From Janibacter cremeus (GTDB lineage Bacteria; Actinomycetota; Actinomycetes; Actinomycetales; Dermatophilaceae): a stretch of 64,000 nt of DNA. The position numbers and the translations under genes are program-made. The stretch covers positions 2,170,001-2,234,000 of the forward strand of contig NZ_CP115184.1 in NCBI RefSeq assembly GCF_029395675.1. The letters run 5' to 3'. This document shows, in pieces, positions 1 through 64,000 of this stretch. Positions within the stretch are counted from its first letter, which is position 1, and the number at the start of each line of letters is the position of its first letter. The notes beneath the pieces are model-generated. The model saw only the letters and a program-made list of their open reading frames with translations. It was not told the origin of the DNA and did no database searches.

Positions 1-1
1 C

Positions 2-898
2 GGCCCCCACTGGGACGGCAACGAGGTCTGGCTGCTCACCGCGGGCGGGGCGACCTTCGCCGCCTTCCCGCACTGGTACGCGACGATGTTCTCGGGGATG
101 TACCTGCCGCTGCTGCTCCTGCTCGTGACGCTCATCCTGCGCAACATGGGGCTGGAGTACCGGCACAAGCGCACCGATGCCGCGTGGGTGCGCCGATGGG
201 ACGTGGCGATCGTCGGCGGGTCGGTCATCGCCCCCTTCGTCGTCGGCGTGGCGCTGACCAACCTCGTCGTCGGGATGCCGATGAGCGAGCACCTCTCCGG
301 CACAACGGCGTACACCGAGTTCTCCGGGTCGGTCCTCGACCTCTTCACCCCGGTCACGCTGCTCGGTGGGCTCGCCCTGACCGCGCTGTGCCTGACCCAC
401 GGCGCCCACTTCGTCGCGCTGAAGACCAGCGGTCCGCTGCGGCAGGAGTCGCGCACCCTCGCCAGGCTCGCGGGGGCCGTGGCGGCCGCGCTCTCGGTCG
501 TGCTGCTCCTCGTCCTCGGCGCCGACCGCGGCACCGTGGCCTCGTGGGTGGCCGCGGGCGTCGCCGTCGTCGCGCTCGTCGTGGCGATCGCGGCCAACAC
601 GAAGGGGGCGGAGCGCCTCGCCTTCGTCGGCTCCTCCACGACGATCGCGATGGTCGTCGTCGGGTACTTCCTCATGCTCTCGCCCAATGCCATCAACGGT
701 CGCGACGCCGGCCCGGCGCTCACGCTCGAGGCGGCGGCAAGCTCGTCGATGACGCTGACGATCATGACCTGGGCGGCGCTGGTCTTCACGCCGATCATGC
801 TCGGGTACACCGTCTGGAGCTATTGGATCTTCCGGCGTCGGCTCTCGGTCGACCACATGGCCCGCCCGGACACCCGCACGGAGGAGATGGTGGGGTGA
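2..898 (+). CDS. cydB: Cytochrome bd ubiquinol oxidase subunit II (5' end outside window)
   Basis: Subunit II of the bd-type terminal oxidase, an integral membrane quinol oxidase. The reading frame is open from base 2, where the conserved stretch GPHWDGNEVWLLTAGG is visible, so the start lies upstream of the window and cydA is presumably further upstream. About 298 residues remain; typical CydB is 330-380. At least six hydrophobic segments follow. The stop overlaps the GTG of cydD (GTGA at 895-898), so the two are translationally coupled. The family call is firm because of the GNEVW motif and the cydDC neighbours. Confidence 0.93.
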   Translation, partial: GPHWDGNEVWLLTAGGATFAAFPHWYATMFSGMYLPLLLLLVTLILRNMGLEYRHKRTDAAWVRRWDVAIVGGSVIAPFVVGVALTNLVVGMPMSEHLSGTTAYTEFSGSVLDLFTPVTLLGGLALTALCLTHGAHFVALKTSGPLRQESRTLARLAGAVAAALSVVLLLVLGADRGTVASWVAAGVAVVALVVAIAANTKGAERLAFVGSSTTIAMVVVGYFLMLSPNAINGRDAGPALTLEAAASSSMTLTIMTWAALVFTPIMLGYTVWSYWIFRRRLSVDHMARPDTRTEEMVG

Positions 899-2517
899 GG
901 CCCTTCGACCCCCGGGTCCTCCGCGTCGCACCGGCCACCCGCGCACCGATCGCAGCGCTGGGTGCCATCGGCGTCGCCCAGGGTGTGGCGACGATCGCCA
1001 CGGCGTTCGCCCTCGCGCACCTGGTGGTGGCGGTCGTCCGTGGCGAGCCGCTCGTGGGGCCGCTCGTGTGGACCGGGGGGCTCTTCGCGGTCCGTGCCGT
1101 GCTCGGGGCGCTGTCGGAGCGGATCGCCGCTGCTGCAGGGGCGCTCGTCGCCACGCAGCTGCGCGACCAGCTCCTCGACGCGTGGTCGCGGCGCACGGTC
1201 GAGGAGCGGCCACCCCGTGATCGGGCGCTGACCCTGGCGACGCAGGGCACGAGCGCCGTCGAGCCCTACATCGCGAAGTACCTGCCGGCACTCATCGCGG
1301 CCGCGGTCGTGCCGGCACTCGCCATCGGCTGCCTGCTGCTCGTCGACTGGCCGAGCGCCGTGGTGGTCATCCTCACCGTGCCGCTGCTGCCGCTCTTCGC
1401 CGCGCTCATCGGGGCGACGACGCAGGAGGACACCGACCGCAGGTGGCACGCGCTGAGCGACCTCTCCGGGCACTTCCTCGACGTGATGCGCGGCCTGCCC
1501 ACCCTCGTCAGCTACGGCCGGGCGACGCGTCAGGTCACGACGATCAGCGCCGTCAGCCAGCGGCACCGGCGGGCGACGATGCGCACGCTGCGGCTGGCCT
1601 TCCTCTCCGCGGCCGCGCTGGAGCTGCTCGCGACGATCTCGGTGGCGATCGTGGCCGTCGTCGTCGGGCTGCGCCTGACCACCGGCTCGATGGAGCTGCT
1701 CGTCGCGCTGACCGCGATCCTCCTTGCGCCGGAGGCGTTCTGGCCGATCCGGCGGGTGGGTACCGAGTTCCACTCCGCCGCGGACGGATCGGCGGCCCTG
1801 TCGACGATCCTCGCCGAGCTCGAGGCGGGCGAAGGGAGGCCACACCTCCCTGCGGACACGCGGGTTGGTGCGCACGACCATGGGGAGGTGCGGCTGGTCG
1901 GGGTCGGATACGCCCACCCCGGCGCCGGGCGCCGGGTGCTCGGCGACGTCGACCTCACCGCCACCGGACCCGGTCTGACCGTGGTCACCGGGCCGTCCGG
2001 GTGCGGCAAGACCACCCTGCTCGAGGTCATCACCGGCACGCGCGCCCCGGACCGCGGCACGGTCGTCACGCCGCAGGTGCACCTGGTGACCCAGCGGCCC
2101 TTCCTCGGCGCGGGGACCATCCGCGCGAACCTCACCATCGGTGGCCCGCAGACCAACCAGGCCCTGTGGCAGGCGCTGCGCACGGTCGGCATGGACGGTG
2201 CCGTCGCCGCCCTGCCGGAGGGGCTCGACACCACCATCGGGGATGACGGCTTCGGCCTGTCGGCAGGGCAACGCTCCCGTCTCGTCCTCGCCCGTGCGCT
2301 GCTGTCGACCGCGCCCGTCGTGCTGCTCGACGAACCCACCGCCCACGTCGACCCCGACTCCACCGCCGTGCTCGGTGCCGTGATCACCGAGCTCGCCCGT
2401 ACCCGCACGGTCATCGCCGTCAGCCACCAGCCCGAGCTGGTCAGCCGCGCGGACCAGCACATCGACCTCGGTGCGGTGGCGACCGACGCGCCCGGTGAGG
2501 CGGTGGTGTCCCGGTGA
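895..2517 (+). CDS. cydD: Heterodimeric ABC exporter CydDC, subunit CydD
   Basis: Half of the CydDC transporter, which is needed for assembly of active cytochrome bd; heme/thiol transport has been proposed for the family. 540 residues. The N-terminal half is an ABC exporter membrane domain with about six hydrophobic segments. The C-terminal half has a Walker A (GPSGCGKTT near residue 366), a signature LSAGQRSRL and Walker B VVLLDEPT near residue 475. I chose GTG at 895 because it overlaps the cydB stop and gives the normal family length; longer readings upstream only run antiphase through cydB. The stop overlaps the cydC start. Confidence 0.92.
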   Translation: MRPFDPRVLRVAPATRAPIAALGAIGVAQGVATIATAFALAHLVVAVVRGEPLVGPLVWTGGLFAVRAVLGALSERIAAAAGALVATQLRDQLLDAWSRRTVEERPPRDRALTLATQGTSAVEPYIAKYLPALIAAAVVPALAIGCLLLVDWPSAVVVILTVPLLPLFAALIGATTQEDTDRRWHALSDLSGHFLDVMRGLPTLVSYGRATRQVTTISAVSQRHRRATMRTLRLAFLSAAALELLATISVAIVAVVVGLRLTTGSMELLVALTAILLAPEAFWPIRRVGTEFHSAADGSAALSTILAELEAGEGRPHLPADTRVGAHDHGEVRLVGVGYAHPGAGRRVLGDVDLTATGPGLTVVTGPSGCGKTTLLEVITGTRAPDRGTVVTPQVHLVTQRPFLGAGTIRANLTIGGPQTNQALWQALRTVGMDGAVAALPEGLDTTIGDDGFGLSAGQRSRLVLARALLSTAPVVLLDEPTAHVDPDSTAVLGAVITELARTRTVIAVSHQPELVSRADQHIDLGAVATDAPGEAVVSR

Positions 2518-4157
2518 TCCGCCCCCTTCGCCTCACGCCCGGGCTGCTCGTCGCCGGCCTCCTCGGCGGGGTCGCGACCGCCTCCGGCATCGCGCTCACG
2601 ACCACCTCCGGGTGGCTCATCGTGCGCGCCGACGAGGGCCCGCAGATCATGCTGCTGCTCACGGCGATCGTCGCGGTGCGCACCTTCGGCCTGGCGCGGC
2701 CGGTCTTCCGGTACTGGGAGCGGCTGCGCAGCCATGACGCCGCCCTGGCCGACCTCGCCGAGGCGCGTACCCGCACCTATGCCGATCTCGTCCCGCTCAC
2801 CCCCGCCCGGCTCGGCTCGCGCGGCCGCGCCGACGTCCTCACCGGCGTGGTCGACGACCTGACCGACGTCGTCGAGGCGTCCGTGCGCGTCACGGTCCCG
2901 GCGCTGTCCGCCCTGCTCGCGGGGGTCGGGGCGGCGGTGCTCACCGTGCTCGTCGACGCCCGGGTCGGTCTGACGCTCGCGGCGATGCTCCTGGCCACGG
3001 CCGGCGTCGCCGTCCTCGCCGACCGCCTCGAGGCACGCTCCCAGGCACGGGTCCTCGCAGCCCGCGCCGAGGTCGCCCGGGTGGCCCAGCTGACCACCGA
3101 CCACGCCGACGAGCTGCGCTCCATCGGCGGCACCGACACCGCCACCGGGTGGTTGCGCACCGCGCACGAGGCGTTGCGCGACAGCGTTGCCCGTCAGTCC
3201 CGCGGCCGCTCGCTCAGCGCCGCCGCCGTGCTCGTGATCACCGGGGCGGCGACCCTGGCGAGCGCGGCCTTCGCCGCCACCTCGACGGCGAGCGACCCGG
3301 TCCGCGCCCTCCTCGTCCTCGCCCCCGTCGCCGTCGGCGAGACGCTCGGTGTCCTCACCGACGCCACCCGTGCGCTCGCCCGGGCCCGCGCCTGCGCGGA
3401 GCGCCTCGACGACCTGCGCAACCGGGTCCCGGCCGTGACCGACCCGGCCGGGGCGGACCCCCTTCGCGTGGAAGGGATCCCGCGGCTGCGGCTGAGCGGG
3501 CTCACCGCGGGCTGGCACCCCGGGCGCACCGACATCGGGCCGCTCGACCTCACCATCGGCCCCGGCGAGCGGATCGCGATCACCGGGCCGAACGGCAGCG
3601 GCAAGTCCACCCTCCTGGCGGTCCTCGCCCGCCACCTCGACCCGACGGCGGGCAGCTACACGGTCGACGGCACCGACGTCACGAAGGCCCCGTTGGAGGA
3701 CGTGCGGGCACTCTTCGCCCTCGTCGACGACGAGCCGCACGTCCTCGCGGGCAGCCTCCGCGCCAACCTGGCCCTCGCCGCCCCCGAGGCCGACGACGCG
3801 CAGCTGGTCTCCGCCCTTCGCCGGGCAGGTCTCGGTGGGTGGCTCGACGACCTCCCCGACGGCCTCGACACCCGGCTGGGCGCCGGCGGCACCGGCGTCT
3901 CCGGGGGCGAGCGGACGAGGCTGTCGATCGCCCGCGCCATCGCCAGCGGTCGGCCGGTCATCCTGCTCGACGAGCCGGTCGCCCACCTCGACCACCCGAC
4001 CGCCACGGCGGTCATCACCGACCTGCTCGAGCACGCGGGCGACCGCTCGGTGGTCATGGTGACCCACCACGGCGTCGGTCTGGAGCGGATGGACCGCATC
4101 GTGACCACGACGAGCGAAGGGAGGACCAGCCATGCCGAAGCACGCATCCCTGGGTGA
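2514..4157 (+). CDS. cydC: Heterodimeric ABC exporter CydDC, subunit CydC
   Basis: Second half-transporter of CydDC, 547 residues, starting with GTG inside the cydD stop (GTGA). The membrane domain occupies roughly residues 1-300. The nucleotide-binding domain has Walker A GPNGSGKST, signature VSGGERTRL and Walker B VILLDEP. The protein closes the cydBDC cluster; the convergent L,D-transpeptidase gene ends only 17 bases downstream. A strong Shine-Dalgarno-like GGGAGG near 4120 sits just before a 25-codon reading frame (4132-4209) that spans the cydC end; I do not call it as a gene. Confidence 0.92.
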   Translation: MIRPLRLTPGLLVAGLLGGVATASGIALTTTSGWLIVRADEGPQIMLLLTAIVAVRTFGLARPVFRYWERLRSHDAALADLAEARTRTYADLVPLTPARLGSRGRADVLTGVVDDLTDVVEASVRVTVPALSALLAGVGAAVLTVLVDARVGLTLAAMLLATAGVAVLADRLEARSQARVLAARAEVARVAQLTTDHADELRSIGGTDTATGWLRTAHEALRDSVARQSRGRSLSAAAVLVITGAATLASAAFAATSTASDPVRALLVLAPVAVGETLGVLTDATRALARARACAERLDDLRNRVPAVTDPAGADPLRVEGIPRLRLSGLTAGWHPGRTDIGPLDLTIGPGERIAITGPNGSGKSTLLAVLARHLDPTAGSYTVDGTDVTKAPLEDVRALFALVDDEPHVLAGSLRANLALAAPEADDAQLVSALRRAGLGGWLDDLPDGLDTRLGAGGTGVSGGERTRLSIARAIASGRPVILLDEPVAHLDHPTATAVITDLLEHAGDRSVVMVTHHGVGLERMDRIVTTTSEGRTSHAEARIPG

Positions 4158-4174
4158 CCCCGAGCAGCGGCGGG

Positions 4175-5203
4175 TCAGTGCACGACGACGGTGGTCCCGA
4201 GGGGCATGAGGTCCTGCGACCAGATCAGGTCCATGGCCGGATTGCTCACGCGCGCGCACCCGTGCGAGGCGGGGTAGCCCGGGACCGACCCGAGGCCGTG
4301 GACGGCGATGCCCCGGTTGAAGTAGCGCGGCCGGTAGAGCGTGCCCAGCTTGGCCTCGTCCCACCCGTCGACGAAGCGGAAGACCGAGAACGTCCCGGGC
4401 CGCGTGGTCGCGATGGCAGGTGTGCCCTGCGAGGAGATGTACCGCTCCCCCGAGCCGGTGCTCGTGTGCAGGACGTACTTCACGGCGCCGCCGCGGACGA
4501 CGAGCAGCACCTGGCGGGCGAGGTCCACCTCGATGCGGTTGGCGGGTCCACCGTGGACGGGCGGCCGCACGCCTCGCTCGAGCGCGGACAGCGTGCGCGG
4601 CCCGGCGAGGCCGTCGCGGCCCAGGCCGGCGGAGCCCTGCAACGCCATGACGGCCTGGGTCGTCAGGTGCCCGTAGCCACCGTCGGGGGTCCCCAGCCAG
4701 TACCCGAGGGAGGACAGCTGCCGCTGCAGCTCGAGCACCGCGGGACCGGAGTCGCCGGGGCGCAGGGTGGTCTCCTCGGGCGTGGGCTCCGGCGTCGGCT
4801 CCGGCGTGGGGGTCGGCTCGGGGCTCGGTGGCGGGGTCGACGGCTCTTGGGTGGGCGTCGGCTCGGCGGTGGGTGTCGTGGTGCTCGGCTCCGACGTCGT
4901 GGGCGTCGGCGTCGTGGGCGTCGGCGTCGTGGGCGTCGGCGTCGTGGGCGTCGGCGTCGGTGGGGCCGTCGGCTCGGGTGAGGTGGTCGTGGTGCGCGTG
5001 GAGGGCTGCGTGGAGGAGCTCGTGGTGGTGGACGACGAGCTGGTGGACGACGACGAGCTCCTCGTCGTCTGCTCGCTCGGGGACGTGCTCGTCGAGCTCG
5101 TCGGCTCGGGGTCGCGTGCCTCCGGCGCCCCCTGCGCGCCGCACCCCGCGAGCAGCGCTGCCGTCGCGAGCGCTGCCGCCGCCCTGCTGGTCCGCATCGT
5201 CAT
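4175..5203 (-). CDS. L,D-transpeptidase lipoprotein with peptidoglycan-binding domain
   Basis: Predicted extracytoplasmic L,D-transpeptidase (YkuD fold) that forms 3-3 crosslinks or attaches substrates to peptidoglycan. I start at ATG 5203, giving 342 residues with a lipoprotein signal peptide (lipobox LAGC, Cys21); a longer in-frame start would bury the signal peptide behind an Arg-rich tail. Order: signal, a Ser/Thr/Pro-rich linker with TPTTP repeats (about residues 30-140), a PG_binding_1 domain (LRPGDSGPAV onwards) and a C-terminal YkuD domain with catalytic motif SHGCARV (Cys316) preceded by HGLG. The low-complexity linker probably spans the wall. It is convergent with cydC. Confidence 0.88.
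   Translation of the reverse strand: MTMRTSRAAAALATAALLAGCGAQGAPEARDPEPTSSTSTSPSEQTTRSSSSSTSSSSTTTSSSTQPSTRTTTTSPEPTAPPTPTPTTPTPTTPTPTTPTPTTSEPSTTTPTAEPTPTQEPSTPPPSPEPTPTPEPTPEPTPEETTLRPGDSGPAVLELQRQLSSLGYWLGTPDGGYGHLTTQAVMALQGSAGLGRDGLAGPRTLSALERGVRPPVHGGPANRIEVDLARQVLLVVRGGAVKYVLHTSTGSGERYISSQGTPAIATTRPGTFSVFRFVDGWDEAKLGTLYRPRYFNRGIAVHGLGSVPGYPASHGCARVSNPAMDLIWSQDLMPLGTTVVVH
4896..4955 (+). repeat. 15-bp coding tandem repeat, four copies
   Basis: Four exact head-to-tail copies of GTCGTGGGCGTCGGC (plus strand). On the minus strand they encode the Thr/Pro linker of the L,D-transpeptidase lipoprotein. Each unit is five codons, so copy-number change keeps the frame and only alters the spacer length between lipid anchor and enzyme. 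Confidence 0.9.
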
Positions 5204-5559
5204 GTGTCCTCGTACCCCTCGTCCTCGTCCGCGTGCAGTCTCCTGACCCCGGACGCCCTCTCCCCCGCCCTTGTTGCGTGTCGCCGCAGACTGTGACCGT
5301 TGCGTGACCCGCGCCCACGGTCGGGGGCGAGCGGGGGCAGGGGCACGGTTCGCAATCCCCTCGTCGCGCACTATCCTCGCTACGCCGGTGTGTTACCGGG
5401 CTCACGCTCGGCGGCCCCGGCGCGAAGGACGACCGGCTCGGTGGACCCCTGCCGTGATCGTCGACAACGCCCTCGCCACACACGGGCTTGCCCCGAGGAG
5501 GACCACGCTGTGCTTGATGACCTGCAGATGACGCACTCGTCCCTGGACGTGAGCCTGTG
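5204..5559. promoter_or_regulatory. Divergent intergenic region with a promoter candidate
   Basis: A 356-base gap between the divergent L,D-transpeptidase and zinc-ribbon genes. Rightward promoter candidate: TTCGCA at 5349-5354 and TATCCT at 5372-5377, 17 bases apart. The last 50 bases hold a short leader reading frame described separately. I see no other gene here; long antisense readings through the region have no family features. Confidence 0.35.
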
Positions 5560-5560
5560 A
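5510..5560 (+). CDS. Putative 16-residue leader ORF coupled to the zinc-ribbon gene
   Basis: GTG-initiated frame encoding VLDDLQMTHSSLDVSL, preceded by a near-perfect Shine-Dalgarno GAGGAGG at 5495-5501 with an 8-base spacer. Its TGA overlaps the ATG of the next gene (TGATG at 5558-5562). The downstream gene has no Shine-Dalgarno of its own, so ribosomes probably reach it by termination-reinitiation on this leader. Whether the peptide itself matters is unknown; no homology is recognised. Confidence 0.4.
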   Translation: MLDDLQMTHSSLDVSL

Positions 5561-5832
5561 TGAGCGACCTGCCCGCTGCCGGCGACTCCGGCTGGAGCGA
5601 CCCCGACACGCTCGGCGCGATCCCTCCGGTCCGCACCATCACCTACTGCGGCCACTGCGGTGAGTCGGCATCGAAGAAGAGCCACGTGCTCTGCCGCCAG
5701 CGCCTCGAGCAGGGTCCGCCGCAGTACTGCCCGACCTGCCGGCGCCGCCTGACGGTGAACGAGACCGGGGAGGGCTGGGTCGCCCAGTGCAAGAAGCACG
5801 GGGAGACGTCCGGGACGATCACGCGGGCCTGA
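5560..5832 (+). CDS. Small zinc-ribbon protein resembling biotin synthase auxiliary protein BsaP
   Basis: 90 residues with four cysteine/histidine clusters: YCGHCG, an H-x3-C followed by RQRLE, YCPTCRRRL, and a terminal GWVAQCKKHG. This pattern matches what I remember of the actinobacterial BsaP family, small proteins that support BioB in biotin synthesis and are normally encoded next to bioB. No bioB is present in this window, but a biotin importer (bioYMN) lies 8 kb downstream. ATG 5560 is chosen because it overlaps the stop of the short leader frame; an in-frame GTG three bases upstream is the alternative. The BsaP identity is a motif-level call; a generic zinc-ribbon protein remains possible. 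Confidence 0.6.
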   Translation: MSDLPAAGDSGWSDPDTLGAIPPVRTITYCGHCGESASKKSHVLCRQRLEQGPPQYCPTCRRRLTVNETGEGWVAQCKKHGETSGTITRA

Positions 5833-5851
5833 GGCAGACCAGTTCTGCATA

Positions 5852-5907
5852 CTTGTGCCCTACCTCGTGTGGTGGGATGCATCCCGTGACATGAGGTAGG
5901 GCACAAG
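5852..5907. repeat. 56-bp palindromic repeat, copy 1
   Basis: Perfect 15-bp outer arms (CTTGTGCCCTACCTC at 5852-5866 and its complement at 5893-5907) around a centre that contains the 12-bp palindrome GGGATGCATCCC. A second copy of identical length lies at 59398-59453. It sits just after the zinc-ribbon gene and could act as a terminator, although no T-tract follows. Confidence 0.8.
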
Positions 5908-6003
5908 CCCCGACGCACGCGGGGCGAAGGGGGGAAGCCCCCCCTTCCCCCTGCTCAGCCGCGCGGACGGAATCACCCCAGCACCCCGGCGTTCGGTCAG
6001 ATG

Positions 6004-6031
6004 GTTGAACTTGCTACTATTTTTGTTGAAC
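6004..6031 (+). promoter_or_regulatory. Direct-repeat operator/promoter candidate before FMN reductase
   Basis: Two copies of GTTGAAC (6004-6010 and 6025-6031) are 21 bp apart, two helical turns, in an unusually AT-rich stretch 40-60 bases before the gene. TACTAT at 6015-6020 is a plausible -10-like element between them. The spacing suits a dimeric regulator on one DNA face; which regulator is unknown. Confidence 0.35.
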
Positions 6032-6068
6032 CTTCATCTTCACTGACCACCCCACAAGGGAGCCTCGT

Positions 6069-6608
6069 ATGAACGTCATCGTCCTCGTCGGCAGCCTCCG
6101 CGCCGACTCCACGAACCGCCAGCTCGCCCAGAACGCGATCGCCCAGCTCCCCGAGGGCAGCACCGCCCGGGTCTTCGACCGCGTCGCCGAGCTGCCGCAC
6201 TACTCCGAGGACCTGGACGCCGAGGGTCGCGCCCCGGCCGTCGCCGAGGAGCTGCGCGGCGCCATCGCGGACGCCGACGCACTGATCGCCGTGACGCCGG
6301 AGTACAACGGCACCCTCTCGAGCGTCATGAAGAACGCCATCGACTGGGCCTCACGCCCCTACGGCCAGGCCTGCGTCACCGGCAAGCGCACCATCGTGCT
6401 CGCGGCCTCCGGCTCCCCGTACGCCGCGAAGTGGGCCCGCACCGACGCCGTGCGCGCCCTCCAGGGCGCCGGCGCCGACGTCGTCGAGGACACCTTCGGG
6501 GTGGGGACCTCCCACGAGGCCTTCGTCGACGGCACGCTGGTCGACGCCGAGGCCCTCGCCGAGCTGCGGGCCCTCGTCGGCCGCCTCGCCCCCGCCCCCG
6601 TCGCCTGA
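6069..6608 (+). CDS. NADPH-dependent FMN reductase family protein
   Basis: 179-residue flavodoxin-like reductase of the SsuE/ChrR/NQO type, expected to reduce FMN or quinones with NAD(P)H in the cytoplasm. Visible signatures: GSLRADSTNRQLA near the N-terminus (FMN phosphate binding) and PEYNGTLSSVMKNAIDW in the middle (family hallmark). AAGGGAG lies eight bases before the ATG. The gene is followed by a strong hairpin terminator and appears monocistronic. The exact substrate cannot be told from sequence. Confidence 0.85.
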   Translation: MNVIVLVGSLRADSTNRQLAQNAIAQLPEGSTARVFDRVAELPHYSEDLDAEGRAPAVAEELRGAIADADALIAVTPEYNGTLSSVMKNAIDWASRPYGQACVTGKRTIVLAASGSPYAAKWARTDAVRALQGAGADVVEDTFGVGTSHEAFVDGTLVDAEALAELRALVGRLAPAPVA

Positions 6609-6625
6609 CGCACCGCACCGCTTGA

Positions 6626-6664
6626 CCGAAGGGCCGTCGTCCACCGCGGACGGCGGCCCTTCGG
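6626..6664 (+). terminator. Hairpin terminator after FMN reductase
   Basis: Perfect 11-bp arms CCGAAGGGCCG (6626-6636) and CGGCCCTTCGG (6654-6664), with further pairing inside (CGTCC/GGACG). No long T-run, as is common in GC-rich actinobacteria. Confidence 0.75.
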
Positions 6665-6682
6665 GTTGTCTGCCGCAGACGA

Positions 6683-6735
6683 TTTTGCACCATCGGCGAG
6701 ATAGTGCAGAATGCACTCCATGGCGAATAGTGCAA
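6683..6735 (+). promoter_or_regulatory. Likely autoregulatory operator of the TetR/MMPL pair
   Basis: The dyad AGTGCA-GAA-TGCACT (6703-6717) is a perfect 6-3-6 inverted repeat. The half-site recurs as TTTTGCAC at 6683-6690 and AGTGCAA at 6729-6735, so three or four TGCAC-type half-sites cover the start of the tetR gene. This is the usual design for a TetR repressor controlling itself and the adjacent exporter; binding is inferred. Confidence 0.6.
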
Positions 6736-7334
6736 CCCTGGGGCGTCGGCAGACGATCATCGCCGCCGCCCAGCGCCTGGCCGTCAAGCGCGGCTACTCC
6801 GGCTTTACCGTCGAGGACCTCGCTGCCGCGGTGGGGTGCTCGCGCCGCACCCTCTTCAACCACGTCTCCTCGAAGGAGGAGGCCGTCCTCGGCGTCCTCC
6901 CCGAGATCACCGAGGAGCAGGTCGGCGTCCTGCGCGCCGGCGGCCCGACCGGCGACCTCGTCGAGGACCTCGTCGCGACGATCATCGACTGCCTCGGCGG
7001 CGACGACGCGACGGCCGAGGACTGGCAGCGCCTCCAGGACGTCGTGCGCCGCAACCCCGAGCTGCTCGTGCGGGTCCAGGACCACCTCGACGAGCTGCGC
7101 GACTCGCTCGTCACCCACCTCGCCGCCCGCGACGGCGTCAGCGAGGAGCAGGCCCGCATCACCCTGTCCGTCACCGCCGCCGTCGTCGGCCTGGCCGTCG
7201 AGGGCCTCATCGAGGACCCCGGCGCCGGCAGCCTGCGCGAGCGCACCCACCACAACCTCGCCCTCGCCCGGGAGGTCCTCTCCCCCGCGGGCCGGCCCGG
7301 CACCACCGCGCGCCGCTCCACGCAGCCCGGCTGA
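6720..7334 (+). CDS. TetR/AcrR family transcriptional regulator
   Basis: About 204 residues. The N-terminal helix-turn-helix is clear (GYSGFTVEDLAAAVGCSRRTLFNHV, abbreviated pattern FTVEDLA...SRRTLFNH), followed by an all-helical ligand domain. It lies 66 bases before an MMPL exporter on the same strand, so it probably represses that pump. A dyad with extra half-sites lies across its 5' end. ATG 6711 (three residues longer) is the alternative start; neither has a good Shine-Dalgarno, so a leaderless message is possible. Confidence 0.85.
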   Translation: MANSATLGRRQTIIAAAQRLAVKRGYSGFTVEDLAAAVGCSRRTLFNHVSSKEEAVLGVLPEITEEQVGVLRAGGPTGDLVEDLVATIIDCLGGDDATAEDWQRLQDVVRRNPELLVRVQDHLDELRDSLVTHLAARDGVSEEQARITLSVTAAVVGLAVEGLIEDPGAGSLRERTHHNLALAREVLSPAGRPGTTARRSTQPG

Positions 7335-7400
7335 CCCCCTTCGTCCTCCTCCGGCCCCGACGACGTGGCCACCACCCACACGCCCCGAAAGGCACCCACC

Positions 7401-9698
7401 ATGGCCCACGCCCTCTACCGGCTCGGGCGGCTCGCGCACCGGCGCTGGCCCGCCTTCCTCGTCGGTTGGCTCCTCGTCCTCGTCGCCATCGGCGGCGTCG
7501 CCACGACGATTGCCAAGCCGATGTCCGACTCCTTCACCATCCCGGGGATCCCCTCCGAGCAGGCCATGGAGCTGCAGCAGGAGCTCTTCCCCGGCGCCGA
7601 CGACCCGCTGACGACCCCCGCGGGCACCGTCGTCGTGGCCGCCCCGGAGGGCGAGCGGCTCTCCGACCCGGCCAACGCCAAGGCCGTGGAGAACCTCCTC
7701 ACCGAGCTGCGCCAGGTGCCGCAGGCGGGCGACCCGGAGCAGTTCGTCAACCCCGTCGCCGCGGACCAGGGCGTGACCCAGCAGTACCTCGCGGCGGCGC
7801 AGGAGAACGGCACGCCGAAGGAGGTCGCCGAGGCCAACGCCGCGGTCGTCTCCCCGCTGTCCGAGGACGGACGGGCCGGCCTGATCCAGTGGACCTTCGA
7901 CGCGAAGTCGGTCACCGACGTCGAGCCGGCCACCAAGGACGCCGTCCACGCGGCCGTCGAGGACGCCCGCGACGCCGGGCTCGAGGCCGCCGCCACCGGG
8001 TCCGGCCTCCAGGGCATGCCCGAGATGGGTGTCACGAGTGAGCTCATCGGGATCGGCGTGGCGCTGCTGGTGCTCGTGCTGACCTTCGGCTCGCTCGTCG
8101 CCGCCGGCCTGCCGATCCTCACCGCGCTCGTCGGTGTCGGCACCGGCGCGCTCGGCGTCGTCGGCGCGACCGCCTTCTTCGACCTGTCGACCACCACCCC
8201 GATCCTGGCCACGATGCTCGGCCTGGCCGTCGGCATCGACTACGCGCTCTTCATCCTCTCCCGCTACCGCACCGAGCTGCGGGAGACGGGCGACCGCGAG
8301 CACGCGATGGGTCTGGCGGTCGGCCGTGCGGGATCGGCCGTCGTCTTCGCCGGCCTGACGGTGATCATCGCGCTCGCCGCGCTCGCCGTCGTCAATATCC
8401 CCTTCCTCACCGCCATGGGCCTGGCGGCCGCGGGCACCGTCCTCGTCGCCGTGCTCGTCGCGCTGACCCTGCTGCCGGCGATCCTCGGCGCGCTGGGCGG
8501 GCGCGCCTTCGCCGGGCAGATCCGCAAGGACCGGATCGTCGAGGAGGGCGCCACCACCGACAACGGCGGCACCCGCTGGGCCCGCGCCATCGGCGCCCAC
8601 CCGGTCGTGGCCGTGCTCGTCACGGTCCTCGCCCTCGGCGCCCTGGCCATCCCGGCCAAGGACCTCAGCCTCGCCCTGCCGACCGACTCGACCGCCGCGG
8701 AGGGCACCTCCCAGCGCGAGGCGGGCGACCTCATCGCCGAGCACTTCGGCGAGGGCCAGGAGGCCCGCATGGCGGTCGTCGTCGATGCCCGTGAGGTCGA
8801 GGACCCGCGTGCGGCCGGCGCCGCCTTCGGCGAGGTCGCGGCCGAGCTCGGCGCGCTCGACGGCGTGGCCAACGCCCAGGTCGTCGGCGTCAACGAGTCC
8901 GGGCAGGGCGGGCAGGTGCTCGTCACCCCCACCACCTCGGCGAGCGACCCCGCCACCGAGGAGCTGCTGCACGAGGTGCGCGACCGGGTCCCGCAGTTCG
9001 AGGAGGCGACCGGCACGACGATCGGCGTCACCGGCCTCAACGCGATCCAGGTGGACGTCTCGGAGAAGCTCCAGGACGCGCTCGTCCCCTACCTCGCGGT
9101 CGTCGTCGGGCTGGCCTTCGTGCTGCTGATGCTCGTCTTCCGCTCGGTCCTCGTGCCGCTCACCGCGACGCTGGGCTTCGTCCTGTCGACGCTGGCGACG
9201 CTCGGGGCGACCGTGCTCGTCTTCCAGGAGGGCCTCTTCGGCCTCGTCGACGGGGCCCCGCTGATCAGCTTCCTGCCGATCCTGATGATCGGGATCGTCT
9301 TCGGCCTGGCGATGGACTACCAGGTCTTCCTCGTCACCCGGATGCGTGAGGCGTACGTCCACGGGGACAGCGCCCACGAAGCGGTCGTCGACGGCTTCCG
9401 CCACGGGGCCCGGGTCGTCACGGCGGCCGCGGTGATCATGATCTCGGTCTTCGCCGCCTTCGTGCTGCAGCCGGACAACCTCATCAAGTCGATGGGCTTC
9501 GCGCTGGCGACCGCCGTCCTGCTCGACGCCTTCGTCGTGCGCATGGTGCTCATCCCGGCGCTGATGTACCTGCTGGGTGACCGGGCCTGGGCGATGCCGC
9601 GCTGGCTCGACCGTCTGCTGCCCGATGTCGACGTCGAGGGCGAGGCGCTGACCCGGCGCACGAGCGCGGCACCGGCCGAGGAGAGGGTGCCGGTCTAG
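7401..9698 (+). CDS. MMPL/RND family exporter
   Basis: 765-residue membrane transporter of the MMPL (mycobacterial membrane protein large) group of the RND superfamily, driven by the proton gradient; substrates of relatives are lipids, drugs or antiseptics. The layout is the internal duplication expected: one helix, an extracytoplasmic loop (about residues 40-190), five or six helices, then the same again. GIDYALFILSRYR in the first half and GLAMDYQVFLVTRMRE in the second are the conserved TM4/TM10 motifs with the proton-relay Asp-Tyr. ATG 7401 follows GAAAGG by about nine bases. Probably co-transcribed with and controlled by the upstream TetR gene. Confidence 0.88.
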   Translation: MAHALYRLGRLAHRRWPAFLVGWLLVLVAIGGVATTIAKPMSDSFTIPGIPSEQAMELQQELFPGADDPLTTPAGTVVVAAPEGERLSDPANAKAVENLLTELRQVPQAGDPEQFVNPVAADQGVTQQYLAAAQENGTPKEVAEANAAVVSPLSEDGRAGLIQWTFDAKSVTDVEPATKDAVHAAVEDARDAGLEAAATGSGLQGMPEMGVTSELIGIGVALLVLVLTFGSLVAAGLPILTALVGVGTGALGVVGATAFFDLSTTTPILATMLGLAVGIDYALFILSRYRTELRETGDREHAMGLAVGRAGSAVVFAGLTVIIALAALAVVNIPFLTAMGLAAAGTVLVAVLVALTLLPAILGALGGRAFAGQIRKDRIVEEGATTDNGGTRWARAIGAHPVVAVLVTVLALGALAIPAKDLSLALPTDSTAAEGTSQREAGDLIAEHFGEGQEARMAVVVDAREVEDPRAAGAAFGEVAAELGALDGVANAQVVGVNESGQGGQVLVTPTTSASDPATEELLHEVRDRVPQFEEATGTTIGVTGLNAIQVDVSEKLQDALVPYLAVVVGLAFVLLMLVFRSVLVPLTATLGFVLSTLATLGATVLVFQEGLFGLVDGAPLISFLPILMIGIVFGLAMDYQVFLVTRMREAYVHGDSAHEAVVDGFRHGARVVTAAAVIMISVFAAFVLQPDNLIKSMGFALATAVLLDAFVVRMVLIPALMYLLGDRAWAMPRWLDRLLPDVDVEGEALTRRTSAAPAEERVPV

Positions 9699-9819
9699 AC
9701 CTCCCGTCGCCCCTCATCCGCTACGTGTGCAGGTGGAGGGCGGAGGGGGGCCCGACACAGGCTGCGACGTGGATACGATCGGGCGGAGGACCACCGAGGC
9801 GTCAGGAGGGGGTGAGGCG

Positions 9820-10857
9820 GTGCGCCGCACGCGTGTCGCGATCATGGGAGCCGGCAGCATCGGCTGTCATCTCGGGGGCTGGCTCGCCTCCTCCAGCGAC
9901 GTCACCCTCATCGGTCGCGCCCCGATCATCGACGCCATCGAGCAGCAGGGCCTGACGGTCAGCGACCTCAAGGGCCGCAGCCGCACCGTGCCGCCCGAGC
10001 GCGTGACCCTGGCGACCGAGGCCAGCGCCGTCGTCGACACCGACTACGTGCTGATGACCACCAAGAGCAGCGGCACCCTCCGGGCCACCCGGCAGATCGC
10101 GCCGTACCTCGACCACGACTCGGTGGTCGTCTCCTTCCAGAATGGCCTGCGCGCCGCATCGATGATCGACGAGGCACTCGGCTCGGCCTTCCCCAGCCGA
10201 GCCTCCCGTCCGCTCGCGCTGTCGGGGATGGTCCCCTTCAACGTCGTGCGCGTCGGCGAGACCCACTGGGCGCAGACGGTCAGCGGGCGGATGAAGGTCA
10301 AGGACCACCCGCGCATCGACCCCTTCATCCGGGCGGCCCACGGCGCCGGCCTGCAGATCGAGGTCGAGCCGGACATGCGTGGCGTCCTCTTCGGCAAGCT
10401 CCTGCTCAACCTCAACAACGCCGTCAACGCCCTCACCGGTGAGCCGCTGGCGGTCCAGCTGCGCGACCGCGACTGCCGCACCGTGCTCGCCGCCTGCCAG
10501 GAGGAGGCCCTCTTCCTCGCCAAGCGGCTCGGCGTGAGCCCGGCGGGGATGACACCGCTGCCACCGGCCCTCGTGCCCACGCTGCTGCGCGCCCCGAACC
10601 CGGTCTTCGCCGGGCTCTCGCGGGCATCCCTCAAGGTCGCGCCGGAGGCCCGCTCGTCGATGGCCGACGACCTGGCCGCGGGGCGCCCCACCGAGATCGA
10701 CGAGATGCAGGGCGCGGTCGTCGCGCTGGCCGAGACCCACGGCACCACCGCCCCGGTGTGCGCCCGGGTCGTCGAGCTCGTCCGCGAGGCCGAGGCGGCC
10801 GGTCCCGACCGCCGCCGCTGGACCGGCGCGGAGCTGCGCCGCGCCGTCGGCCTGTGA
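9820..10857 (+). CDS. Ketopantoate reductase (ApbA/PanE) family protein
   Basis: 345 residues. The N-terminal Rossmann motif GAGSIG and a C-terminal helical domain with the conserved GKLLLNLNNAVNAL segment match 2-dehydropantoate 2-reductase, which makes pantoate with NADPH for coenzyme A. Family members outside pan operons often act on other 2-oxo acids, and no other pantothenate gene is nearby, so I leave the symbol empty. GTG 9820 is supported by AGGAGGGGG immediately upstream (about 9804-9812); an earlier in-frame start would add a Gly-rich tail before the Rossmann strand. Confidence 0.8.
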   Translation: MRRTRVAIMGAGSIGCHLGGWLASSSDVTLIGRAPIIDAIEQQGLTVSDLKGRSRTVPPERVTLATEASAVVDTDYVLMTTKSSGTLRATRQIAPYLDHDSVVVSFQNGLRAASMIDEALGSAFPSRASRPLALSGMVPFNVVRVGETHWAQTVSGRMKVKDHPRIDPFIRAAHGAGLQIEVEPDMRGVLFGKLLLNLNNAVNALTGEPLAVQLRDRDCRTVLAACQEEALFLAKRLGVSPAGMTPLPPALVPTLLRAPNPVFAGLSRASLKVAPEARSSMADDLAAGRPTEIDEMQGAVVALAETHGTTAPVCARVVELVREAEAAGPDRRRWTGAELRRAVGL

Positions 10858-10876
10858 GAGGCCCCGAGGACCGCCG

Positions 10877-10922
10877 GGTCGATGTATCGGCGAGCGCCGG
10901 GCGACGCGCGGACGCATCGACC
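10877..10922. repeat. 46-bp imperfect palindromic repeat, copy 1
   Basis: Starts GGTCGATGTATCGGCG and ends GGACGCATCGACC; the outer 8 bp pair perfectly (GGTCGATG/CATCGACC). A copy with the same length and ends is at 53939-53984. It begins 20 bases after the ketopantoate-reductase-like gene and may terminate it. Confidence 0.65.
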
Positions 10923-10975
10923 GAGGAGACGACCCCCGAGTGGTTCTCCCCGGCCTCGTGGGCGACGATGTCCTC

Positions 10976-11479
10976 ATGACGTATCGGATCACGGTGGTGT
11001 GCACGGGCAACATCTGCCGCTCGCCGATGGCCGAGTTCGTGCTGCGGGAGCGCTTCGAGGAGGCCGGTCTGTCCGACCAGGTCGTCATCGACTCGGCCGG
11101 GACGACCTCGTGGGAGGAGGGCAACCCGGCCGACCCGCGCACGATCGACGCGCTGGAGCGGCACGGGCACACCGGCGACTACTCGGGCCACCGCGCCCGC
11201 GTCTTCGACCGGCGCTCCTTCACCGATGTCGACCTCGTCCTGGCCGCCGACCACGAGCACTACTCGGTGCTGCGCCGGCTCGCGGCCGTGCCCGAGGCCC
11301 AGTCGAAGATCCGGATGATCCGGTCCTTCGACCCCACGAGGCCCAAGGGGCACGCCCTGTCGATCGACGACCCGTGGTACGGCGACGACGCCTCCTTCGA
11401 CCGCACCTACGCCGAGGTCGTCGCGGCCGCCGACGGCGTCGTCGACTTCGTCCGTGAGCAGCTCGCGTCGCGCGACTGA
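10976..11479 (+). CDS. Low-molecular-weight protein-tyrosine phosphatase
   Basis: 167 residues. The CX5R catalytic loop is CTGNICRS (nucleophile Cys9, Arg15) and the general acid is Asp132 in the DPWYG motif, so the enzyme should be active on phosphotyrosine, and in bacteria often on exported capsule kinases or host proteins. ATG 10976 places the catalytic loop at the normal position; a GTG 12 codons upstream would add an unsupported tail. No kinase gene is adjacent. Confidence 0.9.
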   Translation: MTYRITVVCTGNICRSPMAEFVLRERFEEAGLSDQVVIDSAGTTSWEEGNPADPRTIDALERHGHTGDYSGHRARVFDRRSFTDVDLVLAADHEHYSVLRRLAAVPEAQSKIRMIRSFDPTRPKGHALSIDDPWYGDDASFDRTYAEVVAAADGVVDFVREQLASRD

Positions 11480-11552
11480 GCGCTCGCGCGCGACGCGCCA
11501 CGTCCAGCGGGCGCCCAGTTTCGTGTCAGACGGGGCGGGTAGCCTCGCTCGC

Positions 11553-12215
11553 ATGCCACGCCGCCGGACCGCCACTGCCGCAAGCGCGCTGATCGCGTCC
11601 GCGGCACTGGCCCTCACCGCGTGCGGCGGTGACGCCAACGGGGGTCCCTCGTCGAGCTCCCCCTCCGAGACCAGCTCTTCCTCGTCGACCAGCAGCTCGA
11701 CCTCCTCGTCGCCGACCTCGACCACCCCGACCGACCCGGCGACGCCCGACCCCTACGCGATCAACTGCAACCTGATCCCGCAGAAGGTCGTCGACCGATG
11801 GACGACCGACGGTGAGCCCGGGACGGTCGAGGCCACCGATGACGGCTGCCGCGTCGTCAGCTCAAGCCCCGAGGGAGCCCTGATGGTCCAGTGGCGCTAC
11901 CTCGACGTGCCTGAGTCCTCCGACGACCAGGACCTGGTGCAGGACGTGAGCGAGTCGAGCGAGGCGGTCGAGATCGAGGAGGGCGTCACCGCCGTGCGCA
12001 GCGACTCCGACGTCGACCCGACCCGCAAGACGCGGCTCTACGTCACCTTCGACAACGGCCGCACGCTCTACGCCGAGGCGACGGCGACCCTCGACCGGCC
12101 GCGGACCATGCCGGAGCTGCACCGCATGACGAGCACGGTCGTCAGGACCTACGCCGACCAGCCGCCGCTGCCCACCCCGCCGGTCGACCCGGAGTCCTCC
12201 ACGACCTCGAGCTGA
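11553..12215 (+). CDS. Putative lipoprotein, possibly DUF3558-like
   Basis: 220 residues with a lipoprotein signal peptide (MPRRRT..., lipobox LTAC, Cys24), then about 40 residues of Ser/Thr/Pro linker and a compact domain containing two cysteines (NCNLI and DDGCRV). This resembles the DUF3558 family of actinobacterial lipoproteins in layout, but I cannot confirm it. The C-terminus is again Pro/Ser-rich. The role is unknown; it would sit on the outer face of the membrane. ATG 11553 is the only start consistent with the signal peptide. Confidence 0.7.
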   Translation: MPRRRTATAASALIASAALALTACGGDANGGPSSSSPSETSSSSSTSSSTSSSPTSTTPTDPATPDPYAINCNLIPQKVVDRWTTDGEPGTVEATDDGCRVVSSSPEGALMVQWRYLDVPESSDDQDLVQDVSESSEAVEIEEGVTAVRSDSDVDPTRKTRLYVTFDNGRTLYAEATATLDRPRTMPELHRMTSTVVRTYADQPPLPTPPVDPESSTTSS

Positions 12216-12282
12216 CCACCGCGACGCGGTGCCGCGCCCGACCGGGCGGGGGTCCCCCTTCGCCTGATGGGAAGATGTGCGC

Positions 12283-13704
12283 ATGCAGAGCCTCGCTGAC
12301 GCCACCCCCCAGATCGCCCTCGGTGCGCTCGACGGCCGCTACCGGCCCGCCGTCGCCCCGCTCATCGACCACCTGAGCGAGCCGGCGCTGAACCGGATGC
12401 GCGTGCACGTCGAGGTCGAGTGGCTGATCCACCTGACGACCCACCAGGTCGTCCCGGGCGTGCGCGCCCTGACCGGGGACGAGCAGGCCGCGCTGCGGCA
12501 GGTGGTCGAGGACTTCGGCCCCGAGGACATCGCCGAGATGGCCGCGACCGAGAAGGTCACGCAGCACGACGTCAAGGCCGTCGAGTACTTCCTCAAGCAG
12601 CGCCTCTCCCGGATCGTGCCGGATGCCCAGGACAGCGGCCTGGCCGAGTTGATCCACTTCTGCTGCACCAGCGAGGACATCAACAACCTCTCCTATGCCC
12701 TCATGGTCCAGGGCGCCGTGACGCGAGTGTGGCTGCCGCGCGCCGAGGAGCTGGTCGCCGCCCTGGCCGCCATGGCCGACGAGCTGCGCGAGGTGCCGCT
12801 GCTCGCGCACACCCACGGGCAGCCGGCGACGCCGACGACGATGGGCAAGGAACTGGCCGTGCTGGCGCACCGCCTGCAGCGCCAGCTGCGCCGCATCCGC
12901 GGCGCGGAATACCTCGGCAAGCTCAACGGCGCGACCGGCACCTACGGCGCCCACCTCGCGGCCGTCCCGGAGGCGGACTGGCCGCAGATCTCGCACGCCT
13001 TCGTCACCCACCTGGGCCTGACGTGGAACCCGCTGACCACGCAGATCGAGTCGCACGACTGGCAGGCCGAGGTCTACGCCGACATCGCCCGATTCAACCG
13101 CGTGCTGCACAACCTCTGCACCGACATGTGGAGCTACATCTCGATGGGCTACTTCGCCCAGGTGCGCGGGCAGGGCACGGTCGGCTCGAGCACGATGCCG
13201 CACAAGGTCAACCCGATCCGCTTCGAGAACGCCGAGGCCAACCTCGAGGTGAGCAACGCCCTGCTCGATGTGCTCGCGACGACGCTCGTGCAGTCCCGCC
13301 TGCAGCGCGACCTCACCGACAGCTCGATGCAGCGCAACATCGGCACCGCCCTGGGCCACTCGCTGCTCGCCCTGGACAACGCCAGCCGCGGGCTCGCCGG
13401 CCTGGACGCCGTGCCGGAGGCGATGGCCGCCGACCTCGACGCCAACTGGGAGGTGCTCGGCGAGCCGATCCAGTCGGTGATGCGGGCGCTCGGGGCCCAG
13501 GGCGTCGAGGGGATGGACGAGCCCTACGAGCGGCTGAAGGAGCTCACCCGCGGTCGGCGCATCGGCCAGCCGGAGCTCGTGGACTTCGTCCGCGGCCTCG
13601 GGCTGCCGGCCGAGGTGGAGGAGCGGCTCGCGGCGATGACCCCGCAGACCTACATCGGCCTGGCGCCGAGGCTCGTCGACATCGTCCAGCAGGACAACGC
13701 GTGA
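12283..13704 (+). CDS. purB: Adenylosuccinate lyase
   Basis: 473 residues. Catalyses two beta-eliminations in purine synthesis (SAICAR to AICAR; adenylosuccinate to AMP). The fumarase/aspartase superfamily signature GSSTMPHKVNPIRFENAE is present, as are the HTHGQPATPT and TSEDINN segments. Its length and N-terminus (LGALDGRY) fit the longer, E. coli-like class. ATG 12283 is preferred over a GTG six bases upstream. The stop overlaps the start of bioY, so purine and biotin-uptake genes share a transcript. Confidence 0.95.
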   Translation: MQSLADATPQIALGALDGRYRPAVAPLIDHLSEPALNRMRVHVEVEWLIHLTTHQVVPGVRALTGDEQAALRQVVEDFGPEDIAEMAATEKVTQHDVKAVEYFLKQRLSRIVPDAQDSGLAELIHFCCTSEDINNLSYALMVQGAVTRVWLPRAEELVAALAAMADELREVPLLAHTHGQPATPTTMGKELAVLAHRLQRQLRRIRGAEYLGKLNGATGTYGAHLAAVPEADWPQISHAFVTHLGLTWNPLTTQIESHDWQAEVYADIARFNRVLHNLCTDMWSYISMGYFAQVRGQGTVGSSTMPHKVNPIRFENAEANLEVSNALLDVLATTLVQSRLQRDLTDSSMQRNIGTALGHSLLALDNASRGLAGLDAVPEAMAADLDANWEVLGEPIQSVMRALGAQGVEGMDEPYERLKELTRGRRIGQPELVDFVRGLGLPAEVEERLAAMTPQTYIGLAPRLVDIVQQDNA

Positions 13705-14273
13705 GCGCCGCGCCGCAGACCCACAGCGACTCCGCCGTCAAGGAGATCGCCTACGTCGCGGTCTTCGCGGCGCTCATCGTCGCGCTGACGCTCTTTCCCG
13801 CGATCGACATCGGTCCGGTGCCGATCACGCTGCAGACCTTCGCCGTCGCGCTCGCCGCGATGGTCCTCGGTGCGCGTCGGGGTGCGCTGACCGTGCTGAC
13901 CTACCTGGCGCTCATCGCGATCGGCCTGCCCGTCGCCGCGGGGTACGTCGGTGGGCTCGGGGTCTTCGCCGGCCCGACCGGTGGCTTCCTCGTCGGCTTC
14001 GTCCCGACGGCGCTCGTCGTCGGGGCCCTCGCGACGTGGGCCGTGCGCCGCGAGGTCTCGGTGCTGCGGCTCGTGCTCGCCGGGATCGCGGGGATGCCGG
14101 TGCTCTACGTCCTCGGCACCGCGTGGTTGATGGCGGTGACCGGGATGGGCCTGGGCGCGGCGCTCGGTGCGGCCGTGCTGCCCTTCCTCGTCGGTGACGT
14201 GGTCAAGAACGTCCTCGCAGCGATCGTCGCCGCCGGTGCCCTGCGCGCGCTGCCCGACCTGCGCCGCCGCTGA
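13701..14273 (+). CDS. bioY: Biotin ECF transporter substrate-binding subunit BioY
   Basis: 190-residue membrane S-component that binds biotin. Family features: about six hydrophobic helices, the motif GPVPITLQTFAV after the first helix, and GPTGGFLVGF in the middle. The start GTG 13701 overlaps the purB TGA. It is followed by the ATPase and T-component genes, making a complete BioYMN importer. No biotin-protein-ligase-type regulator site is obvious in front. Confidence 0.93.
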   Translation: MSAAPQTHSDSAVKEIAYVAVFAALIVALTLFPAIDIGPVPITLQTFAVALAAMVLGARRGALTVLTYLALIAIGLPVAAGYVGGLGVFAGPTGGFLVGFVPTALVVGALATWAVRREVSVLRLVLAGIAGMPVLYVLGTAWLMAVTGMGLGAALGAAVLPFLVGDVVKNVLAAIVAAGALRALPDLRRR

Positions 14274-14299
14274 GTCGGGCCCGAGCCGATCCTGCGCCG

Positions 14300-14971
14300 A
14301 TGAGCATCCGATTCGAGGAGGTCCACCTCGACCTCGGGGACCGCACGGTGTTGCGTGGGATCGATGCCGAACTCACCGAGCGACGGGTCGGCGTCATCGG
14401 AGCGAACGGCTCGGGCAAGTCGAGCCTCGCCCGCACGATCAACGCGCTCGTGCGGCCGACCCGTGGTCGGGTGCTCCTGTCGGGCCGGGACGTGGCGCAG
14501 GATCCGAAGGGGGCCCGCCGCGCCGTGGGTTTCCTCTTCCCCGACGCGACCTCGCAGATCGTCATGCCGACGGTGCGTGAGGACCTCGCGTTCTCGGTGC
14601 GGGGACTGCCCCGCGCCGAGCGCGAGGCGAAGGTCGAGACGGCACTGGCCGACGCGGGTCTAACCGACCACGCCGACCACCCCTGCCATCTGCTCTCCTC
14701 GGGTCAGCAGCAGCAGTTGGCGCTGGCCGCGGTGCTGCTCGTCGACCCGGAGATCATCGTCGCCGACGAGCCGACGACCCTGCTCGACCTGCGCAACCAG
14801 CGCGCGGCCCGGGAGCGCTTCGCCGCGCTGCGCCAACAGCTGGTGCTGGTCACCCACCACCTGGAGCTGCTCGAGAACTTCGACCGGGTGCTGCTGATCG
14901 CCGACGGGGTGATCGCTGCGGACGGGGCACCGGCCGAGGTGATCGGGCACTACGAGCGGATGATGGCGTGA
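14300..14971 (+). CDS. bioM: ECF transporter ATPase BioM
   Basis: 223-residue ABC ATPase that powers the biotin ECF importer. Walker A GANGSGKSS (residues 34-42), signature LSSGQQQQLALA, Walker B IIVADEPT and switch His in THHLE. Short for a CbiO-type protein (usually 230-280) but all motifs are there. Begins 26 bases after bioY; its TGA overlaps the bioN start. Confidence 0.92.
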   Translation: MSIRFEEVHLDLGDRTVLRGIDAELTERRVGVIGANGSGKSSLARTINALVRPTRGRVLLSGRDVAQDPKGARRAVGFLFPDATSQIVMPTVREDLAFSVRGLPRAEREAKVETALADAGLTDHADHPCHLLSSGQQQQLALAAVLLVDPEIIVADEPTTLLDLRNQRAARERFAALRQQLVLVTHHLELLENFDRVLLIADGVIAADGAPAEVIGHYERMMA

Positions 14972-15588
14972 ACCTCGTCGGTGTCTACCGCTCCGGTGAC
15001 TCGTGGGCGCACCGGCTGCCCGCCGGGGTGAAGGTCCTCGCGCTCGTCGTCGTCACGATCGGGGCGCTGCTCATCTCCTCGCCGTGGGTCGCGCTCGGGC
15101 TGCTCGCGGCCTCGTTGCTCGCACTGCTGTCGACCGGGGTGCGGCTGCGCGCACTGGCCAAGCCGCTGCGCTTCGTCGGCATCGCCGCGGTCGTGCTCGC
15201 CGCGATCATGTGGTGGCAGCAGGGTCCGGGCGCCGCGACCGTGACGGTCGGGCGGCTGCTCTCCCTCGTGCTGCTGGCGTGGACCGTGTCGTTGACCACC
15301 CGGGTGAGCGAGATGCTCGCCACCCTGCAGCGCGGGCTCTCCCCGCTGCGACGGCTCGGCGTCAACACCGAGGTCATCGGCATGACCATCGCCCTGGCCG
15401 TGCGCAGCGTGCCGCTGCTCATGGCGACCGTCGAGACCGCCCAGCAGGCGCGGCGGGCGCGCGGGCGCGGGTGGTCGATCACCGCACTCGGGGTTCCTGT
15501 TGTCGTGCGGTCGGCGCGTGTCGCCGAGGAGCTGGGGGATGCCCTCATCGCGCGGGGGTATGACCCGGGCGAGCGCCGTGTTGACTGA
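14968..15588 (+). CDS. bioN: ECF transporter transmembrane subunit BioN
   Basis: 206-residue T-component (CbiQ family) that couples the ATPase to BioY. Starts with GTG overlapping the bioM stop (GTGA). Four or five hydrophobic helices and the C-terminal coupling motifs with Ala-Arg-Gly (QARRARGRG and later IARGYDPGERR) are visible. It ends the purB-bioYMN transcript, facing the end of the first tad operon. Confidence 0.92.
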   Translation: MNLVGVYRSGDSWAHRLPAGVKVLALVVVTIGALLISSPWVALGLLAASLLALLSTGVRLRALAKPLRFVGIAAVVLAAIMWWQQGPGAATVTVGRLLSLVLLAWTVSLTTRVSEMLATLQRGLSPLRRLGVNTEVIGMTIALAVRSVPLLMATVETAQQARRARGRGWSITALGVPVVVRSARVAEELGDALIARGYDPGERRVD

Positions 15589-15591
15589 ACG

Positions 15592-15626
15592 ACCACCCAA
15601 CGCACCCGGGTGGTGGCCCGCGGGCC
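15592..15626. terminator. Bidirectional hairpins between bioN and tadC1
   Basis: ACCACCC (15592-15598) pairs with GGGTGGT (15608-15614), followed directly by the perfect palindrome GGCCCGCGGGCC (15615-15626). The genes converge here, so it can serve both. Confidence 0.6.
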
Positions 15627-15644
15627 GCCCGATGAGCCTCCAGA

Positions 15645-16532
15645 TCAGCTGAAGGCGACCATCATCTTCAACGCGACCGGACCCAGCAGCACGATGAAGA
15701 GCACCGGCAGGATGCACAACATCAGCGGGAAGATCACCTTGACCGGGATCTGCATGGCCTTCTCCTCGGCACGTTGGCGCCGTTTCATCCGCATCTCGGC
15801 TGCCTGCGTGCGCAGCACGTCGACCACGGCGACACCGTAGGCGTCGGCCTGGATGATCGAGCGTACGAAACGGCGCAGGTCGGGTACATCGGTCCGCTGG
15901 GCGAGCGCGTCGTAGGCATCCCGGCGGGACTGTCCGAGCTGGATGTCCTGCAGGGTGCGCACCAGCTCCTCAGCCAGCGGCCCCTCCCCGTTCTTCCCGG
16001 CCCGGGCCATGGCGGAGTCGAAGCCCAGTCCGGCCTCGACGGCGATCATCATCTGGTCCAGGGTGTCGGCCAACGACAGGGTGATCTCCTCGCGTCGTTC
16101 CAAGCCGCGGCTGTACAACAGCAGCTCGGGCACGAAATAGCACACCAGCGTGACCGCGAGCCCCAGGACGATCAGGAGCGGCTTGCTGGTCACGAGCAGG
16201 GTGACGAGCACGCCGAAGACCGGGAGGACCGTCTTGACGACGAGGAGCCTGTCGAGCTGCCAGGCCGCCGGGCGCCCCGCCCGTCCGTGCAGCAGGTCCA
16301 ACCGCCTGATGACCCCTGTAGGAGTGAGTCGGCGGGCGAGCACGGGAAGGGCAGCGGCGGCGGGCTCCCGCGCCCCGTCGTCCTCTCCATCGGCGTCCTC
16401 GGTGGGGAGGCCGCGATGGAGATTGGTCACGACGCGTCGGCGGGTCACGTCCGGGCCGGCCACCACGGTCCAGACGAGCACGCCCAGGCAGAGGCCGGTG
16501 ACGACGGCGGTCAGCAGGATGATCGGTGGCAT
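15645..16532 (-). CDS. tadC: Tad pilus platform protein TadC (locus 1)
   Basis: 295-residue type II secretion F-family membrane protein, one of two platform proteins of the Flp/Tad machine. The cytoplasmic T2SSF domain follows two N-terminal helices and contains the typical LADTLDQMMIAVEAGLGFDSA segment; the C-terminus is a helix pair (VIFPLMLCILPVLFIVL). Last gene of locus 1. Its paralogue at 23747-24676 has the same architecture and the same VKILFPLLFCMFP-type ending. Separated from tadB1 by 31 bases. Confidence 0.88.
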   Translation of the reverse strand: MPPIILLTAVVTGLCLGVLVWTVVAGPDVTRRRVVTNLHRGLPTEDADGEDDGAREPAAAALPVLARRLTPTGVIRRLDLLHGRAGRPAAWQLDRLLVVKTVLPVFGVLVTLLVTSKPLLIVLGLAVTLVCYFVPELLLYSRGLERREEITLSLADTLDQMMIAVEAGLGFDSAMARAGKNGEGPLAEELVRTLQDIQLGQSRRDAYDALAQRTDVPDLRRFVRSIIQADAYGVAVVDVLRTQAAEMRMKRRQRAEEKAMQIPVKVIFPLMLCILPVLFIVLLGPVALKMMVAFS

Positions 16533-16563
16533 GCTCGCCCTCCTTCCGGGTCCATGACGGCCA

Positions 16564-17511
16564 TCAGAACTTGATGCGCGCGGTCTTGCGGAGCCACACG
16601 CCTCCGATGACGAACATCACGAGCGACAGGGCGAGCAGCCCGTAGCCGAGGAGGCTCTGCGTGAACGGAGCCAGATACGCGGGGTTGGTGAGCCAGAGGA
16701 AGCTCGCGATGCCGACCGGCAGGGCCATGAGGACGTAGACGGACATCTTCCCCTCTGCCGCCAGGACCTTGACCTGACGGCGGATCTGGTTGCGCTCGCG
16801 GATGGTGTGGCCGACGCCGTCGAGCACGTCGGCGAGGTTGCCGCCCACCTCACGGTTGATGACGATCGCCTGCGTGACCCAGTTGAAGTCCTCGCTGCCC
16901 ATGCGTTCGGCGGTCTCGTCGAGGGCCTCGTTGAGCGGACGGCCCACTCGCGTCTCGTTGATGATGCGGGCGAACTCGGTCGAGGTCGGCTCCTCGGCCT
17001 CGGTGGCGACGGACGCCAGGGCCTGCAGGAGGCTGTGACCGGCCCGCAGGCTGGATGCCATGAGCTGGAGGGAGTCGTCGAGCTGGTCGGCGAACGCGAC
17101 CCGGCGCCGGCTCGCCAGGACGCGGAGCGCGATCTTGGCGATGAGGGGGGCCGACACGGCCAGCGGGAGGGCGAGCAGCGGGCCCCCCAGGAGCAGGCCG
17201 ATCGTCGCGGCGACCAGGGCACCGATGCCCACCAGGAAGGCGAAGTCCTGGACTCGCGTGGTCAGTCCGGCGTTCTCCAGAGCGGCAGCGATGCTGTTGT
17301 CGGCGCCACGGCGGCGAAGGATCGTGTCGACGAGTTTCGTCGCCGTGTCGGTCGCACCGGTCAGGGCACTGGGACGCGCGCTCGGCGGTCGCCGCCGATC
17401 CCTGGGCAGGCGTGCCGGTCCGGGGCTGAGCAGCAGGTAGGTCAGCACGAGGAGCGCGAGGGCGAGGGCGATCACACCCGGCCCGGCGCCAGACGTCAGG
17501 ACCCGGGTCAC
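16564..17511 (-). CDS. tadB: Tad pilus platform protein TadB (locus 1)
   Basis: 315 residues, F-family. N-terminal helix, a linker, two helices, a T2SSF domain with LDDSLQLMASSLRAGHSLLQAL and the REVGGNLADVLDGVGHTIRER helix, then two C-terminal helices. The GTG start overlaps the tadA1 stop. Unlike the locus 2 counterpart it carries no vWA domain, so this is the ordinary TadB form. Confidence 0.88.
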   Translation of the reverse strand: MTRVLTSGAGPGVIALALALLVLTYLLLSPGPARLPRDRRRPPSARPSALTGATDTATKLVDTILRRRGADNSIAAALENAGLTTRVQDFAFLVGIGALVAATIGLLLGGPLLALPLAVSAPLIAKIALRVLASRRRVAFADQLDDSLQLMASSLRAGHSLLQALASVATEAEEPTSTEFARIINETRVGRPLNEALDETAERMGSEDFNWVTQAIVINREVGGNLADVLDGVGHTIRERNQIRRQVKVLAAEGKMSVYVLMALPVGIASFLWLTNPAYLAPFTQSLLGYGLLALSLVMFVIGGVWLRKTARIKF

Positions 17512-19091
17512 CGGTAGGCACCGCTCTGGGGTGCACCGAAGACGCTCGGCGACAGGGTGATGCCCAAGTCGGCGAAGCGGTCGGTGAAAGTGGGTCGGAT
17601 CCCGGTCGGCACCGGCTTGCCGAGGAACCGGCCGGAGGCGTCCACGCCGGCTGAGTAGTCGAAGAGGAAGGCGTCCTGGAGTGTGACGGTCTGCCCTTCC
17701 ATGCCCTGCAGCTCGGTGACCGCGGTGACTCGACGGGTGCCGTCGCGCAGACGGGTCAGCTGGACGATCACGTCGACCGCGGATGCGATCTGCTCGCGGA
17801 TGGCCCGCAGCGGCAGGTCCATGCCGGCCATGAGCACCAGGGTCTCCAGACGCGCCACGGCATCACGAGGTGAGTTCGCGTGCACGGTCGACAGCGAGCC
17901 GTCGTGGCCCGTGTTCATCGCCTGCAGCATGTCCAGGGTCTCCCCGCCGCGGACCTCGCCGACGACGATGCGGTCGGGGCGCATGCGCAGCGAGTTGCGC
18001 ACCAGCTCGCGGATGCTGACCTCGCCCTTGCCCTCGATGTTGGACGGGCGGCTCTCCAGGCGCACGATGTGCTCCTGCTGCAGCTGCAGCTCCACCGCGT
18101 CCTCGATGGTGACGATCCGCTCCCCCTCGGGGATGAAGGAGGAGAGCACGTTCAGCAGGGTGGTCTTCCCCGTGCCGGTGCCACCGGAGACGATGATGTT
18201 CAGCCGTGCCTCGACGCAGGCCTGGAGCAGTTCTGCCATCTCGTGACTGAGGGTGCCGAACCCGATGAGGTCGTTGACCTTGAAGGGATCCTTGGCGAAC
18301 TTGCGGATCGTCAGCGTCGAGCCGCTGAAGGCCAGCGGCGGGATGACCGCGTTGACGCGGGAGCCGTCGGCCAGCCGTGCGTCGACCAGTGGGGAGGACT
18401 CGTCGATCCGGCGACCGACCCGGGAGACGATGCGTTCGATCACCCGCCGCAGCTGCTCCTCGGAGGTGAACCGCGCATCGCTGCGGGTGAGCTTGCCCTG
18501 GTGCTCGACGTAGACCATCTCCGGGCCGTTGACCATGATCTCGGTGACCTCCGGGTCGTCGAGCAACCGCTGCAGCGGGCCGTGGCCGAGGACGTCGTCC
18601 TGCACCTCGCGGATCAGTCTGCGGCGCTCGTCGCCGGAGAGGGGCACCTTCTCCTCCTCCACGACGTGGTTCAGCTCGGTGCGCACGATCTGGTGGAGCT
18701 GGTCCTCACCCAGCGAGGGGTCGTTGAGTCGGGCGCCGATCCGCTCGAAGAGGGTCGCGGTGGCGCGGTCCTTCAGCTTGGTGAGCGCATCGCCGCCCGC
18801 CGAGACGGTGGCCGGCGACGTGCGGGGGGACTTCCCCGGGGACGTCTTCCGGGGCGAGGCGGGCGCGGTCGTCGCCCGGGCACTCGTGTCCTCCGCGCGC
18901 GTCTTCGCCGGCTGGGCCATCGCCGGTCGTGGCACGGATGGCGGGGCGCTCTCGCTCCCGCTCGCGCTCGGGGGGCTCGGGGCCACAGGCGGGATCACCG
19001 GGCGCTGCGGAGCGGCGGCGGAGCCCGGGACAGCGGGCCGCCCGCCGCCCTGCTGGTCACGTGCGGCCTGCAGGCGTTCGGACAGGTTCAT
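17508..19091 (-). CDS. tadA: Tad pilus assembly ATPase TadA/CpaF (locus 1)
   Basis: 527-residue type II/IV secretion ATPase that drives pilus assembly, and retraction in some relatives. An approximately 100-residue Pro/Ala/Ser-rich N-terminal extension precedes the usual CpaF N-domain (DDVLGHGPLQRLL, EVTEIMVNG). Walker A GGTGTGKTT at about 303-311, Asp box and Walker B (RIVVGEVRGGE), His box (GHDGSLSTVHANSP). The locus 2 paralogue lacks the long extension. Overlaps both neighbours by 4 bp. Confidence 0.93.
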   Translation of the reverse strand: MNLSERLQAARDQQGGGRPAVPGSAAAPQRPVIPPVAPSPPSASGSESAPPSVPRPAMAQPAKTRAEDTSARATTAPASPRKTSPGKSPRTSPATVSAGGDALTKLKDRATATLFERIGARLNDPSLGEDQLHQIVRTELNHVVEEEKVPLSGDERRRLIREVQDDVLGHGPLQRLLDDPEVTEIMVNGPEMVYVEHQGKLTRSDARFTSEEQLRRVIERIVSRVGRRIDESSPLVDARLADGSRVNAVIPPLAFSGSTLTIRKFAKDPFKVNDLIGFGTLSHEMAELLQACVEARLNIIVSGGTGTGKTTLLNVLSSFIPEGERIVTIEDAVELQLQQEHIVRLESRPSNIEGKGEVSIRELVRNSLRMRPDRIVVGEVRGGETLDMLQAMNTGHDGSLSTVHANSPRDAVARLETLVLMAGMDLPLRAIREQIASAVDVIVQLTRLRDGTRRVTAVTELQGMEGQTVTLQDAFLFDYSAGVDASGRFLGKPVPTGIRPTFTDRFADLGITLSPSVFGAPQSGAYR

Positions 19092-20299
19092 CGTCCTCTC
19101 CTTCGTCCGTGACGGGGCGGGCGCGAGTCGGGGTCCGGCTGCGCGGTGACGGTCTCCGGGATCGTGAGTCGCTCGACGAGGCGTCGCAGCTGCTTCGTCA
19201 CGGGGTCGCGTCCCCCCGACTGCAGGAGCGGCACCCCCTTGTTGGTCGCGACCCGGGTGGCAGGCGATACGGGAAGCCGGAGGTCGACCTTGGTGCCGAT
19301 CGTGGCCTCCACGTCCGCGACCGACAGCCCCCCGCGCTTGTCAGCGAAATTGACGACGACGTGCCGGGCGGGAGTGAGCATCCCGAGCTCTGCCAACGTG
19401 TCCAGCTCCTTGCGCAGGCCCCGCACGCCCGGCACGTCCATGCTGGTCAGCAGGACGTGGTCGGTGGTTCGGTCCAGCGCGGCGAGAGTGTGCTCGGACA
19501 GACCCGGAGCGGTGTCGACGACGACGTAGCGGAACTCGAGAGAGAGCATCTGCAGCAGCTGCGACACGTCCTCGCTCGTGATCGTGTCGGCCGCGGCGGG
19601 CGAGGGCGGACCGCAGATGACATGCAGGCCCGTCTCGTGGAGGGTCAGGAAGGTCTTGAGGACCATCGAGTCGCGTGCCGCCGAGCCGTGGACGACGTCG
19701 GCCAGGGTGAACTCCGGGGCCAGGTCCAGGGCGGTGGCGACATCGCCGAACTGCGCGTCGAGATCGACGAGGACGGTGGAGTTGGGGGCGGTGCGCGCCA
19801 GCCCGACGGCCAGGTTGGTGGCCACGGTGGTCTTGCCCACGCCCCCCTTGGGGGAGAGCACGCTGATCACCCGTCCCGTCGCCGGTGGGGCGTCCGAGCT
19901 CGCGGGCGCGACGGTGTGCGCGAGTGCCTGCGCTGCGAGCGCGGCCCGGTCGAGGACGGACTGGATCTCGGCGATCTCGGCCTGCGGGTGGAGGATGTCG
20001 CGGACGCCGGCGCGCATGGCGGCCAGCCCGAGGTCGGGCCCGTGCTCGGCGACCAGGACCACGGCGATCTGCGGGCACTGCTCGTCCAGCAGCGTCGCCA
20101 GGTCGAGGGCGTGATCCACGGCCAGCTCGGCGTCCAGCACCACCACGTCCGGTGCGGGGGCGCCGTCGAGCTGGGCGAAGAGGTGCGCCGGGTTGCTCGG
20201 CAGGGGCGCCGGAGGCAACGGGAGGAATGCCCCTCCGGTCGCGGCGCGGAACCGGGCCTCCAGGTCCGCGGAGGCGGTGGCCAGTGCGATGCGGGTCAT
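19088..20299 (-). CDS. tadZ: TadZ/CpaE-like localisation ATPase (locus 1)
   Basis: 403 residues. N-terminal receiver-like domain without obvious phospho-acceptor chemistry, then a MinD/ParA-type ATPase with deviant Walker A SPKGGVGKTT (about residues 149-158) and VVVDTAPGLSEHTL. TadZ/CpaE proteins place the Tad machine, often at a pole. Overlaps tadA1 and rcpC1 by 4 bp. Confidence 0.88.
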   Translation of the reverse strand: MTRIALATASADLEARFRAATGGAFLPLPPAPLPSNPAHLFAQLDGAPAPDVVVLDAELAVDHALDLATLLDEQCPQIAVVLVAEHGPDLGLAAMRAGVRDILHPQAEIAEIQSVLDRAALAAQALAHTVAPASSDAPPATGRVISVLSPKGGVGKTTVATNLAVGLARTAPNSTVLVDLDAQFGDVATALDLAPEFTLADVVHGSAARDSMVLKTFLTLHETGLHVICGPPSPAAADTITSEDVSQLLQMLSLEFRYVVVDTAPGLSEHTLAALDRTTDHVLLTSMDVPGVRGLRKELDTLAELGMLTPARHVVVNFADKRGGLSVADVEATIGTKVDLRLPVSPATRVATNKGVPLLQSGGRDPVTKQLRRLVERLTIPETVTAQPDPDSRPPRHGRRRGR

Positions 20300-21036
20300 T
20301 TGTACAGGCTCTCCCGCGTCGCAACGGCGGCGCCGCTGGCGTCAGCCTTCGCACCCTCCAGCGAGAGCCAGATGCGCTCGTACTCGGCCGCGTAGACGAC
20401 CTTCTCCGCCGCAGGCGCGTCGAGTGCCAGCGTGACCAAGATGGTCTCGGCCGGCGGTGCGGCAGCCGCCGGCTCGGCGGCTGGCTCGGCTGCCGGGTCA
20501 GCCGGCGGGGCCACCCCTCCCTGAACCCTGGTCACGAGTACGTTGTGGTCCATCAGGTGGGTCTTGCCGTCTTGGGCCTCACCCTCGAGCGAGACGAAGA
20601 TGCCCACCTTCTCACCGGCGAGCAGATGACCACCGACCACACGGGTGCGGTCCAACCGGACGGTGATCTGGTGCATCCCGGCGGGTGCCTCGACCTCCCC
20701 CGCCGCGGCAAGCGCGTCAGGCTCGACGAAGCGATGGGCCGGCAGCTGCTCGCCGGTCGCCAGCTCGGTCTCGACGACCTGTCCCGAGACCTCGTCCAGG
20801 GAGGACAGGGCACCGGGCGCCTTCGCGGAGGCCGGAACCGTCTCGAGGGCCACCCGATCGGCCAGCTGGCCGGCCGACGTGCCCTTGGGGATCTCCTCGG
20901 TGACCACGAGCACCTTGACGGGTTCGAGGTCGGACATGGCGCGCTCGTCCGCACCGGCCACGTAGGAGACGATGACGAGGGTGCCGATGATGGTCAACAC
21001 GAGGGCCACTGCTGCGGCGAGAAGACGACGGGACAC
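20296..21036 (-). CDS. cpaB: Flp pilus assembly protein CpaB/RcpC (locus 1)
   Basis: 246 residues: one N-terminal helix, then an SAF domain (VLVVTEEIPKGTSAGQL; ATGEQLPAHRFVE), then an RcpC-type beta domain and an Ala/Pro-rich insert (PPADPAAEPAAEP). Extracytoplasmic pilus-assembly factor, probably binding peptidoglycan or periplasmic components. Starts with GTG preceded by AGAGGAA on the coding strand. A 13-base gap separates it from tadG1. Confidence 0.82.
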   Translation of the reverse strand: MSRRLLAAAVALVLTIIGTLVIVSYVAGADERAMSDLEPVKVLVVTEEIPKGTSAGQLADRVALETVPASAKAPGALSSLDEVSGQVVETELATGEQLPAHRFVEPDALAAAGEVEAPAGMHQITVRLDRTRVVGGHLLAGEKVGIFVSLEGEAQDGKTHLMDHNVLVTRVQGGVAPPADPAAEPAAEPAAAAPPAETILVTLALDAPAAEKVVYAAEYERIWLSLEGAKADASGAAVATRESLYK

Positions 21037-21049
21037 GGGGGCGTTCCTC

Positions 21050-22006
21050 TTATTCGGTCAGGGCGACGACGGCGGCACCGAGCGTCGGCGCTGTCATGCT
21101 GTAGTCGAAGGCGTCGGAAAGGTCCACGAACTGGGTGAAGTACCCCCGGATGCACCGAGCGTCACCGCTGCACGGAGCGTTCCACTTGTACTCGCCGTTG
21201 AAGCTGTACCCGGTGAGCCTGAAGGCCGCGTAGCCGTACACGCGGTACGTCGCGGATGAGCCCGTGCCCGTCGACTTGTCGAAGATGGGCAGGAGCACCG
21301 TGGTGTCGTGCAGGGCGACGAAGTCCTCGGGAGTACATCCGCTGGAGACCGAGACACCGGTGTCCGTCAGGAGGGTCTGGAGGATCACCGAGGTCGCGTT
21401 GCAGCTGGTGGACCCGTCGGTCTTGAGCCAGCCGAACCCGCCGGGCACGTTGCCGGACGGCCCCGGGCACGGCGTGGCGGCGCCACTGGTGCCGGACAGA
21501 TAGATCGTGCGCGGCGTTGTTCCCGAGGGAATACCCCCGCCGGTCTGGCTGTCCCACTCGCAGTAGGACAGGGCCAGGGGCAGCATGGCGGTACCACCGC
21601 TCGGGTAGCCCCAGCCGGCCGAACTCTTGGCCGAGACCACGGCGCTGTCGTCCTGCCCGAGCACGGGGGCAAACCAGTGCTCACTCGTGCCTTGGTTGTT
21701 CACGGTGACCCGGCCGACGGTGGGGTCGAAGTGGGCAAGAGTCGCCGCGGGGTCCGCGTCGTTGCTGTTGGGGACGGCCAGCTCCTGGGCCGTCTGGGCG
21801 GGGTCGCCACAAGCCTCGCGCGCGCAGTCCTGGGCGATGGCCAACACGGCGGCGTCGGCGCCGGTCTGCAGCTGCTGGCGCTCGGCGTACATGGCGGCGA
21901 CGTCGATGGATATGGCCGCGAAGCCGATCAGCGGCACCATCATCAGCGCCACGACGACGGCGACGGCACCGCGCTCGCGCTCCTCGCGCCGGATCAACCG
22001 TTGCAT
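21050..22006 (-). CDS. tadG: TadG-like pseudopilin with cysteine-rich C-terminal domain (locus 1)
   Basis: 318 residues. The N-terminus has a TadE/TadG-type helix (ERGAVAVVVALMMVPLIG, putative cleavage after the Gly), the remainder is predicted extracytoplasmic. The C-terminal part shares a set of blocks with the locus 2 protein: S-x-CEWD-x-QT, GGFGWL, GST-x-C, LH-D/E...PIFD, GYSF, and C-x-G...C-I/L-x-G-Y/W-F. The paired cysteines suggest disulfides. Start overlaps the tadE1 end by 13 bp. Confidence 0.78.
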   Translation of the reverse strand: MQRLIRREERERGAVAVVVALMMVPLIGFAAISIDVAAMYAERQQLQTGADAAVLAIAQDCAREACGDPAQTAQELAVPNSNDADPAATLAHFDPTVGRVTVNNQGTSEHWFAPVLGQDDSAVVSAKSSAGWGYPSGGTAMLPLALSYCEWDSQTGGGIPSGTTPRTIYLSGTSGAATPCPGPSGNVPGGFGWLKTDGSTSCNATSVILQTLLTDTGVSVSSGCTPEDFVALHDTTVLLPIFDKSTGTGSSATYRVYGYAAFRLTGYSFNGEYKWNAPCSGDARCIRGYFTQFVDLSDAFDYSMTAPTLGAAVVALTE

Positions 22007-22383
22007 CGCATGGTTCCTTGGCCGGTGAGGGTGACGGTGAGCTGCTCGGGGAAGAGCATCAGGCTCAGCTCCTGGGTGATCGTGACGGTGGCCGTCTGCG
22101 CCATATCTGTGGTGGTGGCACAGGTCGTGGGGGTGACACCGATGTCACCGTCCGTCAGCGTCAGGAGCGGCGACGCCGAGGCCTTCGCCACGGCGCGGGC
22201 GTCGGTGGGGCTGTCCTGCAGGGCCATCACTCGGACACCGTCGCGGGCCGCGGCCGACAGCATGGTCTGGACGTGGTAGGCGCGCCCGAACTCCGCGATG
22301 CCGAGCACCAGGACCACCAGCAGCGGGAGCACAAGAGCGAACTCCACTGCCGCCACACCACGATCCTGCCGTCGAGATGTCAT
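21994..22383 (-). CDS. tadE: TadE-like pseudopilin (locus 1)
   Basis: 129 residues with the TadE signature DRGVAAVEFALVLPLLVVL: prepilin-peptidase site after Gly9, then the conserved Glu and a hydrophobic helix. The short C-terminal domain has two cysteines (TTCATT, MRCNG). A minor pilin expected to be processed by the same peptidase as Flp. The start is 18 bases beyond the hairpin that separates it from flp1. Confidence 0.85.
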   Translation of the reverse strand: MTSRRQDRGVAAVEFALVLPLLVVLVLGIAEFGRAYHVQTMLSAAARDGVRVMALQDSPTDARAVAKASASPLLTLTDGDIGVTPTTCATTTDMAQTATVTITQELSLMLFPEQLTVTLTGQGTMRCNG

Positions 22384-22401
22384 GCACCCTCCAGATGTGC
22401 G

Positions 22402-22434
22402 ACCGGCGCAGCAGCCGCTGGCTGCTGCGCCGGT
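22402..22434 (-). terminator. Intercistronic hairpin after flp1
   Basis: A perfect 15-bp stem (ACCGGCGCAGCAGCC, 22402-22416, and its complement 22420-22434) with a 3-base loop, between the flp1 stop and the tadE1 start. It is not followed by T-residues on the coding strand. Likely a partial terminator or mRNA 3'-end stabiliser that raises pilin message over the assembly genes. Confidence 0.75.
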
Positions 22435-22451
22435 GACGGATCAAGCGGAGA

Positions 22452-22673
22452 TCAGAGGACGGGCTCGGTCGTCCCACCCAGCTTGGTCCCGATCGTCGTG
22501 AACATGTCGTTCAACTCAGTTCCGAGAGTGGTGACCGCGACGATGATGACAACCGCGATCAGGCCGACGAGAAGCCCGTACTCGACGGCGGTGGCGCCGC
22601 GCTCCTTGCGACCCTCGAAGCGGTCGCCGACGAGCGTGTAGATGGTGGCCAGGTAAGCGGCTGCACGGTTCAT
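22452..22673 (-). CDS. flp: Flp family type IVb pilin (locus 1)
   Basis: 73-residue prepilin. A 26-residue leader ends in GRKERG, followed by ATAVEYGLLVGLIAVVII: cleavage after Gly26 would leave a 47-residue mature pilin with Glu at +5 and Tyr at +6, the Flp hallmark. GAAGGAAAA precedes the ATG. First gene of locus 1. Longer leader than the locus 2 pilin. Confidence 0.92.
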   Translation of the reverse strand: MNRAAAYLATIYTLVGDRFEGRKERGATAVEYGLLVGLIAVVIIVAVTTLGTELNDMFTTIGTKLGGTTEPVL

Positions 22674-23018
22674 GACTTTTCCTTCACTAGGTCTGCGGGT
22701 CGTCTGACCCGATCAGGGGGAGGCCCAGTTCCTGTGATGAACCAGCGCCACGAGAAGGATGGCAGATGATTGCCGTTCACGCAAACTCGCGCAAAGCACG
22801 AGTTTTCTCGTTGTGAATATATGCAGTGCCCTGGCCACTATGGCGGCGTGAAACCCGCACTCAGAGAACGACATTCGGATTCTGGTCGCGCGAGCCGCCA
22901 CCGCAACATGGACCCCTCTGGTGTGCGCGACCGGCTCCGGTGCCGTAGGTTCCCTAGGGCCGACAATTTTGCAGATCAAGAAACTCCGCAGGCAGGGCAC
23001 TTCGTGTATAGTAAGGAA
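22674..23018. promoter_or_regulatory. Control region between flp1 and the divergent tetR gene
   Basis: 345 bases, markedly less GC-rich than the surroundings. Seen: a leader hairpin CGGGTC-GTCT-GACCCG (22696-22711) just upstream of flp1; the hairpin ACGAG-TTTT-CTCGT (22798-22811); a leftward -10 candidate TATATT (22821-22816); and TATAGT at 23007-23012 just before the tetR gene. The two inverted repeats are candidates for the TetR operator. No gene seen inside. Confidence 0.4.
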
Positions 23019-23666
23019 ATGGTCAAGGAAGAGCTGGGCCTCAGAGAGCTGAAGAAGCAGATGACCCGCGAGTCGATCGCGGACGCCGCGCTTCAGCTGA
23101 CCCTGGAAAAAGGGCTGAGTGACGTCACGATCGAGGAGATCGCGCAGGTGGCCTTCGTCTCGCCGCGCACGGTGTCGAACTACTTCTCGTGCAAGGAAGA
23201 GGCAGTCGTGACCGCCGGCGGTGATGCCTCGACGGACCTGATCGAGGAGTTCGCACAGCGCCCGGAGGACGAGGCACCCCTTGAGGCCCTGCGCCAGGTG
23301 GTGACGAACTTCGTGGCCTCGACCACCCCCGAGGATCTGCGCCTGAGCGTGCAGAAGATGCAGCTGATCGACGACAACCCTTCCCTGCGCCCGTACCAAG
23401 TGGCACAGCACGCGCACATGGAGGAGCTCCTGCGCTTGAAGATCGCCGAGCGCACTGGTGGCGACGTCGACAGGGACCTCTACCCTTGGCTCGTCGCCGC
23501 TGCCGCCGTGACCGCCGTGACCGCCGCCATGCGGCTGTGGGCGAAATCGGACAGCTCGCCTGACGAGCTCACGCGGCTGGTGCAGACTGCCTTCACTCTG
23601 ACCTCCGACGGCTTGGCATCGCCCACCCTCGGCGACTCAAGCGATCCTTCCAGCCACGTCGACTGA
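23019..23666 (+). CDS. TetR family regulator between the two tad loci
   Basis: 215 residues. Helix-turn-helix visible in VTIEEIAQVAFVSPRTVSNYF; the C-terminal domain is generic. ATG 23019 is preceded directly by GTAAGGAA and puts the HTH at the usual distance from the N-terminus; an upstream in-frame extension of about 83 residues is Arg/Cys-rich and unlikely. Transcribed away from flp1 and towards tadC2. Position suggests control of tad locus 1, which is inference. Base composition of its upstream region is AT-shifted. Confidence 0.8.
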   Translation: MVKEELGLRELKKQMTRESIADAALQLTLEKGLSDVTIEEIAQVAFVSPRTVSNYFSCKEEAVVTAGGDASTDLIEEFAQRPEDEAPLEALRQVVTNFVASTTPEDLRLSVQKMQLIDDNPSLRPYQVAQHAHMEELLRLKIAERTGGDVDRDLYPWLVAAAAVTAVTAAMRLWAKSDSSPDELTRLVQTAFTLTSDGLASPTLGDSSDPSSHVD

Positions 23667-23746
23667 CTGAGCCCAGTGGGGGCGCGTGTTATGCGTTCAG
23701 AGGTCACGAAGGACAAGGCGGAACCGTCGAGAACCTTCGGCTTGAG

Positions 23747-24676
23747 CTACAGCGCCCCACCCGAGCCGAACATGTTTTCCATCATTCGGATCGCACCGGG
23801 ACCGATGATGACGACGAACATGGCCGGGAACATGCAGAAGAGCAGCGGAAAGAGGATCTTGACGGTGACCTTCTGCGCCTGTTCCTCGGCCTTCTGCCGG
23901 CGGACCACCCGCATCGACGAGGTCTGCTCTCGCAGAACCTTGGCGACCGGGATGCCAAGCCGGTCGGACTGCACGATCGCCGAGACGAAGTTCTTCACCT
24001 CCGGCAGCACGACCCGCTGCCCCATCGAGGAGAAAGCCTGAGCGCGGGTCTTGCCGAGTTGGATTTCGGACAGCACCCGGGCGAACTCCCCCGACAGCGG
24101 GCCGTCGGTGGTCCGGGCCACCCGCAGGATGGCTCCGTCGAAGCCCTGCCCCGCTTCAACGCATACCGTGAGCACGTCGAGGACATCGGCGAGGTCCTTC
24201 GAGGTGCGCTCCTGACGTCGCAGCGCCGCGTTGTACAGCAAGATGTCTGGCAGGTGGAAGAGCGCCGCCGCGAGGCCCACCGCCACCAGGACTCCGACTA
24301 CGGTGAGGCCACCGAAGCTCAGTCCGAGGGCGAGCCCCAGCAGCAGGCACATCCCCTTGACTCCCATGATCCGATCGACCGTCCACGGCGGGGGATTCCC
24401 GGCGCGGTCCAGTCCGCTGGCCAGCCGGTCGACCCTCCCGCTCGGGGACAGCCGGCGGGCCAACCCGCGCGAACCGGCGAGCACGGGCCCGACGAAGCGC
24501 TCCGAGGCCGGCAGTTCGCTGCGCACGACCGACCTCGAGGACACCGTCCCCTCGATCAGGGCCAGGCCGCGTGCCACCCCGGTCGGTTCGGACGGTCGGA
24601 GCGTGAAGGCGAGCACCAGGACGAGGACGAGCAGGGCGAGCGCGATCATCGCGACCCCGACGAGAGCAATGGTCAT
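23747..24676 (-). CDS. tadC: Tad pilus platform protein TadC (locus 2)
   Basis: 309 residues, F-family, last gene of locus 2. T2SSF segment LADVLDVLTVCVEAGQGFDGAI and the KVTVKILFPLLFCMFPAMFVV ending parallel tadC1. One TM helix at the N-terminus, two before the T2SSF domain. Ends 80 bases from the convergent tetR gene; an imperfect CGAAGG/CCTTCG pairing lies in the gap. One base separates its start from the tadB2 stop. Confidence 0.88.
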   Translation of the reverse strand: MTIALVGVAMIALALLVLVLVLAFTLRPSEPTGVARGLALIEGTVSSRSVVRSELPASERFVGPVLAGSRGLARRLSPSGRVDRLASGLDRAGNPPPWTVDRIMGVKGMCLLLGLALGLSFGGLTVVGVLVAVGLAAALFHLPDILLYNAALRRQERTSKDLADVLDVLTVCVEAGQGFDGAILRVARTTDGPLSGEFARVLSEIQLGKTRAQAFSSMGQRVVLPEVKNFVSAIVQSDRLGIPVAKVLREQTSSMRVVRRQKAEEQAQKVTVKILFPLLFCMFPAMFVVIIGPGAIRMMENMFGSGGAL

Positions 24677-24677
24677 G

Positions 24678-26630
24678 TCACACCTCGATCTTGACGACGC
24701 GGCTCATCCAGAAGATGCCGATGGTGATGCCTACGAGTGCTCCGATGGACATGAGCAGTCCGAAGGCAGTGGTCCACAGCAGTTGCACGTACTCGAAGTT
24801 GACCAAGAGCATGTAGAAGAAGAGTGCGAACGGCAGGGCGATGAGGATGTACGCCGACAGCCGCCCCTCAGCCGAGAGTGCCTTGACCTGGCGGAAGAGC
24901 ACCTCGCGCTCGCGCAGCGTGTGGGCCGTTGTCTGGAGGGTCTCCGCGAGGTTGCCGCCCACCTCACGCTGGATCCGGATGGCCATGACCGCCATCGCCA
25001 TTGACTGACTGCCCATGCGCTCGGCCAGCCGCTCCAGCGCGTCCGCGATGTCGGTACCGATGCGCGTCTCGGCGAGGGCGCGGGCGAACTCCTTGTCCAC
25101 CGGGGGTGCGGAGTCCTGCGCCACGGCGTCCAGGGACTGCATCAGGCCGAACCCACTCTTCAGGCTCGTCGCGACGAGCACGAGGGAGTCAGGGAGGGCC
25201 CGCTCGAAGGCGCGAGCCCGGCGCGCAGCGAGCACCCGAAGCAGAACCTGCGGCACGATCAGCCCGACGACCAGACCGACGAGGACACCGACTAACCAGG
25301 GGCCCGGCAGGACCACCATGAAGACGGCGATCGCGACGATGATCGCCACGCCGCACAGCACGTACCACTCCCCCGCGCGCAGCGGCAGGTCGGCGCGGTT
25401 GACCAGCTGCATCGTGCGGGCGGTGGAGCCTCGCTTGGCCATCCGGCGCTCACCGAAGTCGACGAGTCGCTCACTGATCGCCTTGCTCTCCTCCCGCCCT
25501 TCCCTGCGGGACCACTGCTTGGCCGGGACGACGTAGGCATCGATTCCGGCGAGCCTCAGCTCGCGGCGGGATCGGACCGTCGGGGTGAGGGTTCCGAAGG
25601 CGAGCAGGAAGATCGCCGTGCCGATGGCGAAGGCACCGAGCCACGGCCACGGTGAGGATGCCAACCACCCGCTGGCGGCCGGTTCGGCGTGGGCGGGCAC
25701 CGCCCCTGGCTCTGTCTCATCGGGTTGCGCTTCAGGTGACCCGTCGAGGGTGACCATCCGCTCGACGGCGAAGGGGTCACCGTTGGCGCTTCCTTCCAGT
25801 CGGACCACATGGCGACCGGACAGCTGCTCCGGGGTCGTGATCTCGAAGGGAGCCTGCGAGTTCAGCGCACGGGCTGCGCTCTGGAAGGCGTCACCGACCG
25901 CCTCGGCGTCGTCGGCAGCCAGGACCGACCCGTCTCCTGCCTCGGCGAAGCCGTCGAGGGCGTTCATCGTGTCCTTGTCCTCGGTCCGGAAGCGCACGAC
26001 GTCGACGCGGACTCCGCGCTCGCGCACCGCCTTCGTGGCCTTGACCAAGTCGATCTTGGGTCGGGTACTGACCGTGTCGGCCCCATCGCTGAGCAGAACC
26101 ATGCTGCGGTCGCCATCGTTGCCCAATGCCTTGGCCGCGGCGAGCACCCCGGCGTAAAGGCTGGTCTCGCCCCGCGCGGCGAGGCCGTTGACGATGCGCC
26201 GGACCTGCTGCCGGTCGGCGGAGGGCCTCAGGTCCACACCGGCGGTGTTGGCGAAGGTCGCCACCCCGACCTTGACGTCCTTCGGCACCTCGGCCAGGTA
26301 GGCACGCGTCGCCGCCCTCACCGTGGCCATCCCGTCGACACCCATCGACCCGCTGGTGTCGATGACGAGCATCGACGACCGCTGGACGCTCGTGGAGCTC
26401 GCGACGTCGGCGTCGCGCTCTCGCCCGTCGATGGTCGCGGTGAGACTCCCCGGGTCGACCTGGATGACCTCGGACCCGCGGAAGGTCAGCACGCCGGTCA
26501 AGGAATCACCTCGCGACTCGACGTCACTCATCGAGACGTCCGGAGCAGCGCTCGCCGAGGTGCCTGACAGGGCAGCGAAGACCACCGCAAGCACCATTGC
26601 GGCAAAGATGCGCTGGACGAGGCGGATCAC
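24678..26630 (-). CDS. vWA domain fused to Tad platform protein TadB (locus 2)
   Basis: 650 residues, twice the normal TadB length. Order: cleavable-looking signal peptide (about 1-28, ASA-A), a beta-rich lead-in, a von Willebrand factor A domain (about 85-255) with an intact MIDAS (DTSGSM 91-96, Thr156, Asp182), a second beta-like segment (about 260-300), one TM helix (330-347), a basic linker, two TM helices (421-465), the T2SSF domain (LPDSLVLVATSLKSGFGLMQSL to REVGGNLAETLQTTAHTL) and two C-terminal helices. So the vWA part should lie outside the membrane and the F-domain inside. No frameshift separates the halves. GTG start overlaps the tadA2 stop. It may bind a metal-dependent ligand near the pilus base. 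Confidence 0.9.
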   Translation of the reverse strand: MIRLVQRIFAAMVLAVVFAALSGTSASAAPDVSMSDVESRGDSLTGVLTFRGSEVIQVDPGSLTATIDGRERDADVASSTSVQRSSMLVIDTSGSMGVDGMATVRAATRAYLAEVPKDVKVGVATFANTAGVDLRPSADRQQVRRIVNGLAARGETSLYAGVLAAAKALGNDGDRSMVLLSDGADTVSTRPKIDLVKATKAVRERGVRVDVVRFRTEDKDTMNALDGFAEAGDGSVLAADDAEAVGDAFQSAARALNSQAPFEITTPEQLSGRHVVRLEGSANGDPFAVERMVTLDGSPEAQPDETEPGAVPAHAEPAASGWLASSPWPWLGAFAIGTAIFLLAFGTLTPTVRSRRELRLAGIDAYVVPAKQWSRREGREESKAISERLVDFGERRMAKRGSTARTMQLVNRADLPLRAGEWYVLCGVAIIVAIAVFMVVLPGPWLVGVLVGLVVGLIVPQVLLRVLAARRARAFERALPDSLVLVATSLKSGFGLMQSLDAVAQDSAPPVDKEFARALAETRIGTDIADALERLAERMGSQSMAMAVMAIRIQREVGGNLAETLQTTAHTLREREVLFRQVKALSAEGRLSAYILIALPFALFFYMLLVNFEYVQLLWTTAFGLLMSIGALVGITIGIFWMSRVVKIEV

Positions 26631-28006
26631 GGGGTGATCCGCGCGAAGAGGTGTACCGGTAGCTCGACCCCCAGGTCGGCGAGCTCCTGGACGAAGGCGG
26701 GCCGGATGCCGGTGGGCACCAATTGTCCAAGGTAGCGACCGTGCTCGTCACGTCCGGCTGCATAGTCGAAGGTGAAGATGTCCTGCAGGGTGACCACGTC
26801 CCCCTCCATGCCGATCACCTCGGTGACGGCCACGATGCGGCGTGAGCCGTCCTTGAGCCGGGCCTGCTGGACGATGAGGTCGATGGCCCCGGCCACCTGC
26901 TCACGGATGGCCCTAATGGGCAGGTCGACACCCGCCATGAGCACCATTGTCTCCAGACGGGAGAGGCTGTCGCGAGGTGAGTTGGCGTGGGCGGTCGTCA
27001 GCGATCCGTCGTGGCCGGTGTTCATCGCCTGCAGCATGTCCAGGGCGGCGCCGTCGCGCACCTCGCCGACGATGATCCGGTCAGGGCGCATACGCAGCGC
27101 GTTGCGCACAAGATCGCGGATCGTGATCGCCCCGGTGCCCTCGATGTTCGCCGGGCGGGACTCGGTGCGCAGTACGTGCCGTTGGTGCAGCTGCAGCTCC
27201 GCCGCGTCCTCGATGGTGACGATCCGCTCATCGTCGGGCAGGAAGGAGCTGATGACGTTAAGCGTGGTGGTCTTGCCGGAGCCGGTACCGCCGGAGATGA
27301 GAATGTTCCGCCGGCCTCGTACGCAGGCCTCGAGGAAGTCGCGCACCGACGGGGACATCGTGCCCATCGAGATGAGGTCATTGTCGGTTAGGGGATCCTT
27401 CGCGAACTTGCGGATGGTCAGCATCGAGCCGTCGAGCGCGACGGGAGGCAGCAGCGCGTTGACGCGGGAACCGTCTGGCAGGCGGGCGTCGACCATGGGG
27501 CTGGACTCGTCGACGCGGCGCCCGACCCGGGAGACGATCTTGTCGATGGTGCGACGCAGGTGTGACTCGTCAGCGAAGCGCGTCCCGGCGGCGAGGATCT
27601 TTCCTTCCTTCTCGATGTAGATGTCCTCGGCGCCGTTGACCATGATCTCGGTGACCTCGGGGTCGCGCAGGTACGGCTCGAGGGGACCATGGCCGAGGAT
27701 GTCGTCGGAGACGTCCTGGGCGATCTTCGTCCGATCGGCTTGGGACAGCGGGGTGTTCTCGGAGTCGATGACCTGCTGCAGGGTGTGGCGCACCTGGGTC
27801 GCCAGCTCCTGCTCGGACAGGTGCGGGTCGTACAGACGCGGCCCGAGCGAGGCCACCAGGGACTGGTGGACGCGGTCCTTGACCTCGGCGAAGGGGTCCT
27901 GACCCCGCCTGTGCGTCTTGGCCCGCCGTTCCGGGCTCGCCTGTCGAGGAACCTCGCCGGCCCGGGCACTACGGGCCTGATCCAATCGGTCGGCCAGATT
28001 GCTCAT
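26627..28006 (-). CDS. tadA: Tad pilus assembly ATPase TadA/CpaF (locus 2)
   Basis: 459 residues with the standard CpaF arrangement and no long N-terminal extension. N-domain DDILGHGPLEPYL and EVTEIMVNG; Walker A GGTGSGKTT (about 239-247); RIIVGEVRDGA; GHDGSLTTAHANSP. Closely matches tadA1 over its core, including a C-terminal tail that ends with VPTGIRPAFVQELADLGVEL. Both neighbours overlap by 4 bp. Confidence 0.93.
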   Translation of the reverse strand: MSNLADRLDQARSARAGEVPRQASPERRAKTHRRGQDPFAEVKDRVHQSLVASLGPRLYDPHLSEQELATQVRHTLQQVIDSENTPLSQADRTKIAQDVSDDILGHGPLEPYLRDPEVTEIMVNGAEDIYIEKEGKILAAGTRFADESHLRRTIDKIVSRVGRRVDESSPMVDARLPDGSRVNALLPPVALDGSMLTIRKFAKDPLTDNDLISMGTMSPSVRDFLEACVRGRRNILISGGTGSGKTTTLNVISSFLPDDERIVTIEDAAELQLHQRHVLRTESRPANIEGTGAITIRDLVRNALRMRPDRIIVGEVRDGAALDMLQAMNTGHDGSLTTAHANSPRDSLSRLETMVLMAGVDLPIRAIREQVAGAIDLIVQQARLKDGSRRIVAVTEVIGMEGDVVTLQDIFTFDYAAGRDEHGRYLGQLVPTGIRPAFVQELADLGVELPVHLFARITP

Positions 28007-29187
28007 ACCTTGCTCCTTCGCCGCCCGAGCCCGCGCCGCGGGCTCTCCTGGATCAATTCACCGAACCGGGTCCGCACCTCGCGGTCGGCCAGCTCCCGTA
28101 TCGCCACGGCTGCCGGATTGCGCGGGTCCTGGACGACGATCGGGTACCCGCGGTTGGTTGCCTTGGGCACGCCGAGATCATTAGGGATGCTCGCCGAGAT
28201 CGGTTGTTTCAGTGCCGTCTCGACCTCGTCACTGTCCAGTCCCACCTTGACCCCGGCACGATTGAGGACGACGACCCGGCTCTCTGCGGAGGCACCCAGG
28301 GTGTCGAGGGTGTTGATCGCCAGCCGCAGGTTCTTCACCGCCGGTATGTCGAGGGTCGCGACGAGCAGGGTGAGGTCACTGACGTCGAGAGCGGTGAGCA
28401 CGTGCTCCGTGAAGGAGGGCGGAGTGTCCACGACGACGTACGCGTAGTGGGAGCGGGCCGTGCGCAGCAGCTCGAGGATCACGTCGGCCGGGACCCGCTC
28501 GGCCTCACCCGGATCACTCGACGGGGCGATGACGTCCAGGCCCGTGTCCTCATGGGTGGCCACCACCGACTCCAGACCCGCCCGGTCGAGGTGCCCTCGC
28601 ATGGACACGAGGTCGCTCACCGTCCCGGAGGGAATCAGCTGGAGGCTGATCGCCACGTCGCCGAACATCAGGTCGAGGTCGACGAGAAGGGTTCGTGCGC
28701 CACTCGCCGCCAGGTGGGCGGCGACATTGGTCGACACTGTCGTCTTGCCGACCCCGCCCTTCGCCGAGAAGACGGTGATGACCTTGCCCTGACGAGAGCC
28801 GCCCGACCCCTCGCCTTCGTCGCCCTCCCGAACGAGCTGCGCGGTCAGCGCCTCGCTGCGACGCGCCGCCTCCGCCAGGGCCGTCTGGTCGTCGACCTGG
28901 ACGACCTCGCGGATCCCGCTGCGCAGGGCCAGGCTCATGACGTTGACGTCCAACCGGTGGCGCAGCAGCAGAACCCCCACCTCGGGACGCTCGACGCGCA
29001 GTCTCTCGGCAAGCTGGCAGGCGGACTCGATGTCAATGTCCGCACCGATGACCACCATGCGGTGACCGACGCCATTCTCGGCGGCCTTGAGGATCGACGG
29101 GCCGTGCGACATCACCTCCGGTGACTCACCGAGGGCGTAGCGGTAGGTGTGGTGCGCCTCGGGATCGAAGTCCCACAAGATGGTCAT
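28003..29187 (-). CDS. tadZ: TadZ/CpaE-like localisation ATPase (locus 2)
   Basis: 394 residues. N-terminal receiver-like domain (HRMVVIGADIDIESACQLAERL), then a MinD/ParA ATPase with SAKGGVGKTT and VVVDTPPSFTEHVL. It ends in an Arg-rich tail (RRGLGRRRSKV) not present in tadZ1. Overlaps tadA2 and rcpC2. Confidence 0.88.
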   Translation of the reverse strand: MTILWDFDPEAHHTYRYALGESPEVMSHGPSILKAAENGVGHRMVVIGADIDIESACQLAERLRVERPEVGVLLLRHRLDVNVMSLALRSGIREVVQVDDQTALAEAARRSEALTAQLVREGDEGEGSGGSRQGKVITVFSAKGGVGKTTVSTNVAAHLAASGARTLLVDLDLMFGDVAISLQLIPSGTVSDLVSMRGHLDRAGLESVVATHEDTGLDVIAPSSDPGEAERVPADVILELLRTARSHYAYVVVDTPPSFTEHVLTALDVSDLTLLVATLDIPAVKNLRLAINTLDTLGASAESRVVVLNRAGVKVGLDSDEVETALKQPISASIPNDLGVPKATNRGYPIVVQDPRNPAAVAIRELADREVRTRFGELIQESPRRGLGRRRSKV

Positions 29188-29999
29188 TCCTGCACCTCCC
29201 TCAGCAGGTCACCCATGTCCTGGGGGAAGATCGTCATGTCGTTGGCGTGCGAGTCCTCGTCGATTTTCACGTCGGAGCCGCGCAGGCCTGCGTAGAGGGT
29301 GTACTCGGTGATGCCGTGTGCGAGTCGGGGGGCGTCCTTCGGCGTGACCGCAAGTGTGACGAGGAAGCTCGGCGCGTCTGCGGCTTGCTCGTCACCCTTC
29401 TCTCCCTCCTGCTCCTTCGGCGTGGACAGAGCCGTGTCGCCCATCGCGATAACTTGCACGTCCGGCAGGAGGACGGTCGTCCCCTGGACGTCGAGGTCGT
29501 TGAACGCCTTGGTCTTGTCCTCGTCGCCGCCGACGGCCTTGATCTTGTGGGTGGCGTACACCGCGATGTGCGTACCGGGGGTCACGAACTGTCCCACCCG
29601 AGCCGGATCGGACAGCTCGACGGACATCGCGATCATCCCGGAGGGAACGGTGATGGCCTTCTCCCCTGTCGGTGTGGTCCCGAATCGGTCATTCATGAGG
29701 AACTCACCCGGTTGCACGTCGGCGAGCGCCAGCAGCGAGCTGTTGTCCGGCCCGACCTCTTGCAGGGCGCCCGTGGGCAGTGCGCCGGCGGCGACGTTCG
29801 TCTTCGTAACCAATTCGGTGCGCACCGCGTCCTTGAGCGTCGTACCCGAGGGGACGAACTGTTCGGCGACATACACGGGCACCGCCTTTGCATCGGCGAT
29901 CGCCCGGGCGTCGGACCCGCGGACGTAGTTGATGACGAGGCCGGCCCCGGCAAGGGCCAGCACGACCGCGACCAGCACGGCGATGACGCGACGGTTCAT
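29184..29999 (-). CDS. cpaB: Flp pilus assembly protein CpaB/RcpC (locus 2)
   Basis: 271 residues; one N-terminal helix, SAF domain (VYVAEQFVPSGTTLKDAV; VQPGEFLMNDRF) and RcpC-type domain. Equivalent to the locus 1 protein but with an acidic rather than Ala/Pro-rich insert. A 42-base gap to tadG2 is the largest inside the non-pilin part of the operon. Confidence 0.82.
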   Translation of the reverse strand: MNRRVIAVLVAVVLALAGAGLVINYVRGSDARAIADAKAVPVYVAEQFVPSGTTLKDAVRTELVTKTNVAAGALPTGALQEVGPDNSSLLALADVQPGEFLMNDRFGTTPTGEKAITVPSGMIAMSVELSDPARVGQFVTPGTHIAVYATHKIKAVGGDEDKTKAFNDLDVQGTTVLLPDVQVIAMGDTALSTPKEQEGEKGDEQAADAPSFLVTLAVTPKDAPRLAHGITEYTLYAGLRGSDVKIDEDSHANDMTIFPQDMGDLLREVQE

Positions 30000-30041
30000 A
30001 GTGGACGCTCGCTCTCGTTCAGGATTGGTGGCATGGCCGAC

Positions 30042-31325
30042 TCAGCCGGCGGGTTTGATGGCGACGACCCCGAAGTCCCCGTCCAGGGGATCTCCCGGGG
30101 GAGCGATGGATGGCGCGTCCGAGATTGTCCCGGTGACAAACCATCCGGTGAGGCACTTCTCCGAACCTGAGCAGTTGTATCCGCCCGGGAGTGAACTGCC
30201 ACCACTGGTGTTTCCAGGGAATGAGTAGCCGCTGACGTAGAACTTGGCCCATCCCGCGAGGTGATACCACGTGTTGTTCCCACTCGTATCCGGATTCGTG
30301 GGGTCGCACACGCCCTCGGGCGTGGTTGGTGGGTCACCCACCGCGAGTGCCGCATCCCCGACGATGCAGTCGAAGATCGGGATGTCGATCACGGACTCGT
30401 GGAGGTTCGGCAACTCGCAGGGGGCGGGCACGTTGGCACCGACGTCGATGTGCACCCAGTCGTCATCGGAGACCTCGGTCTCGCAGGTGGAGCCGCCGTC
30501 CAGCCACCCGAAGCCACCGGAAGTGTCCTTACCGTTCCAGTCACAGTCGGAGTCGTCGTCCCCGGGGTCGTGCTGCTGGATGACGATTTCCCGAGAGGGG
30601 TCCGGCCACGGGTTGCTCGCGTCGTAGCCGGGCTTGGCGCCGACCGGACCGTTCGCGACGAAGTCATCACCGCTGTTGGTCTGCAGATCCCACTCACACG
30701 ACGAGATCGTCAGGGGGAGTGAGGCAGAGTGCCCCACCGGGATCCCCCAGGCGGCTCGGGCGCACGCGCTGGTGCCCTTGTCGCCGGAGGCACTTCCGAG
30801 CAGCACGCGGGAGAAGGGCAGGAAGAGTTCGCTGTCGCCGCCATCCGTCTGGGTGGCCGAGTACGTCTCGACGTACGGGATGGCCGGCTCGGCAGCGAGC
30901 CAGTCCGGCAGCTCAGGGCATTCAGCGAGATCGTTGATGTCCCCCGCGGTGACGCAGTCGACCCCGTCGAGTGGGCCCACTTGGTCGGCGGTCCCGCGGG
31001 CACACACGCCGGGGGTGTATCGATCGGTGCGGTACCGGCCGGCGGTGTCGTGGGAGTTCGCGCCGAGCAGGTCCTCCACCTCAGTTGGGTCACAGTTGGT
31101 CGCGTCAGCGGCGCACTCGGACGCCAGCGCCAAGGACGTCGCGTCGGCGCCGTTCTGCACCTGGCGGCGCTCGAAGGTGAGATTGCCCAGGTCGATGCTG
31201 ATCGCGAGCATCCCCAGCACCACGCTGCTGCCGACAAAGAAGGCGACGACGGTGACCGCGACGCCACCACGCTCCCCATCTGCGCGACTTCGGCTACGGA
31301 GCCGGTTGAGGACCGGGAGTCTCAT
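30042..31325 (-). CDS. tadG: TadG-like pseudopilin with cysteine-rich C-terminal domain (locus 2)
   Basis: 427 residues, over 100 longer than the locus 1 paralogue. N-terminal helix after GERGGVAVTVVAFF. The same blocks appear (SSCEWDLQT, GGFGWL, GSTCE, LHESVIDIPIFDC, GYSF, CSGSEKCLTGWF) with extra cysteines and acidic loops (DPGDDDSDCDW) between them, as in calcium-binding loops. ATG overlaps the tadE2 stop. Predicted extracytoplasmic, function within the pilus unknown. Confidence 0.78.
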   Translation of the reverse strand: MRLPVLNRLRSRSRADGERGGVAVTVVAFFVGSSVVLGMLAISIDLGNLTFERRQVQNGADATSLALASECAADATNCDPTEVEDLLGANSHDTAGRYRTDRYTPGVCARGTADQVGPLDGVDCVTAGDINDLAECPELPDWLAAEPAIPYVETYSATQTDGGDSELFLPFSRVLLGSASGDKGTSACARAAWGIPVGHSASLPLTISSCEWDLQTNSGDDFVANGPVGAKPGYDASNPWPDPSREIVIQQHDPGDDDSDCDWNGKDTSGGFGWLDGGSTCETEVSDDDWVHIDVGANVPAPCELPNLHESVIDIPIFDCIVGDAALAVGDPPTTPEGVCDPTNPDTSGNNTWYHLAGWAKFYVSGYSFPGNTSGGSSLPGGYNCSGSEKCLTGWFVTGTISDAPSIAPPGDPLDGDFGVVAIKPAG

Positions 31326-31732
31326 CAGACTTCACACCTCATCGCGGCGGTGGACTCAGCGTCCGGAAGTGACGTGGCCGAGCCGCCGAAAAAGCTCATG
31401 GCCGGACCGAGGAGGATCCAGTCGAAGTCCGGATCCGCGACCGTGATCTCGATGGTCGTGCCGGCCCCGGCGCAGGCAGGGGCAGCAGGGTCCATGGTCA
31501 GGGCCGGGATCCCGGGGGCCGCCGCCTGGACACGCAGGAAGACATCCGCCTCCCCAATGACCGCCACCCGGACACCCTCACGTGCAGCGTTCGTCAGCTG
31601 GACTTCCTGGAGGAAGTACCGACCGAAGTCGACTATCCCTCCGATGACGAGCAGTAGAAGAGGGAGCATGATCGCCATCTCGACGGCGGCAGCGCCGCGC
31701 TGCTGCCACCCAGCTCGTGAAGTCGCTCGCAT
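31325..31732 (-). CDS. tadE: TadE-like pseudopilin (locus 2)
   Basis: 135 residues. Signature QQRGAAAVEMAIMLPLLLLVIGG with a putative cleavage after the Gly. The start ATG 31732 is chosen because GGAGGGG sits eight bases upstream on the coding strand; an in-frame ATG further upstream would overlap that ribosome site. The soluble part has two cysteines (APACAG, MRCEV), as in tadE1. Confidence 0.85.
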   Translation of the reverse strand: MRATSRAGWQQRGAAAVEMAIMLPLLLLVIGGIVDFGRYFLQEVQLTNAAREGVRVAVIGEADVFLRVQAAAPGIPALTMDPAAPACAGAGTTIEITVADPDFDWILLGPAMSFFGGSATSLPDAESTAAMRCEV

Positions 31733-31820
31733 CGGAAATCCCCTCCGCATTCTTGCAGTCTTGATACCGGGGACCACCTGGCGCACAGGTCAGGGGATCA
31801 ATGATTGGTGATGAAGGGAC

Positions 31821-31863
31821 ATCCGTGGCGGAGGCGCGAAGTAGCGGCACCTCCGCCACGGAT
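31821..31863 (-). terminator. Intercistronic hairpin after flp2
   Basis: A perfect 14-bp stem (ATCCGTGGCGGAGG at 31821-31834 and its complement at 31850-31863), 17 bases past the flp2 stop. It occupies the same operon position as the hairpin in locus 1 but has an unrelated sequence, so the structure rather than the sequence is conserved. Confidence 0.75.
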
Positions 31864-31879
31864 CATGCCGGTAGCTCGA

Positions 31880-32059
31880 TCAGGTGGTGAGCTCGGTGAG
31901 GACCGTGTTGAACTCGATCAGGAGCTGGTCACCGATGGCGGCAACAGTCCCGATGATGACCGCGGCGATGAGGGCGACCATGATGCCGTACTCGACGGCG
32001 GTCGCGCCCTTCTCGCGCTGGGTCATGAGGCTCTGGAGGCGAACGAAGATCTCGAGCAT
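31880..32059 (-). CDS. flp: Flp family type IVb pilin (locus 2)
   Basis: 59-residue prepilin: 18-residue leader ending QREKG, then ATAVEYGIMVALIAAVIIG; cleavage would leave 41 residues. Shares the ATAVEYG start with flp1 but differs after the helix. AAGGAGAAA lies eight bases before the ATG. A longer upstream start would add 55 residues without pilin character. First gene of locus 2. Confidence 0.92.
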   Translation of the reverse strand: MLEIFVRLQSLMTQREKGATAVEYGIMVALIAAVIIGTVAAIGDQLLIEFNTVLTELTT

Positions 32060-32389
32060 GGTCTTTCTCCTTCTTGAGGTGCCACGTGCCCGCGGCACCT
32101 GTGGCGTTCGAGTGGTTTTGCACGGAACTGCACTTGCATCCGACGCCGGGGACAACTGTCGGCGGTGAAGCAGGTGGGTGACCTTCGTGCCGACATCAAG
32201 GCAGCACTGGATCGCGGTCCGCATCCATCTCGAACCCCCCGGATCGAAACCTCACCATCGTGCTTTCCCCGTGAGTCCGATCCCCCACCAGAGACATTAA
32301 GGGAGAAGTAAGGATTGCACCAGACCTTTGCCAGAGAATTCGAAAAATTTCTCACCCGGTACCCTTGCCGGCGCGGATAGGGTGCTCGT
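32060..32389. promoter_or_regulatory. Divergent control region between flp2 and prepilin peptidase
   Basis: 330 bases without a supported gene. A leader hairpin GTGCC-CGC-GGCAC (32086-32098), extendable by CCAC/GTGG, lies about 27 bases upstream of the flp2 start, matching the position of the leader hairpin of flp1. An AT-rich stretch around 32335-32350 (GAATTCGAAAAATTTC) and GATAGG near 32376 are possible promoter parts for the peptidase gene. No strong consensus promoter seen. Confidence 0.35.
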
Positions 32390-33067
32390 GTGTCTGCGAC
32401 CTTTGCCCTGATCGCCTCTCTCGCAACGGGAGCCGCCGTCGGGGTGGTGTTGCGGCCACGACTGGCGACGACGCGCTACCGCCTTGCGGACGAGCTGGAC
32501 CTGCCCCGCCCCGCCTCCTGGTGGGTCGTCCCCGTGACCGCGGCGGTAACGGCACTCGTGTGGTGGGCCATCGCCCCCGGCCAGCCGATCGTCGTCCCGG
32601 CCGTCTACGTCCTGGCGGTGTGGACGATGGTCGTGCTGGCCTTCGTCGACCTCGACGTCCAGCGACTACCGGACGCGATCCAGCTGCCCGCATACCCGGT
32701 GCTGACCGTGCTGCTAGCGGTGTGCAGCAACGCGATTGGTGACTGGTCCCCCTTCGGCCGTGCCCTGCTGGCCGGGGTGGCGCTCTTCGTTCTCTTCCTC
32801 GTCCTGGCGATCCTGCCCGGTGGCGGGATGGGATTCGGTGACGTCAAGCTCGCCGGCCTGCTCGGGATGCTGCTCGGCTGGCTCTCCTGGACCCAGGTCA
32901 TGTGGGCGACGCTGGCGACCTTCCTCATCGGTGGCGTCGTCGCCGCCGCGATCGTGCTCGTCTCGCGAAGGGGTCGAAGGCACGAATTCGCCTACGGCCC
33001 ATCGATGCTCGTCGGTGCCGTCGGGGCGCTGGTCGCACCCGCCGTGCTGCGGCTCCTGCTCAGCTGA
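32390..33067 (+). CDS. tadV: Prepilin peptidase (A24 family, TadV/CpaA-like)
   Basis: 225-residue aspartic membrane peptidase expected to process the Flp pilins and TadE/TadG. Catalytic motifs: FVDLDVQRLPD (Asp87) and GGGMGFGDVKL (Asp151). Six or seven hydrophobic segments. GTG 32390 lacks a good Shine-Dalgarno. It is the only peptidase gene in the window, so it probably serves both tad loci. Its TGA overlaps the end of the convergent MMPL gene (33060-33067). Confidence 0.88.
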   Translation: MSATFALIASLATGAAVGVVLRPRLATTRYRLADELDLPRPASWWVVPVTAAVTALVWWAIAPGQPIVVPAVYVLAVWTMVVLAFVDLDVQRLPDAIQLPAYPVLTVLLAVCSNAIGDWSPFGRALLAGVALFVLFLVLAILPGGGMGFGDVKLAGLLGMLLGWLSWTQVMWATLATFLIGGVVAAAIVLVSRRGRRHEFAYGPSMLVGAVGALVAPAVLRLLLS

Positions 33068-35210
33068 CGCCTGCCCGGTGCCTACCGACCGGACGTGCGC
33101 TCGAAGCCTCGTCATCCGGCGCCATCCGCCCGTCGCCCGGCCACCAGATCCGGTTGCCGACGTCCGCGACGATCGCCGGCACGAGGATCGAGCGCGTGAC
33201 GATCGTGTCCAGCAGGACACCGAAGGCGACGACGAAGGCGATCTGCGCGAGGAAGAGCAGCGGGATCACCCACAGCGCCGAGAACGTCGCTGCCAGAACG
33301 ACGCCCGCACTCGTGATCACCCCACCAGTCACCGCGACCGCACGCGGGATGCCGCGTCGCGTGCCGACCGCGAGCGCCTCCTCGCGGGCACGGGTCATGA
33401 GGAAGATCGAGTAGTCGACCGCGAGCGCGACGAGGAAGACGAAGGCCAGCACCGGGGTCGACGGGTCGGCGCCCGGGTAGTCGAGGACGTGGTTGAAGAG
33501 CACCGCGGCCACCCCGAGCGTCGCGGCGAAGCTGAGCACGTTCACCGCGACGAGCATCAGCGCGGCGGCGACCGAGCGCAGCAACCCGATGAGGATCAGC
33601 GTGACGACGAGCAGGATCGCCGGGATGACGACCACGTAGTCGCGCTGGCTCGCGTTGTCGGTGTCGACGGTCGTCGCAGCGGCACCACCGACGAGGGCGT
33701 CCGGGCTGACCGGATCGAGCTCGTCACGCAGCTCCCGGACCGTCTCCCGGGCCTGGTCGGACTCGGAGCCGACGGTCAGCGGCGCGCTGAGCAGCACGTC
33801 GCTCGAACCCTCCTGCGAGGGCATCTCCTCGACGCGGTCGGCCACCTGCGGGTGGTCGGCCAGCACCCCCTTCGCCTCGGCCACACCGGACTCGGGGACG
33901 ATCACCTGGACCGGCCGCTGGTCACCGCCACCGAAGTGCTCGTCGACGATCTCCTGCCCCTGCACCGACTCGACGTCCGTGGTGAAGAACTCCGCCTGCG
34001 TGATCCCCGAGGCGTTGAAGGTCGTGGCGGCACCCGCCGCGACGAGCAGCGCTGCGGCAGTGACGATCCATGTGCGGCGCGGACGGCGCGTGACCCGGTC
34101 CGCGACACCCGACCAGAGCCGGTGCTTGGGCTCGTCGCCCTGCTTGGGGATCGAGGGCCAGAAGGCGGCGCGGCCGAGCAGCGCCAGTGCCGCCGGCAGC
34201 AGGGTCAGGGCCGCGACCATCGCGCCGACGATGCCGAGCGCACCGATCGGCCCGAGGCTGGAGATGTTGCCGAGGTCGGACAGCAGCAGGCACAGCAGGC
34301 CGGCGATGACCGTCAGCCCGCTCGCCGCGACCGGCCCGAAGGTCTGCCGCCACGCGACGCGCAGCGCGGGCAGCGGGTCGGCGCGGTGCAGCTCCTCCCG
34401 GTAGCGCGCGACGAGCAGCAGCGAGTAGTCCGTCGCCGCGCCGACGACGAGGATGAAGAGGATGCCCTGGCTCTGACCGGACAGCTGGATCCAGCCGGCG
34501 TCGGCCATCGGGTAGATGATCAGCGCCGCGAAGGCCAGACCGAAGATGCTGGTCGTCAGCACGACGAAGGGCAGGATCGGACTGCGGTAGACCACCACGA
34601 GGATGATCAGCACGACCACGAGCGCGACGAGGAGCAGGATCCCGTCGATGCCCGCGAAGGCCTCCCCCAGGTCCGCGACGAACCCGGCCGGTCCGGTGAC
34701 CGCGACCTGGGCGTCCACGTCCGGGGCGAGGTCGGCGCGCAGGGCCTCGACGATCAGCGTCGAGATCGCCGTCTCGTCGACGGTCTGCTCCGCCTCGGCC
34801 GCGTCGAGAGTCAGCGGGACCAGCACCGCCTCGCCGTCCTCGGCGGGGATGACCGGGACCTGCGACTCGGCGAGGTAGTCCCCGACCGTGCCCGGCACGT
34901 CCTCGATGCTCTGCTGCGGCAACTGCTTCGCCCAGCCCTGCAGCTCACCGATGGTGGCGCGGTCCACGCCGCTCTCGTCCTCGACGACCAGGAGGAGCGG
35001 CAGCGTGCTGTCGGCGCCGAACTCACCGAGCCGCGCAGCCACCTGCGTGGACTCGGCGTCGTCGGGCAGGAAGGAGGCCTGGTCGTTGTTCTGCACGCTG
35101 GTCAGCTGACCGACGAGCGGGCCCCCCACCCCGGCGACGGCCAACCACACGAGGAGGAGCACCCCCGCGAGAAGACGCGCCCTCCACCGTGACCCCGCCG
35201 CTGCAACCAT
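33060..35210 (-). CDS. MMPL/RND family transporter
   Basis: 716-residue transporter with the two-fold MMPL layout: helix, extracytoplasmic loop (LTSVQNNDQASFLPDDAES onwards), five helices including GAATDYSLLLVARYRE, then the repeat with ALAVDYSIFLMTRAREE. NNDQ at the first loop is typical of the drug-exporter-like (YdfJ/YdgH) subgroup. ATG 35210 is preferred; a TTG two codons upstream also exists. No regulator is adjacent. The C-terminus is Arg-rich. Confidence 0.87.
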   Translation of the reverse strand: MVAAAGSRWRARLLAGVLLLVWLAVAGVGGPLVGQLTSVQNNDQASFLPDDAESTQVAARLGEFGADSTLPLLLVVEDESGVDRATIGELQGWAKQLPQQSIEDVPGTVGDYLAESQVPVIPAEDGEAVLVPLTLDAAEAEQTVDETAISTLIVEALRADLAPDVDAQVAVTGPAGFVADLGEAFAGIDGILLLVALVVVLIILVVVYRSPILPFVVLTTSIFGLAFAALIIYPMADAGWIQLSGQSQGILFILVVGAATDYSLLLVARYREELHRADPLPALRVAWRQTFGPVAASGLTVIAGLLCLLLSDLGNISSLGPIGALGIVGAMVAALTLLPAALALLGRAAFWPSIPKQGDEPKHRLWSGVADRVTRRPRRTWIVTAAALLVAAGAATTFNASGITQAEFFTTDVESVQGQEIVDEHFGGGDQRPVQVIVPESGVAEAKGVLADHPQVADRVEEMPSQEGSSDVLLSAPLTVGSESDQARETVRELRDELDPVSPDALVGGAAATTVDTDNASQRDYVVVIPAILLVVTLILIGLLRSVAAALMLVAVNVLSFAATLGVAAVLFNHVLDYPGADPSTPVLAFVFLVALAVDYSIFLMTRAREEALAVGTRRGIPRAVAVTGGVITSAGVVLAATFSALWVIPLLFLAQIAFVVAFGVLLDTIVTRSILVPAIVADVGNRIWWPGDGRMAPDDEASSARPVGRHRAGVS

Positions 35211-35244
35211 GGACAAACCTTATACGACTGTTGAGGCTCGGCGC

Positions 35245-35274
35245 GACGAAGGGGGCCGCGCGGCCCCCTTCGTC
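35245..35274 (-). terminator. CGAAGGGGG-type terminator after the SGNH hydrolase gene
   Basis: A perfect 30-bp palindrome: GACGAAGGGGGCCGC pairs with GCGGCCCCCTTCGTC. Lies 12 bases past the hydrolase stop. Belongs to the same family as the hairpins at 40904, 51588 and 53913. Confidence 0.8.
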
Positions 35275-35286
35275 CGCCGAGATCGG

Positions 35287-36375
35287 TCAGTCGATCGCCG
35301 AGAGCAGCGCGTCGGCCGAGGCCCGGTAGCCCTCGACCGTCGGGTGGACCCACTCCGGGATCTGGGCGCCCGGCGCGCCGACCGGGACCAACCAGGCGTC
35401 GCTGTTGTCCGGCGTCCTGCGCGGGTCGAGGCCGTGGGTGTGCCCACCCCACGCGGGCTTGACGTCGACGAAGGTGAGGTCACCGGGCCCGTCGAGGCTG
35501 GAGTCCAGCATCGCCATGGCCTCGGCCATCGCCCCGTCGCCCCGATCCTGGAAGGCGGCGAGGGCCGCACCCGCGTCGTAGGTCGGAGCCGCCTCCGGGA
35601 TGCCGTAGCTGTCGGTGTTCAGCAGGAAGGGGTAGCCGAGCAGGTAGATGTCCGCCTTGCCGTTGGAGCGCTCGTGGACGGCGGCGAGCGCCGCCTCGAT
35701 GTCGGTCTGCAGCTGGGGGATCCGGGCGTTCGCGGCGTCCAGGGACTGCTGGCAGGCGGCGGCGTTGCGCGCCGCCATGCACCACAGGACGATCGTGGAG
35801 AAGCCGACGTCGTTGCCGCCGATGGTGAGGAAGACCGCGTCGGTGTCCTTCGTGACCGCGTCGATCTGCGGTGCCGCGGTCAGCTGGCACTCGACCGTGG
35901 CGGTCAGGCCGCGGTTGGTGCCCGTGCCCTTGACCAAGGTGCTGTCGGTGATCGTGTAGTCGAAGTACCAGTCGTCCTGCGCGGGCGTGCCGCACAGCTG
36001 CTGCCTCTGCGCCTGGCGCAGCCAGTGGCGCTCGACGTTGGCGGCCCTGCCCGGCAGCTCGTAGGTGGCGGTGCGCGTGGTGGAGCTGCCCAGCGGACGC
36101 GGCTCGAGGATGTCGGCAACGACGGCGCCGCTGCACGCGACGTTGTCGTAGGCGGCCCCCATCTGCTCCGCGACGCGCGCGCCGTAGTTGTCCGGCGAGC
36201 GCCAGCACCTCTGGTCGGTGTAGGTGCCCGCGCCGTTGCCGGCGGAGTAGGAGTCGCCCAGCTGGACGACCTCCGGCTCAGGAGACGCGGCCGTCGCTGC
36301 GGGTGCGCTCACCCCCACGCCTGCGACGACAGCGGCGACGCACGTGGCGACGGACAGGGTGCGGCGAGTGCGCAT
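35287..36375 (-). CDS. Secreted SGNH/GDSL hydrolase
   Basis: 362 residues with a Sec signal peptide (twin-Arg-like RTRR start, AATAA-S near residue 30). SGNH blocks: QLGDSYSAGNG (nucleophile Ser42), GGND in the middle and a terminal HPTVEGY (His344). Several cysteines (QRCW, VACSG, QLCG, ECQL, WCMA, ACQQ) fit the disulfide-rich lipase/esterase group known from Streptomyces. ATG 36375 has GGAGG nine bases upstream on the coding strand. Exported lipase or esterase; substrate unknown. Confidence 0.87.
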   Translation of the reverse strand: MRTRRTLSVATCVAAVVAGVGVSAPAATAASPEPEVVQLGDSYSAGNGAGTYTDQRCWRSPDNYGARVAEQMGAAYDNVACSGAVVADILEPRPLGSSTTRTATYELPGRAANVERHWLRQAQRQQLCGTPAQDDWYFDYTITDSTLVKGTGTNRGLTATVECQLTAAPQIDAVTKDTDAVFLTIGGNDVGFSTIVLWCMAARNAAACQQSLDAANARIPQLQTDIEAALAAVHERSNGKADIYLLGYPFLLNTDSYGIPEAAPTYDAGAALAAFQDRGDGAMAEAMAMLDSSLDGPGDLTFVDVKPAWGGHTHGLDPRRTPDNSDAWLVPVGAPGAQIPEWVHPTVEGYRASADALLSAID

Positions 36376-36472
36376 GCGGACCTCCAGGGGGTGGGCCGGC
36401 CTCGTCGCCGGCACCGATTACCGCACGGTAGCCGCCCGGAGCCGTGGGGGCCACCCCCTTCGCCCTCCGACG

Positions 36473-36558
36473 ACGAACTACTGCAGGCAGCAGTTCGTAT
36501 CGTCTGCAGCACCTCGAGCTACGGCAGGCGATACCAGGTACTGCCTGCAGTAGTTCGT
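36473..36558. repeat. Compound palindrome with PstI-like CTGCAG cores
   Basis: Outer arms ACGAACTACTGCAGGCAG (36473-36490) and its exact complement (36541-36558) are 18 bp and perfect. Inside, CAGCAGTTCGTATCGTCTGCAG and GATACCAGGTACTGCC repeat the same words, so alternative hairpins are possible. It ends one base before the transglutaminase stop codon complement at 36560. Confidence 0.75.
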
Positions 36559-36559
36559 A

Positions 36560-37414
36560 TCAGGGGAGGCGGACGAGGGCGCCCGAGTCCTCCTGCGGCA
36601 GGTCGCCCTGCTCCAGCGAGGCCGTGACGACCTGGCGGTTGAAGGTCGTGCGGCCGCCGCGGGTGGTGAGGAAGGCGGTGTCGGCGGCATCACGGCCTGT
36701 GGCGATGCGCACCATCGACTCGCGGGGGGCCAGGCGGGTGCCGTCGGTGATGTGCCAGGCGCCCTCGACCCACACCTCGGCCACGGCGTGGAAGTCCATC
36801 GGCTGCAGCCCCGGCGCGTACGCCGAGACCAGCCTGGAGGGGGTGCCCAGGGCCCGCAGCAGCGCGACGACGACGTGGGCGAAGTCCCGGCAGACGCCCT
36901 TCGCCTGCAGGATCGAGTCGATGGCGCCGTCCGTGCCGCGGCTCGACCCGGAGATGTAGGCCATGTGCGAGTGGACCCACTCCGTGACCGCCTGCACCCG
37001 CTCGACGCCGGCCTGCGTCGGGAAGAGCTGTGCGGCCATCGGCGCGAGCCGGTCGGACTCGGCGTAACGGCTCGGGCGGTTGAAGACCCAGCGGTCGGCA
37101 AGGATCTCCCGACCGACCTGCTCACCGGTGGGGCGGGTGATGTCCACCAGGGCGTTGTACGTGACCTCGAGCCAGCCGTCGCCGACCTCCTCGACCAGGT
37201 GCAGGCGGGTGCCGTGGCTGCCGGCCAGCTCGATCGGCTCGACCTGCCGGCCGGCTGCGTGGATGAGGATCTCCTCCTCGAGCACCTCGTGGGCGCTCGA
37301 GACGGCGAAGGACAGCAGCGCCTCACGCACGCCCCGGGTGCCGTAGGCGAACTTCGTGCCGACACGCGCACGAAGGGGGGTCGGGTCGGCGGCGACGATC
37401 GCGAGGTCGGTCAT
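36560..37414 (-). CDS. Transglutaminase-like family protein
   Basis: 284 residues. Beta-rich N-terminal domain (about 1-110), then a papain-like transglutaminase core with the triad Cys175 (AKGVCRDFAH), His209 (MDFHAVAEVWV) and Asp224 (WHITDGTRLAP). No signal peptide. Such cytoplasmic bacterial proteins are usually peptidases or of unknown role, sometimes next to alpha-E and ATP-grasp genes, which are absent here. The stop abuts the compound palindrome. Confidence 0.82.
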   Translation of the reverse strand: MTDLAIVAADPTPLRARVGTKFAYGTRGVREALLSFAVSSAHEVLEEEILIHAAGRQVEPIELAGSHGTRLHLVEEVGDGWLEVTYNALVDITRPTGEQVGREILADRWVFNRPSRYAESDRLAPMAAQLFPTQAGVERVQAVTEWVHSHMAYISGSSRGTDGAIDSILQAKGVCRDFAHVVVALLRALGTPSRLVSAYAPGLQPMDFHAVAEVWVEGAWHITDGTRLAPRESMVRIATGRDAADTAFLTTRGGRTTFNRQVVTASLEQGDLPQEDSGALVRLP

Positions 37415-37472
37415 GGGTCAATAGGACGCCCCGCAGGGGGCCCGCGTCAAAGGGAGGTCGTTTCGAGGGCGG

Positions 37473-37823
37473 TCAGGCCGGCTCGGTCACGGCCAGCAGG
37501 GCGGACAGCGCCGCGAGTGCCTCGGGGTTGATCCAGTAGTAGACGTAGGTGCCGCGGCGCTCGCTGCCGACGATCCCGGCCTCGCGCAGCAGCCGCAGGT
37601 GGTGCGAGACCGTGCCCGACGACAGGTCGAAGGCCGGGGTGATCTCGCAGACGCACAGCTCGGGCTGGGCCGCGATCATCGACGCCATCCGCAGCCGGAC
37701 CGGGTCGCCGAGCGCCTTGAAGACCGGTGCGAGCCGGGCCGCGTCATCCTCGGAGACGGGCGAGGTGGCCAGCCCGCAGCAGGTGACGGCCCGCTCCCGG
37801 GGCTCGGAGTCGATAGCGCTCAT
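37473..37823 (-). CDS. arsR: ArsR-family arsenic-responsive repressor
   Basis: 116 residues, winged helix (SSGTVSHHLRLLREAG recognition region). Metal ligands: Cys57 and Cys59 in ELCVCEIT at the alpha-3 helix, and Cys15/Cys16 near the N-terminus, which could supply a third ligand as in actinobacterial As(III) sensors. Divergent from the arsenic operon, with an 81-base shared control region. Expected to repress both directions until As(III)/Sb(III) binds. Confidence 0.87.
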   Translation of the reverse strand: MSAIDSEPRERAVTCCGLATSPVSEDDAARLAPVFKALGDPVRLRMASMIAAQPELCVCEITPAFDLSSGTVSHHLRLLREAGIVGSERRGTYVYYWINPEALAALSALLAVTEPA

Positions 37824-37832
37824 GCGGCTATC

Positions 37833-37846
37833 TTGACATACTTCAA
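37833..37846. promoter_or_regulatory. ArsR operator/promoter candidate
   Basis: TTGACATACTTCAA, a TTGA-6-TCAA dyad containing a consensus-like -35 TTGACA for the arsM direction. A looser similar element (ATTCGACGGACATCAA) follows near 37877. Lies in the arsR-arsM gap; an ArsR site is inference. Confidence 0.5.
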
Positions 37847-37904
37847 ACCAAGGGTCACGCTGTTCCTGTCACCTGATTCGACGGACATCAAAGCAGGAGC
37901 GGTC

Positions 37905-38753
37905 ATGACACAGCAGGACACCCACGACGTCGTCCGCGACCGGTACGCCGCTGCGGCCCGCCAAGGACTCGACTCCCCCACGGGCGGGACGTCGTGCTGC
38001 GGCCCGACCGCCGAGTCGTGCTGCAGCCCGCAGGCGACCGACCCGATCACCGTCGGCCTCTACGAGGGGACGGACGCCCCTTCGGACGCCGCCCTGGCCG
38101 CCTCGCTCGGGTGCGGCAACCCGACCGCCCTGGCCGAGCTCGCCCCCGGTGAGGACGTCCTCGACCTCGGCTCCGGCGGTGGGCTCGACGTGCTGCTGTC
38201 CGCCCGACGGGTCGGACCGACCGGCACCGCCCACGGCCTCGACATGACCGACGAGATGCTCGAGCTCGCCCGACGCAACCAGGCCGAGGCCGGGATCGAG
38301 AACGCGCAGTTCCACAAGGGCACCATCGAGGAGGTGCCGATGGCCGCCGGCTCCGTCGACGTGATCATCTCCAACTGCGTCATCAACCTCTCCCCCGACA
38401 AGGACGCCGTGCTCGCCGAGGCGCACCGCGTCCTGCGGCCGGGCGGTCGCTTCGCGGTCTCCGACATCGTGCTCCTGCGCGAGATCCCGGACGCCCTGCG
38501 CGGCATCGTCGGCCTGTGGACCGGGTGCGTGTCGGGGGCGCTGCTCGACTCCGACTACGTGACCAAGCTCGGCGACGCCGGCTTCACCGACGCCTCCGTC
38601 GAGGTCACCCGTACCTTCGACCGGGAGGAGCTGCAGCGCATGTCCGACATGGTGGGCGAGCACCTCCCCGAGGGCTGGACCCTCGATACCATCATCGATG
38701 CGCTGGACGGGGCCTTCGCCAGCGCCTTCGTCCGTGCCCGCAAGGAGAACTGA
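37905..38753 (+). CDS. arsM: Arsenite S-adenosylmethionine methyltransferase
   Basis: 282 residues. SAM-binding motif DVLDLGSGGGLDVL, then the ArsM cysteine set: N-terminal GGTSCCGPT and ESCCS, the central SNCVINL, and WTGCVSGAL. These cysteines bind As(III). Product would be mono-, di- or trimethylarsenicals. ATG 37905 follows CAGGAGC. A reading extended upstream to 37599 runs through arsR on the wrong strand and is discarded. First gene of the operon; acr3 follows directly. Confidence 0.93.
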   Translation: MTQQDTHDVVRDRYAAAARQGLDSPTGGTSCCGPTAESCCSPQATDPITVGLYEGTDAPSDAALAASLGCGNPTALAELAPGEDVLDLGSGGGLDVLLSARRVGPTGTAHGLDMTDEMLELARRNQAEAGIENAQFHKGTIEEVPMAAGSVDVIISNCVINLSPDKDAVLAEAHRVLRPGGRFAVSDIVLLREIPDALRGIVGLWTGCVSGALLDSDYVTKLGDAGFTDASVEVTRTFDREELQRMSDMVGEHLPEGWTLDTIIDALDGAFASAFVRARKEN

Positions 38754-39866
38754 GTGTCCGTCACCACCCACGAGGCGCCGGAAGCCGCGCGCCTGTCGAC
38801 CCTCGACCGCTACCTCGCCGTGTGGATCGGTCTGGCCATGGTCGCCGGGCTGCTGCTCGGCCGGGTCGTGCCCGGCCTCGGCGAGGCGCTCAGCGCGGTC
38901 GAGGTCGACGGGATCTCGCTGCCGATCGCCCTCGGGCTGCTCGTCATGATGTACCCGGTCCTGGCGAAGGTCCGCTACGACAAGCTCGACACCGTCACCA
39001 GCGACCGCCGCCTGCTCGGGTCATCGCTCGTGCTCAACTGGCTCGTCGGCCCGGCCCTGATGTTCGCCCTGGCCTGGACCTTCCTGCCGGACCTGCCCGA
39101 GTACCGCACCGGCCTGATCATCGTCGGGCTCGCCCGCTGCATCGCCATGGTGATCATCTGGAACGACCTGGCCTGCGGCGACCGGGACGCCGCTGCCGTG
39201 CTCGTGGCGATCAACTCGATCTTCCAGGTCGTCGCCTTCGCCGCGCTCGGCTGGTTCTACCTCGCCGTGCTGCCGGGCTGGCTCGGCCTGTCCCAGACGG
39301 GCCTCGACGTCTCCCCGTGGCAGATCGCGAAGTCCGTGCTCATCTTCCTCGGCATCCCGCTGCTGGCCGGCTACCTCTCCCGCCGCATCGGCGAGCGCCG
39401 GTGGGGTCGGGAGCGCTACGAGGAGTCCTTCCTGCCGAAGGTCGGGCCGTGGGCCCTCTACGGGCTGCTCTTCACGATCGTGCTGCTCTTCGCCCTCCAG
39501 GGCGAGGCGATCACCTCCCAGCCGCTCGACGTCGCCCGGATCGCCGTGCCGCTGCTGGCCTACTTCGCGATCATGTGGGGCGTCGGGTACCTCACCGGAC
39601 GCCTGCTGCAGATGAGCTACGAGCGCACCACCACTCTCGCCTTCACCGCCGCCGGCAACAACTTCGAGCTGGCCATCGCCGTCGCGATCGCGACCTTCGG
39701 CGCGACCAGCGGCCAGGCCCTCGCCGGTGTCGTCGGGCCGCTCATCGAGGTCCCCGTCCTCGTCGGCCTGGTCTACGTCAGCCTCGCGCTGCGACGGCGA
39801 TTCCCGCACTCGTCACCCGAGGCGTCCCCCGTCCAGCAGCGCGCCCTGTCCGAGGAGTCCTCGTGA
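38754..39866 (+). CDS. acr3: Arsenite efflux permease ACR3
   Basis: 370 residues, ten hydrophobic segments. ACR3 signature around GLARCIAMVIIWNDLACGD (conserved Cys in TM4) and the NNFELAIAVAIATFG stretch. Exports As(III) using the membrane potential or proton gradient. The GTG starts right after the arsM TGA. Its own stop overlaps the next start (GTGA). Confidence 0.95.
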   Translation: MSVTTHEAPEAARLSTLDRYLAVWIGLAMVAGLLLGRVVPGLGEALSAVEVDGISLPIALGLLVMMYPVLAKVRYDKLDTVTSDRRLLGSSLVLNWLVGPALMFALAWTFLPDLPEYRTGLIIVGLARCIAMVIIWNDLACGDRDAAAVLVAINSIFQVVAFAALGWFYLAVLPGWLGLSQTGLDVSPWQIAKSVLIFLGIPLLAGYLSRRIGERRWGRERYEESFLPKVGPWALYGLLFTIVLLFALQGEAITSQPLDVARIAVPLLAYFAIMWGVGYLTGRLLQMSYERTTTLAFTAAGNNFELAIAVAIATFGATSGQALAGVVGPLIEVPVLVGLVYVSLALRRRFPHSSPEASPVQQRALSEESS

Positions 39867-40480
39867 GTGCCGACGGCACCTCCCCCTACGACCAGATCGT
39901 CGAGGACCTGACCTACGCCTACGAAGGGGTCTTCTCCCCCGAGACGGTGGCCGAGGTCGTCGCGGAGGCCGGTGCGCTGCTCGGGCCGCGGGCGAGGATC
40001 ACCCGGTACCTGCCGATCTTCGTCGCCCGGCAGGCCCGCGAGCAGCTGATGGCGGTGGCCCAGGCCGAGGGTCGGGTGGCCAAGCAGGTCCCCGAGCTCC
40101 TCTTCCTCTGCGTGCACAACGCCGGCCGCTCCCAGATGGCCGCAGCACTGGCCGAGCACCTGTCCGCCCGGCGGGTCCACGTGCGCTCCGCGGGCTCGGA
40201 GCCGGTGGACGAGGTCAACCCCACCGTCGTCGAGGCCCTCGCCGAGCGCGGAATCGACCTGACCACGCCCTACCCCAAGCCGCTGACGCACAGCGCGGTG
40301 CAGGCCGCCGACGTCATCGTCACCATGGGGTGTGGGGACGCCTGTCCGGTCTTCCCCGGCAAGCGCTACGAGGACTGGGACGTCGCCGACCCGGACGGCC
40401 AACCCCTCGAGGTCGTCCGCGACATCCGCGACGACATCCAGGCGCGGGTGACCACGCTGCTGCGCGAGGTGCTCGCATGA
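39863..40480 (+). CDS. arsC: Arsenate reductase (LMW-PTP fold) with N-terminal three-helix domain
   Basis: 205 residues. A three-helix domain of about 75 residues (YDQIVEDLTYAYEGVFSPETV...) precedes an ArsC/LMW-phosphatase domain with CVHNAGRS (Cys83) and MGCGDACPVFPGKRYEDWD carrying the second cysteine pair. The helical domain is known from actinobacterial arsenate reductases linked to mycothiol/mycoredoxin, which fits this organism but is inference. Overlaps both neighbours by 4 bp. Confidence 0.88.
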   Translation: MSADGTSPYDQIVEDLTYAYEGVFSPETVAEVVAEAGALLGPRARITRYLPIFVARQAREQLMAVAQAEGRVAKQVPELLFLCVHNAGRSQMAAALAEHLSARRVHVRSAGSEPVDEVNPTVVEALAERGIDLTTPYPKPLTHSAVQAADVIVTMGCGDACPVFPGKRYEDWDVADPDGQPLEVVRDIRDDIQARVTTLLREVLA

Positions 40481-40905
40481 CCACGACCCCCCACCATCCG
40501 GAGTCCCCGATGACCGATCGCTCCTCCGTCCTCTACGTCTGCGTCCACAACGCCGGCCGCTCCCAGATGGCCGCCGCGTACACGCGCGTGCTGTCCGAGG
40601 GCGCGGTCGAGGTGCGCTCGGCCGGCTCCGCACCGGCGGACTCGATCAACCCCGCCGTCCACGAGGCGATGCTCGAGGAGGGCATCGACCTGTCCGCCGA
40701 GTCGCCGAAGGTCCTGACCGCCGACGCGGTGCAGGCCTCGGACGTCGTCATCACGATGGGCTGCGGCGACGCCTGCCCGATCTTCCCCGGCAAGCGCTAC
40801 GAGGACTGGGAGCTGGCCGACCCGGCCGGCCAGGGTGTCGACGCCGTGCGCCCGATCCGCGACGAGATCAAGGGGCGAGTCCGCGAGCTGCTGGCCTCCC
40901 TCTGA
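40477..40905 (+). CDS. arsC: Arsenate reductase (LMW-PTP fold)
   Basis: 142 residues; single ArsC domain, CVHNAGRSQMAA (Cys22) and MGCGDACPIFPGKRYEDWE. Nearly identical in motif order to the preceding gene's C-terminal domain, so a tandem duplication is likely. ATG 40477 overlaps the previous stop; ATG 40510 is an alternative that removes a poorly conserved leader. Last gene of the operon; its TGA lies inside the terminator stem. Confidence 0.9.
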   Translation: MTTTPHHPESPMTDRSSVLYVCVHNAGRSQMAAAYTRVLSEGAVEVRSAGSAPADSINPAVHEAMLEEGIDLSAESPKVLTADAVQASDVVITMGCGDACPIFPGKRYEDWELADPAGQGVDAVRPIRDEIKGRVRELLASL

Positions 40906-40929
40906 CGAAGGGGGTCGGCCCCCTTCGTC
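40904..40929. terminator. Shared bidirectional terminator overlapping two stop codons
   Basis: GACGAAGGGGGTC / GGCCCCCTTCGTC: 11-bp stem with a 4-base loop. The arsC stop (40903-40905) and the sulP stop complement (40928-40930) overlap its two ends, so both convergent transcripts end within 26 bases. Confidence 0.8.
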
Positions 40930-42487
40930 AGTGCCCGTCGCCGAGGCGCCCGGAGAGCAGCTCGTGCCGGTCGGCCGAGGCCTGGTTGAGCCCGACGATC
41001 TCGACCCTCTTGCCGAGGCGCCCGTACTTCGCCTGCACGGCGTCGAGGGCGGCCACGGTCGACGCGTCCCAGATGTGGCTGTCGGACAGGTCGATGACCA
41101 CGCGCTCGGGGTCGGCGCTGTAGTCGAACTGGTAGACGAGGTCGTTGCTCGTGGCGAAGAACAGCTCGCCGGTGACCTTGTACACCCGCACGTCCGGCTC
41201 CCCGTCACCGTCGACATCGGTCTCGGTGATCCGCTCGACGTAGGCGAAGTGCGCCACGCGGCGGGCGAAGGCGATCATCGCGGCCACGACGCCGACGATC
41301 ACGCCGTAGGCGAGGTTGTGAGTCGTCACGGTGACGATGACGGTCAGGGCCATGACGACGGTCTCGCCGCGCGGCATCCGGCGCAGCGTGGCCGGCTGGA
41401 CGCTGTGCCAGTCGAAGGTCGCGACCGAGACCATGATCATCACGGCCACGAGCGCGGCCATCGGAATCATGCCCACCAGCGGTCCGGCACCCACGACGAG
41501 GGCCAGCAGGAAGGCGCCGGCGAGGAAGGTGGAGATCCGGGTACGGGCGCCGGAGACCTTCACGTTGATCATCGTCTGGCCGATCATCGCGCAGCCGCCC
41601 ATGCCGCCGAAGAAGCCGGAGGCCATGTTGGCCACGCCCTGGCCCCAGGTCTCGCGGGTCTTGTCCGAGTGGGTGTCGGTGATGTCGTCGACGAGCTTGG
41701 CGGTCATCAGCGACTCGAGGATGCCGACGAGGGCCATCGCCAGAGCGAAGGGCCCGATGATCTGCAGCGTCTCGAGGGTCAGTGGCACGTTCGGCAGGAA
41801 CAGCTGCGGCAGCGACTGCGGCAGCTCACCCTGGTCGGAGACGTCCGGCAGGCTCCACCCGCCGGCCCACACCACGGCGGTGATGGCCACGATCGCGACC
41901 AGCGGCGCCGGCAGCACGGTCGTCACCCGGGGCAGGCCGACCATGATGAGCAGGCCCACCGCGACCATCGGGTAGACCAGCCACGGCACCCCCAGCAGGT
42001 AGGGCAGCTGCGCCATGAAGATGAGGATGGCCAGCGCGTTGACGAAGCCGACCATGACCATCCGCGGGATGAAGCGCATCAGCTTGGCCACGCCCAGCAG
42101 CGACAGCACGACCTGTAGGACACCGGCGAGGATGACCGTCGCGATGAAGTAGTCCATGCCGTACTCGCGGGCGACGGGCGCGATGACCAGCGCGATGGCC
42201 CCCGTGGCCGCCGTGATCATGGCGGGACGGCCGCCGACGAAGGCGATCGTCACGGCCATGATGAAGCTGGAGAACAGACCCACCCGCGGGTCAACCCCGG
42301 CGATGATCGAGAACGAGATCGCCTCGGGGATCAGGGCGAGCGCGACGACGAGCCCGGCGAGGATCTCTGTCCGCAGTCGGCGCGGGTCACGCAGCGCGGC
42401 CCGGGTGGAGGTCTCGCGCGCGCCCGCCTCGGGCACCGCCGAGAAGTCGGGGCCTGCGGGCACGGTTCGGGTGGAGGAGGTGGGCAC
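40928..42487 (-). CDS. SulP family anion transporter with STAS domain
   Basis: 519 residues. About 11-12 hydrophobic segments, SulP signature in [24 protein letters not shown], and a C-terminal STAS domain ([23 protein letters not shown]). Members move sulfate, bicarbonate or other anions; the substrate is not evident. Start GTG 42487 has only a weak ribosome site. The N-terminus before the membrane domain is about 40 residues. No sulfur-assimilation gene is near. Confidence 0.88.
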
Positions 42488-42632
42488 AGAGGGGTCCTAG
42501 GGTCGACTGTCGTGGCGAAGGGGGTCGACGACCGTGTCGACCGGGGTGCGCCGCGGCGCACCGCCCGCGCAAGGGAAGACGGTCTGCGGCCGCAGCGCGT
42601 GGCCAACTCTACCGCAACGTTAGAGTGGTCCG

Positions 42633-43412
42633 GTGCCACTTCCCCGCCCCACCACCTGCCCGCATTGCGGCACCGAGGACGACGTCACCGGACGGGTCGA
42701 CGACCACACCGGGGAGGTCGAGCTGACGTGCGGGGGCTGCGGCCGCTCCTGGTGGCGGGGCGAGCGCCGCTGCGCCAGCTGTGGCGGGCACGACCTGACC
42801 ACCCGGCCGCAGGTGATGCGCCGCCACTCCCGCGGGAACCAGCTGTCGATCATGGGCTGGCGCGACGTCACCCTGTGCCGCGCGTGCGACGCCGCAGTGC
42901 TGGACACCACCCGCGACGATCACACCCCCATCCCGGAGGAGTACGTCTCCGCCGCCCTCATCGACGTCAACGCCGCGCCGGCTCCGCCCCCTTCGCCTCC
43001 TCCCGCGGTCCGGCCGAGGAGCTCCCCGGCGACCAAGCCCCCTTCGCGCGCCGCCCCCTCGCCGAGACCGCCATCGCGCCCTCCTGAGCCGGCCCCTCCT
43101 CGCCCACCCACGACCGTGCGGCAGGCCCTGGAGAGGTCCCAGACGACCCTGGCCGCTGACGGAGCGGCCCTCGACCCGACCGTGGTCCTGCTGCTGGGGC
43201 AGCGCCTGGGGCCCGCGACCCGACTGGACGGGCTGACTGCGGCAGGTCACGACCCGGCGTCGCTCCGCGCCTGGGCTGAGGGTCTGTGGGGTACCGGAGC
43301 CGGTGCGGCGAGCGCCCGTCGCACCCTCACGGCACTGGCCGACCACTGGCAGCGTGAGAGATGGACCACCACCGACATGGCCGCCGAGCTGCGGCCGCAG
43401 GAGGACGCATGA
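42633..43412 (+). CDS. Zinc-ribbon protein with proline-rich linker
   Basis: 259 residues, no recognised family. N-terminal half has four Cys pairs (CPHCG, CGGCG, CASCG, CRAC) plus CxxC spacing typical of tandem zinc ribbons; a Pro/Ser-rich linker (about residues 115-165) joins a helical C-terminal domain. Its TGA overlaps the prfC ATG, so the two are co-translated and may act together in translation or RNA handling. Function otherwise unknown. Confidence 0.7.
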   Translation: MPLPRPTTCPHCGTEDDVTGRVDDHTGEVELTCGGCGRSWWRGERRCASCGGHDLTTRPQVMRRHSRGNQLSIMGWRDVTLCRACDAAVLDTTRDDHTPIPEEYVSAALIDVNAAPAPPPSPPPAVRPRSSPATKPPSRAAPSPRPPSRPPEPAPPRPPTTVRQALERSQTTLAADGAALDPTVVLLLGQRLGPATRLDGLTAAGHDPASLRAWAEGLWGTGAGAASARRTLTALADHWQRERWTTTDMAAELRPQEDA

Positions 43413-45001
43413 GCAACGAGGCGACCGCCGAGGCGTCACGACGGCGCACGTTCGCGGTGATCTCCCACCCGGACGCCGGCAAGTCCACCCTCACCGAGGC
43501 CCTCGCGCTGCACGCGCACGCGATCGCCGAGGCCGGCGCCGTGCACGGCAAGGGGTCCCGCCGCGGCGTGGTCTCGGACTGGAACGAGATGGAGCAGGCA
43601 CGCGGGATCTCGATCACCTCGGCAGCACTGCAGCTGAGCATCGACGACGTCGTGCTCAACCTCCTCGACACCCCCGGCCACGCGGACTTCTCCGAGGACA
43701 CCTACCGCGTCCTGGCCGCCGTCGACTGCGCGGTAATGCTCCTGGACGCCGCCAAGGGGCTCGAGCCGCAGACGCTCAAGTTGTTCGAGGCCTGCCGGGT
43801 GCGCCGCACCCCCGTGATCACGATGATCAACAAGTGGGACCGGCCCGGCCGCGAGCCCCTGGAGCTACTGGACGAGATCAGCGACCGGCTCGGCATCCAC
43901 CCCACCCCGTTGAACTGGCCGGTGGGGATCGCCGGGGACTTCCGGGGCGTGACGGATCCGCAGACCGGTGGGATGACTGAGTTCACCCGCACCCCGGGAG
44001 GTGCCACGATCGCCGTCGGGGAGCCGCTGGACGCGCACGAGGCGGCTCGCCGCCACGCGGACGACTGGTACCGGGCCGCCGAGGAGTTCGAGCTGCTCAC
44101 CGCCTCCGACCACGCCCACGACCAGGCGGAGTTCCTCGCCGCCCGGACGACACCCGTGCTCTTCGGTGCGGCGGTGCTGAACTTCGGTGTCGCCGAGCTG
44201 CTGCGCACCGTGGTCGACCTGGCGCCCCCACCGAGCGCGTGGACGGATGTCGAGCAGCAGCCGCGGCCGGTCGACGCACCCTTCTCCGGCTTCGTCTTCA
44301 AGGTGCAGACCGGGATGGACCCCGCCCACCGGGACCGGTTGGCGTTCATGCGGGTGTGCTCCGGGCGCTTCGAGCGGGGGGCGGTCCTGACCAACGCCCG
44401 CACCCGCCGCCCCTTCCAGACCAAGTACGCCCAGTCGGTCTTCGGGCGGGAGCGCAAGACCATCGACGAGGCCTGGCCGGGTGATGTGGTCGGGCTGGTC
44501 AACGCCCAGGCGCTGCGGGTGGGCGACACCCTGTACGACTCCCGCCCGGTCACCTACCCCGGCCTGCCACGCTTCACCCCCGAGCACTTCGCCGTCTTCC
44601 GGCCCCGCGACGCGGGCCGCGCCAAGCAGTTCCGGCGCGGGATCGAGATGCTCGACCAGGAGGGCATCGTGCAGGTCCTCGTCTCCGACCGGCGGGGCGC
44701 CCAGGCCCCCGTCCTCGCCGCGGTGGGACCGATGCAGTTCGAGGTCGCGGCCCACCGCCTCGAGCACGAGTTCGGCGCCCCGGCCAGCCGCGACCCGCTG
44801 CAGTACGGCGTCGCCCGCCGGACCACCCCCGAGTCGGCGCCGGTCGTCGACCGCCAGCGAGGCGCCGAGGTCCTCGAGCGCACCGACGGCGTGTCCGTCG
44901 CCCTCTTCACCGACAAGTGGCGCATGAGCACCATCGCCCGCGAGCTGCCGGCAGGTAGCCTTCCGCCCATGTTCGGTGACGACGACGGGGTGGACCCGTG
45001 A
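43409..45001 (+). CDS. prfC: Peptide chain release factor 3
   Basis: 530-residue translational GTPase that removes RF1/RF2 from the ribosome after termination. G1 motif SHPDAGKST (residues 19-27), G2 region RGISITSAA, G3 DTPGHADFSEDT, G4 NKWDRP. C-terminal RF3 domain with YAQSVFGRERKTIDEAWPGD. Start ATG 43409 overlaps the previous stop; an earlier in-frame GTG would run into that gene. Its TGA overlaps the merR start. Confidence 0.95.
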   Translation: MSNEATAEASRRRTFAVISHPDAGKSTLTEALALHAHAIAEAGAVHGKGSRRGVVSDWNEMEQARGISITSAALQLSIDDVVLNLLDTPGHADFSEDTYRVLAAVDCAVMLLDAAKGLEPQTLKLFEACRVRRTPVITMINKWDRPGREPLELLDEISDRLGIHPTPLNWPVGIAGDFRGVTDPQTGGMTEFTRTPGGATIAVGEPLDAHEAARRHADDWYRAAEEFELLTASDHAHDQAEFLAARTTPVLFGAAVLNFGVAELLRTVVDLAPPPSAWTDVEQQPRPVDAPFSGFVFKVQTGMDPAHRDRLAFMRVCSGRFERGAVLTNARTRRPFQTKYAQSVFGRERKTIDEAWPGDVVGLVNAQALRVGDTLYDSRPVTYPGLPRFTPEHFAVFRPRDAGRAKQFRRGIEMLDQEGIVQVLVSDRRGAQAPVLAAVGPMQFEVAAHRLEHEFGAPASRDPLQYGVARRTTPESAPVVDRQRGAEVLERTDGVSVALFTDKWRMSTIARELPAGSLPPMFGDDDGVDP

Positions 45002-45399
45002 GCCAGGCCCATGTCCACATCGGTGAGGTGGTCACCCGCACCGGCCTGTCGCACCGCACCATCCGCTACTACGAGGAGATGGGCCTGCTGACCCCGTCCG
45101 CGCGGACCGAGGGCGGCTTCCGGCTCTACGGCGAGGCCGACATCGAGCGACTGCTGCTGATCAAGCCGATGAAACCGATGGGCTTCTCGGTCGAGGAGAT
45201 GCGGCTGCTCGTGGACGCCCTCGATGTCCTCGCCGACCCCGACGCGAGCGCGGCGGACTCCTCAGCGGCCCGGGCGCAGCTCGACGCCATCCACGAGGAC
45301 GCCCTCACCAGGGTCGCCGAGCTGAAGGAGGCCACGGCCCGCGCCGAGGCCTTCACCCAGCAGCTGACGCAGCTCTCGTCACCGGCCGCCGAGCACTGA
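44998..45399 (+). CDS. MerR family transcriptional regulator
   Basis: 133 residues: winged helix with HIGEVVTRTGLSHRTIRYYEEMGLL, then a coiled-coil dimerisation helix. No cysteine cluster, so the effector is not a soft metal; a drug or metabolite sensor is possible. GTG overlaps the prfC stop, giving a zinc-ribbon/prfC/merR operon. Confidence 0.87.
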   Translation: MSQAHVHIGEVVTRTGLSHRTIRYYEEMGLLTPSARTEGGFRLYGEADIERLLLIKPMKPMGFSVEEMRLLVDALDVLADPDASAADSSAARAQLDAIHEDALTRVAELKEATARAEAFTQQLTQLSSPAAEH

Positions 45400-45437
45400 C
45401 CCCGGGGCCGCCCGACCTCCCGCCCCTCTCCCCATTT

Positions 45438-45459
45438 CGCAACTGCTTAGGCTCTTGCG
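45438..45459. repeat. 22-bp dispersed repeat, copy 1
   Basis: CGCAACTGCTTAGGCTCTTGCG. The reverse complement of 51561-51582 matches it at 20 of 22 positions, the two differences being C/T. It lies between convergent genes (merR and nhaA). Confidence 0.6.
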
Positions 45460-45484
45460 GTGGGTGCCCCCGGGACTCGCCCCC

Positions 45485-46783
45485 TCAGACCCCCCGGTGC
45501 CCGGCGTCTTGGTTGACCTCCGCGGCCCGGATCTGCCGACTGCGGACCGCCAGGAGCGTCCCGCCGATCACGGCCGCGGTGAAGGAGCCCAGGAGCACAC
45601 CGATCTTCACGTGCTCGTCCGCGACACCGCTGCTGCCGTAGGCCAGCTCGCCCACGAGCAGCGAGACGGTGAAGCCGATACCGGCCAGGAAGCTCGCCCC
45701 GACCAGGTCGCTCCAGCGAAGTGAGGCGTCCAGGCCGAAGGACGGCAGGCGGCTGAGCGCGAAGCTCGTGCCGACGATGCCGATCGGCTTGCCGATGACG
45801 AGACCGGCCATGATCCCCAGCGTGATCGGGTCGGACAGCGCGCTGCGCAGGCCCTCGACGCCGCCGACGGCCACCCCGGCGGCGAAGAAGGCGAACACCG
45901 GCACCGCCACGAGTGTCGAGACGAGCCCCCACTGGTCGGCCAGATGGGCGGTGAGGCCGTCGTAGATCGGCTCGCCGTCATCGGTCGTGCCCACCTGCAC
46001 CCAGGCGCGCTTCGTGGCCAGCACCGGCACGGTGAAGCCGAGCAGCACACCGGCCACGGTGGCGTGGACGCCCGCGGCGTGCACGAGGGCCCACGTGATG
46101 ACGGCGAGGGGCAGCAGCAGGTACCAGGAGTAGTGGCCCCGCTGCGCGAGGAGGGCGAAGAGCGCCAGCGGCACCACGGCCAGCAGGAGCCACTGCAGGT
46201 GCAGGCCCTCGGAGTAGACGACGGCGATGATCGTGATGGCGATGAGGTCGTCGACGATCGCCAGGGTCAGCAGGAAGACCCGCAGCGCCGGGGGCAGGAA
46301 GCGCGCGACGACGGCGAGCACGGCGACGGCGAAGGCGATGTCGGTCGCGGTCGGGATCGCCCACCCGCGCAGCGCCTCACCCCCGGCGGACATCGCGATG
46401 CCGGCGAAGATCAGCGCCGGGACGATGACGCCGCCGACGGCCGCGGCGATGGGCATGGCCGCCTGTCGCGGGTCCCGCAGCTTGCCGGCGACGAACTCCT
46501 CCTTCAGCTCCAGGCCGACCACGAAGAAGAAGATCGCCAGCAGGCCGTCTGCGGCCCACTCCCCCACCGTCAGGTCGAGGTGCAGCGCCGACGGACCGAA
46601 GGAGAAGTCACGGACGGCCTCGTACCAGCCGACGGCGGGCGAGTTGGCCAGGACGAGGGCCAGGACGGTGGCGCCGAGCAGCAGCGCGCCACCGAAGGCG
46701 TCGCTGCGGGCGCTCTCGCGCACACCCCGCCACAGCTCGTGGGGGGCGCGGCGCACGGGTAGGGACGGTCGGTTTTCGGGCAT
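45485..46783 (-). CDS. nhaA: Na+/H+ antiporter NhaA
   Basis: 432-residue membrane protein that exchanges sodium for protons. Hallmarks: LLAIFFFVVGLELKEEF, then TDIAFAVAVLAV and LTLAIVDDLIAITIIAV holding the paired essential aspartates. About 11-12 helices. The C-terminus (RQIRAAEVNQDAGHRGV) is polar. ATG 46783 is preceded by GAGAGC. The gene ends 25 bases from the 22-bp repeat. Confidence 0.93.
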   Translation of the reverse strand: MPENRPSLPVRRAPHELWRGVRESARSDAFGGALLLGATVLALVLANSPAVGWYEAVRDFSFGPSALHLDLTVGEWAADGLLAIFFFVVGLELKEEFVAGKLRDPRQAAMPIAAAVGGVIVPALIFAGIAMSAGGEALRGWAIPTATDIAFAVAVLAVVARFLPPALRVFLLTLAIVDDLIAITIIAVVYSEGLHLQWLLLAVVPLALFALLAQRGHYSWYLLLPLAVITWALVHAAGVHATVAGVLLGFTVPVLATKRAWVQVGTTDDGEPIYDGLTAHLADQWGLVSTLVAVPVFAFFAAGVAVGGVEGLRSALSDPITLGIMAGLVIGKPIGIVGTSFALSRLPSFGLDASLRWSDLVGASFLAGIGFTVSLLVGELAYGSSGVADEHVKIGVLLGSFTAAVIGGTLLAVRSRQIRAAEVNQDAGHRGV

Positions 46784-46847
46784 GGGGGAACTCAGCTCTC
46801 ACGGGGTACCGGAATGGGCTACGCGTGCGTCGCCGTGGACGCGCGGC

Positions 46848-47009
46848 TCATGCCGGTGGCGGGCAGCCGGCGATCTCCCCGTGGGCGTTGGTGCCCCACT
46901 CGCTGGTCCAGCCGTTCGTGCCCGGGTGGCGCATGGTGCGCATCAGTGCCCGCATGCGTGCGGCATTCGCCTGCACGCTGTGGGTGGTCACTGGAGTCGG
47001 CACGTCCAC
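46848..47009 (-). CDS. Small uncharacterised protein upstream of nhaA
   Basis: 53 codons with about 85% G/C at third positions, which is what real genes here show. The product has a helical, Met/Arg-rich part (AARMRALMRTMRH) and a Gly/Asn/Trp-rich tail ending GEIAGCPPPA. There is no Shine-Dalgarno, but TAGACT (47016-47011 on the coding strand) lies where a -10 would give a leaderless message starting at GTG 47003. So GTG 47003 or 47009 is the start. No homology recognised; coding status is inference. Confidence 0.45.
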   Translation of the reverse strand: MDVPTPVTTHSVQANAARMRALMRTMRHPGTNGWTSEWGTNAHGEIAGCPPPA

Positions 47010-47042
47010 GAGTCTACGGGGGACCCGAGCGGGCCGACGACG

Positions 47043-47570
47043 TCAGGACAGCGCGAGCGCCAGCACCTCTGCGGAGGGAATGGAGGTCAGCTCGGCCGCG
47101 TCGACGAGCAGCTTCGAGCCGCGCACCCCGGAGCCGATGACGACCTCGCCGGCGCCGGCCACGCCCTCGTCGACGAGGACCGGCCACGCGTACGGCAGCC
47201 CGATGGGGGTGATCCCGCCGTACTCCATCCCGGTCAGCTCGACGGCCTCGTCCATCGGGGCGAAGGAGATCTTGCGGGCGTCGATGTGCCGGCGCACGAC
47301 GTTGTTGATGTCCGCCCGGTCCGTCGCCAGGACGAGGACGGCGGCGTACTTGGTCTCCCCACCCCTTCGCCCGACCACGACGACGCAGTTGGCCGAGTGC
47401 TCCGGCGAGGACTCGTACGCCTCGCAGAAGGCGGCGGTGTCGGCCAGCTCCGGGTCGATCTCCGCGACCCGGGCGGAGGGGACACGGCCGATCGCCGCGG
47501 CCACGGGGGGCGCCAGCCGGTCGAGGGCATCGGCAGCAGGGGTCCAGGTGAGGTTTCCGGCAGCGCTCAT
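47043..47570 (-). CDS. YbaK/EbsC family aminoacyl-tRNA deacylase-like protein
   Basis: 175 residues. YbaK/ProX fold features: TAAFCEAYES, NCVVVVGRRGG, and GGITPIGLP with the following VLVDEGV. Editing proteins of this family hydrolyse mischarged Cys-tRNA(Pro) or Ala-tRNA(Pro); the exact subclass is unclear. ATG 47570 starts the domain cleanly; a 135-residue extension upstream is implausible. Divergent from the Usp-like gene. Confidence 0.83.
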   Translation of the reverse strand: MSAAGNLTWTPAADALDRLAPPVAAAIGRVPSARVAEIDPELADTAAFCEAYESSPEHSANCVVVVGRRGGETKYAAVLVLATDRADINNVVRRHIDARKISFAPMDEAVELTGMEYGGITPIGLPYAWPVLVDEGVAGAGEVVIGSGVRGSKLLVDAAELTSIPSAEVLALALS

Positions 47571-47672
47571 GGCACGACGGTAGCGCCGCACGCGAGGCCT
47601 GTTCACCCCCTCGACGGTCTGGGAGACTGGGGGCACTGGGTGCATGGCTCGCGGAGCCATTCGTCGTCTGGG

Positions 47673-48146
47673 GTGGTCGTCGTGGCGTGGCCGGAACGCA
47701 TCGTTCTCGGGGTCATCGGGCGCCGCGCGGACGACCTCGTGCTCCTCTGGGCGTTCGGGCTCGCGCGCCGGTGGTCCGCCGAGCTGCACGTGATCGCCGG
47801 GTACCACCCTCCGGTGGGGATGTTCCCGCACATCGTCACCGCGCGTGAGCACGCCGATCGCCGGATGCTCGCGTGCCGCAGACTCACCCAGCGGATCCAG
47901 GAGGCGATCGACCCCGACCTCGCGCCGGGCCGGCCCGAGACCCTCGTGCTGGTCCCAGACAACCAGCTCGCCCACGCCCTCGTCACCCGATCACTGCAGG
48001 CGGACCTGCTCCTGCTCGGCCTCGCGCCCACACGCCGGTTGCTGCCCCAGCGACAGGAGGAACGCGCCCGCCGGATCGCCGAGCGTGCCCACTGCCCGGC
48101 CGATCTCGGGCCCGACCGCACCGTGGGCGATACGGTCAGGACATGA
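47673..48146 (+). CDS. Universal-stress-protein-like domain protein
   Basis: 157 residues. The pattern RIVLGVIGRRADDLVLLWAFGLARRWSAELHVIAGYHP is Usp-like, but the C-terminal nucleotide-binding glycines (G-x2-G-x9-G[S/T]) are not apparent, so it may not bind ATP. GTG 47673 is my choice; in-frame GTGs at 47640 and 47682 are alternatives. A perfect hairpin TGGCTC-GCG-GAGCCA (47645-47659) lies at the 5' end. Its TGA overlaps the pgm ATG. Confidence 0.6.
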   Translation: MVVVAWPERIVLGVIGRRADDLVLLWAFGLARRWSAELHVIAGYHPPVGMFPHIVTAREHADRRMLACRRLTQRIQEAIDPDLAPGRPETLVLVPDNQLAHALVTRSLQADLLLLGLAPTRRLLPQRQEERARRIAERAHCPADLGPDRTVGDTVRT

Positions 48147-49813
48147 GCACAGCCGCTGATCGCGCCGGTACCCCCGCCCTCCCCGAGGACCTCATCGACG
48201 TCAGCCACGTCGTCACCGCCTACTACGCGGTGCAGCCCGACCCGGAGAACGTCGACCAGCAGGTCGCCTTCGGGACCAGCGGGCACCGCGGGAAGTCCGT
48301 GGCCGGATCCTTCAACGAGGCACACATCCTCGCGACGACCCAGGCGATCGTCGACGTCCGGCGTACGCAGGGCATCGACGGGCCGCTCTTCCTCGGGCGC
48401 GACACCCACGCCCTGTCCGAGCCGGCGTGGATCTCGGCGCTCGAGGTGCTCGCCGGCAACGACGTCACGGTGCTCGTCGACTCCGCCGACCGCTACACGC
48501 CGACCCCGGCGATCTCGCACGCCATCCTCACCGCCAACCGCGGCAAGGATCTCAGTGCGAAGGGGGTGGGCCTGGCCGACGGCATCGTCGTCACCCCCTC
48601 GCACAACCCCCCGAGCGACGGCGGCTTCAAGTACAACCCCCCGCACGGCGGCCCGGCCGACTCCGACGCGACCACCGCGATCGCTGACGCGGCGAACGCC
48701 CACCTGAGGGATGGGCTGCGGCAGGTGCGGCGCACCCCCTTCGCCCGGGCTCGGGCCGCGGCCACCGAGCACGACTACCTGACCGCCTACGTCGACGACC
48801 TGCCCAATGTCGTTGACCTGCAACGGATCAAGGACACGGGTGTGCGCATCGGGGCCGACCCGATGGGCGGCGCCGCCGTCGACTACTGGGGCGCGATCGG
48901 CGAGCGCCACGGGCTGGACCTCACCGTCGTCAACCCGCTCGTCGACCCGACGTGGCGCTTCATGACGCTGGACAAGGACGGGCAGATCCGCATGGACTGC
49001 TCCTCCCCCTCCGCGATGGCCAGCCTGATCGCCAGCAAGGACCGCTACGACATCGCCACCGGCAACGACGCCGACTCCGACCGGCACGGCATCGTCACCC
49101 CCGACGGCGGGCTGATGAACCCCAACCACTACCTCGCCGTCGCCCTGCAGTACCTCTACGGCGGTGCGCGTCCGGGATGGTCGAGCGAGCGGATCGGCAA
49201 GACGCTCGTGTCCAGCTCTATGATCGACCGCGTCGCCGCCGACCTGGGCAAGGAGCTGTGGGAGGTGCCGGTCGGCTTCAAGTGGTTCGTGCCGGGCCTG
49301 CTCGACGGATCGGTCGGCTTCGGTGGGGAGGAGTCGGCGGGGGCGTCGTTCCTGCGCTTCGACGGGTCGGTGTGGACGACCGACAAGGACGGGATCATCC
49401 TCGCGCTGCTCGCCTCCGAGATCACGGCGACCACGGGCCGCAGCCCGAGTCAGCACTACGCGGACCTCGTCGCACGCCACGGCGAGCCCGCCTACGCCCG
49501 CGAGGACGCCCCGGCCGACCGCGCGCAGAAGGCCGCGCTGAAGGCACTCACCCCCGACGCCGTCACCGCCGACTCGATCGCGGGCGAGGCGATCACCGCG
49601 AAGCTGACGCAGGCCCCCGGGAACGGCGCCCCGATCGGCGGGCTGAAGGTCGTCACCGAGTCGGCGTGGTTCGCCGCGCGCCCCTCCGGCACGGAGGACA
49701 AGTACAAGATCTACGCCGAGTCCTTCCGCGGGCCCGAGCACCTCACCCAGGTCCAGGCGGACGCGAAGGGGGTCGTCGACGCCGCCCTGCGGGGGGCCTC
49801 GGCGGAAGAGTGA
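48143..49813 (+). CDS. pgm: Phosphoglucomutase (alpha-D-glucose phosphate-specific)
   Basis: 556 residues. Interconverts glucose-1- and glucose-6-phosphate, linking glycolysis to glycogen, trehalose and wall sugars. Active-site phosphoserine in VVTPSHNPPSDGG (Ser153), metal loop DADSDRHG, sugar loop GGEESAG, phosphate loop RPSGTEDKYKIY. ATG 48143 overlaps the upstream stop (ATGA). Confidence 0.96.
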   Translation: MSTAADRAGTPALPEDLIDVSHVVTAYYAVQPDPENVDQQVAFGTSGHRGKSVAGSFNEAHILATTQAIVDVRRTQGIDGPLFLGRDTHALSEPAWISALEVLAGNDVTVLVDSADRYTPTPAISHAILTANRGKDLSAKGVGLADGIVVTPSHNPPSDGGFKYNPPHGGPADSDATTAIADAANAHLRDGLRQVRRTPFARARAAATEHDYLTAYVDDLPNVVDLQRIKDTGVRIGADPMGGAAVDYWGAIGERHGLDLTVVNPLVDPTWRFMTLDKDGQIRMDCSSPSAMASLIASKDRYDIATGNDADSDRHGIVTPDGGLMNPNHYLAVALQYLYGGARPGWSSERIGKTLVSSSMIDRVAADLGKELWEVPVGFKWFVPGLLDGSVGFGGEESAGASFLRFDGSVWTTDKDGIILALLASEITATTGRSPSQHYADLVARHGEPAYAREDAPADRAQKAALKALTPDAVTADSIAGEAITAKLTQAPGNGAPIGGLKVVTESAWFAARPSGTEDKYKIYAESFRGPEHLTQVQADAKGVVDAALRGASAEE

Positions 49814-49955
49814 CGGCGTTGTGCGCGCTCGGCTGACGATATTTCGTGGGCCAGGCGTGCACATCGACGTCGGGCTCGGTCATGACCACGAAGGAGTGCG
49901 TCCAGCACCCGGGTCAGTCCGCGGGGAGCGACGGCGCGAGGACTACCGTGGGGTC

Positions 49956-51209
49956 GTGACTGCTGCATCCCCACTGACCGCGGCCGCCGTCGACGAGGCG
50001 GCCGCCCTGCTGGCCGAGTTCCTCCCGCCGACGCCGCTGCAGCGCAGCGAGCGCCTGTCCGCCGCGACCGGCGCCGAGGTCTGGCTCAAGCGCGAGGACC
50101 TGCAGCCGGTGCGGTCGTACAAGGTGCGTGGGGCCTTCACGCTCATCGCCGCCCTGCCCGAGGAGCAGCGGGCGAAGGGGGTCGTCGCCGCGAGCGCGGG
50201 CAACCACGCCCAGGGCGTGGCCTTCGCCGGGCAGCGGCTCGGGGTCCACTCGCGGATCTACCTGCCGCGCAACACCCCTCGCCAGAAGCGTGACCGCGTC
50301 GCCGCCCTCGGTGGGGACATGGTCGAGGTCATCGTCACCGGTGAGGTCTACGACGACGCCGCGGCGGCAGCGGTCGCCGACGCGGAGCGCACCGGCGCCG
50401 TCATCGTCCCCGCCTTCAACGCGGTGGAGACGATGGCCGGCCAGGGTGCGGTCGCCGTGGAGATCCTCGAGCAGCTCGGCCGCGCACCCGATGTCGTGAC
50501 CGTGCCCGTCGGCGGCGGTGGCCTGCTGGGCGGCATGTCGACGTGGTTGGCCGCGCACGCCTCCGACACCCGTCTCGTCGGCGTGGAGCCCGAGGGCGCG
50601 GCCTCGATGGCGGCGGCCCTGGCCGCTGGGGCGCCGGTCACGCTCGAGGAGGTCTCCCCCTTCGTCGACGGGGCCGCGGTCCGCCGGGTCGGGGACCTCA
50701 CCCACGCCGCCGTCGCCGCGACCGGGGCGGAGCTGACGACCGTGTCCGAGGGCGCGATCTGCGTCGAGATGCTGGACATGTACCAGACGGACGGGATCAT
50801 CGCCGAGCCCGCGGGAGCCATGGCCACGACCGTCCTGGCCGACCTCGACCTCGCCCCGGGGTCGACCGTCGTCGCCGTCGTCTCCGGGGGCAACAACGAC
50901 GTCTCCCGCTACGCCGAGATCGTCGAGCGGGCGCTGGTCCACGAGGGGCGCAAGCACTACTTCCTCGTCGACTTCCCGCAGGAGCCGGGGGCGCTGCGGC
51001 GCTTCCTCGACGACGTCCTCGGGCCGGAGGACGACATCACCTTCTTCGACTACATCAAGCGCAACAACCGCGACACCGGTACCGCCGTCGTCGGCCTCGA
51101 GCTCGGCGACCCGGACGACCTGCTGCCGCTGCTCGCGCGGATGGACACCTCCCCGCTGGGCATCGAGACGATCGCGCCGGACAGCCCGCTCTTCCGCATC
51201 ATCGGCTGA
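49956..51209 (+). CDS. ilvA: Threonine ammonia-lyase (biosynthetic)
   Basis: 417 residues. PLP enzyme making 2-oxobutanoate from threonine for isoleucine. PLP lysine in VRSYKVRGA, Gly loop VPVGGGGLLGG, and a C-terminal ACT-like regulatory domain (HYFLVDFPQEPGALRRFLDDVLG) that implies feedback by isoleucine. One ACT-like repeat, as in Corynebacterium IlvA, not the two of E. coli. GTG 49956 starts the normal N-terminus. A 142-base gap after pgm contains no gene that I can support. Confidence 0.92.
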   Translation: MTAASPLTAAAVDEAAALLAEFLPPTPLQRSERLSAATGAEVWLKREDLQPVRSYKVRGAFTLIAALPEEQRAKGVVAASAGNHAQGVAFAGQRLGVHSRIYLPRNTPRQKRDRVAALGGDMVEVIVTGEVYDDAAAAAVADAERTGAVIVPAFNAVETMAGQGAVAVEILEQLGRAPDVVTVPVGGGGLLGGMSTWLAAHASDTRLVGVEPEGAASMAAALAAGAPVTLEEVSPFVDGAAVRRVGDLTHAAVAATGAELTTVSEGAICVEMLDMYQTDGIIAEPAGAMATTVLADLDLAPGSTVVAVVSGGNNDVSRYAEIVERALVHEGRKHYFLVDFPQEPGALRRFLDDVLGPEDDITFFDYIKRNNRDTGTAVVGLELGDPDDLLPLLARMDTSPLGIETIAPDSPLFRIIG

Positions 51210-51215
51210 CACGAG

Positions 51216-51232
51216 ATACCCGCCCGGGGTAT
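51216..51232. promoter_or_regulatory. CsoR-type copper operator candidate
   Basis: ATACCC-GCCCG-GGGTAT, a perfect 6-5-6 dyad with the G/C-tract centre and TA flanks seen in CsoR sites. Lies 34 bases before csoR; autoregulation by Cu(I) is the expected logic. Confidence 0.75.
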
Positions 51233-51266
51233 GCTGGAGGTCGACCCACGACTCCCAGGAGGACCC

Positions 51267-51548
51267 ATGGCCGGCTACAGCGGCAGCAAGGAGCAGTATC
51301 TCAAGCGGCTCGGCCGCGTCGAGGGCCAGATCCGCGGCATCGCCCGCATGGTCGAGGACGACACGTACTGCATCGACATCCTCACCCAGGTCTCCGCGGC
51401 GACCAAGGCGCTGCAGGCCGTCAGCCTCGGCCTGCTCGAGGACCACGTCGGCCACTGCATCGTCGACGCCGCCCGCGAGAGCGACGAGGCCGCGGCCGAG
51501 AAGGTCACCGAGGCCAGCGAGGCGATCGCCCGACTGGTGCGGTCCTGA
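51267..51548 (+). CDS. csoR: Copper-sensing repressor CsoR
   Basis: 93-residue helical DUF156-family repressor. Cu(I) ligands Cys35, His60 and Cys64 are all present (DDTYCIDIL and EDHVGHCIV), matching the Cys-His-Cys triad of M. tuberculosis CsoR. ATG 51267 follows CAGGAGG. The repressor releases DNA on Cu(I) binding, relieving csoR and copA. Confidence 0.92.
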   Translation: MAGYSGSKEQYLKRLGRVEGQIRGIARMVEDDTYCIDILTQVSAATKALQAVSLGLLEDHVGHCIVDAARESDEAAAEKVTEASEAIARLVRS

Positions 51549-51560
51549 CCTCCCAGACGT

Positions 51561-51582
51561 CGCAGGAGCCTAGGCAGTTGCG
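51561..51582. repeat. 22-bp dispersed repeat, copy 2 (inverted relative to copy 1)
   Basis: CGCAGGAGCCTAGGCAGTTG plus CG. Matches copy 1 (45438-45459) in reverse complement at 20 of 22 bases. Contains the palindrome GCCTAGGC. Placed between the csoR stop and its terminator. Confidence 0.6.
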
Positions 51583-51587
51583 ATGGA

Positions 51588-51612
51588 CGAAGGGGGCGAC
51601 GCACCCCCTTCG
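51588..51612 (+). terminator. CGAAGGGGG-type hairpin after csoR
   Basis: CGAAGGGGG (51588-51596) and CCCCCTTCG (51604-51612), 7-base loop. May attenuate read-through from csoR into copA. Confidence 0.7.
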
Positions 51613-51648
51613 CCTCCCCGAACCACCCCCTCCAGTCAGGACAATGAC

Positions 51649-51714
51649 GACATGGACACCACCCCCTTCTCCCTCTGCGCCGGTGACGCCGCCGTGGCCA
51701 CGGTGACGACCTGA
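51649..51714 (+). CDS. Putative 21-codon leader ORF before copA
   Basis: ATG 51649 begins a frame encoding MDTTPFSLCAGDAAVATVTT; its TGA overlaps the copA ATG (TGATG at 51712-51716). The AGGACAATG upstream is a poor ribosome site. The same stop/start geometry occurs at 5558-5562. May couple copA translation or be a remnant of a small copper protein; no evidence decides. Confidence 0.3.
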   Translation, partial: DMDTTPFSLCAGDAAVATVTT

Positions 51715-53918
51715 TGTCGACCGTGACCGACCCCCGCTCCGAGTCGACGACGGACGAGCACACCGTCGACCTGGCCATCACGGGGATGACCTGCGCCTCC
51801 TGCTCGGCCCGGGTCGAGCGCAACCTCGGCAAGATCGACGGCGTCGACGCCGTCGTCAACCTCGCGACGGAGAAGGCCCGGGTCAGCCACCCGGGGTCGG
51901 TGAGCATCGACGACCTGATCGCGACCGTGGAGAAGTCCGGCTACGGCGCCACGGTCATCGAGCCGGAGGCCCGTCTCACTCCCCCCAAGCACACCCCGGT
52001 CGCGCGCGCCGACCTCGCCCGACGGGCGATCGTCGCCGGCGCGCTCGCCGCCGTCGTCGTGCTGCTCGCGATGGGGCCGTGGAGCTTCCCCGCGAACCCG
52101 TGGCTGCAGCTGCTCGTGAGCACCCCCGTCGTGGCCTGGGCGGCATGGCCCTTCCACCGCGCGGCATTCGCCAACGCCCGCCACCTCGCGTCGACGATGG
52201 ACACCCTCGTCTCGCTCGGGGTCAGCGCCGCCTACCTGTGGTCGCTCGTCACGCTGCTGACCGGCGCGGGGCAGGACGGGCACTACTACTTCGAGACCGC
52301 GGCGGTCATCACCGCCTTCCTGCTCATCGGCCGGTGGCTCGAGGCCCGCAGCAAGGACGAGGGGCGCTCCGCGCTCACCGAGCTGATGGACCTCGGGGCG
52401 AAGGGGGTGGCAGTCCAGCGGATCGACTCACGCTCCCGGGCGACCACCGAGGTCATCCTGCCGCTGGACGAGCTGCAGGTCGGCGACCACTTCATCGTCC
52501 GGCCGGGCGAGAAGGTCGCGACGGACGGCCGCATCATCGACGGCACGAGCTCCATCGACACCTCGCTCGTCACCGGCGAGTCCGTGCCCGTCGACGTTCG
52601 CTCCGGCGACCGGGTCGACGCCGGCACCGTCAACACCTCCGGGCGGCTGATCGTCGAGGCGACCGCGGTGGGCTCGGACACGACCTTCGCCGCGATCGTG
52701 CGGCTCGTCGAGCAGGCGCAGACCGGCAAGGCCGACGTCCAGCGCCTCGCCGACCGGGTGTCCGCGGTCTTCGTCCCCGCCGTCCTGGTGGTCGCGCTGC
52801 TGACCTTCGTCGGCTGGTGGATCGGTTCCGGGTCGGCGACGACCGCCATCGGGGTCGCCGTGACCGTGCTGATCATCGCCTGCCCGTGCGCGCTGGGCCT
52901 GGCCACGCCGATGGCGCTGCTCGTCGGGACCAGTCGCGGCGCGCAGAAGGGCATCCTCATCAAGGGCCCGCAGGTCCTCGAGGACACCCGCCGCATCGAC
53001 ACCCTTGTCCTGGACAAGACCGGCACGATCACCACCGGCATCGCCCAGGTGACCGACCTCGCCGCCGCCCCCGGGCTGCACCCGGCCGCCGTGCTCAGCG
53101 CGGCCGCGGCCGTCGAGTCCGGCAGCGAGCACCCGATCGCCCGGGCCATCGTGCGGCGCGCGCAGGACCAGGGCATCAAGATCCCGCGGATCACCGACTT
53201 CGAGAGCCTCCCCGGCTCCGGCGCGGTCGCCACGATCAAGGGCACCCGCGTCACCGTCGGCAAGTCGGACCTCTTCGACGAGGTGCCGCCGGAGCTGGCC
53301 ACCCTCGAGCGTCCCGGCACGACCGTCTTCGTCGGGTGGGACCGCAAGGCCCGCGGGGCGCTCACCGTGGCCGACGAGGTCCGCGACACCTCCGGCGACG
53401 CGATCCGTGCGCTGCGGTCCGAGGGCCTGCAGGTGTGGCTGCTCAGCGGCGACGCCGAGCACAACGCGACCGCGGTCGCGGCGACCGTCGGCATCGACCC
53501 CGAGCACGTCATCGCCGGAGTCCGCCCCCAGGACAAGCACGACGTCATCGAGCGCCTCCAGGGCGAGGGCCGGGTCGTCGCGATGGTCGGCGACGGCGTC
53601 AACGACGCCGCCGCGATCGTGCGCGCCGACCTCGGGATGGCGATGGGCACCGGGACCGACGTCGCGATGGAGTCGGCCGACATCGTCCTCGTGCACGCCG
53701 ACCTCGAGTCGGTCCCCCGCGCGATCTCGCTCTCCCGGGAGACGCTGAAGGTGATCAAGCAGAACCTCGGCTGGGCCTTCGGCTACAACATCGCCGCGAT
53801 CCCGCTCGCGGTGGCCGGCCTGCTCAACCCGATGATCGCCGGCGCCGCGATGGCGATGAGCTCGGTCCTCGTCGTGCTCAACTCCCTGCGGCTGCGCAAG
53901 GTGCTGCCGGACGACTGA
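51714..53918 (+). CDS. copA: Copper-exporting P1B-type ATPase
   Basis: 734 residues. One N-terminal HMA domain with GMTCASC (Cys27, Cys30), then the P-type core: TGES actuator motif, CPC (Cys390-Cys392) transport site in TM6, phosphorylation site DKTGT (Asp434), SEHPIA, MVGDGVNDAAA. The CPC plus C-terminal helices with conserved Tyr/Asn/Met-Ser-Ser point to Cu(I) (P1B-1). Follows csoR and is presumably controlled by the upstream CsoR operator. Confidence 0.94.
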   Translation: MSTVTDPRSESTTDEHTVDLAITGMTCASCSARVERNLGKIDGVDAVVNLATEKARVSHPGSVSIDDLIATVEKSGYGATVIEPEARLTPPKHTPVARADLARRAIVAGALAAVVVLLAMGPWSFPANPWLQLLVSTPVVAWAAWPFHRAAFANARHLASTMDTLVSLGVSAAYLWSLVTLLTGAGQDGHYYFETAAVITAFLLIGRWLEARSKDEGRSALTELMDLGAKGVAVQRIDSRSRATTEVILPLDELQVGDHFIVRPGEKVATDGRIIDGTSSIDTSLVTGESVPVDVRSGDRVDAGTVNTSGRLIVEATAVGSDTTFAAIVRLVEQAQTGKADVQRLADRVSAVFVPAVLVVALLTFVGWWIGSGSATTAIGVAVTVLIIACPCALGLATPMALLVGTSRGAQKGILIKGPQVLEDTRRIDTLVLDKTGTITTGIAQVTDLAAAPGLHPAAVLSAAAAVESGSEHPIARAIVRRAQDQGIKIPRITDFESLPGSGAVATIKGTRVTVGKSDLFDEVPPELATLERPGTTVFVGWDRKARGALTVADEVRDTSGDAIRALRSEGLQVWLLSGDAEHNATAVAATVGIDPEHVIAGVRPQDKHDVIERLQGEGRVVAMVGDGVNDAAAIVRADLGMAMGTGTDVAMESADIVLVHADLESVPRAISLSRETLKVIKQNLGWAFGYNIAAIPLAVAGLLNPMIAGAAMAMSSVLVVLNSLRLRKVLPDD

Positions 53919-53937
53919 GGGGGCCGCCCCCTTCGTC
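53913..53937 (+). terminator. CGAAGGGGG-type hairpin including the copA stop codon
   Basis: GACTGAGGGGG pairs with CCCCCTTCGTC around CCG; the TGA stop replaces GAA of the usual left arm, costing one or two pairs. Confidence 0.6.
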
Positions 53938-53938
53938 G

Positions 53939-53984
53939 GGTGGATGTATCCGCGCGCGTCCCCACACGCGCGATTACATCGACC
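53939..53984. repeat. 46-bp imperfect palindromic repeat, copy 2
   Basis: GGTGGATGTATCCGCGCGCG at the left and ACATCGACC at the right; same length and ends as 10877-10922. The right arm contains the last codons and the TAA stop of the MFS gene (53974-53976, minus strand). Confidence 0.65.
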
Positions 53985-55134
53985 CGGCGGCAGGGCGGTG
54001 CAGGAGCAGGGCCACTCCACTGCCGAGGGAGACCACGCCCGTGGCGACCAGGAGCATCGTCATCCCCACGGCGGGAAGCAGCGCGCCGGCCACGGCAGGA
54101 GCAGCCACCGAGGCGACCGCGCCCACGACCAGGCACACGGTGAAGGCCGTCCCCGCACGCTCGGGGAGCACCTCGGCAGTCCACACCGCCAGGACCGCCG
54201 ACCCGGTCATGTAGCCCACGCCGAAGACGCAGGCCGAGGCCGCCACGGCCGGCACGGAGTCACTCGCCAGTCCCAGCAGCGCCAACGCCGCGGCCACCGC
54301 CACGAGACACAGCGCCGCAACCCGGACACTGCCCAGGCGCTGCGCGAGAGTCCCGGTCATCACGGCCACCATGCCGGTCGTCCCCATCACGATGTACAGG
54401 ACCGGCACGGCTCCAGTCGGGAGATCACTGCTCTCGAGGACTTCGGCGGCGTAGGTGAAGTAGACGACGATCGCTGCGAAGTAGACGAGCGAGTAGGCGA
54501 TCGGCACCCGCAGCACCCGCACCGGCATGATGAGACCTCGCCACCCGGCTCGCGGGGTCGACGGGCTCCGCGGCGGCACCTGCGGGACCAGGCGCACGTT
54601 GACGACGGCCGCGACGACCGCGGCGAGGGCGATGCCCGCCCAGACCAGACGCCACGAACCCGCTATGGCGAGGACGGCCAGACCGCCGAGCAGGATCAGG
54701 CCCCCGCTGGTGCCGGTCGTGATGATCGCCAGGGCACGTGGCTGCAGGCGCGCGGGCACCGTCCGCGTCACGATGTCCGAGTACGGGGCCCAGGCCCAGC
54801 CGCCGGCGCTGCCGGCGAGGACGACGCCCACGGCGAGAAGCCACGGGGACTGCGCGACGGTCACGATCACCGCCCCGGCCGCACCGCTGACCGCACCGAC
54901 GCTCGTCGGAGCGCGGGAGCCGCGGCGAGCGGCGAGCGGACCGGCGAGCAGCAGACCGGCCAGGTAACCGGCGAAGGTCGCGCTCGAGATGAGACCGAGC
55001 ACCAGCTCGGACAGCTCCAGGTCCTGCTCGATGTCGGGCAGCGTGACCCCGAAGGCGTACCGGGCCATACCGAAGGTGACGCCCACCACCGCTGCCCCGG
55101 CCGCCCCGACCCGACCGGCCGACGACAACGCCAC
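53974..55134 (-). CDS. MFS transporter (YbfB/YjiJ-like)
   Basis: 386 residues, 12 hydrophobic segments, with MARYAFGVTLPDIEQDL in the first loop and an Arg/Pro-rich central linker (PPRSPSTPRAGWRG). Major facilitator superfamily; a subfamily resembling YbfB of unknown substrate. GTG 55134 has only a weak ribosome site. Stop lies inside the 46-bp repeat, which suggests that the repeat inserted or expanded at the gene end. Confidence 0.8.
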   Translation of the reverse strand: MALSSAGRVGAAGAAVVGVTFGMARYAFGVTLPDIEQDLELSELVLGLISSATFAGYLAGLLLAGPLAARRGSRAPTSVGAVSGAAGAVIVTVAQSPWLLAVGVVLAGSAGGWAWAPYSDIVTRTVPARLQPRALAIITTGTSGGLILLGGLAVLAIAGSWRLVWAGIALAAVVAAVVNVRLVPQVPPRSPSTPRAGWRGLIMPVRVLRVPIAYSLVYFAAIVVYFTYAAEVLESSDLPTGAVPVLYIVMGTTGMVAVMTGTLAQRLGSVRVAALCLVAVAAALALLGLASDSVPAVAASACVFGVGYMTGSAVLAVWTAEVLPERAGTAFTVCLVVGAVASVAAPAVAGALLPAVGMTMLLVATGVVSLGSGVALLLHRPAAGSM

Positions 55135-55296
55135 AACTTTCCCCTACTCCTCGCCGTACCGCCACGCCCCTCCCGGAGCCGCGGCTCGGACTCCGGCCTC
55201 ACTCCCGTGCCGGTATTCCAGCTGGCCCCATGCCCCGTGACCCTCGGTCGATGCATCGTCGCGCCCGTGACGCCGACCACCTCGACCCTGCCGAGG

Positions 55297-55488
55297 TCAG
55301 ATCTCGGCCTTCCACGCCTGGGTGATCGTCAGCTTGCCGGAGGTCTGCATCAGCGCCCGGCGGTAGATCCGCTCGGCGAGGAGGAGGACCGCGCCGGTCG
55401 CGAGGGCGAGCAGGCCGAGGCTGAGCACTCGTCGTCGAGCGGGACGTCGCCGACGCGGTCGGCCCAGGAAGCCACGCGGCCCGGCCGG
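55297..55488 (-). pseudogene. C-terminal remnant of an ABC-2 type permease
   Basis: Directly after the VOC gene stop, the same frame stays open for 63 codons and ends at 55297. The last 40 encode a TM helix followed by AERIYRRALMQTSGKLT and TQAWK, the typical ending of NatB/ABC-2-type permeases. No start codon with a ribosome site and none of the other membrane segments remain. I read it as a gene fragment left by deletion; a 43-codon GTG-started small protein is the alternative. Confidence 0.5.
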
Positions 55489-56130
55489 TCAGAGGGTGAC
55501 GGGACCGTGGGGGGTGTTGAAGGTGACCGACATCAGGCCGGGCGTGCCGTTGGGCGCGATGAAGTCGAAGTCGATGACCGAGGAGGTCTCCTCCGGGGGA
55601 AGGCCACCCAGCCAGTCGCGCACCCGGTCGGGGTCACCGGCGATCTGCAGCGACGCGATGGTCACCTCGGTCTCCGCCTCCTGCGACGGGTGCGGCGAGC
55701 CCTCGCCCCACTTGACGAAGAAGGGCAGCTGCGGGTCCGCGAGGGTGCCCTTGATACCGATCTGCTTCCACAGGAACTCGCGACCGTCGGCGAGGCGCCG
55801 GTTGCCGTTGACGGCCTGGCGGTCCAGGCGCTTCTCCACGGACTCCAGGTCGTCATCGACGCGGATGACCCAGCCCATCCAGCCGCCACCGGCCTCGGAG
55901 CGGGCCCGCACGACCTGACCGAAGGGGGCCTTGTCCGAGCTGGGGTGGTCGAGCACCTCGACGATCTCGACGTACCGCTCGTGCGCCAGCGGGAGGATCA
56001 TGTTGCGGGTGCCGAAACGCGGATGCAGACCGCCATCCACCGGTGCGACCCCGAGGGCCCTACCAAGACGCTCGGCAGTGGCCTTGACACCGCTCTGGTC
56101 GGCTGCAAAGGAGACGTGGTCAACGCGCAT
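55489..56130 (-). CDS. VOC/glyoxalase-like domain protein
   Basis: 213 residues. Begins MRVDHVSFAAD, the usual first strand of a VOC module, with a second conserved strand (RYVEIVEVLDHP). Fits the glyoxalase-like PF13468 group in which two halves are fused; metal ligands His5 and Glu are plausible. ATG 56130 is the family-like start; upstream in-frame residues are Arg/Ser-rich. Function unknown. Confidence 0.75.
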   Translation of the reverse strand: MRVDHVSFAADQSGVKATAERLGRALGVAPVDGGLHPRFGTRNMILPLAHERYVEIVEVLDHPSSDKAPFGQVVRARSEAGGGWMGWVIRVDDDLESVEKRLDRQAVNGNRRLADGREFLWKQIGIKGTLADPQLPFFVKWGEGSPHPSQEAETEVTIASLQIAGDPDRVRDWLGGLPPEETSSVIDFDFIAPNGTPGLMSVTFNTPHGPVTL

Positions 56131-56176
56131 GATGGCATCGTGACACAGGCCGCAATCGGGCCAGTAATCGGGTCGG

Positions 56177-56986
56177 TCAGACCGCCCGACGCTGGCGGAC
56201 CGCCTCGTAGACGACGATGGCCGCCGACGTGGCGACATTGAGCGAATTGGCCTGCCCCACCATGGGAATCCGTACCCGGTGCTGCGCCCGGGCCAGGGCG
56301 GCGTCGGTCAGCCCGTACTTCTCCGACCCGACCGCGACGGCGACCGGGCCGGTGAGGTCGGCGTCCGTGTGGTCGACGTCGGTGTCCGGCGTCGTCGCGA
56401 CCACGGCGACGCCGCGCTCGGCCAGCCACGTCCACGCCTCGTCGGTGCTCGCGGAGGCGACCGGGACGGAGAAGACCGTGCCCTTGCTCGAGCGGATGAC
56501 GTTGGGGTTGCCCCAGTCGGTGACCGGGTCGGCGGCGATGACGAGGGCGACCCCGGCCGCGTCGGCGGTGCGGAGCATCGCGCCGAGGTTGCCCGGCTTC
56601 TCCACCCCTTCGCAGAGCAGGACCAGCGCCCCCTCGGGCAGGTCCACGTCGGCGAGCACGCGTCCGGGCGAGGGCACCCGGGCGAGGATCCCGTCCGGCC
56701 CCTCGCGGTAGGCGACCTTCTCGAACGCGGTCCGACCCAGCTCGACGACCTCCGCACCGGAGCGGCGGGCGCGCTCGACGAGCGCAGCCCCGGCACCGGG
56801 GTCGAGCATCAGGTCGGGGCAGTGGAAGAGGGCGTGCGGCACGACACCGGCGTCGAGGGCGAGCGTGGTCTCCTCGAGACCCTCGAGGAGCGTGGTCCCG
56901 GAGCTCTCGCGCACGCGGCGTCGGCGCAGCGTGACGAGGTCCTTCAGGCGCTGGTTGGCGGGAGAGGTGATGACGAGATCGGGCAT
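56177..56986 (-). CDS. TrmH/SpoU family RNA 2'-O-methyltransferase
   Basis: 269 residues. N-terminal substrate-binding domain (SPANQRLKDLVTLRRRRVRE), C-terminal SPOUT knot with motif 1 EGVEKPGNLGAMLRTADAAG, motif 2 VAVGSEKYGLT and motif 3 RIPMVGQANSLNVATSAAIVVYE. Methylates a ribose in rRNA or tRNA; specificity unknown. Its start overlaps the region of the divergent PAP2 start. Confidence 0.88.
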   Translation of the reverse strand: MPDLVITSPANQRLKDLVTLRRRRVRESSGTTLLEGLEETTLALDAGVVPHALFHCPDLMLDPGAGAALVERARRSGAEVVELGRTAFEKVAYREGPDGILARVPSPGRVLADVDLPEGALVLLCEGVEKPGNLGAMLRTADAAGVALVIAADPVTDWGNPNVIRSSKGTVFSVPVASASTDEAWTWLAERGVAVVATTPDTDVDHTDADLTGPVAVAVGSEKYGLTDAALARAQHRVRIPMVGQANSLNVATSAAIVVYEAVRQRRAV

Positions 56987-56999
56987 GGCAGGCACCAGC

Positions 57000-57692
57000 A
57001 TGCCGCACAATCGGGTGGTGGCTGCCGATCGTTCCGCTCCCGTCCGCCTCGTGTCGGCGGTGTTTGCCATGACGGGCGTGATGCTGCTCGTCGCGGCGGT
57101 CGGCGAGTTCCTCGTCGTGCCCTCCGACCGGGTGCGCGGGGTCGACCTCGCATGGGTCGAGCGGGCGAGGGGCTGGATCGACGGACGGCCCGCGCTCGAG
57201 GACGCCACCCTGCTGTGGGCCGACCTCAGCGGGCCGTGGGTCGTGCACCCACTCGTGCTGCTGCTCGCGGCCGGGCTCGTGCTCACCGGTCGGGCTCCCC
57301 GCCGGGCCCTGCTCGTCGTGCCCGTCGGGCTGGCGGGTTGGGCCCTGGGGTCATTGTGCAAGCTGCTCGTCGCCCGCCCGCGTCCGGAGCCGGACGCCCC
57401 GATCACGATGGTCGACAGCTTCTCCTACCCGAGCGGCCACGCCACCAACGTCGCCCTCGGCGCGGTGCTCGTCATCGCACTGCTGCGGATGGTGGCGCGG
57501 CGCTGGATCCGGTGGTCCGCGACGACGCTCGTCCTCCTCGTCGCGGTCCTGACCGTCCTCAACCGCCTCGCGCTCGGGGTCCACTTCGTCAGCGACGTCG
57601 TCGCCGGGGTCGCCCTGGGGACGGCCATGGGCGTGGTCGGGCTGTCGCTGACCGGTCAGATGCGCTGGTGCCGCGCCCGGGCGAAGAGGTAG
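57000..57692 (+). CDS. PAP2 family membrane phosphatase
   Basis: 230 residues, about six helices. Phosphatase motifs: KLLVARPRPEP, SYPSGHATN and GVHFVSDVVAG, in the PAP2 order (KX6RP, PSGH, SRX5HX3D-like). Acts on lipid phosphates such as undecaprenyl or phosphatidate. ATG 57000 chosen; an in-frame ATG at 56985 overlaps the divergent methyltransferase start. The last 37 bases overlap the convergent DUF1206 gene. Confidence 0.85.
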   Translation: MPHNRVVAADRSAPVRLVSAVFAMTGVMLLVAAVGEFLVVPSDRVRGVDLAWVERARGWIDGRPALEDATLLWADLSGPWVVHPLVLLLAAGLVLTGRAPRRALLVVPVGLAGWALGSLCKLLVARPRPEPDAPITMVDSFSYPSGHATNVALGAVLVIALLRMVARRWIRWSATTLVLLVAVLTVLNRLALGVHFVSDVVAGVALGTAMGVVGLSLTGQMRWCRARAKR

Positions 57693-58477
57693 ATGCCGAA
57701 GGCGACGAAGCCCACGCCCACGGCGGTGATCAGGTACGGCCCGAAGGGCTCGTCCTTCAGGGACTTCAGCGCCCCGTCCAGACCGGCCGCCTCGGACGAC
57801 TGGTGCTGCACGGCGGCGAGGACGAAGAAGGCCCCGACGAGGCCGAGGACGACCCCCTTCGCCGGGTAGCCGATCATCCCGAGGGCACGCGCCGGCACAC
57901 CCGGGTCCTTCTCGAGGTCCTCGAGGAACTTGTGGGTGAGCCCCTTGTGCACGTGGTAGGCGCCGACCCCGATGATGACGACACCGATGGCGCCGACGAG
58001 CACCTGGCCGGCGGGCTGCGCCATGAGGGCGGTGGTGACGCCCTGGGAGGACTCCTCGGAGGACTTCGAGGAGCCCGAGCCGAGGGCGAACTGGGCCGCG
58101 GTGGCGGCCAGGACGGCGTAGACCGCGGCCTTGGCGACGGCCTTGCCCCGGTCGAGCCAGCCGTCACCCACCCCGGGTGCGATCGCGACGGTCAGCTGCC
58201 ACACCACGAGTGCCAGCAGGCCGACGACGATGATCCACATCAGCAGGGCGCCGGCCGGGTTGCTCGCGAGCGTGGCGAGAGCACCGGACTGGTCGGCCGA
58301 GCCACCGCCACCCCACGCCAGCCGGGTGGCGGTGTACCCGATGACGATGTGCAGCAGCCCCGACATGAGGAAGCCCCATCGGGCCATGGCGTCCAGGACG
58401 GGGTGGTCGCCGACATCGCGGGCGACCCGGCGGGCTTCGTCGAGCCCTTGGTTGGCATTCACGAGGACATCATCCAC
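57656..58477 (-). CDS. DUF1206 family membrane protein
   Basis: 273 residues; three repeats of a two-helix unit with G-x2-H/Y-x2-G spacing (GLLHIVIGYTATRLA; GAYHVHKGLTHKFLE; YLFARARHQRI). Widespread in actinobacteria with unknown role. The C-terminal 12 codons lie antisense to the end of the PAP2 gene. Confidence 0.85.
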   Translation of the reverse strand: MDDVLVNANQGLDEARRVARDVGDHPVLDAMARWGFLMSGLLHIVIGYTATRLAWGGGGSADQSGALATLASNPAGALLMWIIVVGLLALVVWQLTVAIAPGVGDGWLDRGKAVAKAAVYAVLAATAAQFALGSGSSKSSEESSQGVTTALMAQPAGQVLVGAIGVVIIGVGAYHVHKGLTHKFLEDLEKDPGVPARALGMIGYPAKGVVLGLVGAFFVLAAVQHQSSEAAGLDGALKSLKDEPFGPYLITAVGVGFVAFGIYLFARARHQRI

Positions 58478-58504
58478 CCGGGCGGCCCCGCGCGGAGCAT
58501 CCGC

Positions 58505-59296
58505 TCAGAGGAAGGGTCGCAACGCGTCGACGAGGCCGTCCTCCGCGACGCGTCCGGTCTGCTCGTCGGCGGCGGCGACGACCTCGTCGGGCGCGTCGCC
58601 CATGGCGACCCCGCGGGCGGCCCACCGCAGCATCTCGAGGTCATTGCGCTGGTCACCGGCCGCGAACGTCAGGCCCGGCTCGACGCGCAGGGTGCGCCGG
58701 ACGATCTCCAGGGCCGACCCCTTGGAGACGCCCTCCGGCGCGAGATCCAGCCACGCGGTGTAGCCGACCGCGTACTCCACACCGTGCAGACCGATCCGCT
58801 CGACGAGCTCGAGGAAGTCGTCGCTGTCCCCCTCGGGGTCGTGGAAGGTCACCCGGGTCGCCGGCTTGGCAACGAGCTCCTCCCACGGGACGACGACCTG
58901 ACGACCCCAGAGCACGCCCTCGGGGTAGGGCCGGGCGACCTTGAAGCCGACACCCACCTCCTCGACGGCGGCCAGGACGTGAGGGGCGTGCTCGCGCACG
59001 AGGTTCATCGCGGGCTTCGGGTCGAAGGTCACCGTCTCCTCGATGCGGTAGCCCTGCGGCTCGGACGAGTCGAGGGCGATGGTCACGGCGCCATTGGAGC
59101 AGACCGCCATCCCCCGGTCGAGCTCGAGCATCTCCAGGACCGGGAGCGTCGCGATCACCGAGCGCCCGGTGGAGATGACGACGTGGTGACCGGCGTCGGC
59201 CACCGCCCGCACCGCCTCGCGGGTCGCCGGAGGCATCCGGCCGTCGTGCGTGAGGATCGTGCCGTCGACATCCAGGGCGACGAGGTGCGGCTCCAT
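58505..59296 (-). CDS. HAD-superfamily (Cof-type) phosphatase
   Basis: 263 residues. Motif I ALDVDGTI, motif II STGRS, motif IV GDQRNDLEML; a C2 cap lies between, as in Cof/YbiV sugar phosphatases. Soluble. ATG 59296 gives a clean MEPHLVALDVDGT start; a 19-residue extension from 59353 is not supported. Downstream of it lie 27 bases and then DUF1206 in the same direction. Confidence 0.87.
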   Translation of the reverse strand: MEPHLVALDVDGTILTHDGRMPPATREAVRAVADAGHHVVISTGRSVIATLPVLEMLELDRGMAVCSNGAVTIALDSSEPQGYRIEETVTFDPKPAMNLVREHAPHVLAAVEEVGVGFKVARPYPEGVLWGRQVVVPWEELVAKPATRVTFHDPEGDSDDFLELVERIGLHGVEYAVGYTAWLDLAPEGVSKGSALEIVRRTLRVEPGLTFAAGDQRNDLEMLRWAARGVAMGDAPDEVVAAADEQTGRVAEDGLVDALRPFL

Positions 59297-59390
59297 GCCA
59301 CGAACGGTATCCGGCACGGCCCACTCCCCCGCGCAGCGCCCCACCACGGGCACCCGAGCGCGTGTCGGGCGGCCACCGACGAGAGTCCTT

Positions 59391-59460
59391 CCCGACGCTT
59401 GTGCCGTACCTCATCTGGTGCGATGCGTCCCACCACACGAGGTAGGGCACAAGCGTCGGG
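59391..59460. repeat. 56-bp palindromic repeat, copy 2 (with extended arms)
   Basis: Core 59398-59453: CTTGTGCCGTACCTC and GAGGTAGGGCACAAG, one mismatch in 15; here CCCGACG/CGTCGGG adds 7 bp to the stem on each side. Same length as the copy at 5852-5907, and each copy is decayed at different positions. Lies upstream of the HAD gene and past the siderophore operon. Confidence 0.8.
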
Positions 59461-59617
59461 CGAAGGGGGTTGGTTGGTCGGTCACGCGGCGGAGCGGACG
59501 AAGGGGGTTGGTCCAGTCACACAGCGGAGTGGACGCAGGGGGTGGTGGTCCGACTCAGGCCGAAGTCCGGACTGTCACGACTCCGGTGCAACCGCTACGA
59601 CACGAGTCCGGACTTCG
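59461..59617. repeat. Imperfect tandem repeat and inverted repeat in a 404-base gap
   Basis: Three imperfect units start CGAAGGGGGTTGGT (59461), CGAAGGGGGTTGGT (59499) and CGCAGGGGGTGGTG (59534), 38 and 35 bp apart. Then CGAAGTCCGGACT (59561-59573) pairs exactly with AGTCCGGACTTCG (59605-59617). The whole gap 59297-59700 has no gene that I can support; it is made of repeats. Confidence 0.6.
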
Positions 59618-59700
59618 CGCCAAGGACCGCCGCGCCCTGCGTCCGCGCAGCCGCCGCGCCCCGGCCGAATTCACCGGTTGACCGGTCACACGAGCAGGCC

Positions 59701-60567
59701 TCAGCCCCGCGCAGACCCGAGCTTCCAGTACCCGGAGAAGGTGATCGCCTTCTTGTCCATGCCGACCTCCTGCACCAGGTGCCGGCGCACCGAGGTCGCC
59801 AGGCCAGACTCCCCGCACGCCCAGGCGTAGTCGAGCCCGGCGGTCGTCGCCGGGTCCGCGACCAGGGCCGCCAGCACCGCGGTGCCCGGGTCGGCGTCGC
59901 CGCGCTCGTGCACGGTGACCTCAGCCGGCAGCCCGAGGCCGTCGAGGACGGACGCCGAGGGCACCTCGACGTGGGCGGTGACGCCGGCGCCCGGGCCGGG
60001 CAGCCCCCTTCGCTCCCGCTCCTCGAGGATCGCCAGGAGTGCGGGGACCGCGGTCTCGTCCGCGGCGAGGAGCTGACGCGGCGGCTCGAAGGCCGTGTAC
60101 AGCGCTCCCCCGGAACGGAACCCGACAGGGTCGCCGACGGCCGCCCGCAGCGCCCAGGCCGACCCCGGCCCCGAGTCACCGTGCGTGACGATGTCGATGT
60201 CGACCTCCCCGCGCGAGCGGCGCAGCTCGCGGATCGTGTACCAGCGCAGCCCCGGCTGCTGCTCCGGCGGCATGTCGGCGACGGCGGCGCGCACGTTGAC
60301 CCGCTCGCCGTCGGGCAGGTGCAGCCGCCCGTCCGCTCCCGGCACGAGCAGCCCGAAGTACTCGTCCGGCCCGGCGAGCTCGTACCCGGTGAACTCCGGC
60401 GCCGCGAGCGTGATCCGCCGCATCGAGGCGTTGAGCTCGCGCACCGCGGCTACGTTCGCCCGGAACTGCGCGTGCCCGGTGCGCTGGGCGACGTCGGCCA
60501 TCGAGTTGCGGTACCAGACGCGCGCGGCGCCGAAGACGACGCGGTCCTTCAGCTCGGCGATCCTCAT
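59701..60567 (-). CDS. Siderophore-interacting protein (ferric-siderophore reductase)
   Basis: 288 residues of the SIP/ViuB family: FAD domain with RWYTIRELRR, then NADPH-binding domain with GDSGPGSAW before it and ending in FSGYWKLG. Releases iron from the imported siderophore by reduction. ATG 60567 overlaps the ATPase stop (ATGA), so it is the last gene of the operon. Confidence 0.9.
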   Translation of the reverse strand: MRIAELKDRVVFGAARVWYRNSMADVAQRTGHAQFRANVAAVRELNASMRRITLAAPEFTGYELAGPDEYFGLLVPGADGRLHLPDGERVNVRAAVADMPPEQQPGLRWYTIRELRRSRGEVDIDIVTHGDSGPGSAWALRAAVGDPVGFRSGGALYTAFEPPRQLLAADETAVPALLAILEERERRGLPGPGAGVTAHVEVPSASVLDGLGLPAEVTVHERGDADPGTAVLAALVADPATTAGLDYAWACGESGLATSVRRHLVQEVGMDKKAITFSGYWKLGSARG

Positions 60568-61421
60568 GACTGCTCCTGTGGTCGGGGGAGGACGACCGGG
60601 GTCCCGGTGTCCGGGTCGGTCAGGATCCGGCAACGCACGTCGAAGACCTCGCGGACGAGCTCCTCCGTGACCACCGCGCACGGGTCGCCCTGGGCGACGA
60701 CCCGGCCCTCGCGCACGGCGACGAGATGAGTGGCGTAGCGGGCGGCCATGGCCAGGTCGTGCAGCACCATGACCACCGTGGTGCCCCGTGCGGCGTTGAG
60801 GGAGCGCACGAGGTCGAGCACCTCGATCTGGTGGGCGATGTCGAGGAAGGACGTCGGCTCGTCCAGCAGCAGGATGTCCGGCTGCTGGGCGAGGGCGAGC
60901 GCGATCCACACCCGCTGGCGCTGACCGCCGCTCAGCTCGTCCACGACGCGCTCGGCGAGACCGGTCGTGCCGGTCACCTCCATCGCCTCGGCGACGACCG
61001 CGTCGTCCTCACGGCTGGCCCGGCGCAGGATGCCCTGGTGGGGGTGGCGGCCGTGGGCGATCAGCTCGGCGACCGTCAGGCCCTCGGGCGCGACCGGTCC
61101 CTGCGGCAGCAGGCCGATGGTGCGGGCGACCGCCTTCGTCGGGGTCCTGGCCAGGTCGCGCCCGTCGAGGACGATCCTCCCCTCGCGGGCGGGCAGCAGC
61201 CGGGCGAGACCGCGCAGGAGGGTGGACTTGCCGCAACCGTTCGGCCCGACGATGGCGGTCACCTCGCCGTCGGGCACGTCGAGGTCGAGGCGCTCGACGA
61301 CGGTGCGGTCGCGGTAGCCGAGGCTGACCGACTCGGCGCGCAGCCGGGCGGGCACGGGGGTCTCCCCCTCCGCCCGGTCGGCCACCGGCGTGACGGACGG
61401 GGTGTGCGTGTCGGCCGTCAT
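60564..61421 (-). CDS. Iron-siderophore ABC transporter ATPase (FepC/FecE type)
   Basis: 285 residues. Walker A GPNGCGKST (about 59-67), signature LSGGQRQRVWIALA, Walker B ILLLDEPTSFLD, switch VLHDL. Extra 25 residues at the N-terminus. Pairs with the two FecCD permeases and overlaps both neighbours. Confidence 0.92.
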   Translation of the reverse strand: MTADTHTPSVTPVADRAEGETPVPARLRAESVSLGYRDRTVVERLDLDVPDGEVTAIVGPNGCGKSTLLRGLARLLPAREGRIVLDGRDLARTPTKAVARTIGLLPQGPVAPEGLTVAELIAHGRHPHQGILRRASREDDAVVAEAMEVTGTTGLAERVVDELSGGQRQRVWIALALAQQPDILLLDEPTSFLDIAHQIEVLDLVRSLNAARGTTVVMVLHDLAMAARYATHLVAVREGRVVAQGDPCAVVTEELVREVFDVRCRILTDPDTGTPVVLPRPQEQS

Positions 61422-62479
61422 CAGGTCTCCACTCGGGTTCGGGTGACGATGAGCCACAGGAGGAAGGGGGCACCGGCGAGGCCGGTGACGACGCCGACGG
61501 GCAGGTTCGCGCCGCCGGGCACGAGGTAGGCGCCGATGTGGTCGGCGACGACCACCATGAGCGCGCCGATGAGGGCGATGTCGACGAGGCGGGTGCGCCC
61601 CCCGTGCAGGCGGCGACCGATGGGGCCGGCGAGCAGCGCGACGAAGGCGATCGGTCCGCACACGGCGCAGGTGCCCGCGACGAGGAGGACGACGCCGAGC
61701 ATCGCGAGCGCCCGGTGGCGGTCGACGGTGACACCCAGGCCGGCGGCGAGGTCGTCACCGAGCATCATCACGCGCAGCCGCCGGTGCAGCAGGAGCATCG
61801 CCGGCAGGGCCACGGCGGCGAGCACCGCGAGGCGGCCGATCTCCGTCCAGCTCGCGGAGGCGACCGACCCGGTCAGCCAGACCATCGCCTCGGACAACCG
61901 GTAGACGTCCGCACGCAGCAGGACCCAGTGGGTCAGGGCGACGAGCAGCGCGGAGCAGCCGACGCCGACGATGATCAGGGCGTGGGTGCCCCCCTTCGCT
62001 CCGCCGCTGCTCATGCCCACGAGGAAGGCGGCCACGGCCAGGGCACCGAGGAAGGCAGCCAGCGTGACGGCCGGCCCGGTCAGGCCGAGGACGATGAGCG
62101 AGAAGACCGCCGCGGTCGACGCGCCGCCGCTGATGCCGAGGATGTCGGGGCTGGCCAGGGGGTTGCGCATGAGGTCCTGCATGACCGCGCCGGCGACGGC
62201 CAGCGAGGCGCCCGCGAGCACGGCGGCGATCGCCCGCGGCAGCTTCGACTCCATGAGGATGAAGCCGGCGCCGGGGATGTCGGCGCCGCCGATGATCCGC
62301 AGCGTGTCCGGGACGGTGATCGTGTAGTCGCCGAGGGTGACCCGCACGACGAAGGCCGCGACGACGAGCAGCCCCAGGACCCACGTGCGGCGCAGCGCCC
62401 GCCGGGAGCGGTCACGCCGCACGCGGCGCACGAGCTGCGCGGTCGCGGACGTGGGGTCGGGGGCGGTGGTCAGCGTCAT
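61421..62479 (-). CDS. Iron-siderophore ABC permease (FecCD family), subunit 2
   Basis: 352 residues, about nine helices; motif LAGASLAVAGAVMQDLMRNPLASPDILG is the FecCD signature. Forms a heterodimer with the next permease. ATG overlaps the upstream gene end. Confidence 0.92.
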   Translation of the reverse strand: MTLTTAPDPTSATAQLVRRVRRDRSRRALRRTWVLGLLVVAAFVVRVTLGDYTITVPDTLRIIGGADIPGAGFILMESKLPRAIAAVLAGASLAVAGAVMQDLMRNPLASPDILGISGGASTAAVFSLIVLGLTGPAVTLAAFLGALAVAAFLVGMSSGGAKGGTHALIIVGVGCSALLVALTHWVLLRADVYRLSEAMVWLTGSVASASWTEIGRLAVLAAVALPAMLLLHRRLRVMMLGDDLAAGLGVTVDRHRALAMLGVVLLVAGTCAVCGPIAFVALLAGPIGRRLHGGRTRLVDIALIGALMVVVADHIGAYLVPGGANLPVGVVTGLAGAPFLLWLIVTRTRVET

Positions 62480-63468
62480 CGGCGCACCGCCCGACGGGCG
62501 AGGACGATGAGCACCGGGGCGCCGACGACCGCTGTCATGACGCCGACCTGGACCTCGCCCGGTGGGGCGATGACCCGGCCCAGGGTGTCGGCCGCGACGA
62601 CGAGGGCGGGGCCCACCAGCAGCGAGCCGAGGAGCAGGCGGCCGTGGTCGGGGCCGCTGAAGAGCCGCAGCAGGTGCGGCACCGCGAGGCCGACGAAGGC
62701 GATGGGACCGGCGAGCGCGCACGCCGCCGCGGTGAGCAGCAGCGCCCCGGCGAGCGCCCCGCCCCGGGCGAGCACGACCCGCTGTCCCAGGGAGCGGGCG
62801 ACGTCGTCACCGAGCGCCATCGCGTTGAGGGTGCGCCCGGAGGTCAGCGTGAGCACGAGCCCGACGAGGACGAAGGGGAGGACCGGCAGGATCAACCCGG
62901 CGTCCTTGCCGGCGACCGAGCCCACCTGCCAGTAGCGGAAGAGGTCCAGCGCGGTGTCGTCGGCGAGGAGCAGACCGACCATGATGCTCGAGCTGGCGGC
63001 CATGATCGCCGCGCCGGCGAGGGCGGTGGTCATCGGCTGGTGACGAAGGGGGACGGTCGAGGTGATCGCGTGGACGAGGACTCCCGCGAGGATCACCCCG
63101 AGCAACGCGGTCCACAGGTAGTCGACGACGCCGTCGAGGAGCCCGGCGCGGATGCCGATGACGACGAGCAGCGCTGCGCCGGCGTTGAGCCCGAGGATGC
63201 CGGGCTCGGCGATCGGGTTGCGGGTCAGGCCCTGCAGGACCGTGCCCGCGATGGCGACGCAGGCGCCGACGACGACCGCGATGAGGGTCCGGTCGACCCG
63301 GGCGGCGACGATGCCGGCGGCCGCGCCGTCACCCGCGTCACGGAACCCGGCGAGGACCTGGGCGGTGGGCAGGGACTCCGCCCCGACGAGTACCGACGCG
63401 ACCGATGCCGCCGCGAGGAGGAGCAGGCCCCCCACCGCGACGGCACCCGTCCGCGTGGCACCGGTCAT
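62476..63468 (-). CDS. Iron-siderophore ABC permease (FecCD family), subunit 1
   Basis: 330 residues. FecCD signature VVGACVAIAGTVLQGLTRNPIAEPGILGLN. ATG 63468 begins four bases after the binding-protein stop. About nine helices. Confidence 0.92.
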   Translation of the reverse strand: MTGATRTGAVAVGGLLLLAAASVASVLVGAESLPTAQVLAGFRDAGDGAAAGIVAARVDRTLIAVVVGACVAIAGTVLQGLTRNPIAEPGILGLNAGAALLVVIGIRAGLLDGVVDYLWTALLGVILAGVLVHAITSTVPLRHQPMTTALAGAAIMAASSSIMVGLLLADDTALDLFRYWQVGSVAGKDAGLILPVLPFVLVGLVLTLTSGRTLNAMALGDDVARSLGQRVVLARGGALAGALLLTAAACALAGPIAFVGLAVPHLLRLFSGPDHGRLLLGSLLVGPALVVAADTLGRVIAPPGEVQVGVMTAVVGAPVLIVLARRAVRR

Positions 63469-63472
63469 CGGC

Positions 63473-64000
63473 TCAGACGGCCTTCGCGGCGTCGGCCACC
63501 TCGGGCAGGAACTGCGTCACCGCGACCTCCATGGAGATCGGCGAGGGCGAGGACATCGTCATCGCGACGGAGTTGTCCGCGGAGGCGACGAAGCTGCCCC
63601 GCTCGATCGCCGGGATCCTCCCGAGCAGCGGGTCGTTCTTGATCGTGTCGACCTGCTTGTCGCTCTCGACATAGAAGATGACGACGTCGGCGTCGATGTC
63701 GCGTGCCTTCTCGGCGGAGACGGAGAAGAAGAAGGCGTCGTCCTTCGAGTTCTTCTTCACGATCGCTGCGTCCTCCATGCCGAAGCGGCGCAGCAACTGA
63801 GGGCGCAGGTCGATGCTCGTGTAGATGTCGATCTTGGACTTGTCGGTCGGGCTGAAGGAGAGCCAGGCGACGGACTTGCCCTTGACCTCGGAGTGCTCGG
63901 CCACCGCGTCGTCGATGAGTCGGTTGGTCTCGCCGATGAGCTTGCCGGCCTGGTCGGGGCGGCCGATGGCCTTGCCGATCATCGTCACGCTGACCTCCCA
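63473..64000 (-). CDS. Siderophore-binding lipoprotein of the ABC importer (N-terminus outside window)
   Basis: Open to the window edge, 175 residues visible. C-terminal half of a FecB/BtuF-type periplasmic-binding fold: long central helix (KAIGRPDQAGKLIGET), VAWLSFSP, DADVVIFYVESD, and a terminal domain with ISMEVAVTQFLPEVADA. Signal peptide and first lobe are missing. First gene of the operon by order. Confidence 0.87.
   Translation of the reverse strand, partial: WEVSVTMIGKAIGRPDQAGKLIGETNRLIDDAVAEHSEVKGKSVAWLSFSPTDKSKIDIYTSIDLRPQLLRRFGMEDAAIVKKNSKDDAFFFSVSAEKARDIDADVVIFYVESDKQVDTIKNDPLLGRIPAIERGSFVASADNSVAMTMSSPSPISMEVAVTQFLPEVADAAKAV

Follow-up and report, generated by a model that had tools for sequence, protein, structure and literature searches.

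One open reading frame in the 64,000-nucleotide stretch of Janibacter cremeus DNA analysed here (the window) joins a putative export signal and a vWA domain with an intact MIDAS metal site to a complete TadB of the type IVc (Tad/Flp) pilus machine. This is the architecture that a first-pass annotation had proposed, and the reading frame, the Pfam matches and an AlphaFold2 model all agree with it. The fusion recurs next to CpaF throughout the Actinomycetota and is therefore not a chance event; it is no isolated case but belongs to a phylum-wide family present in the sequence databases. These sequences carry generic names there ('type II secretion system F family protein', 'tight adherence protein B', 'VWFA domain-containing protein'). 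As the annotation had supposed, we found no description of the fusion itself in the open-access full text searched, a scope to which bioRxiv and most subscription papers do not belong.

The vWA-TadB reading frame and its operon

The 650-residue protein starts at a GTG that shares the tetranucleotide GTGA with the stop codon of CpaF. Pfam matches were obtained for VWA_2 (residues 87-183), VWA (88-249) and T2SSF (485-608), every one above its curated cut-off, with a T2SSF score of 67.2 bits against a cut-off of 25.2. A vWA fold is present and its MIDAS set is complete, comprising the DxSxS motif D91-T-S93-G-S95, T156 and D182. The features of the protein and its surroundings are as follows.

16564..17511, minus strand: plain TadB of the neighbouring Tad cluster, used as internal comparison (profiles, tree)
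23747..24676, minus strand: TadC, second platform protein (T2SSF)
24678..26630, minus strand: vWA-TadB fusion, 650 residues, GTG start (Pfam, AlphaFold2)
24807..25178, minus strand: T2SSF domain, residues 485-608 (Pfam)
25587..25649, minus strand: first TM helix, the native TadB TM1, residues 328-348 (alignment, hydropathy, AlphaFold2)
25656..25736, minus strand: linker, residues 299-325, probably disordered (pLDDT below 50)
25746..25856, minus strand: beta strands after the vWA domain, residues 259-295 (AlphaFold2 model)
25860..26381, minus strand: vWA domain, residues 84-257 (Pfam, AlphaFold2, structural neighbours)
26085..26087, minus strand: MIDAS D182 (homologue alignments)
26163..26165, minus strand: MIDAS T156 (homologue alignments)
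26346..26360, minus strand: MIDAS motif 1, D91-T-S-G-S95 (sequence and homologue alignments)
26403..26540, minus strand: N-terminal beta strands before the vWA domain, residues 31-76 (AlphaFold2 model)
26550..26630, minus strand: putative Sec export signal, residues 1-27 (hydrophobic stretch 4-22 and a SASA/AP site recognised by eye)
26627..28006, minus strand: CpaF/TadA motor ATPase (T2SSE)
28003..29187, minus strand: CpaE/TadZ (profile matches)
29184..29999, minus strand: CpaB/RcpC (RcpC above cut-off, CpaB model slightly below)
30042..31325, minus strand: TadG-like protein without detected vWA (Pfam, homologue domains, model)
31325..31786, minus strand: TadE minor pilin (Pfam)
31880..32059, minus strand: Flp major pilin (Flp_Fap; start inferred, longest reading frame to 32224)
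32390..33067, plus strand: prepilin peptidase (Peptidase_A24 profile match)

On the minus strand the genes thus run Flp, TadE, TadG-like, CpaB, CpaE, CpaF, vWA-TadB, TadC, with the prepilin peptidase on the opposite strand. This is a full Tad (type IVc pilus) operon, in which the fusion occupies the TadB position between CpaF/TadA and TadC. Another Tad cluster of the same gene set lies at 15645-22673 of the window; its TadB is plain, and residue 12 of that protein aligns to residue 332 of vWA-TadB, which marks the boundary of the added module. The two clusters are separated by a TetR-family gene (22770-23666, plus strand; TetR_N and an MftR-type C-terminal domain), possibly a regulator. Elsewhere, the genome contains ten T2SSF domains, apparently in five pairs, as well as five PF13519 matches, of which two fall below cut-off; in its three further Tad-like regions outside the window, which contain TadB/TadC-like reading frames, the vWA profile found no match.

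Two separate products from this reading frame had been named as the outcome that would undo the fusion. Internal starts preceded by a Shine-Dalgarno sequence occurred in the linker/TM1 stretch of 15 of 91 fused reading frames; two control stretches gave 15 and 18 of 91. This points to one product, within the limited power of a test that picked up a start at 21 of 53 plain TadB start regions.

Predicted topology and structure

Hydrophobic segments were found at residues 4-22, 331-349, 423-441, 446-464, 592-610 and 622-640. The loop from 23 to 330 is acidic (30 K+R vs 45 D+E), whereas loops 350-422 and 465-591 contain 17 and 18 K+R vs 10 and 16 D+E, respectively. Hydropathy, loop charge and the AlphaFold2 model are all consistent with five TM helices and a cytoplasmic T2SSF domain, as expected for a TadB, and with a vWA domain on the outside; the orientation put forward in the first-pass annotation is therefore upheld as a prediction.

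The structure prediction recommended there gave a mean pLDDT of 88.4, with ten-residue blocks of 93-98 across the vWA domain, beta strands on either side of it and a low-confidence linker (below 50 at residues 299-325). The strands at 31-76 and 259-295 would probably form one beta-sandwich. Since the pTM is 0.54, the relative placement of the domains is uncertain. The structural neighbours of the vWA domain in the PDB include the pilus adhesins Mfa5, SpaC, PitA and S. sanguinis PilB, and further relatives of the fold are BatB (3ibs, 4jdu) and the archaeal ArnAB complex (8s05). These proteins differ widely in function, so that the fold does not reveal the role of the domain.

Distribution of the fusion

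The search of actinobacterial TadB homologues for an N-terminal vWA domain suggested earlier shows that the fusion occurs across the phylum. vWA-TadB was matched at E 1e-10 or better in 217 of 396 Actinomycetota genomes, its own included, and in at least 57 genomes (hand count) a single match spanned it from residue 90 or before to residue 647 or beyond. Among the 120 listed of 222 close homologues, 119 carry both vWA and T2SSF, and the remaining one is a 430-residue fragment without vWA that was dropped before the MIDAS count. The closest named homologue among the matches listed is from Janibacter alittae (81% identical). Pimelobacter simplex ATCC 6946, considered a harmless soil strain, also carries a fused TadB (L069). 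In a contig scan, 58 of the best 80 of 391 loci had a fused reading frame, all in Actinomycetota; the other 22 comprised 12 plain TadBs from Bacillota/Chloroflexota and 10 loci from Actinomycetota. None of 262 plasmid-borne TadB records, by name mostly from Proteobacteria, covered 80% of the query, and the matches in the 60 of them that were listed began at residue 480 or later.

We classified 150 TadB loci, made up of the 30 best matches, the best 80 of 391 and 40 chosen mostly for the absence of vWA. They fell into 76 fused loci with intact MIDAS, 15 fused loci with degenerate MIDAS and 59 plain loci or loci not classed as fused, proportions that are no frequencies because the set was partly hand-chosen. 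Some rows of the last class are not clean: L129 is cut by the contig start, L162 is ambiguous, L095 is split by a stop and L117 bears additional N-terminal sequence. In L095, from a metagenome-assembled genome (~4386-6857, plus strand), a vWA and a TadB reading frame lie in one frame with a single stop in the linker, which may reflect a genuine split, decay or an error in sequencing. In the Catenuloplanes TadB at L117 (3777-5837, plus strand) the N-terminal extension gave no vWA hit and is perhaps what was left when the domain was lost.

CpaF lies directly upstream in all 91 fused loci. Of 30 fused loci, 28 had a separate TadC-like reading frame on the same strand; a positional test, in which many flanks were short, located one in 64 of 76 intact and 15 of 15 degenerate loci. 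The stretch from the CpaF stop to the TadB domain was bimodal in length, with a median of 393 residues in fused vs 77 in plain loci. It ranged from 283 to 508 residues in the intact and from 369 to 433 in the degenerate fused loci; in the 56 of 59 plain loci where it was measurable the range was 60-417, only L162, L117 and L095 exceeding 130.

Conservation of the metal site and probable gain and loss of the module

All 29 deep homologues had a complete MIDAS, with S or T at position 93 (L024, with no start in its stretch, was left out of the alignment), and so did 119 of 119 close homologues; both sets had been picked on similarity and not on the motif. These counts suggest that the metal site works in many lineages. 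Because the MIDAS itself defined the 76 intact proteins, its conservation within that set is circular. The 15 fused proteins with a degenerate site (L057, L062-L065, L079, L080, L084, L088, L090, L091, L097, L099, L116 and L124) are mostly from Acidimicrobiia and fall mainly within an Acidimicrobiales-rich clade; on the TadB tree the label calls for 5 changes, and well supported branches force 4 or more of these.

On this tree (FastTree, 147 rows after removal of four duplicates) the distinction between fused and plain TadB takes 14 changes to explain, of which well supported branches force at least 11. A FastTree analysis of vWA domains comprised 93 fused ones and 23 others from actinobacteria, the latter trimmed with a profile built from the fused ones. 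Here 2 changes suffice for the fused vWAs (mean after shuffling 21.4, with 0 of 500 shuffles this low), which are set apart by an unstarred branch with support 86. The fused vWAs form one family, inside which L039 also lies; the placement of the long-branch row L198 is unsure. L039 (1293-2351, minus strand) is a freestanding vWA-TM protein nested among the Tad-fused domains, with no Tad gene within the 6 kb read around it, and is possibly a secondarily freed copy.

Taken together, the two trees favour a single early gain followed by many losses, in which the vWA domain would have joined the stationary platform early in the Actinomycetota; several independent gains seem less likely. Across 76 proteins, the distances between vWA domains correlate with those between TadBs (r 0.66, a value reached in 0 of 2000 permutations). 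The module is missing from Nocardioides gilvus, which nevertheless has CpaB-CpaE-CpaF-TadB-TadC arranged as in its fused sister N. solisilvae. In the window, the plain TadB of the neighbouring cluster groups with 4 other plain rows within a supported clade holding 16 fused rows, so that the module was probably lost there.

A possible role at the pilus base

In the mechanism we propose, the outward N-terminus of TadB has been lengthened by an exported beta/vWA module, which would stand around the nascent pilus, outside the membrane but beneath the wall. Its metal site might grip an acidic side chain, either on the pilus or on another part of the machine, candidate ligands being the tip minor pilin, CpaB or Flp, and this grip would modulate docking or gating at the base of the pilus, or the sensing of tension there. 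We give an even chance to such a metal-dependent module, which we call accessory because related species keep the neighbouring genes without it. If three TadB-TadC pairs made up the platform, like the trimer modelled for CpaG/CpaH (PMC13170226), three vWA domains could by analogy ring the emerging pilus as a metal-dependent clamp or tension gauge, an arrangement that we consider unlikely. The sensor would then sit where the filament is anchored and not at its tip, in an operon whose TadG-like pilin has no vWA.

The first-pass annotation had suggested adhesion, with the vWA domain binding ligands outside the cell, and the intact MIDAS and the pilus adhesins among the structural neighbours speak for this. 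However, TM1 and the low-confidence linker of about 27 residues tether the domain to the membrane with a reach that we estimate at ~15 nm at most, and the Gram-positive wall is thicker than this by far. Placed some 30 residues above the membrane and under this wall, the domain is doubtful as a direct binder of external ligands. The adhesion role also sits poorly with a MIDAS that is degenerate in 15 of the 91 fused proteins and with the lack of the module in related clusters that keep the neighbour genes, and we regard it as improbable. The same two observations imply that a metal-dependent role, whatever its nature, is not general. The degenerate proteins keep their length and their vWA profile match, as they would if the module merely stabilised the platform or spaced the wall, its metal site being of little functional weight; the complete MIDAS in every deep and close homologue examined argues against this, and such a structural cap seems to us rather unlikely, though less so than any other rival.

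A function moved from the pilus tip to the platform was also considered. Caulobacter CpaL is described as a predicted tip minor pilin with a MIDAS-bearing vWA domain (PMC12607857), proposed to lie over the platform before extension, its vWA having given no density (PMC12607857, PMC13170226). The vWA of the fusion could perform, from the platform, the tip priming or mechanosensing proposed for the vWA of CpaL in a diderm. In keeping with this, no vWA was detected in the TadG-like protein of the operon by Pfam or in its model, which shows a long helix at the N-terminus and a body rich in beta structure and whose structural comparison showed no vWA entry. The precomputed domains of its homologues contained none (0 of 120), nor did the vWA profile hit any of 30 other actinobacterial PF13400 loci or Pfam any of 10 long TadG-like reading frames chosen from them. 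Against it, only 1 of 4 proteobacterial TadG proteins matched vWA, with a score below the curated cut-off, and clusters with a plain TadB and a vWA elsewhere provide no demonstrated case; we find this reading quite unlikely, if somewhat less so than adhesion.

How monoderm Tad machines hold their assembly complex with few parts has been raised as an open question (PMC6916266). The platform vWA, conserved and repeatedly lost, would be a directly testable candidate, and natural versions of one operon with and without the domain occur in related species.

Comparison with known systems

vWA-TadB resembles the type IVc platform protein TadB/CpaG in its T2SSF domain, its TM layout and its position between CpaF and TadC. 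It differs in ~325 additional N-terminal residues (export signal, beta strands, vWA), whereas the plain TadB of the neighbouring cluster begins at TM1. The vWA fold is shared with membrane-related vWA proteins such as BatB and the archaeal ArnAB complex, which stand outside any pilus platform protein. PilY1-type tip proteins and S. sanguinis PilB of type IVa pili likewise bring a vWA with MIDAS to a filament system, but theirs is borne at the tip and not fused to the platform. PilY1 also carries a C-terminal beta-propeller domain, where vWA-TadB has T2SSF and TM helices.

Among actinobacterial Tad platform proteins, the TadB-TadC fusion of Micrococcus luteus tad-2 is a fused protein as well (PMC4322843); it joins two platform proteins, and a term search of that paper found no mention of a vWA. 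CpaL is a Tad component whose predicted MIDAS vWA, borne on a pilin module, is proposed to sit over the platform (PMC12607857). In vWA-TadB, however, the pilin module is absent and the vWA is joined to the platform protein itself behind a Sec-like signal. The CpaL vWA is described as split by a beta-rich insertion (148-203 and 384-626; PMC12607857), whereas that of vWA-TadB is continuous from residue 84 to 257.
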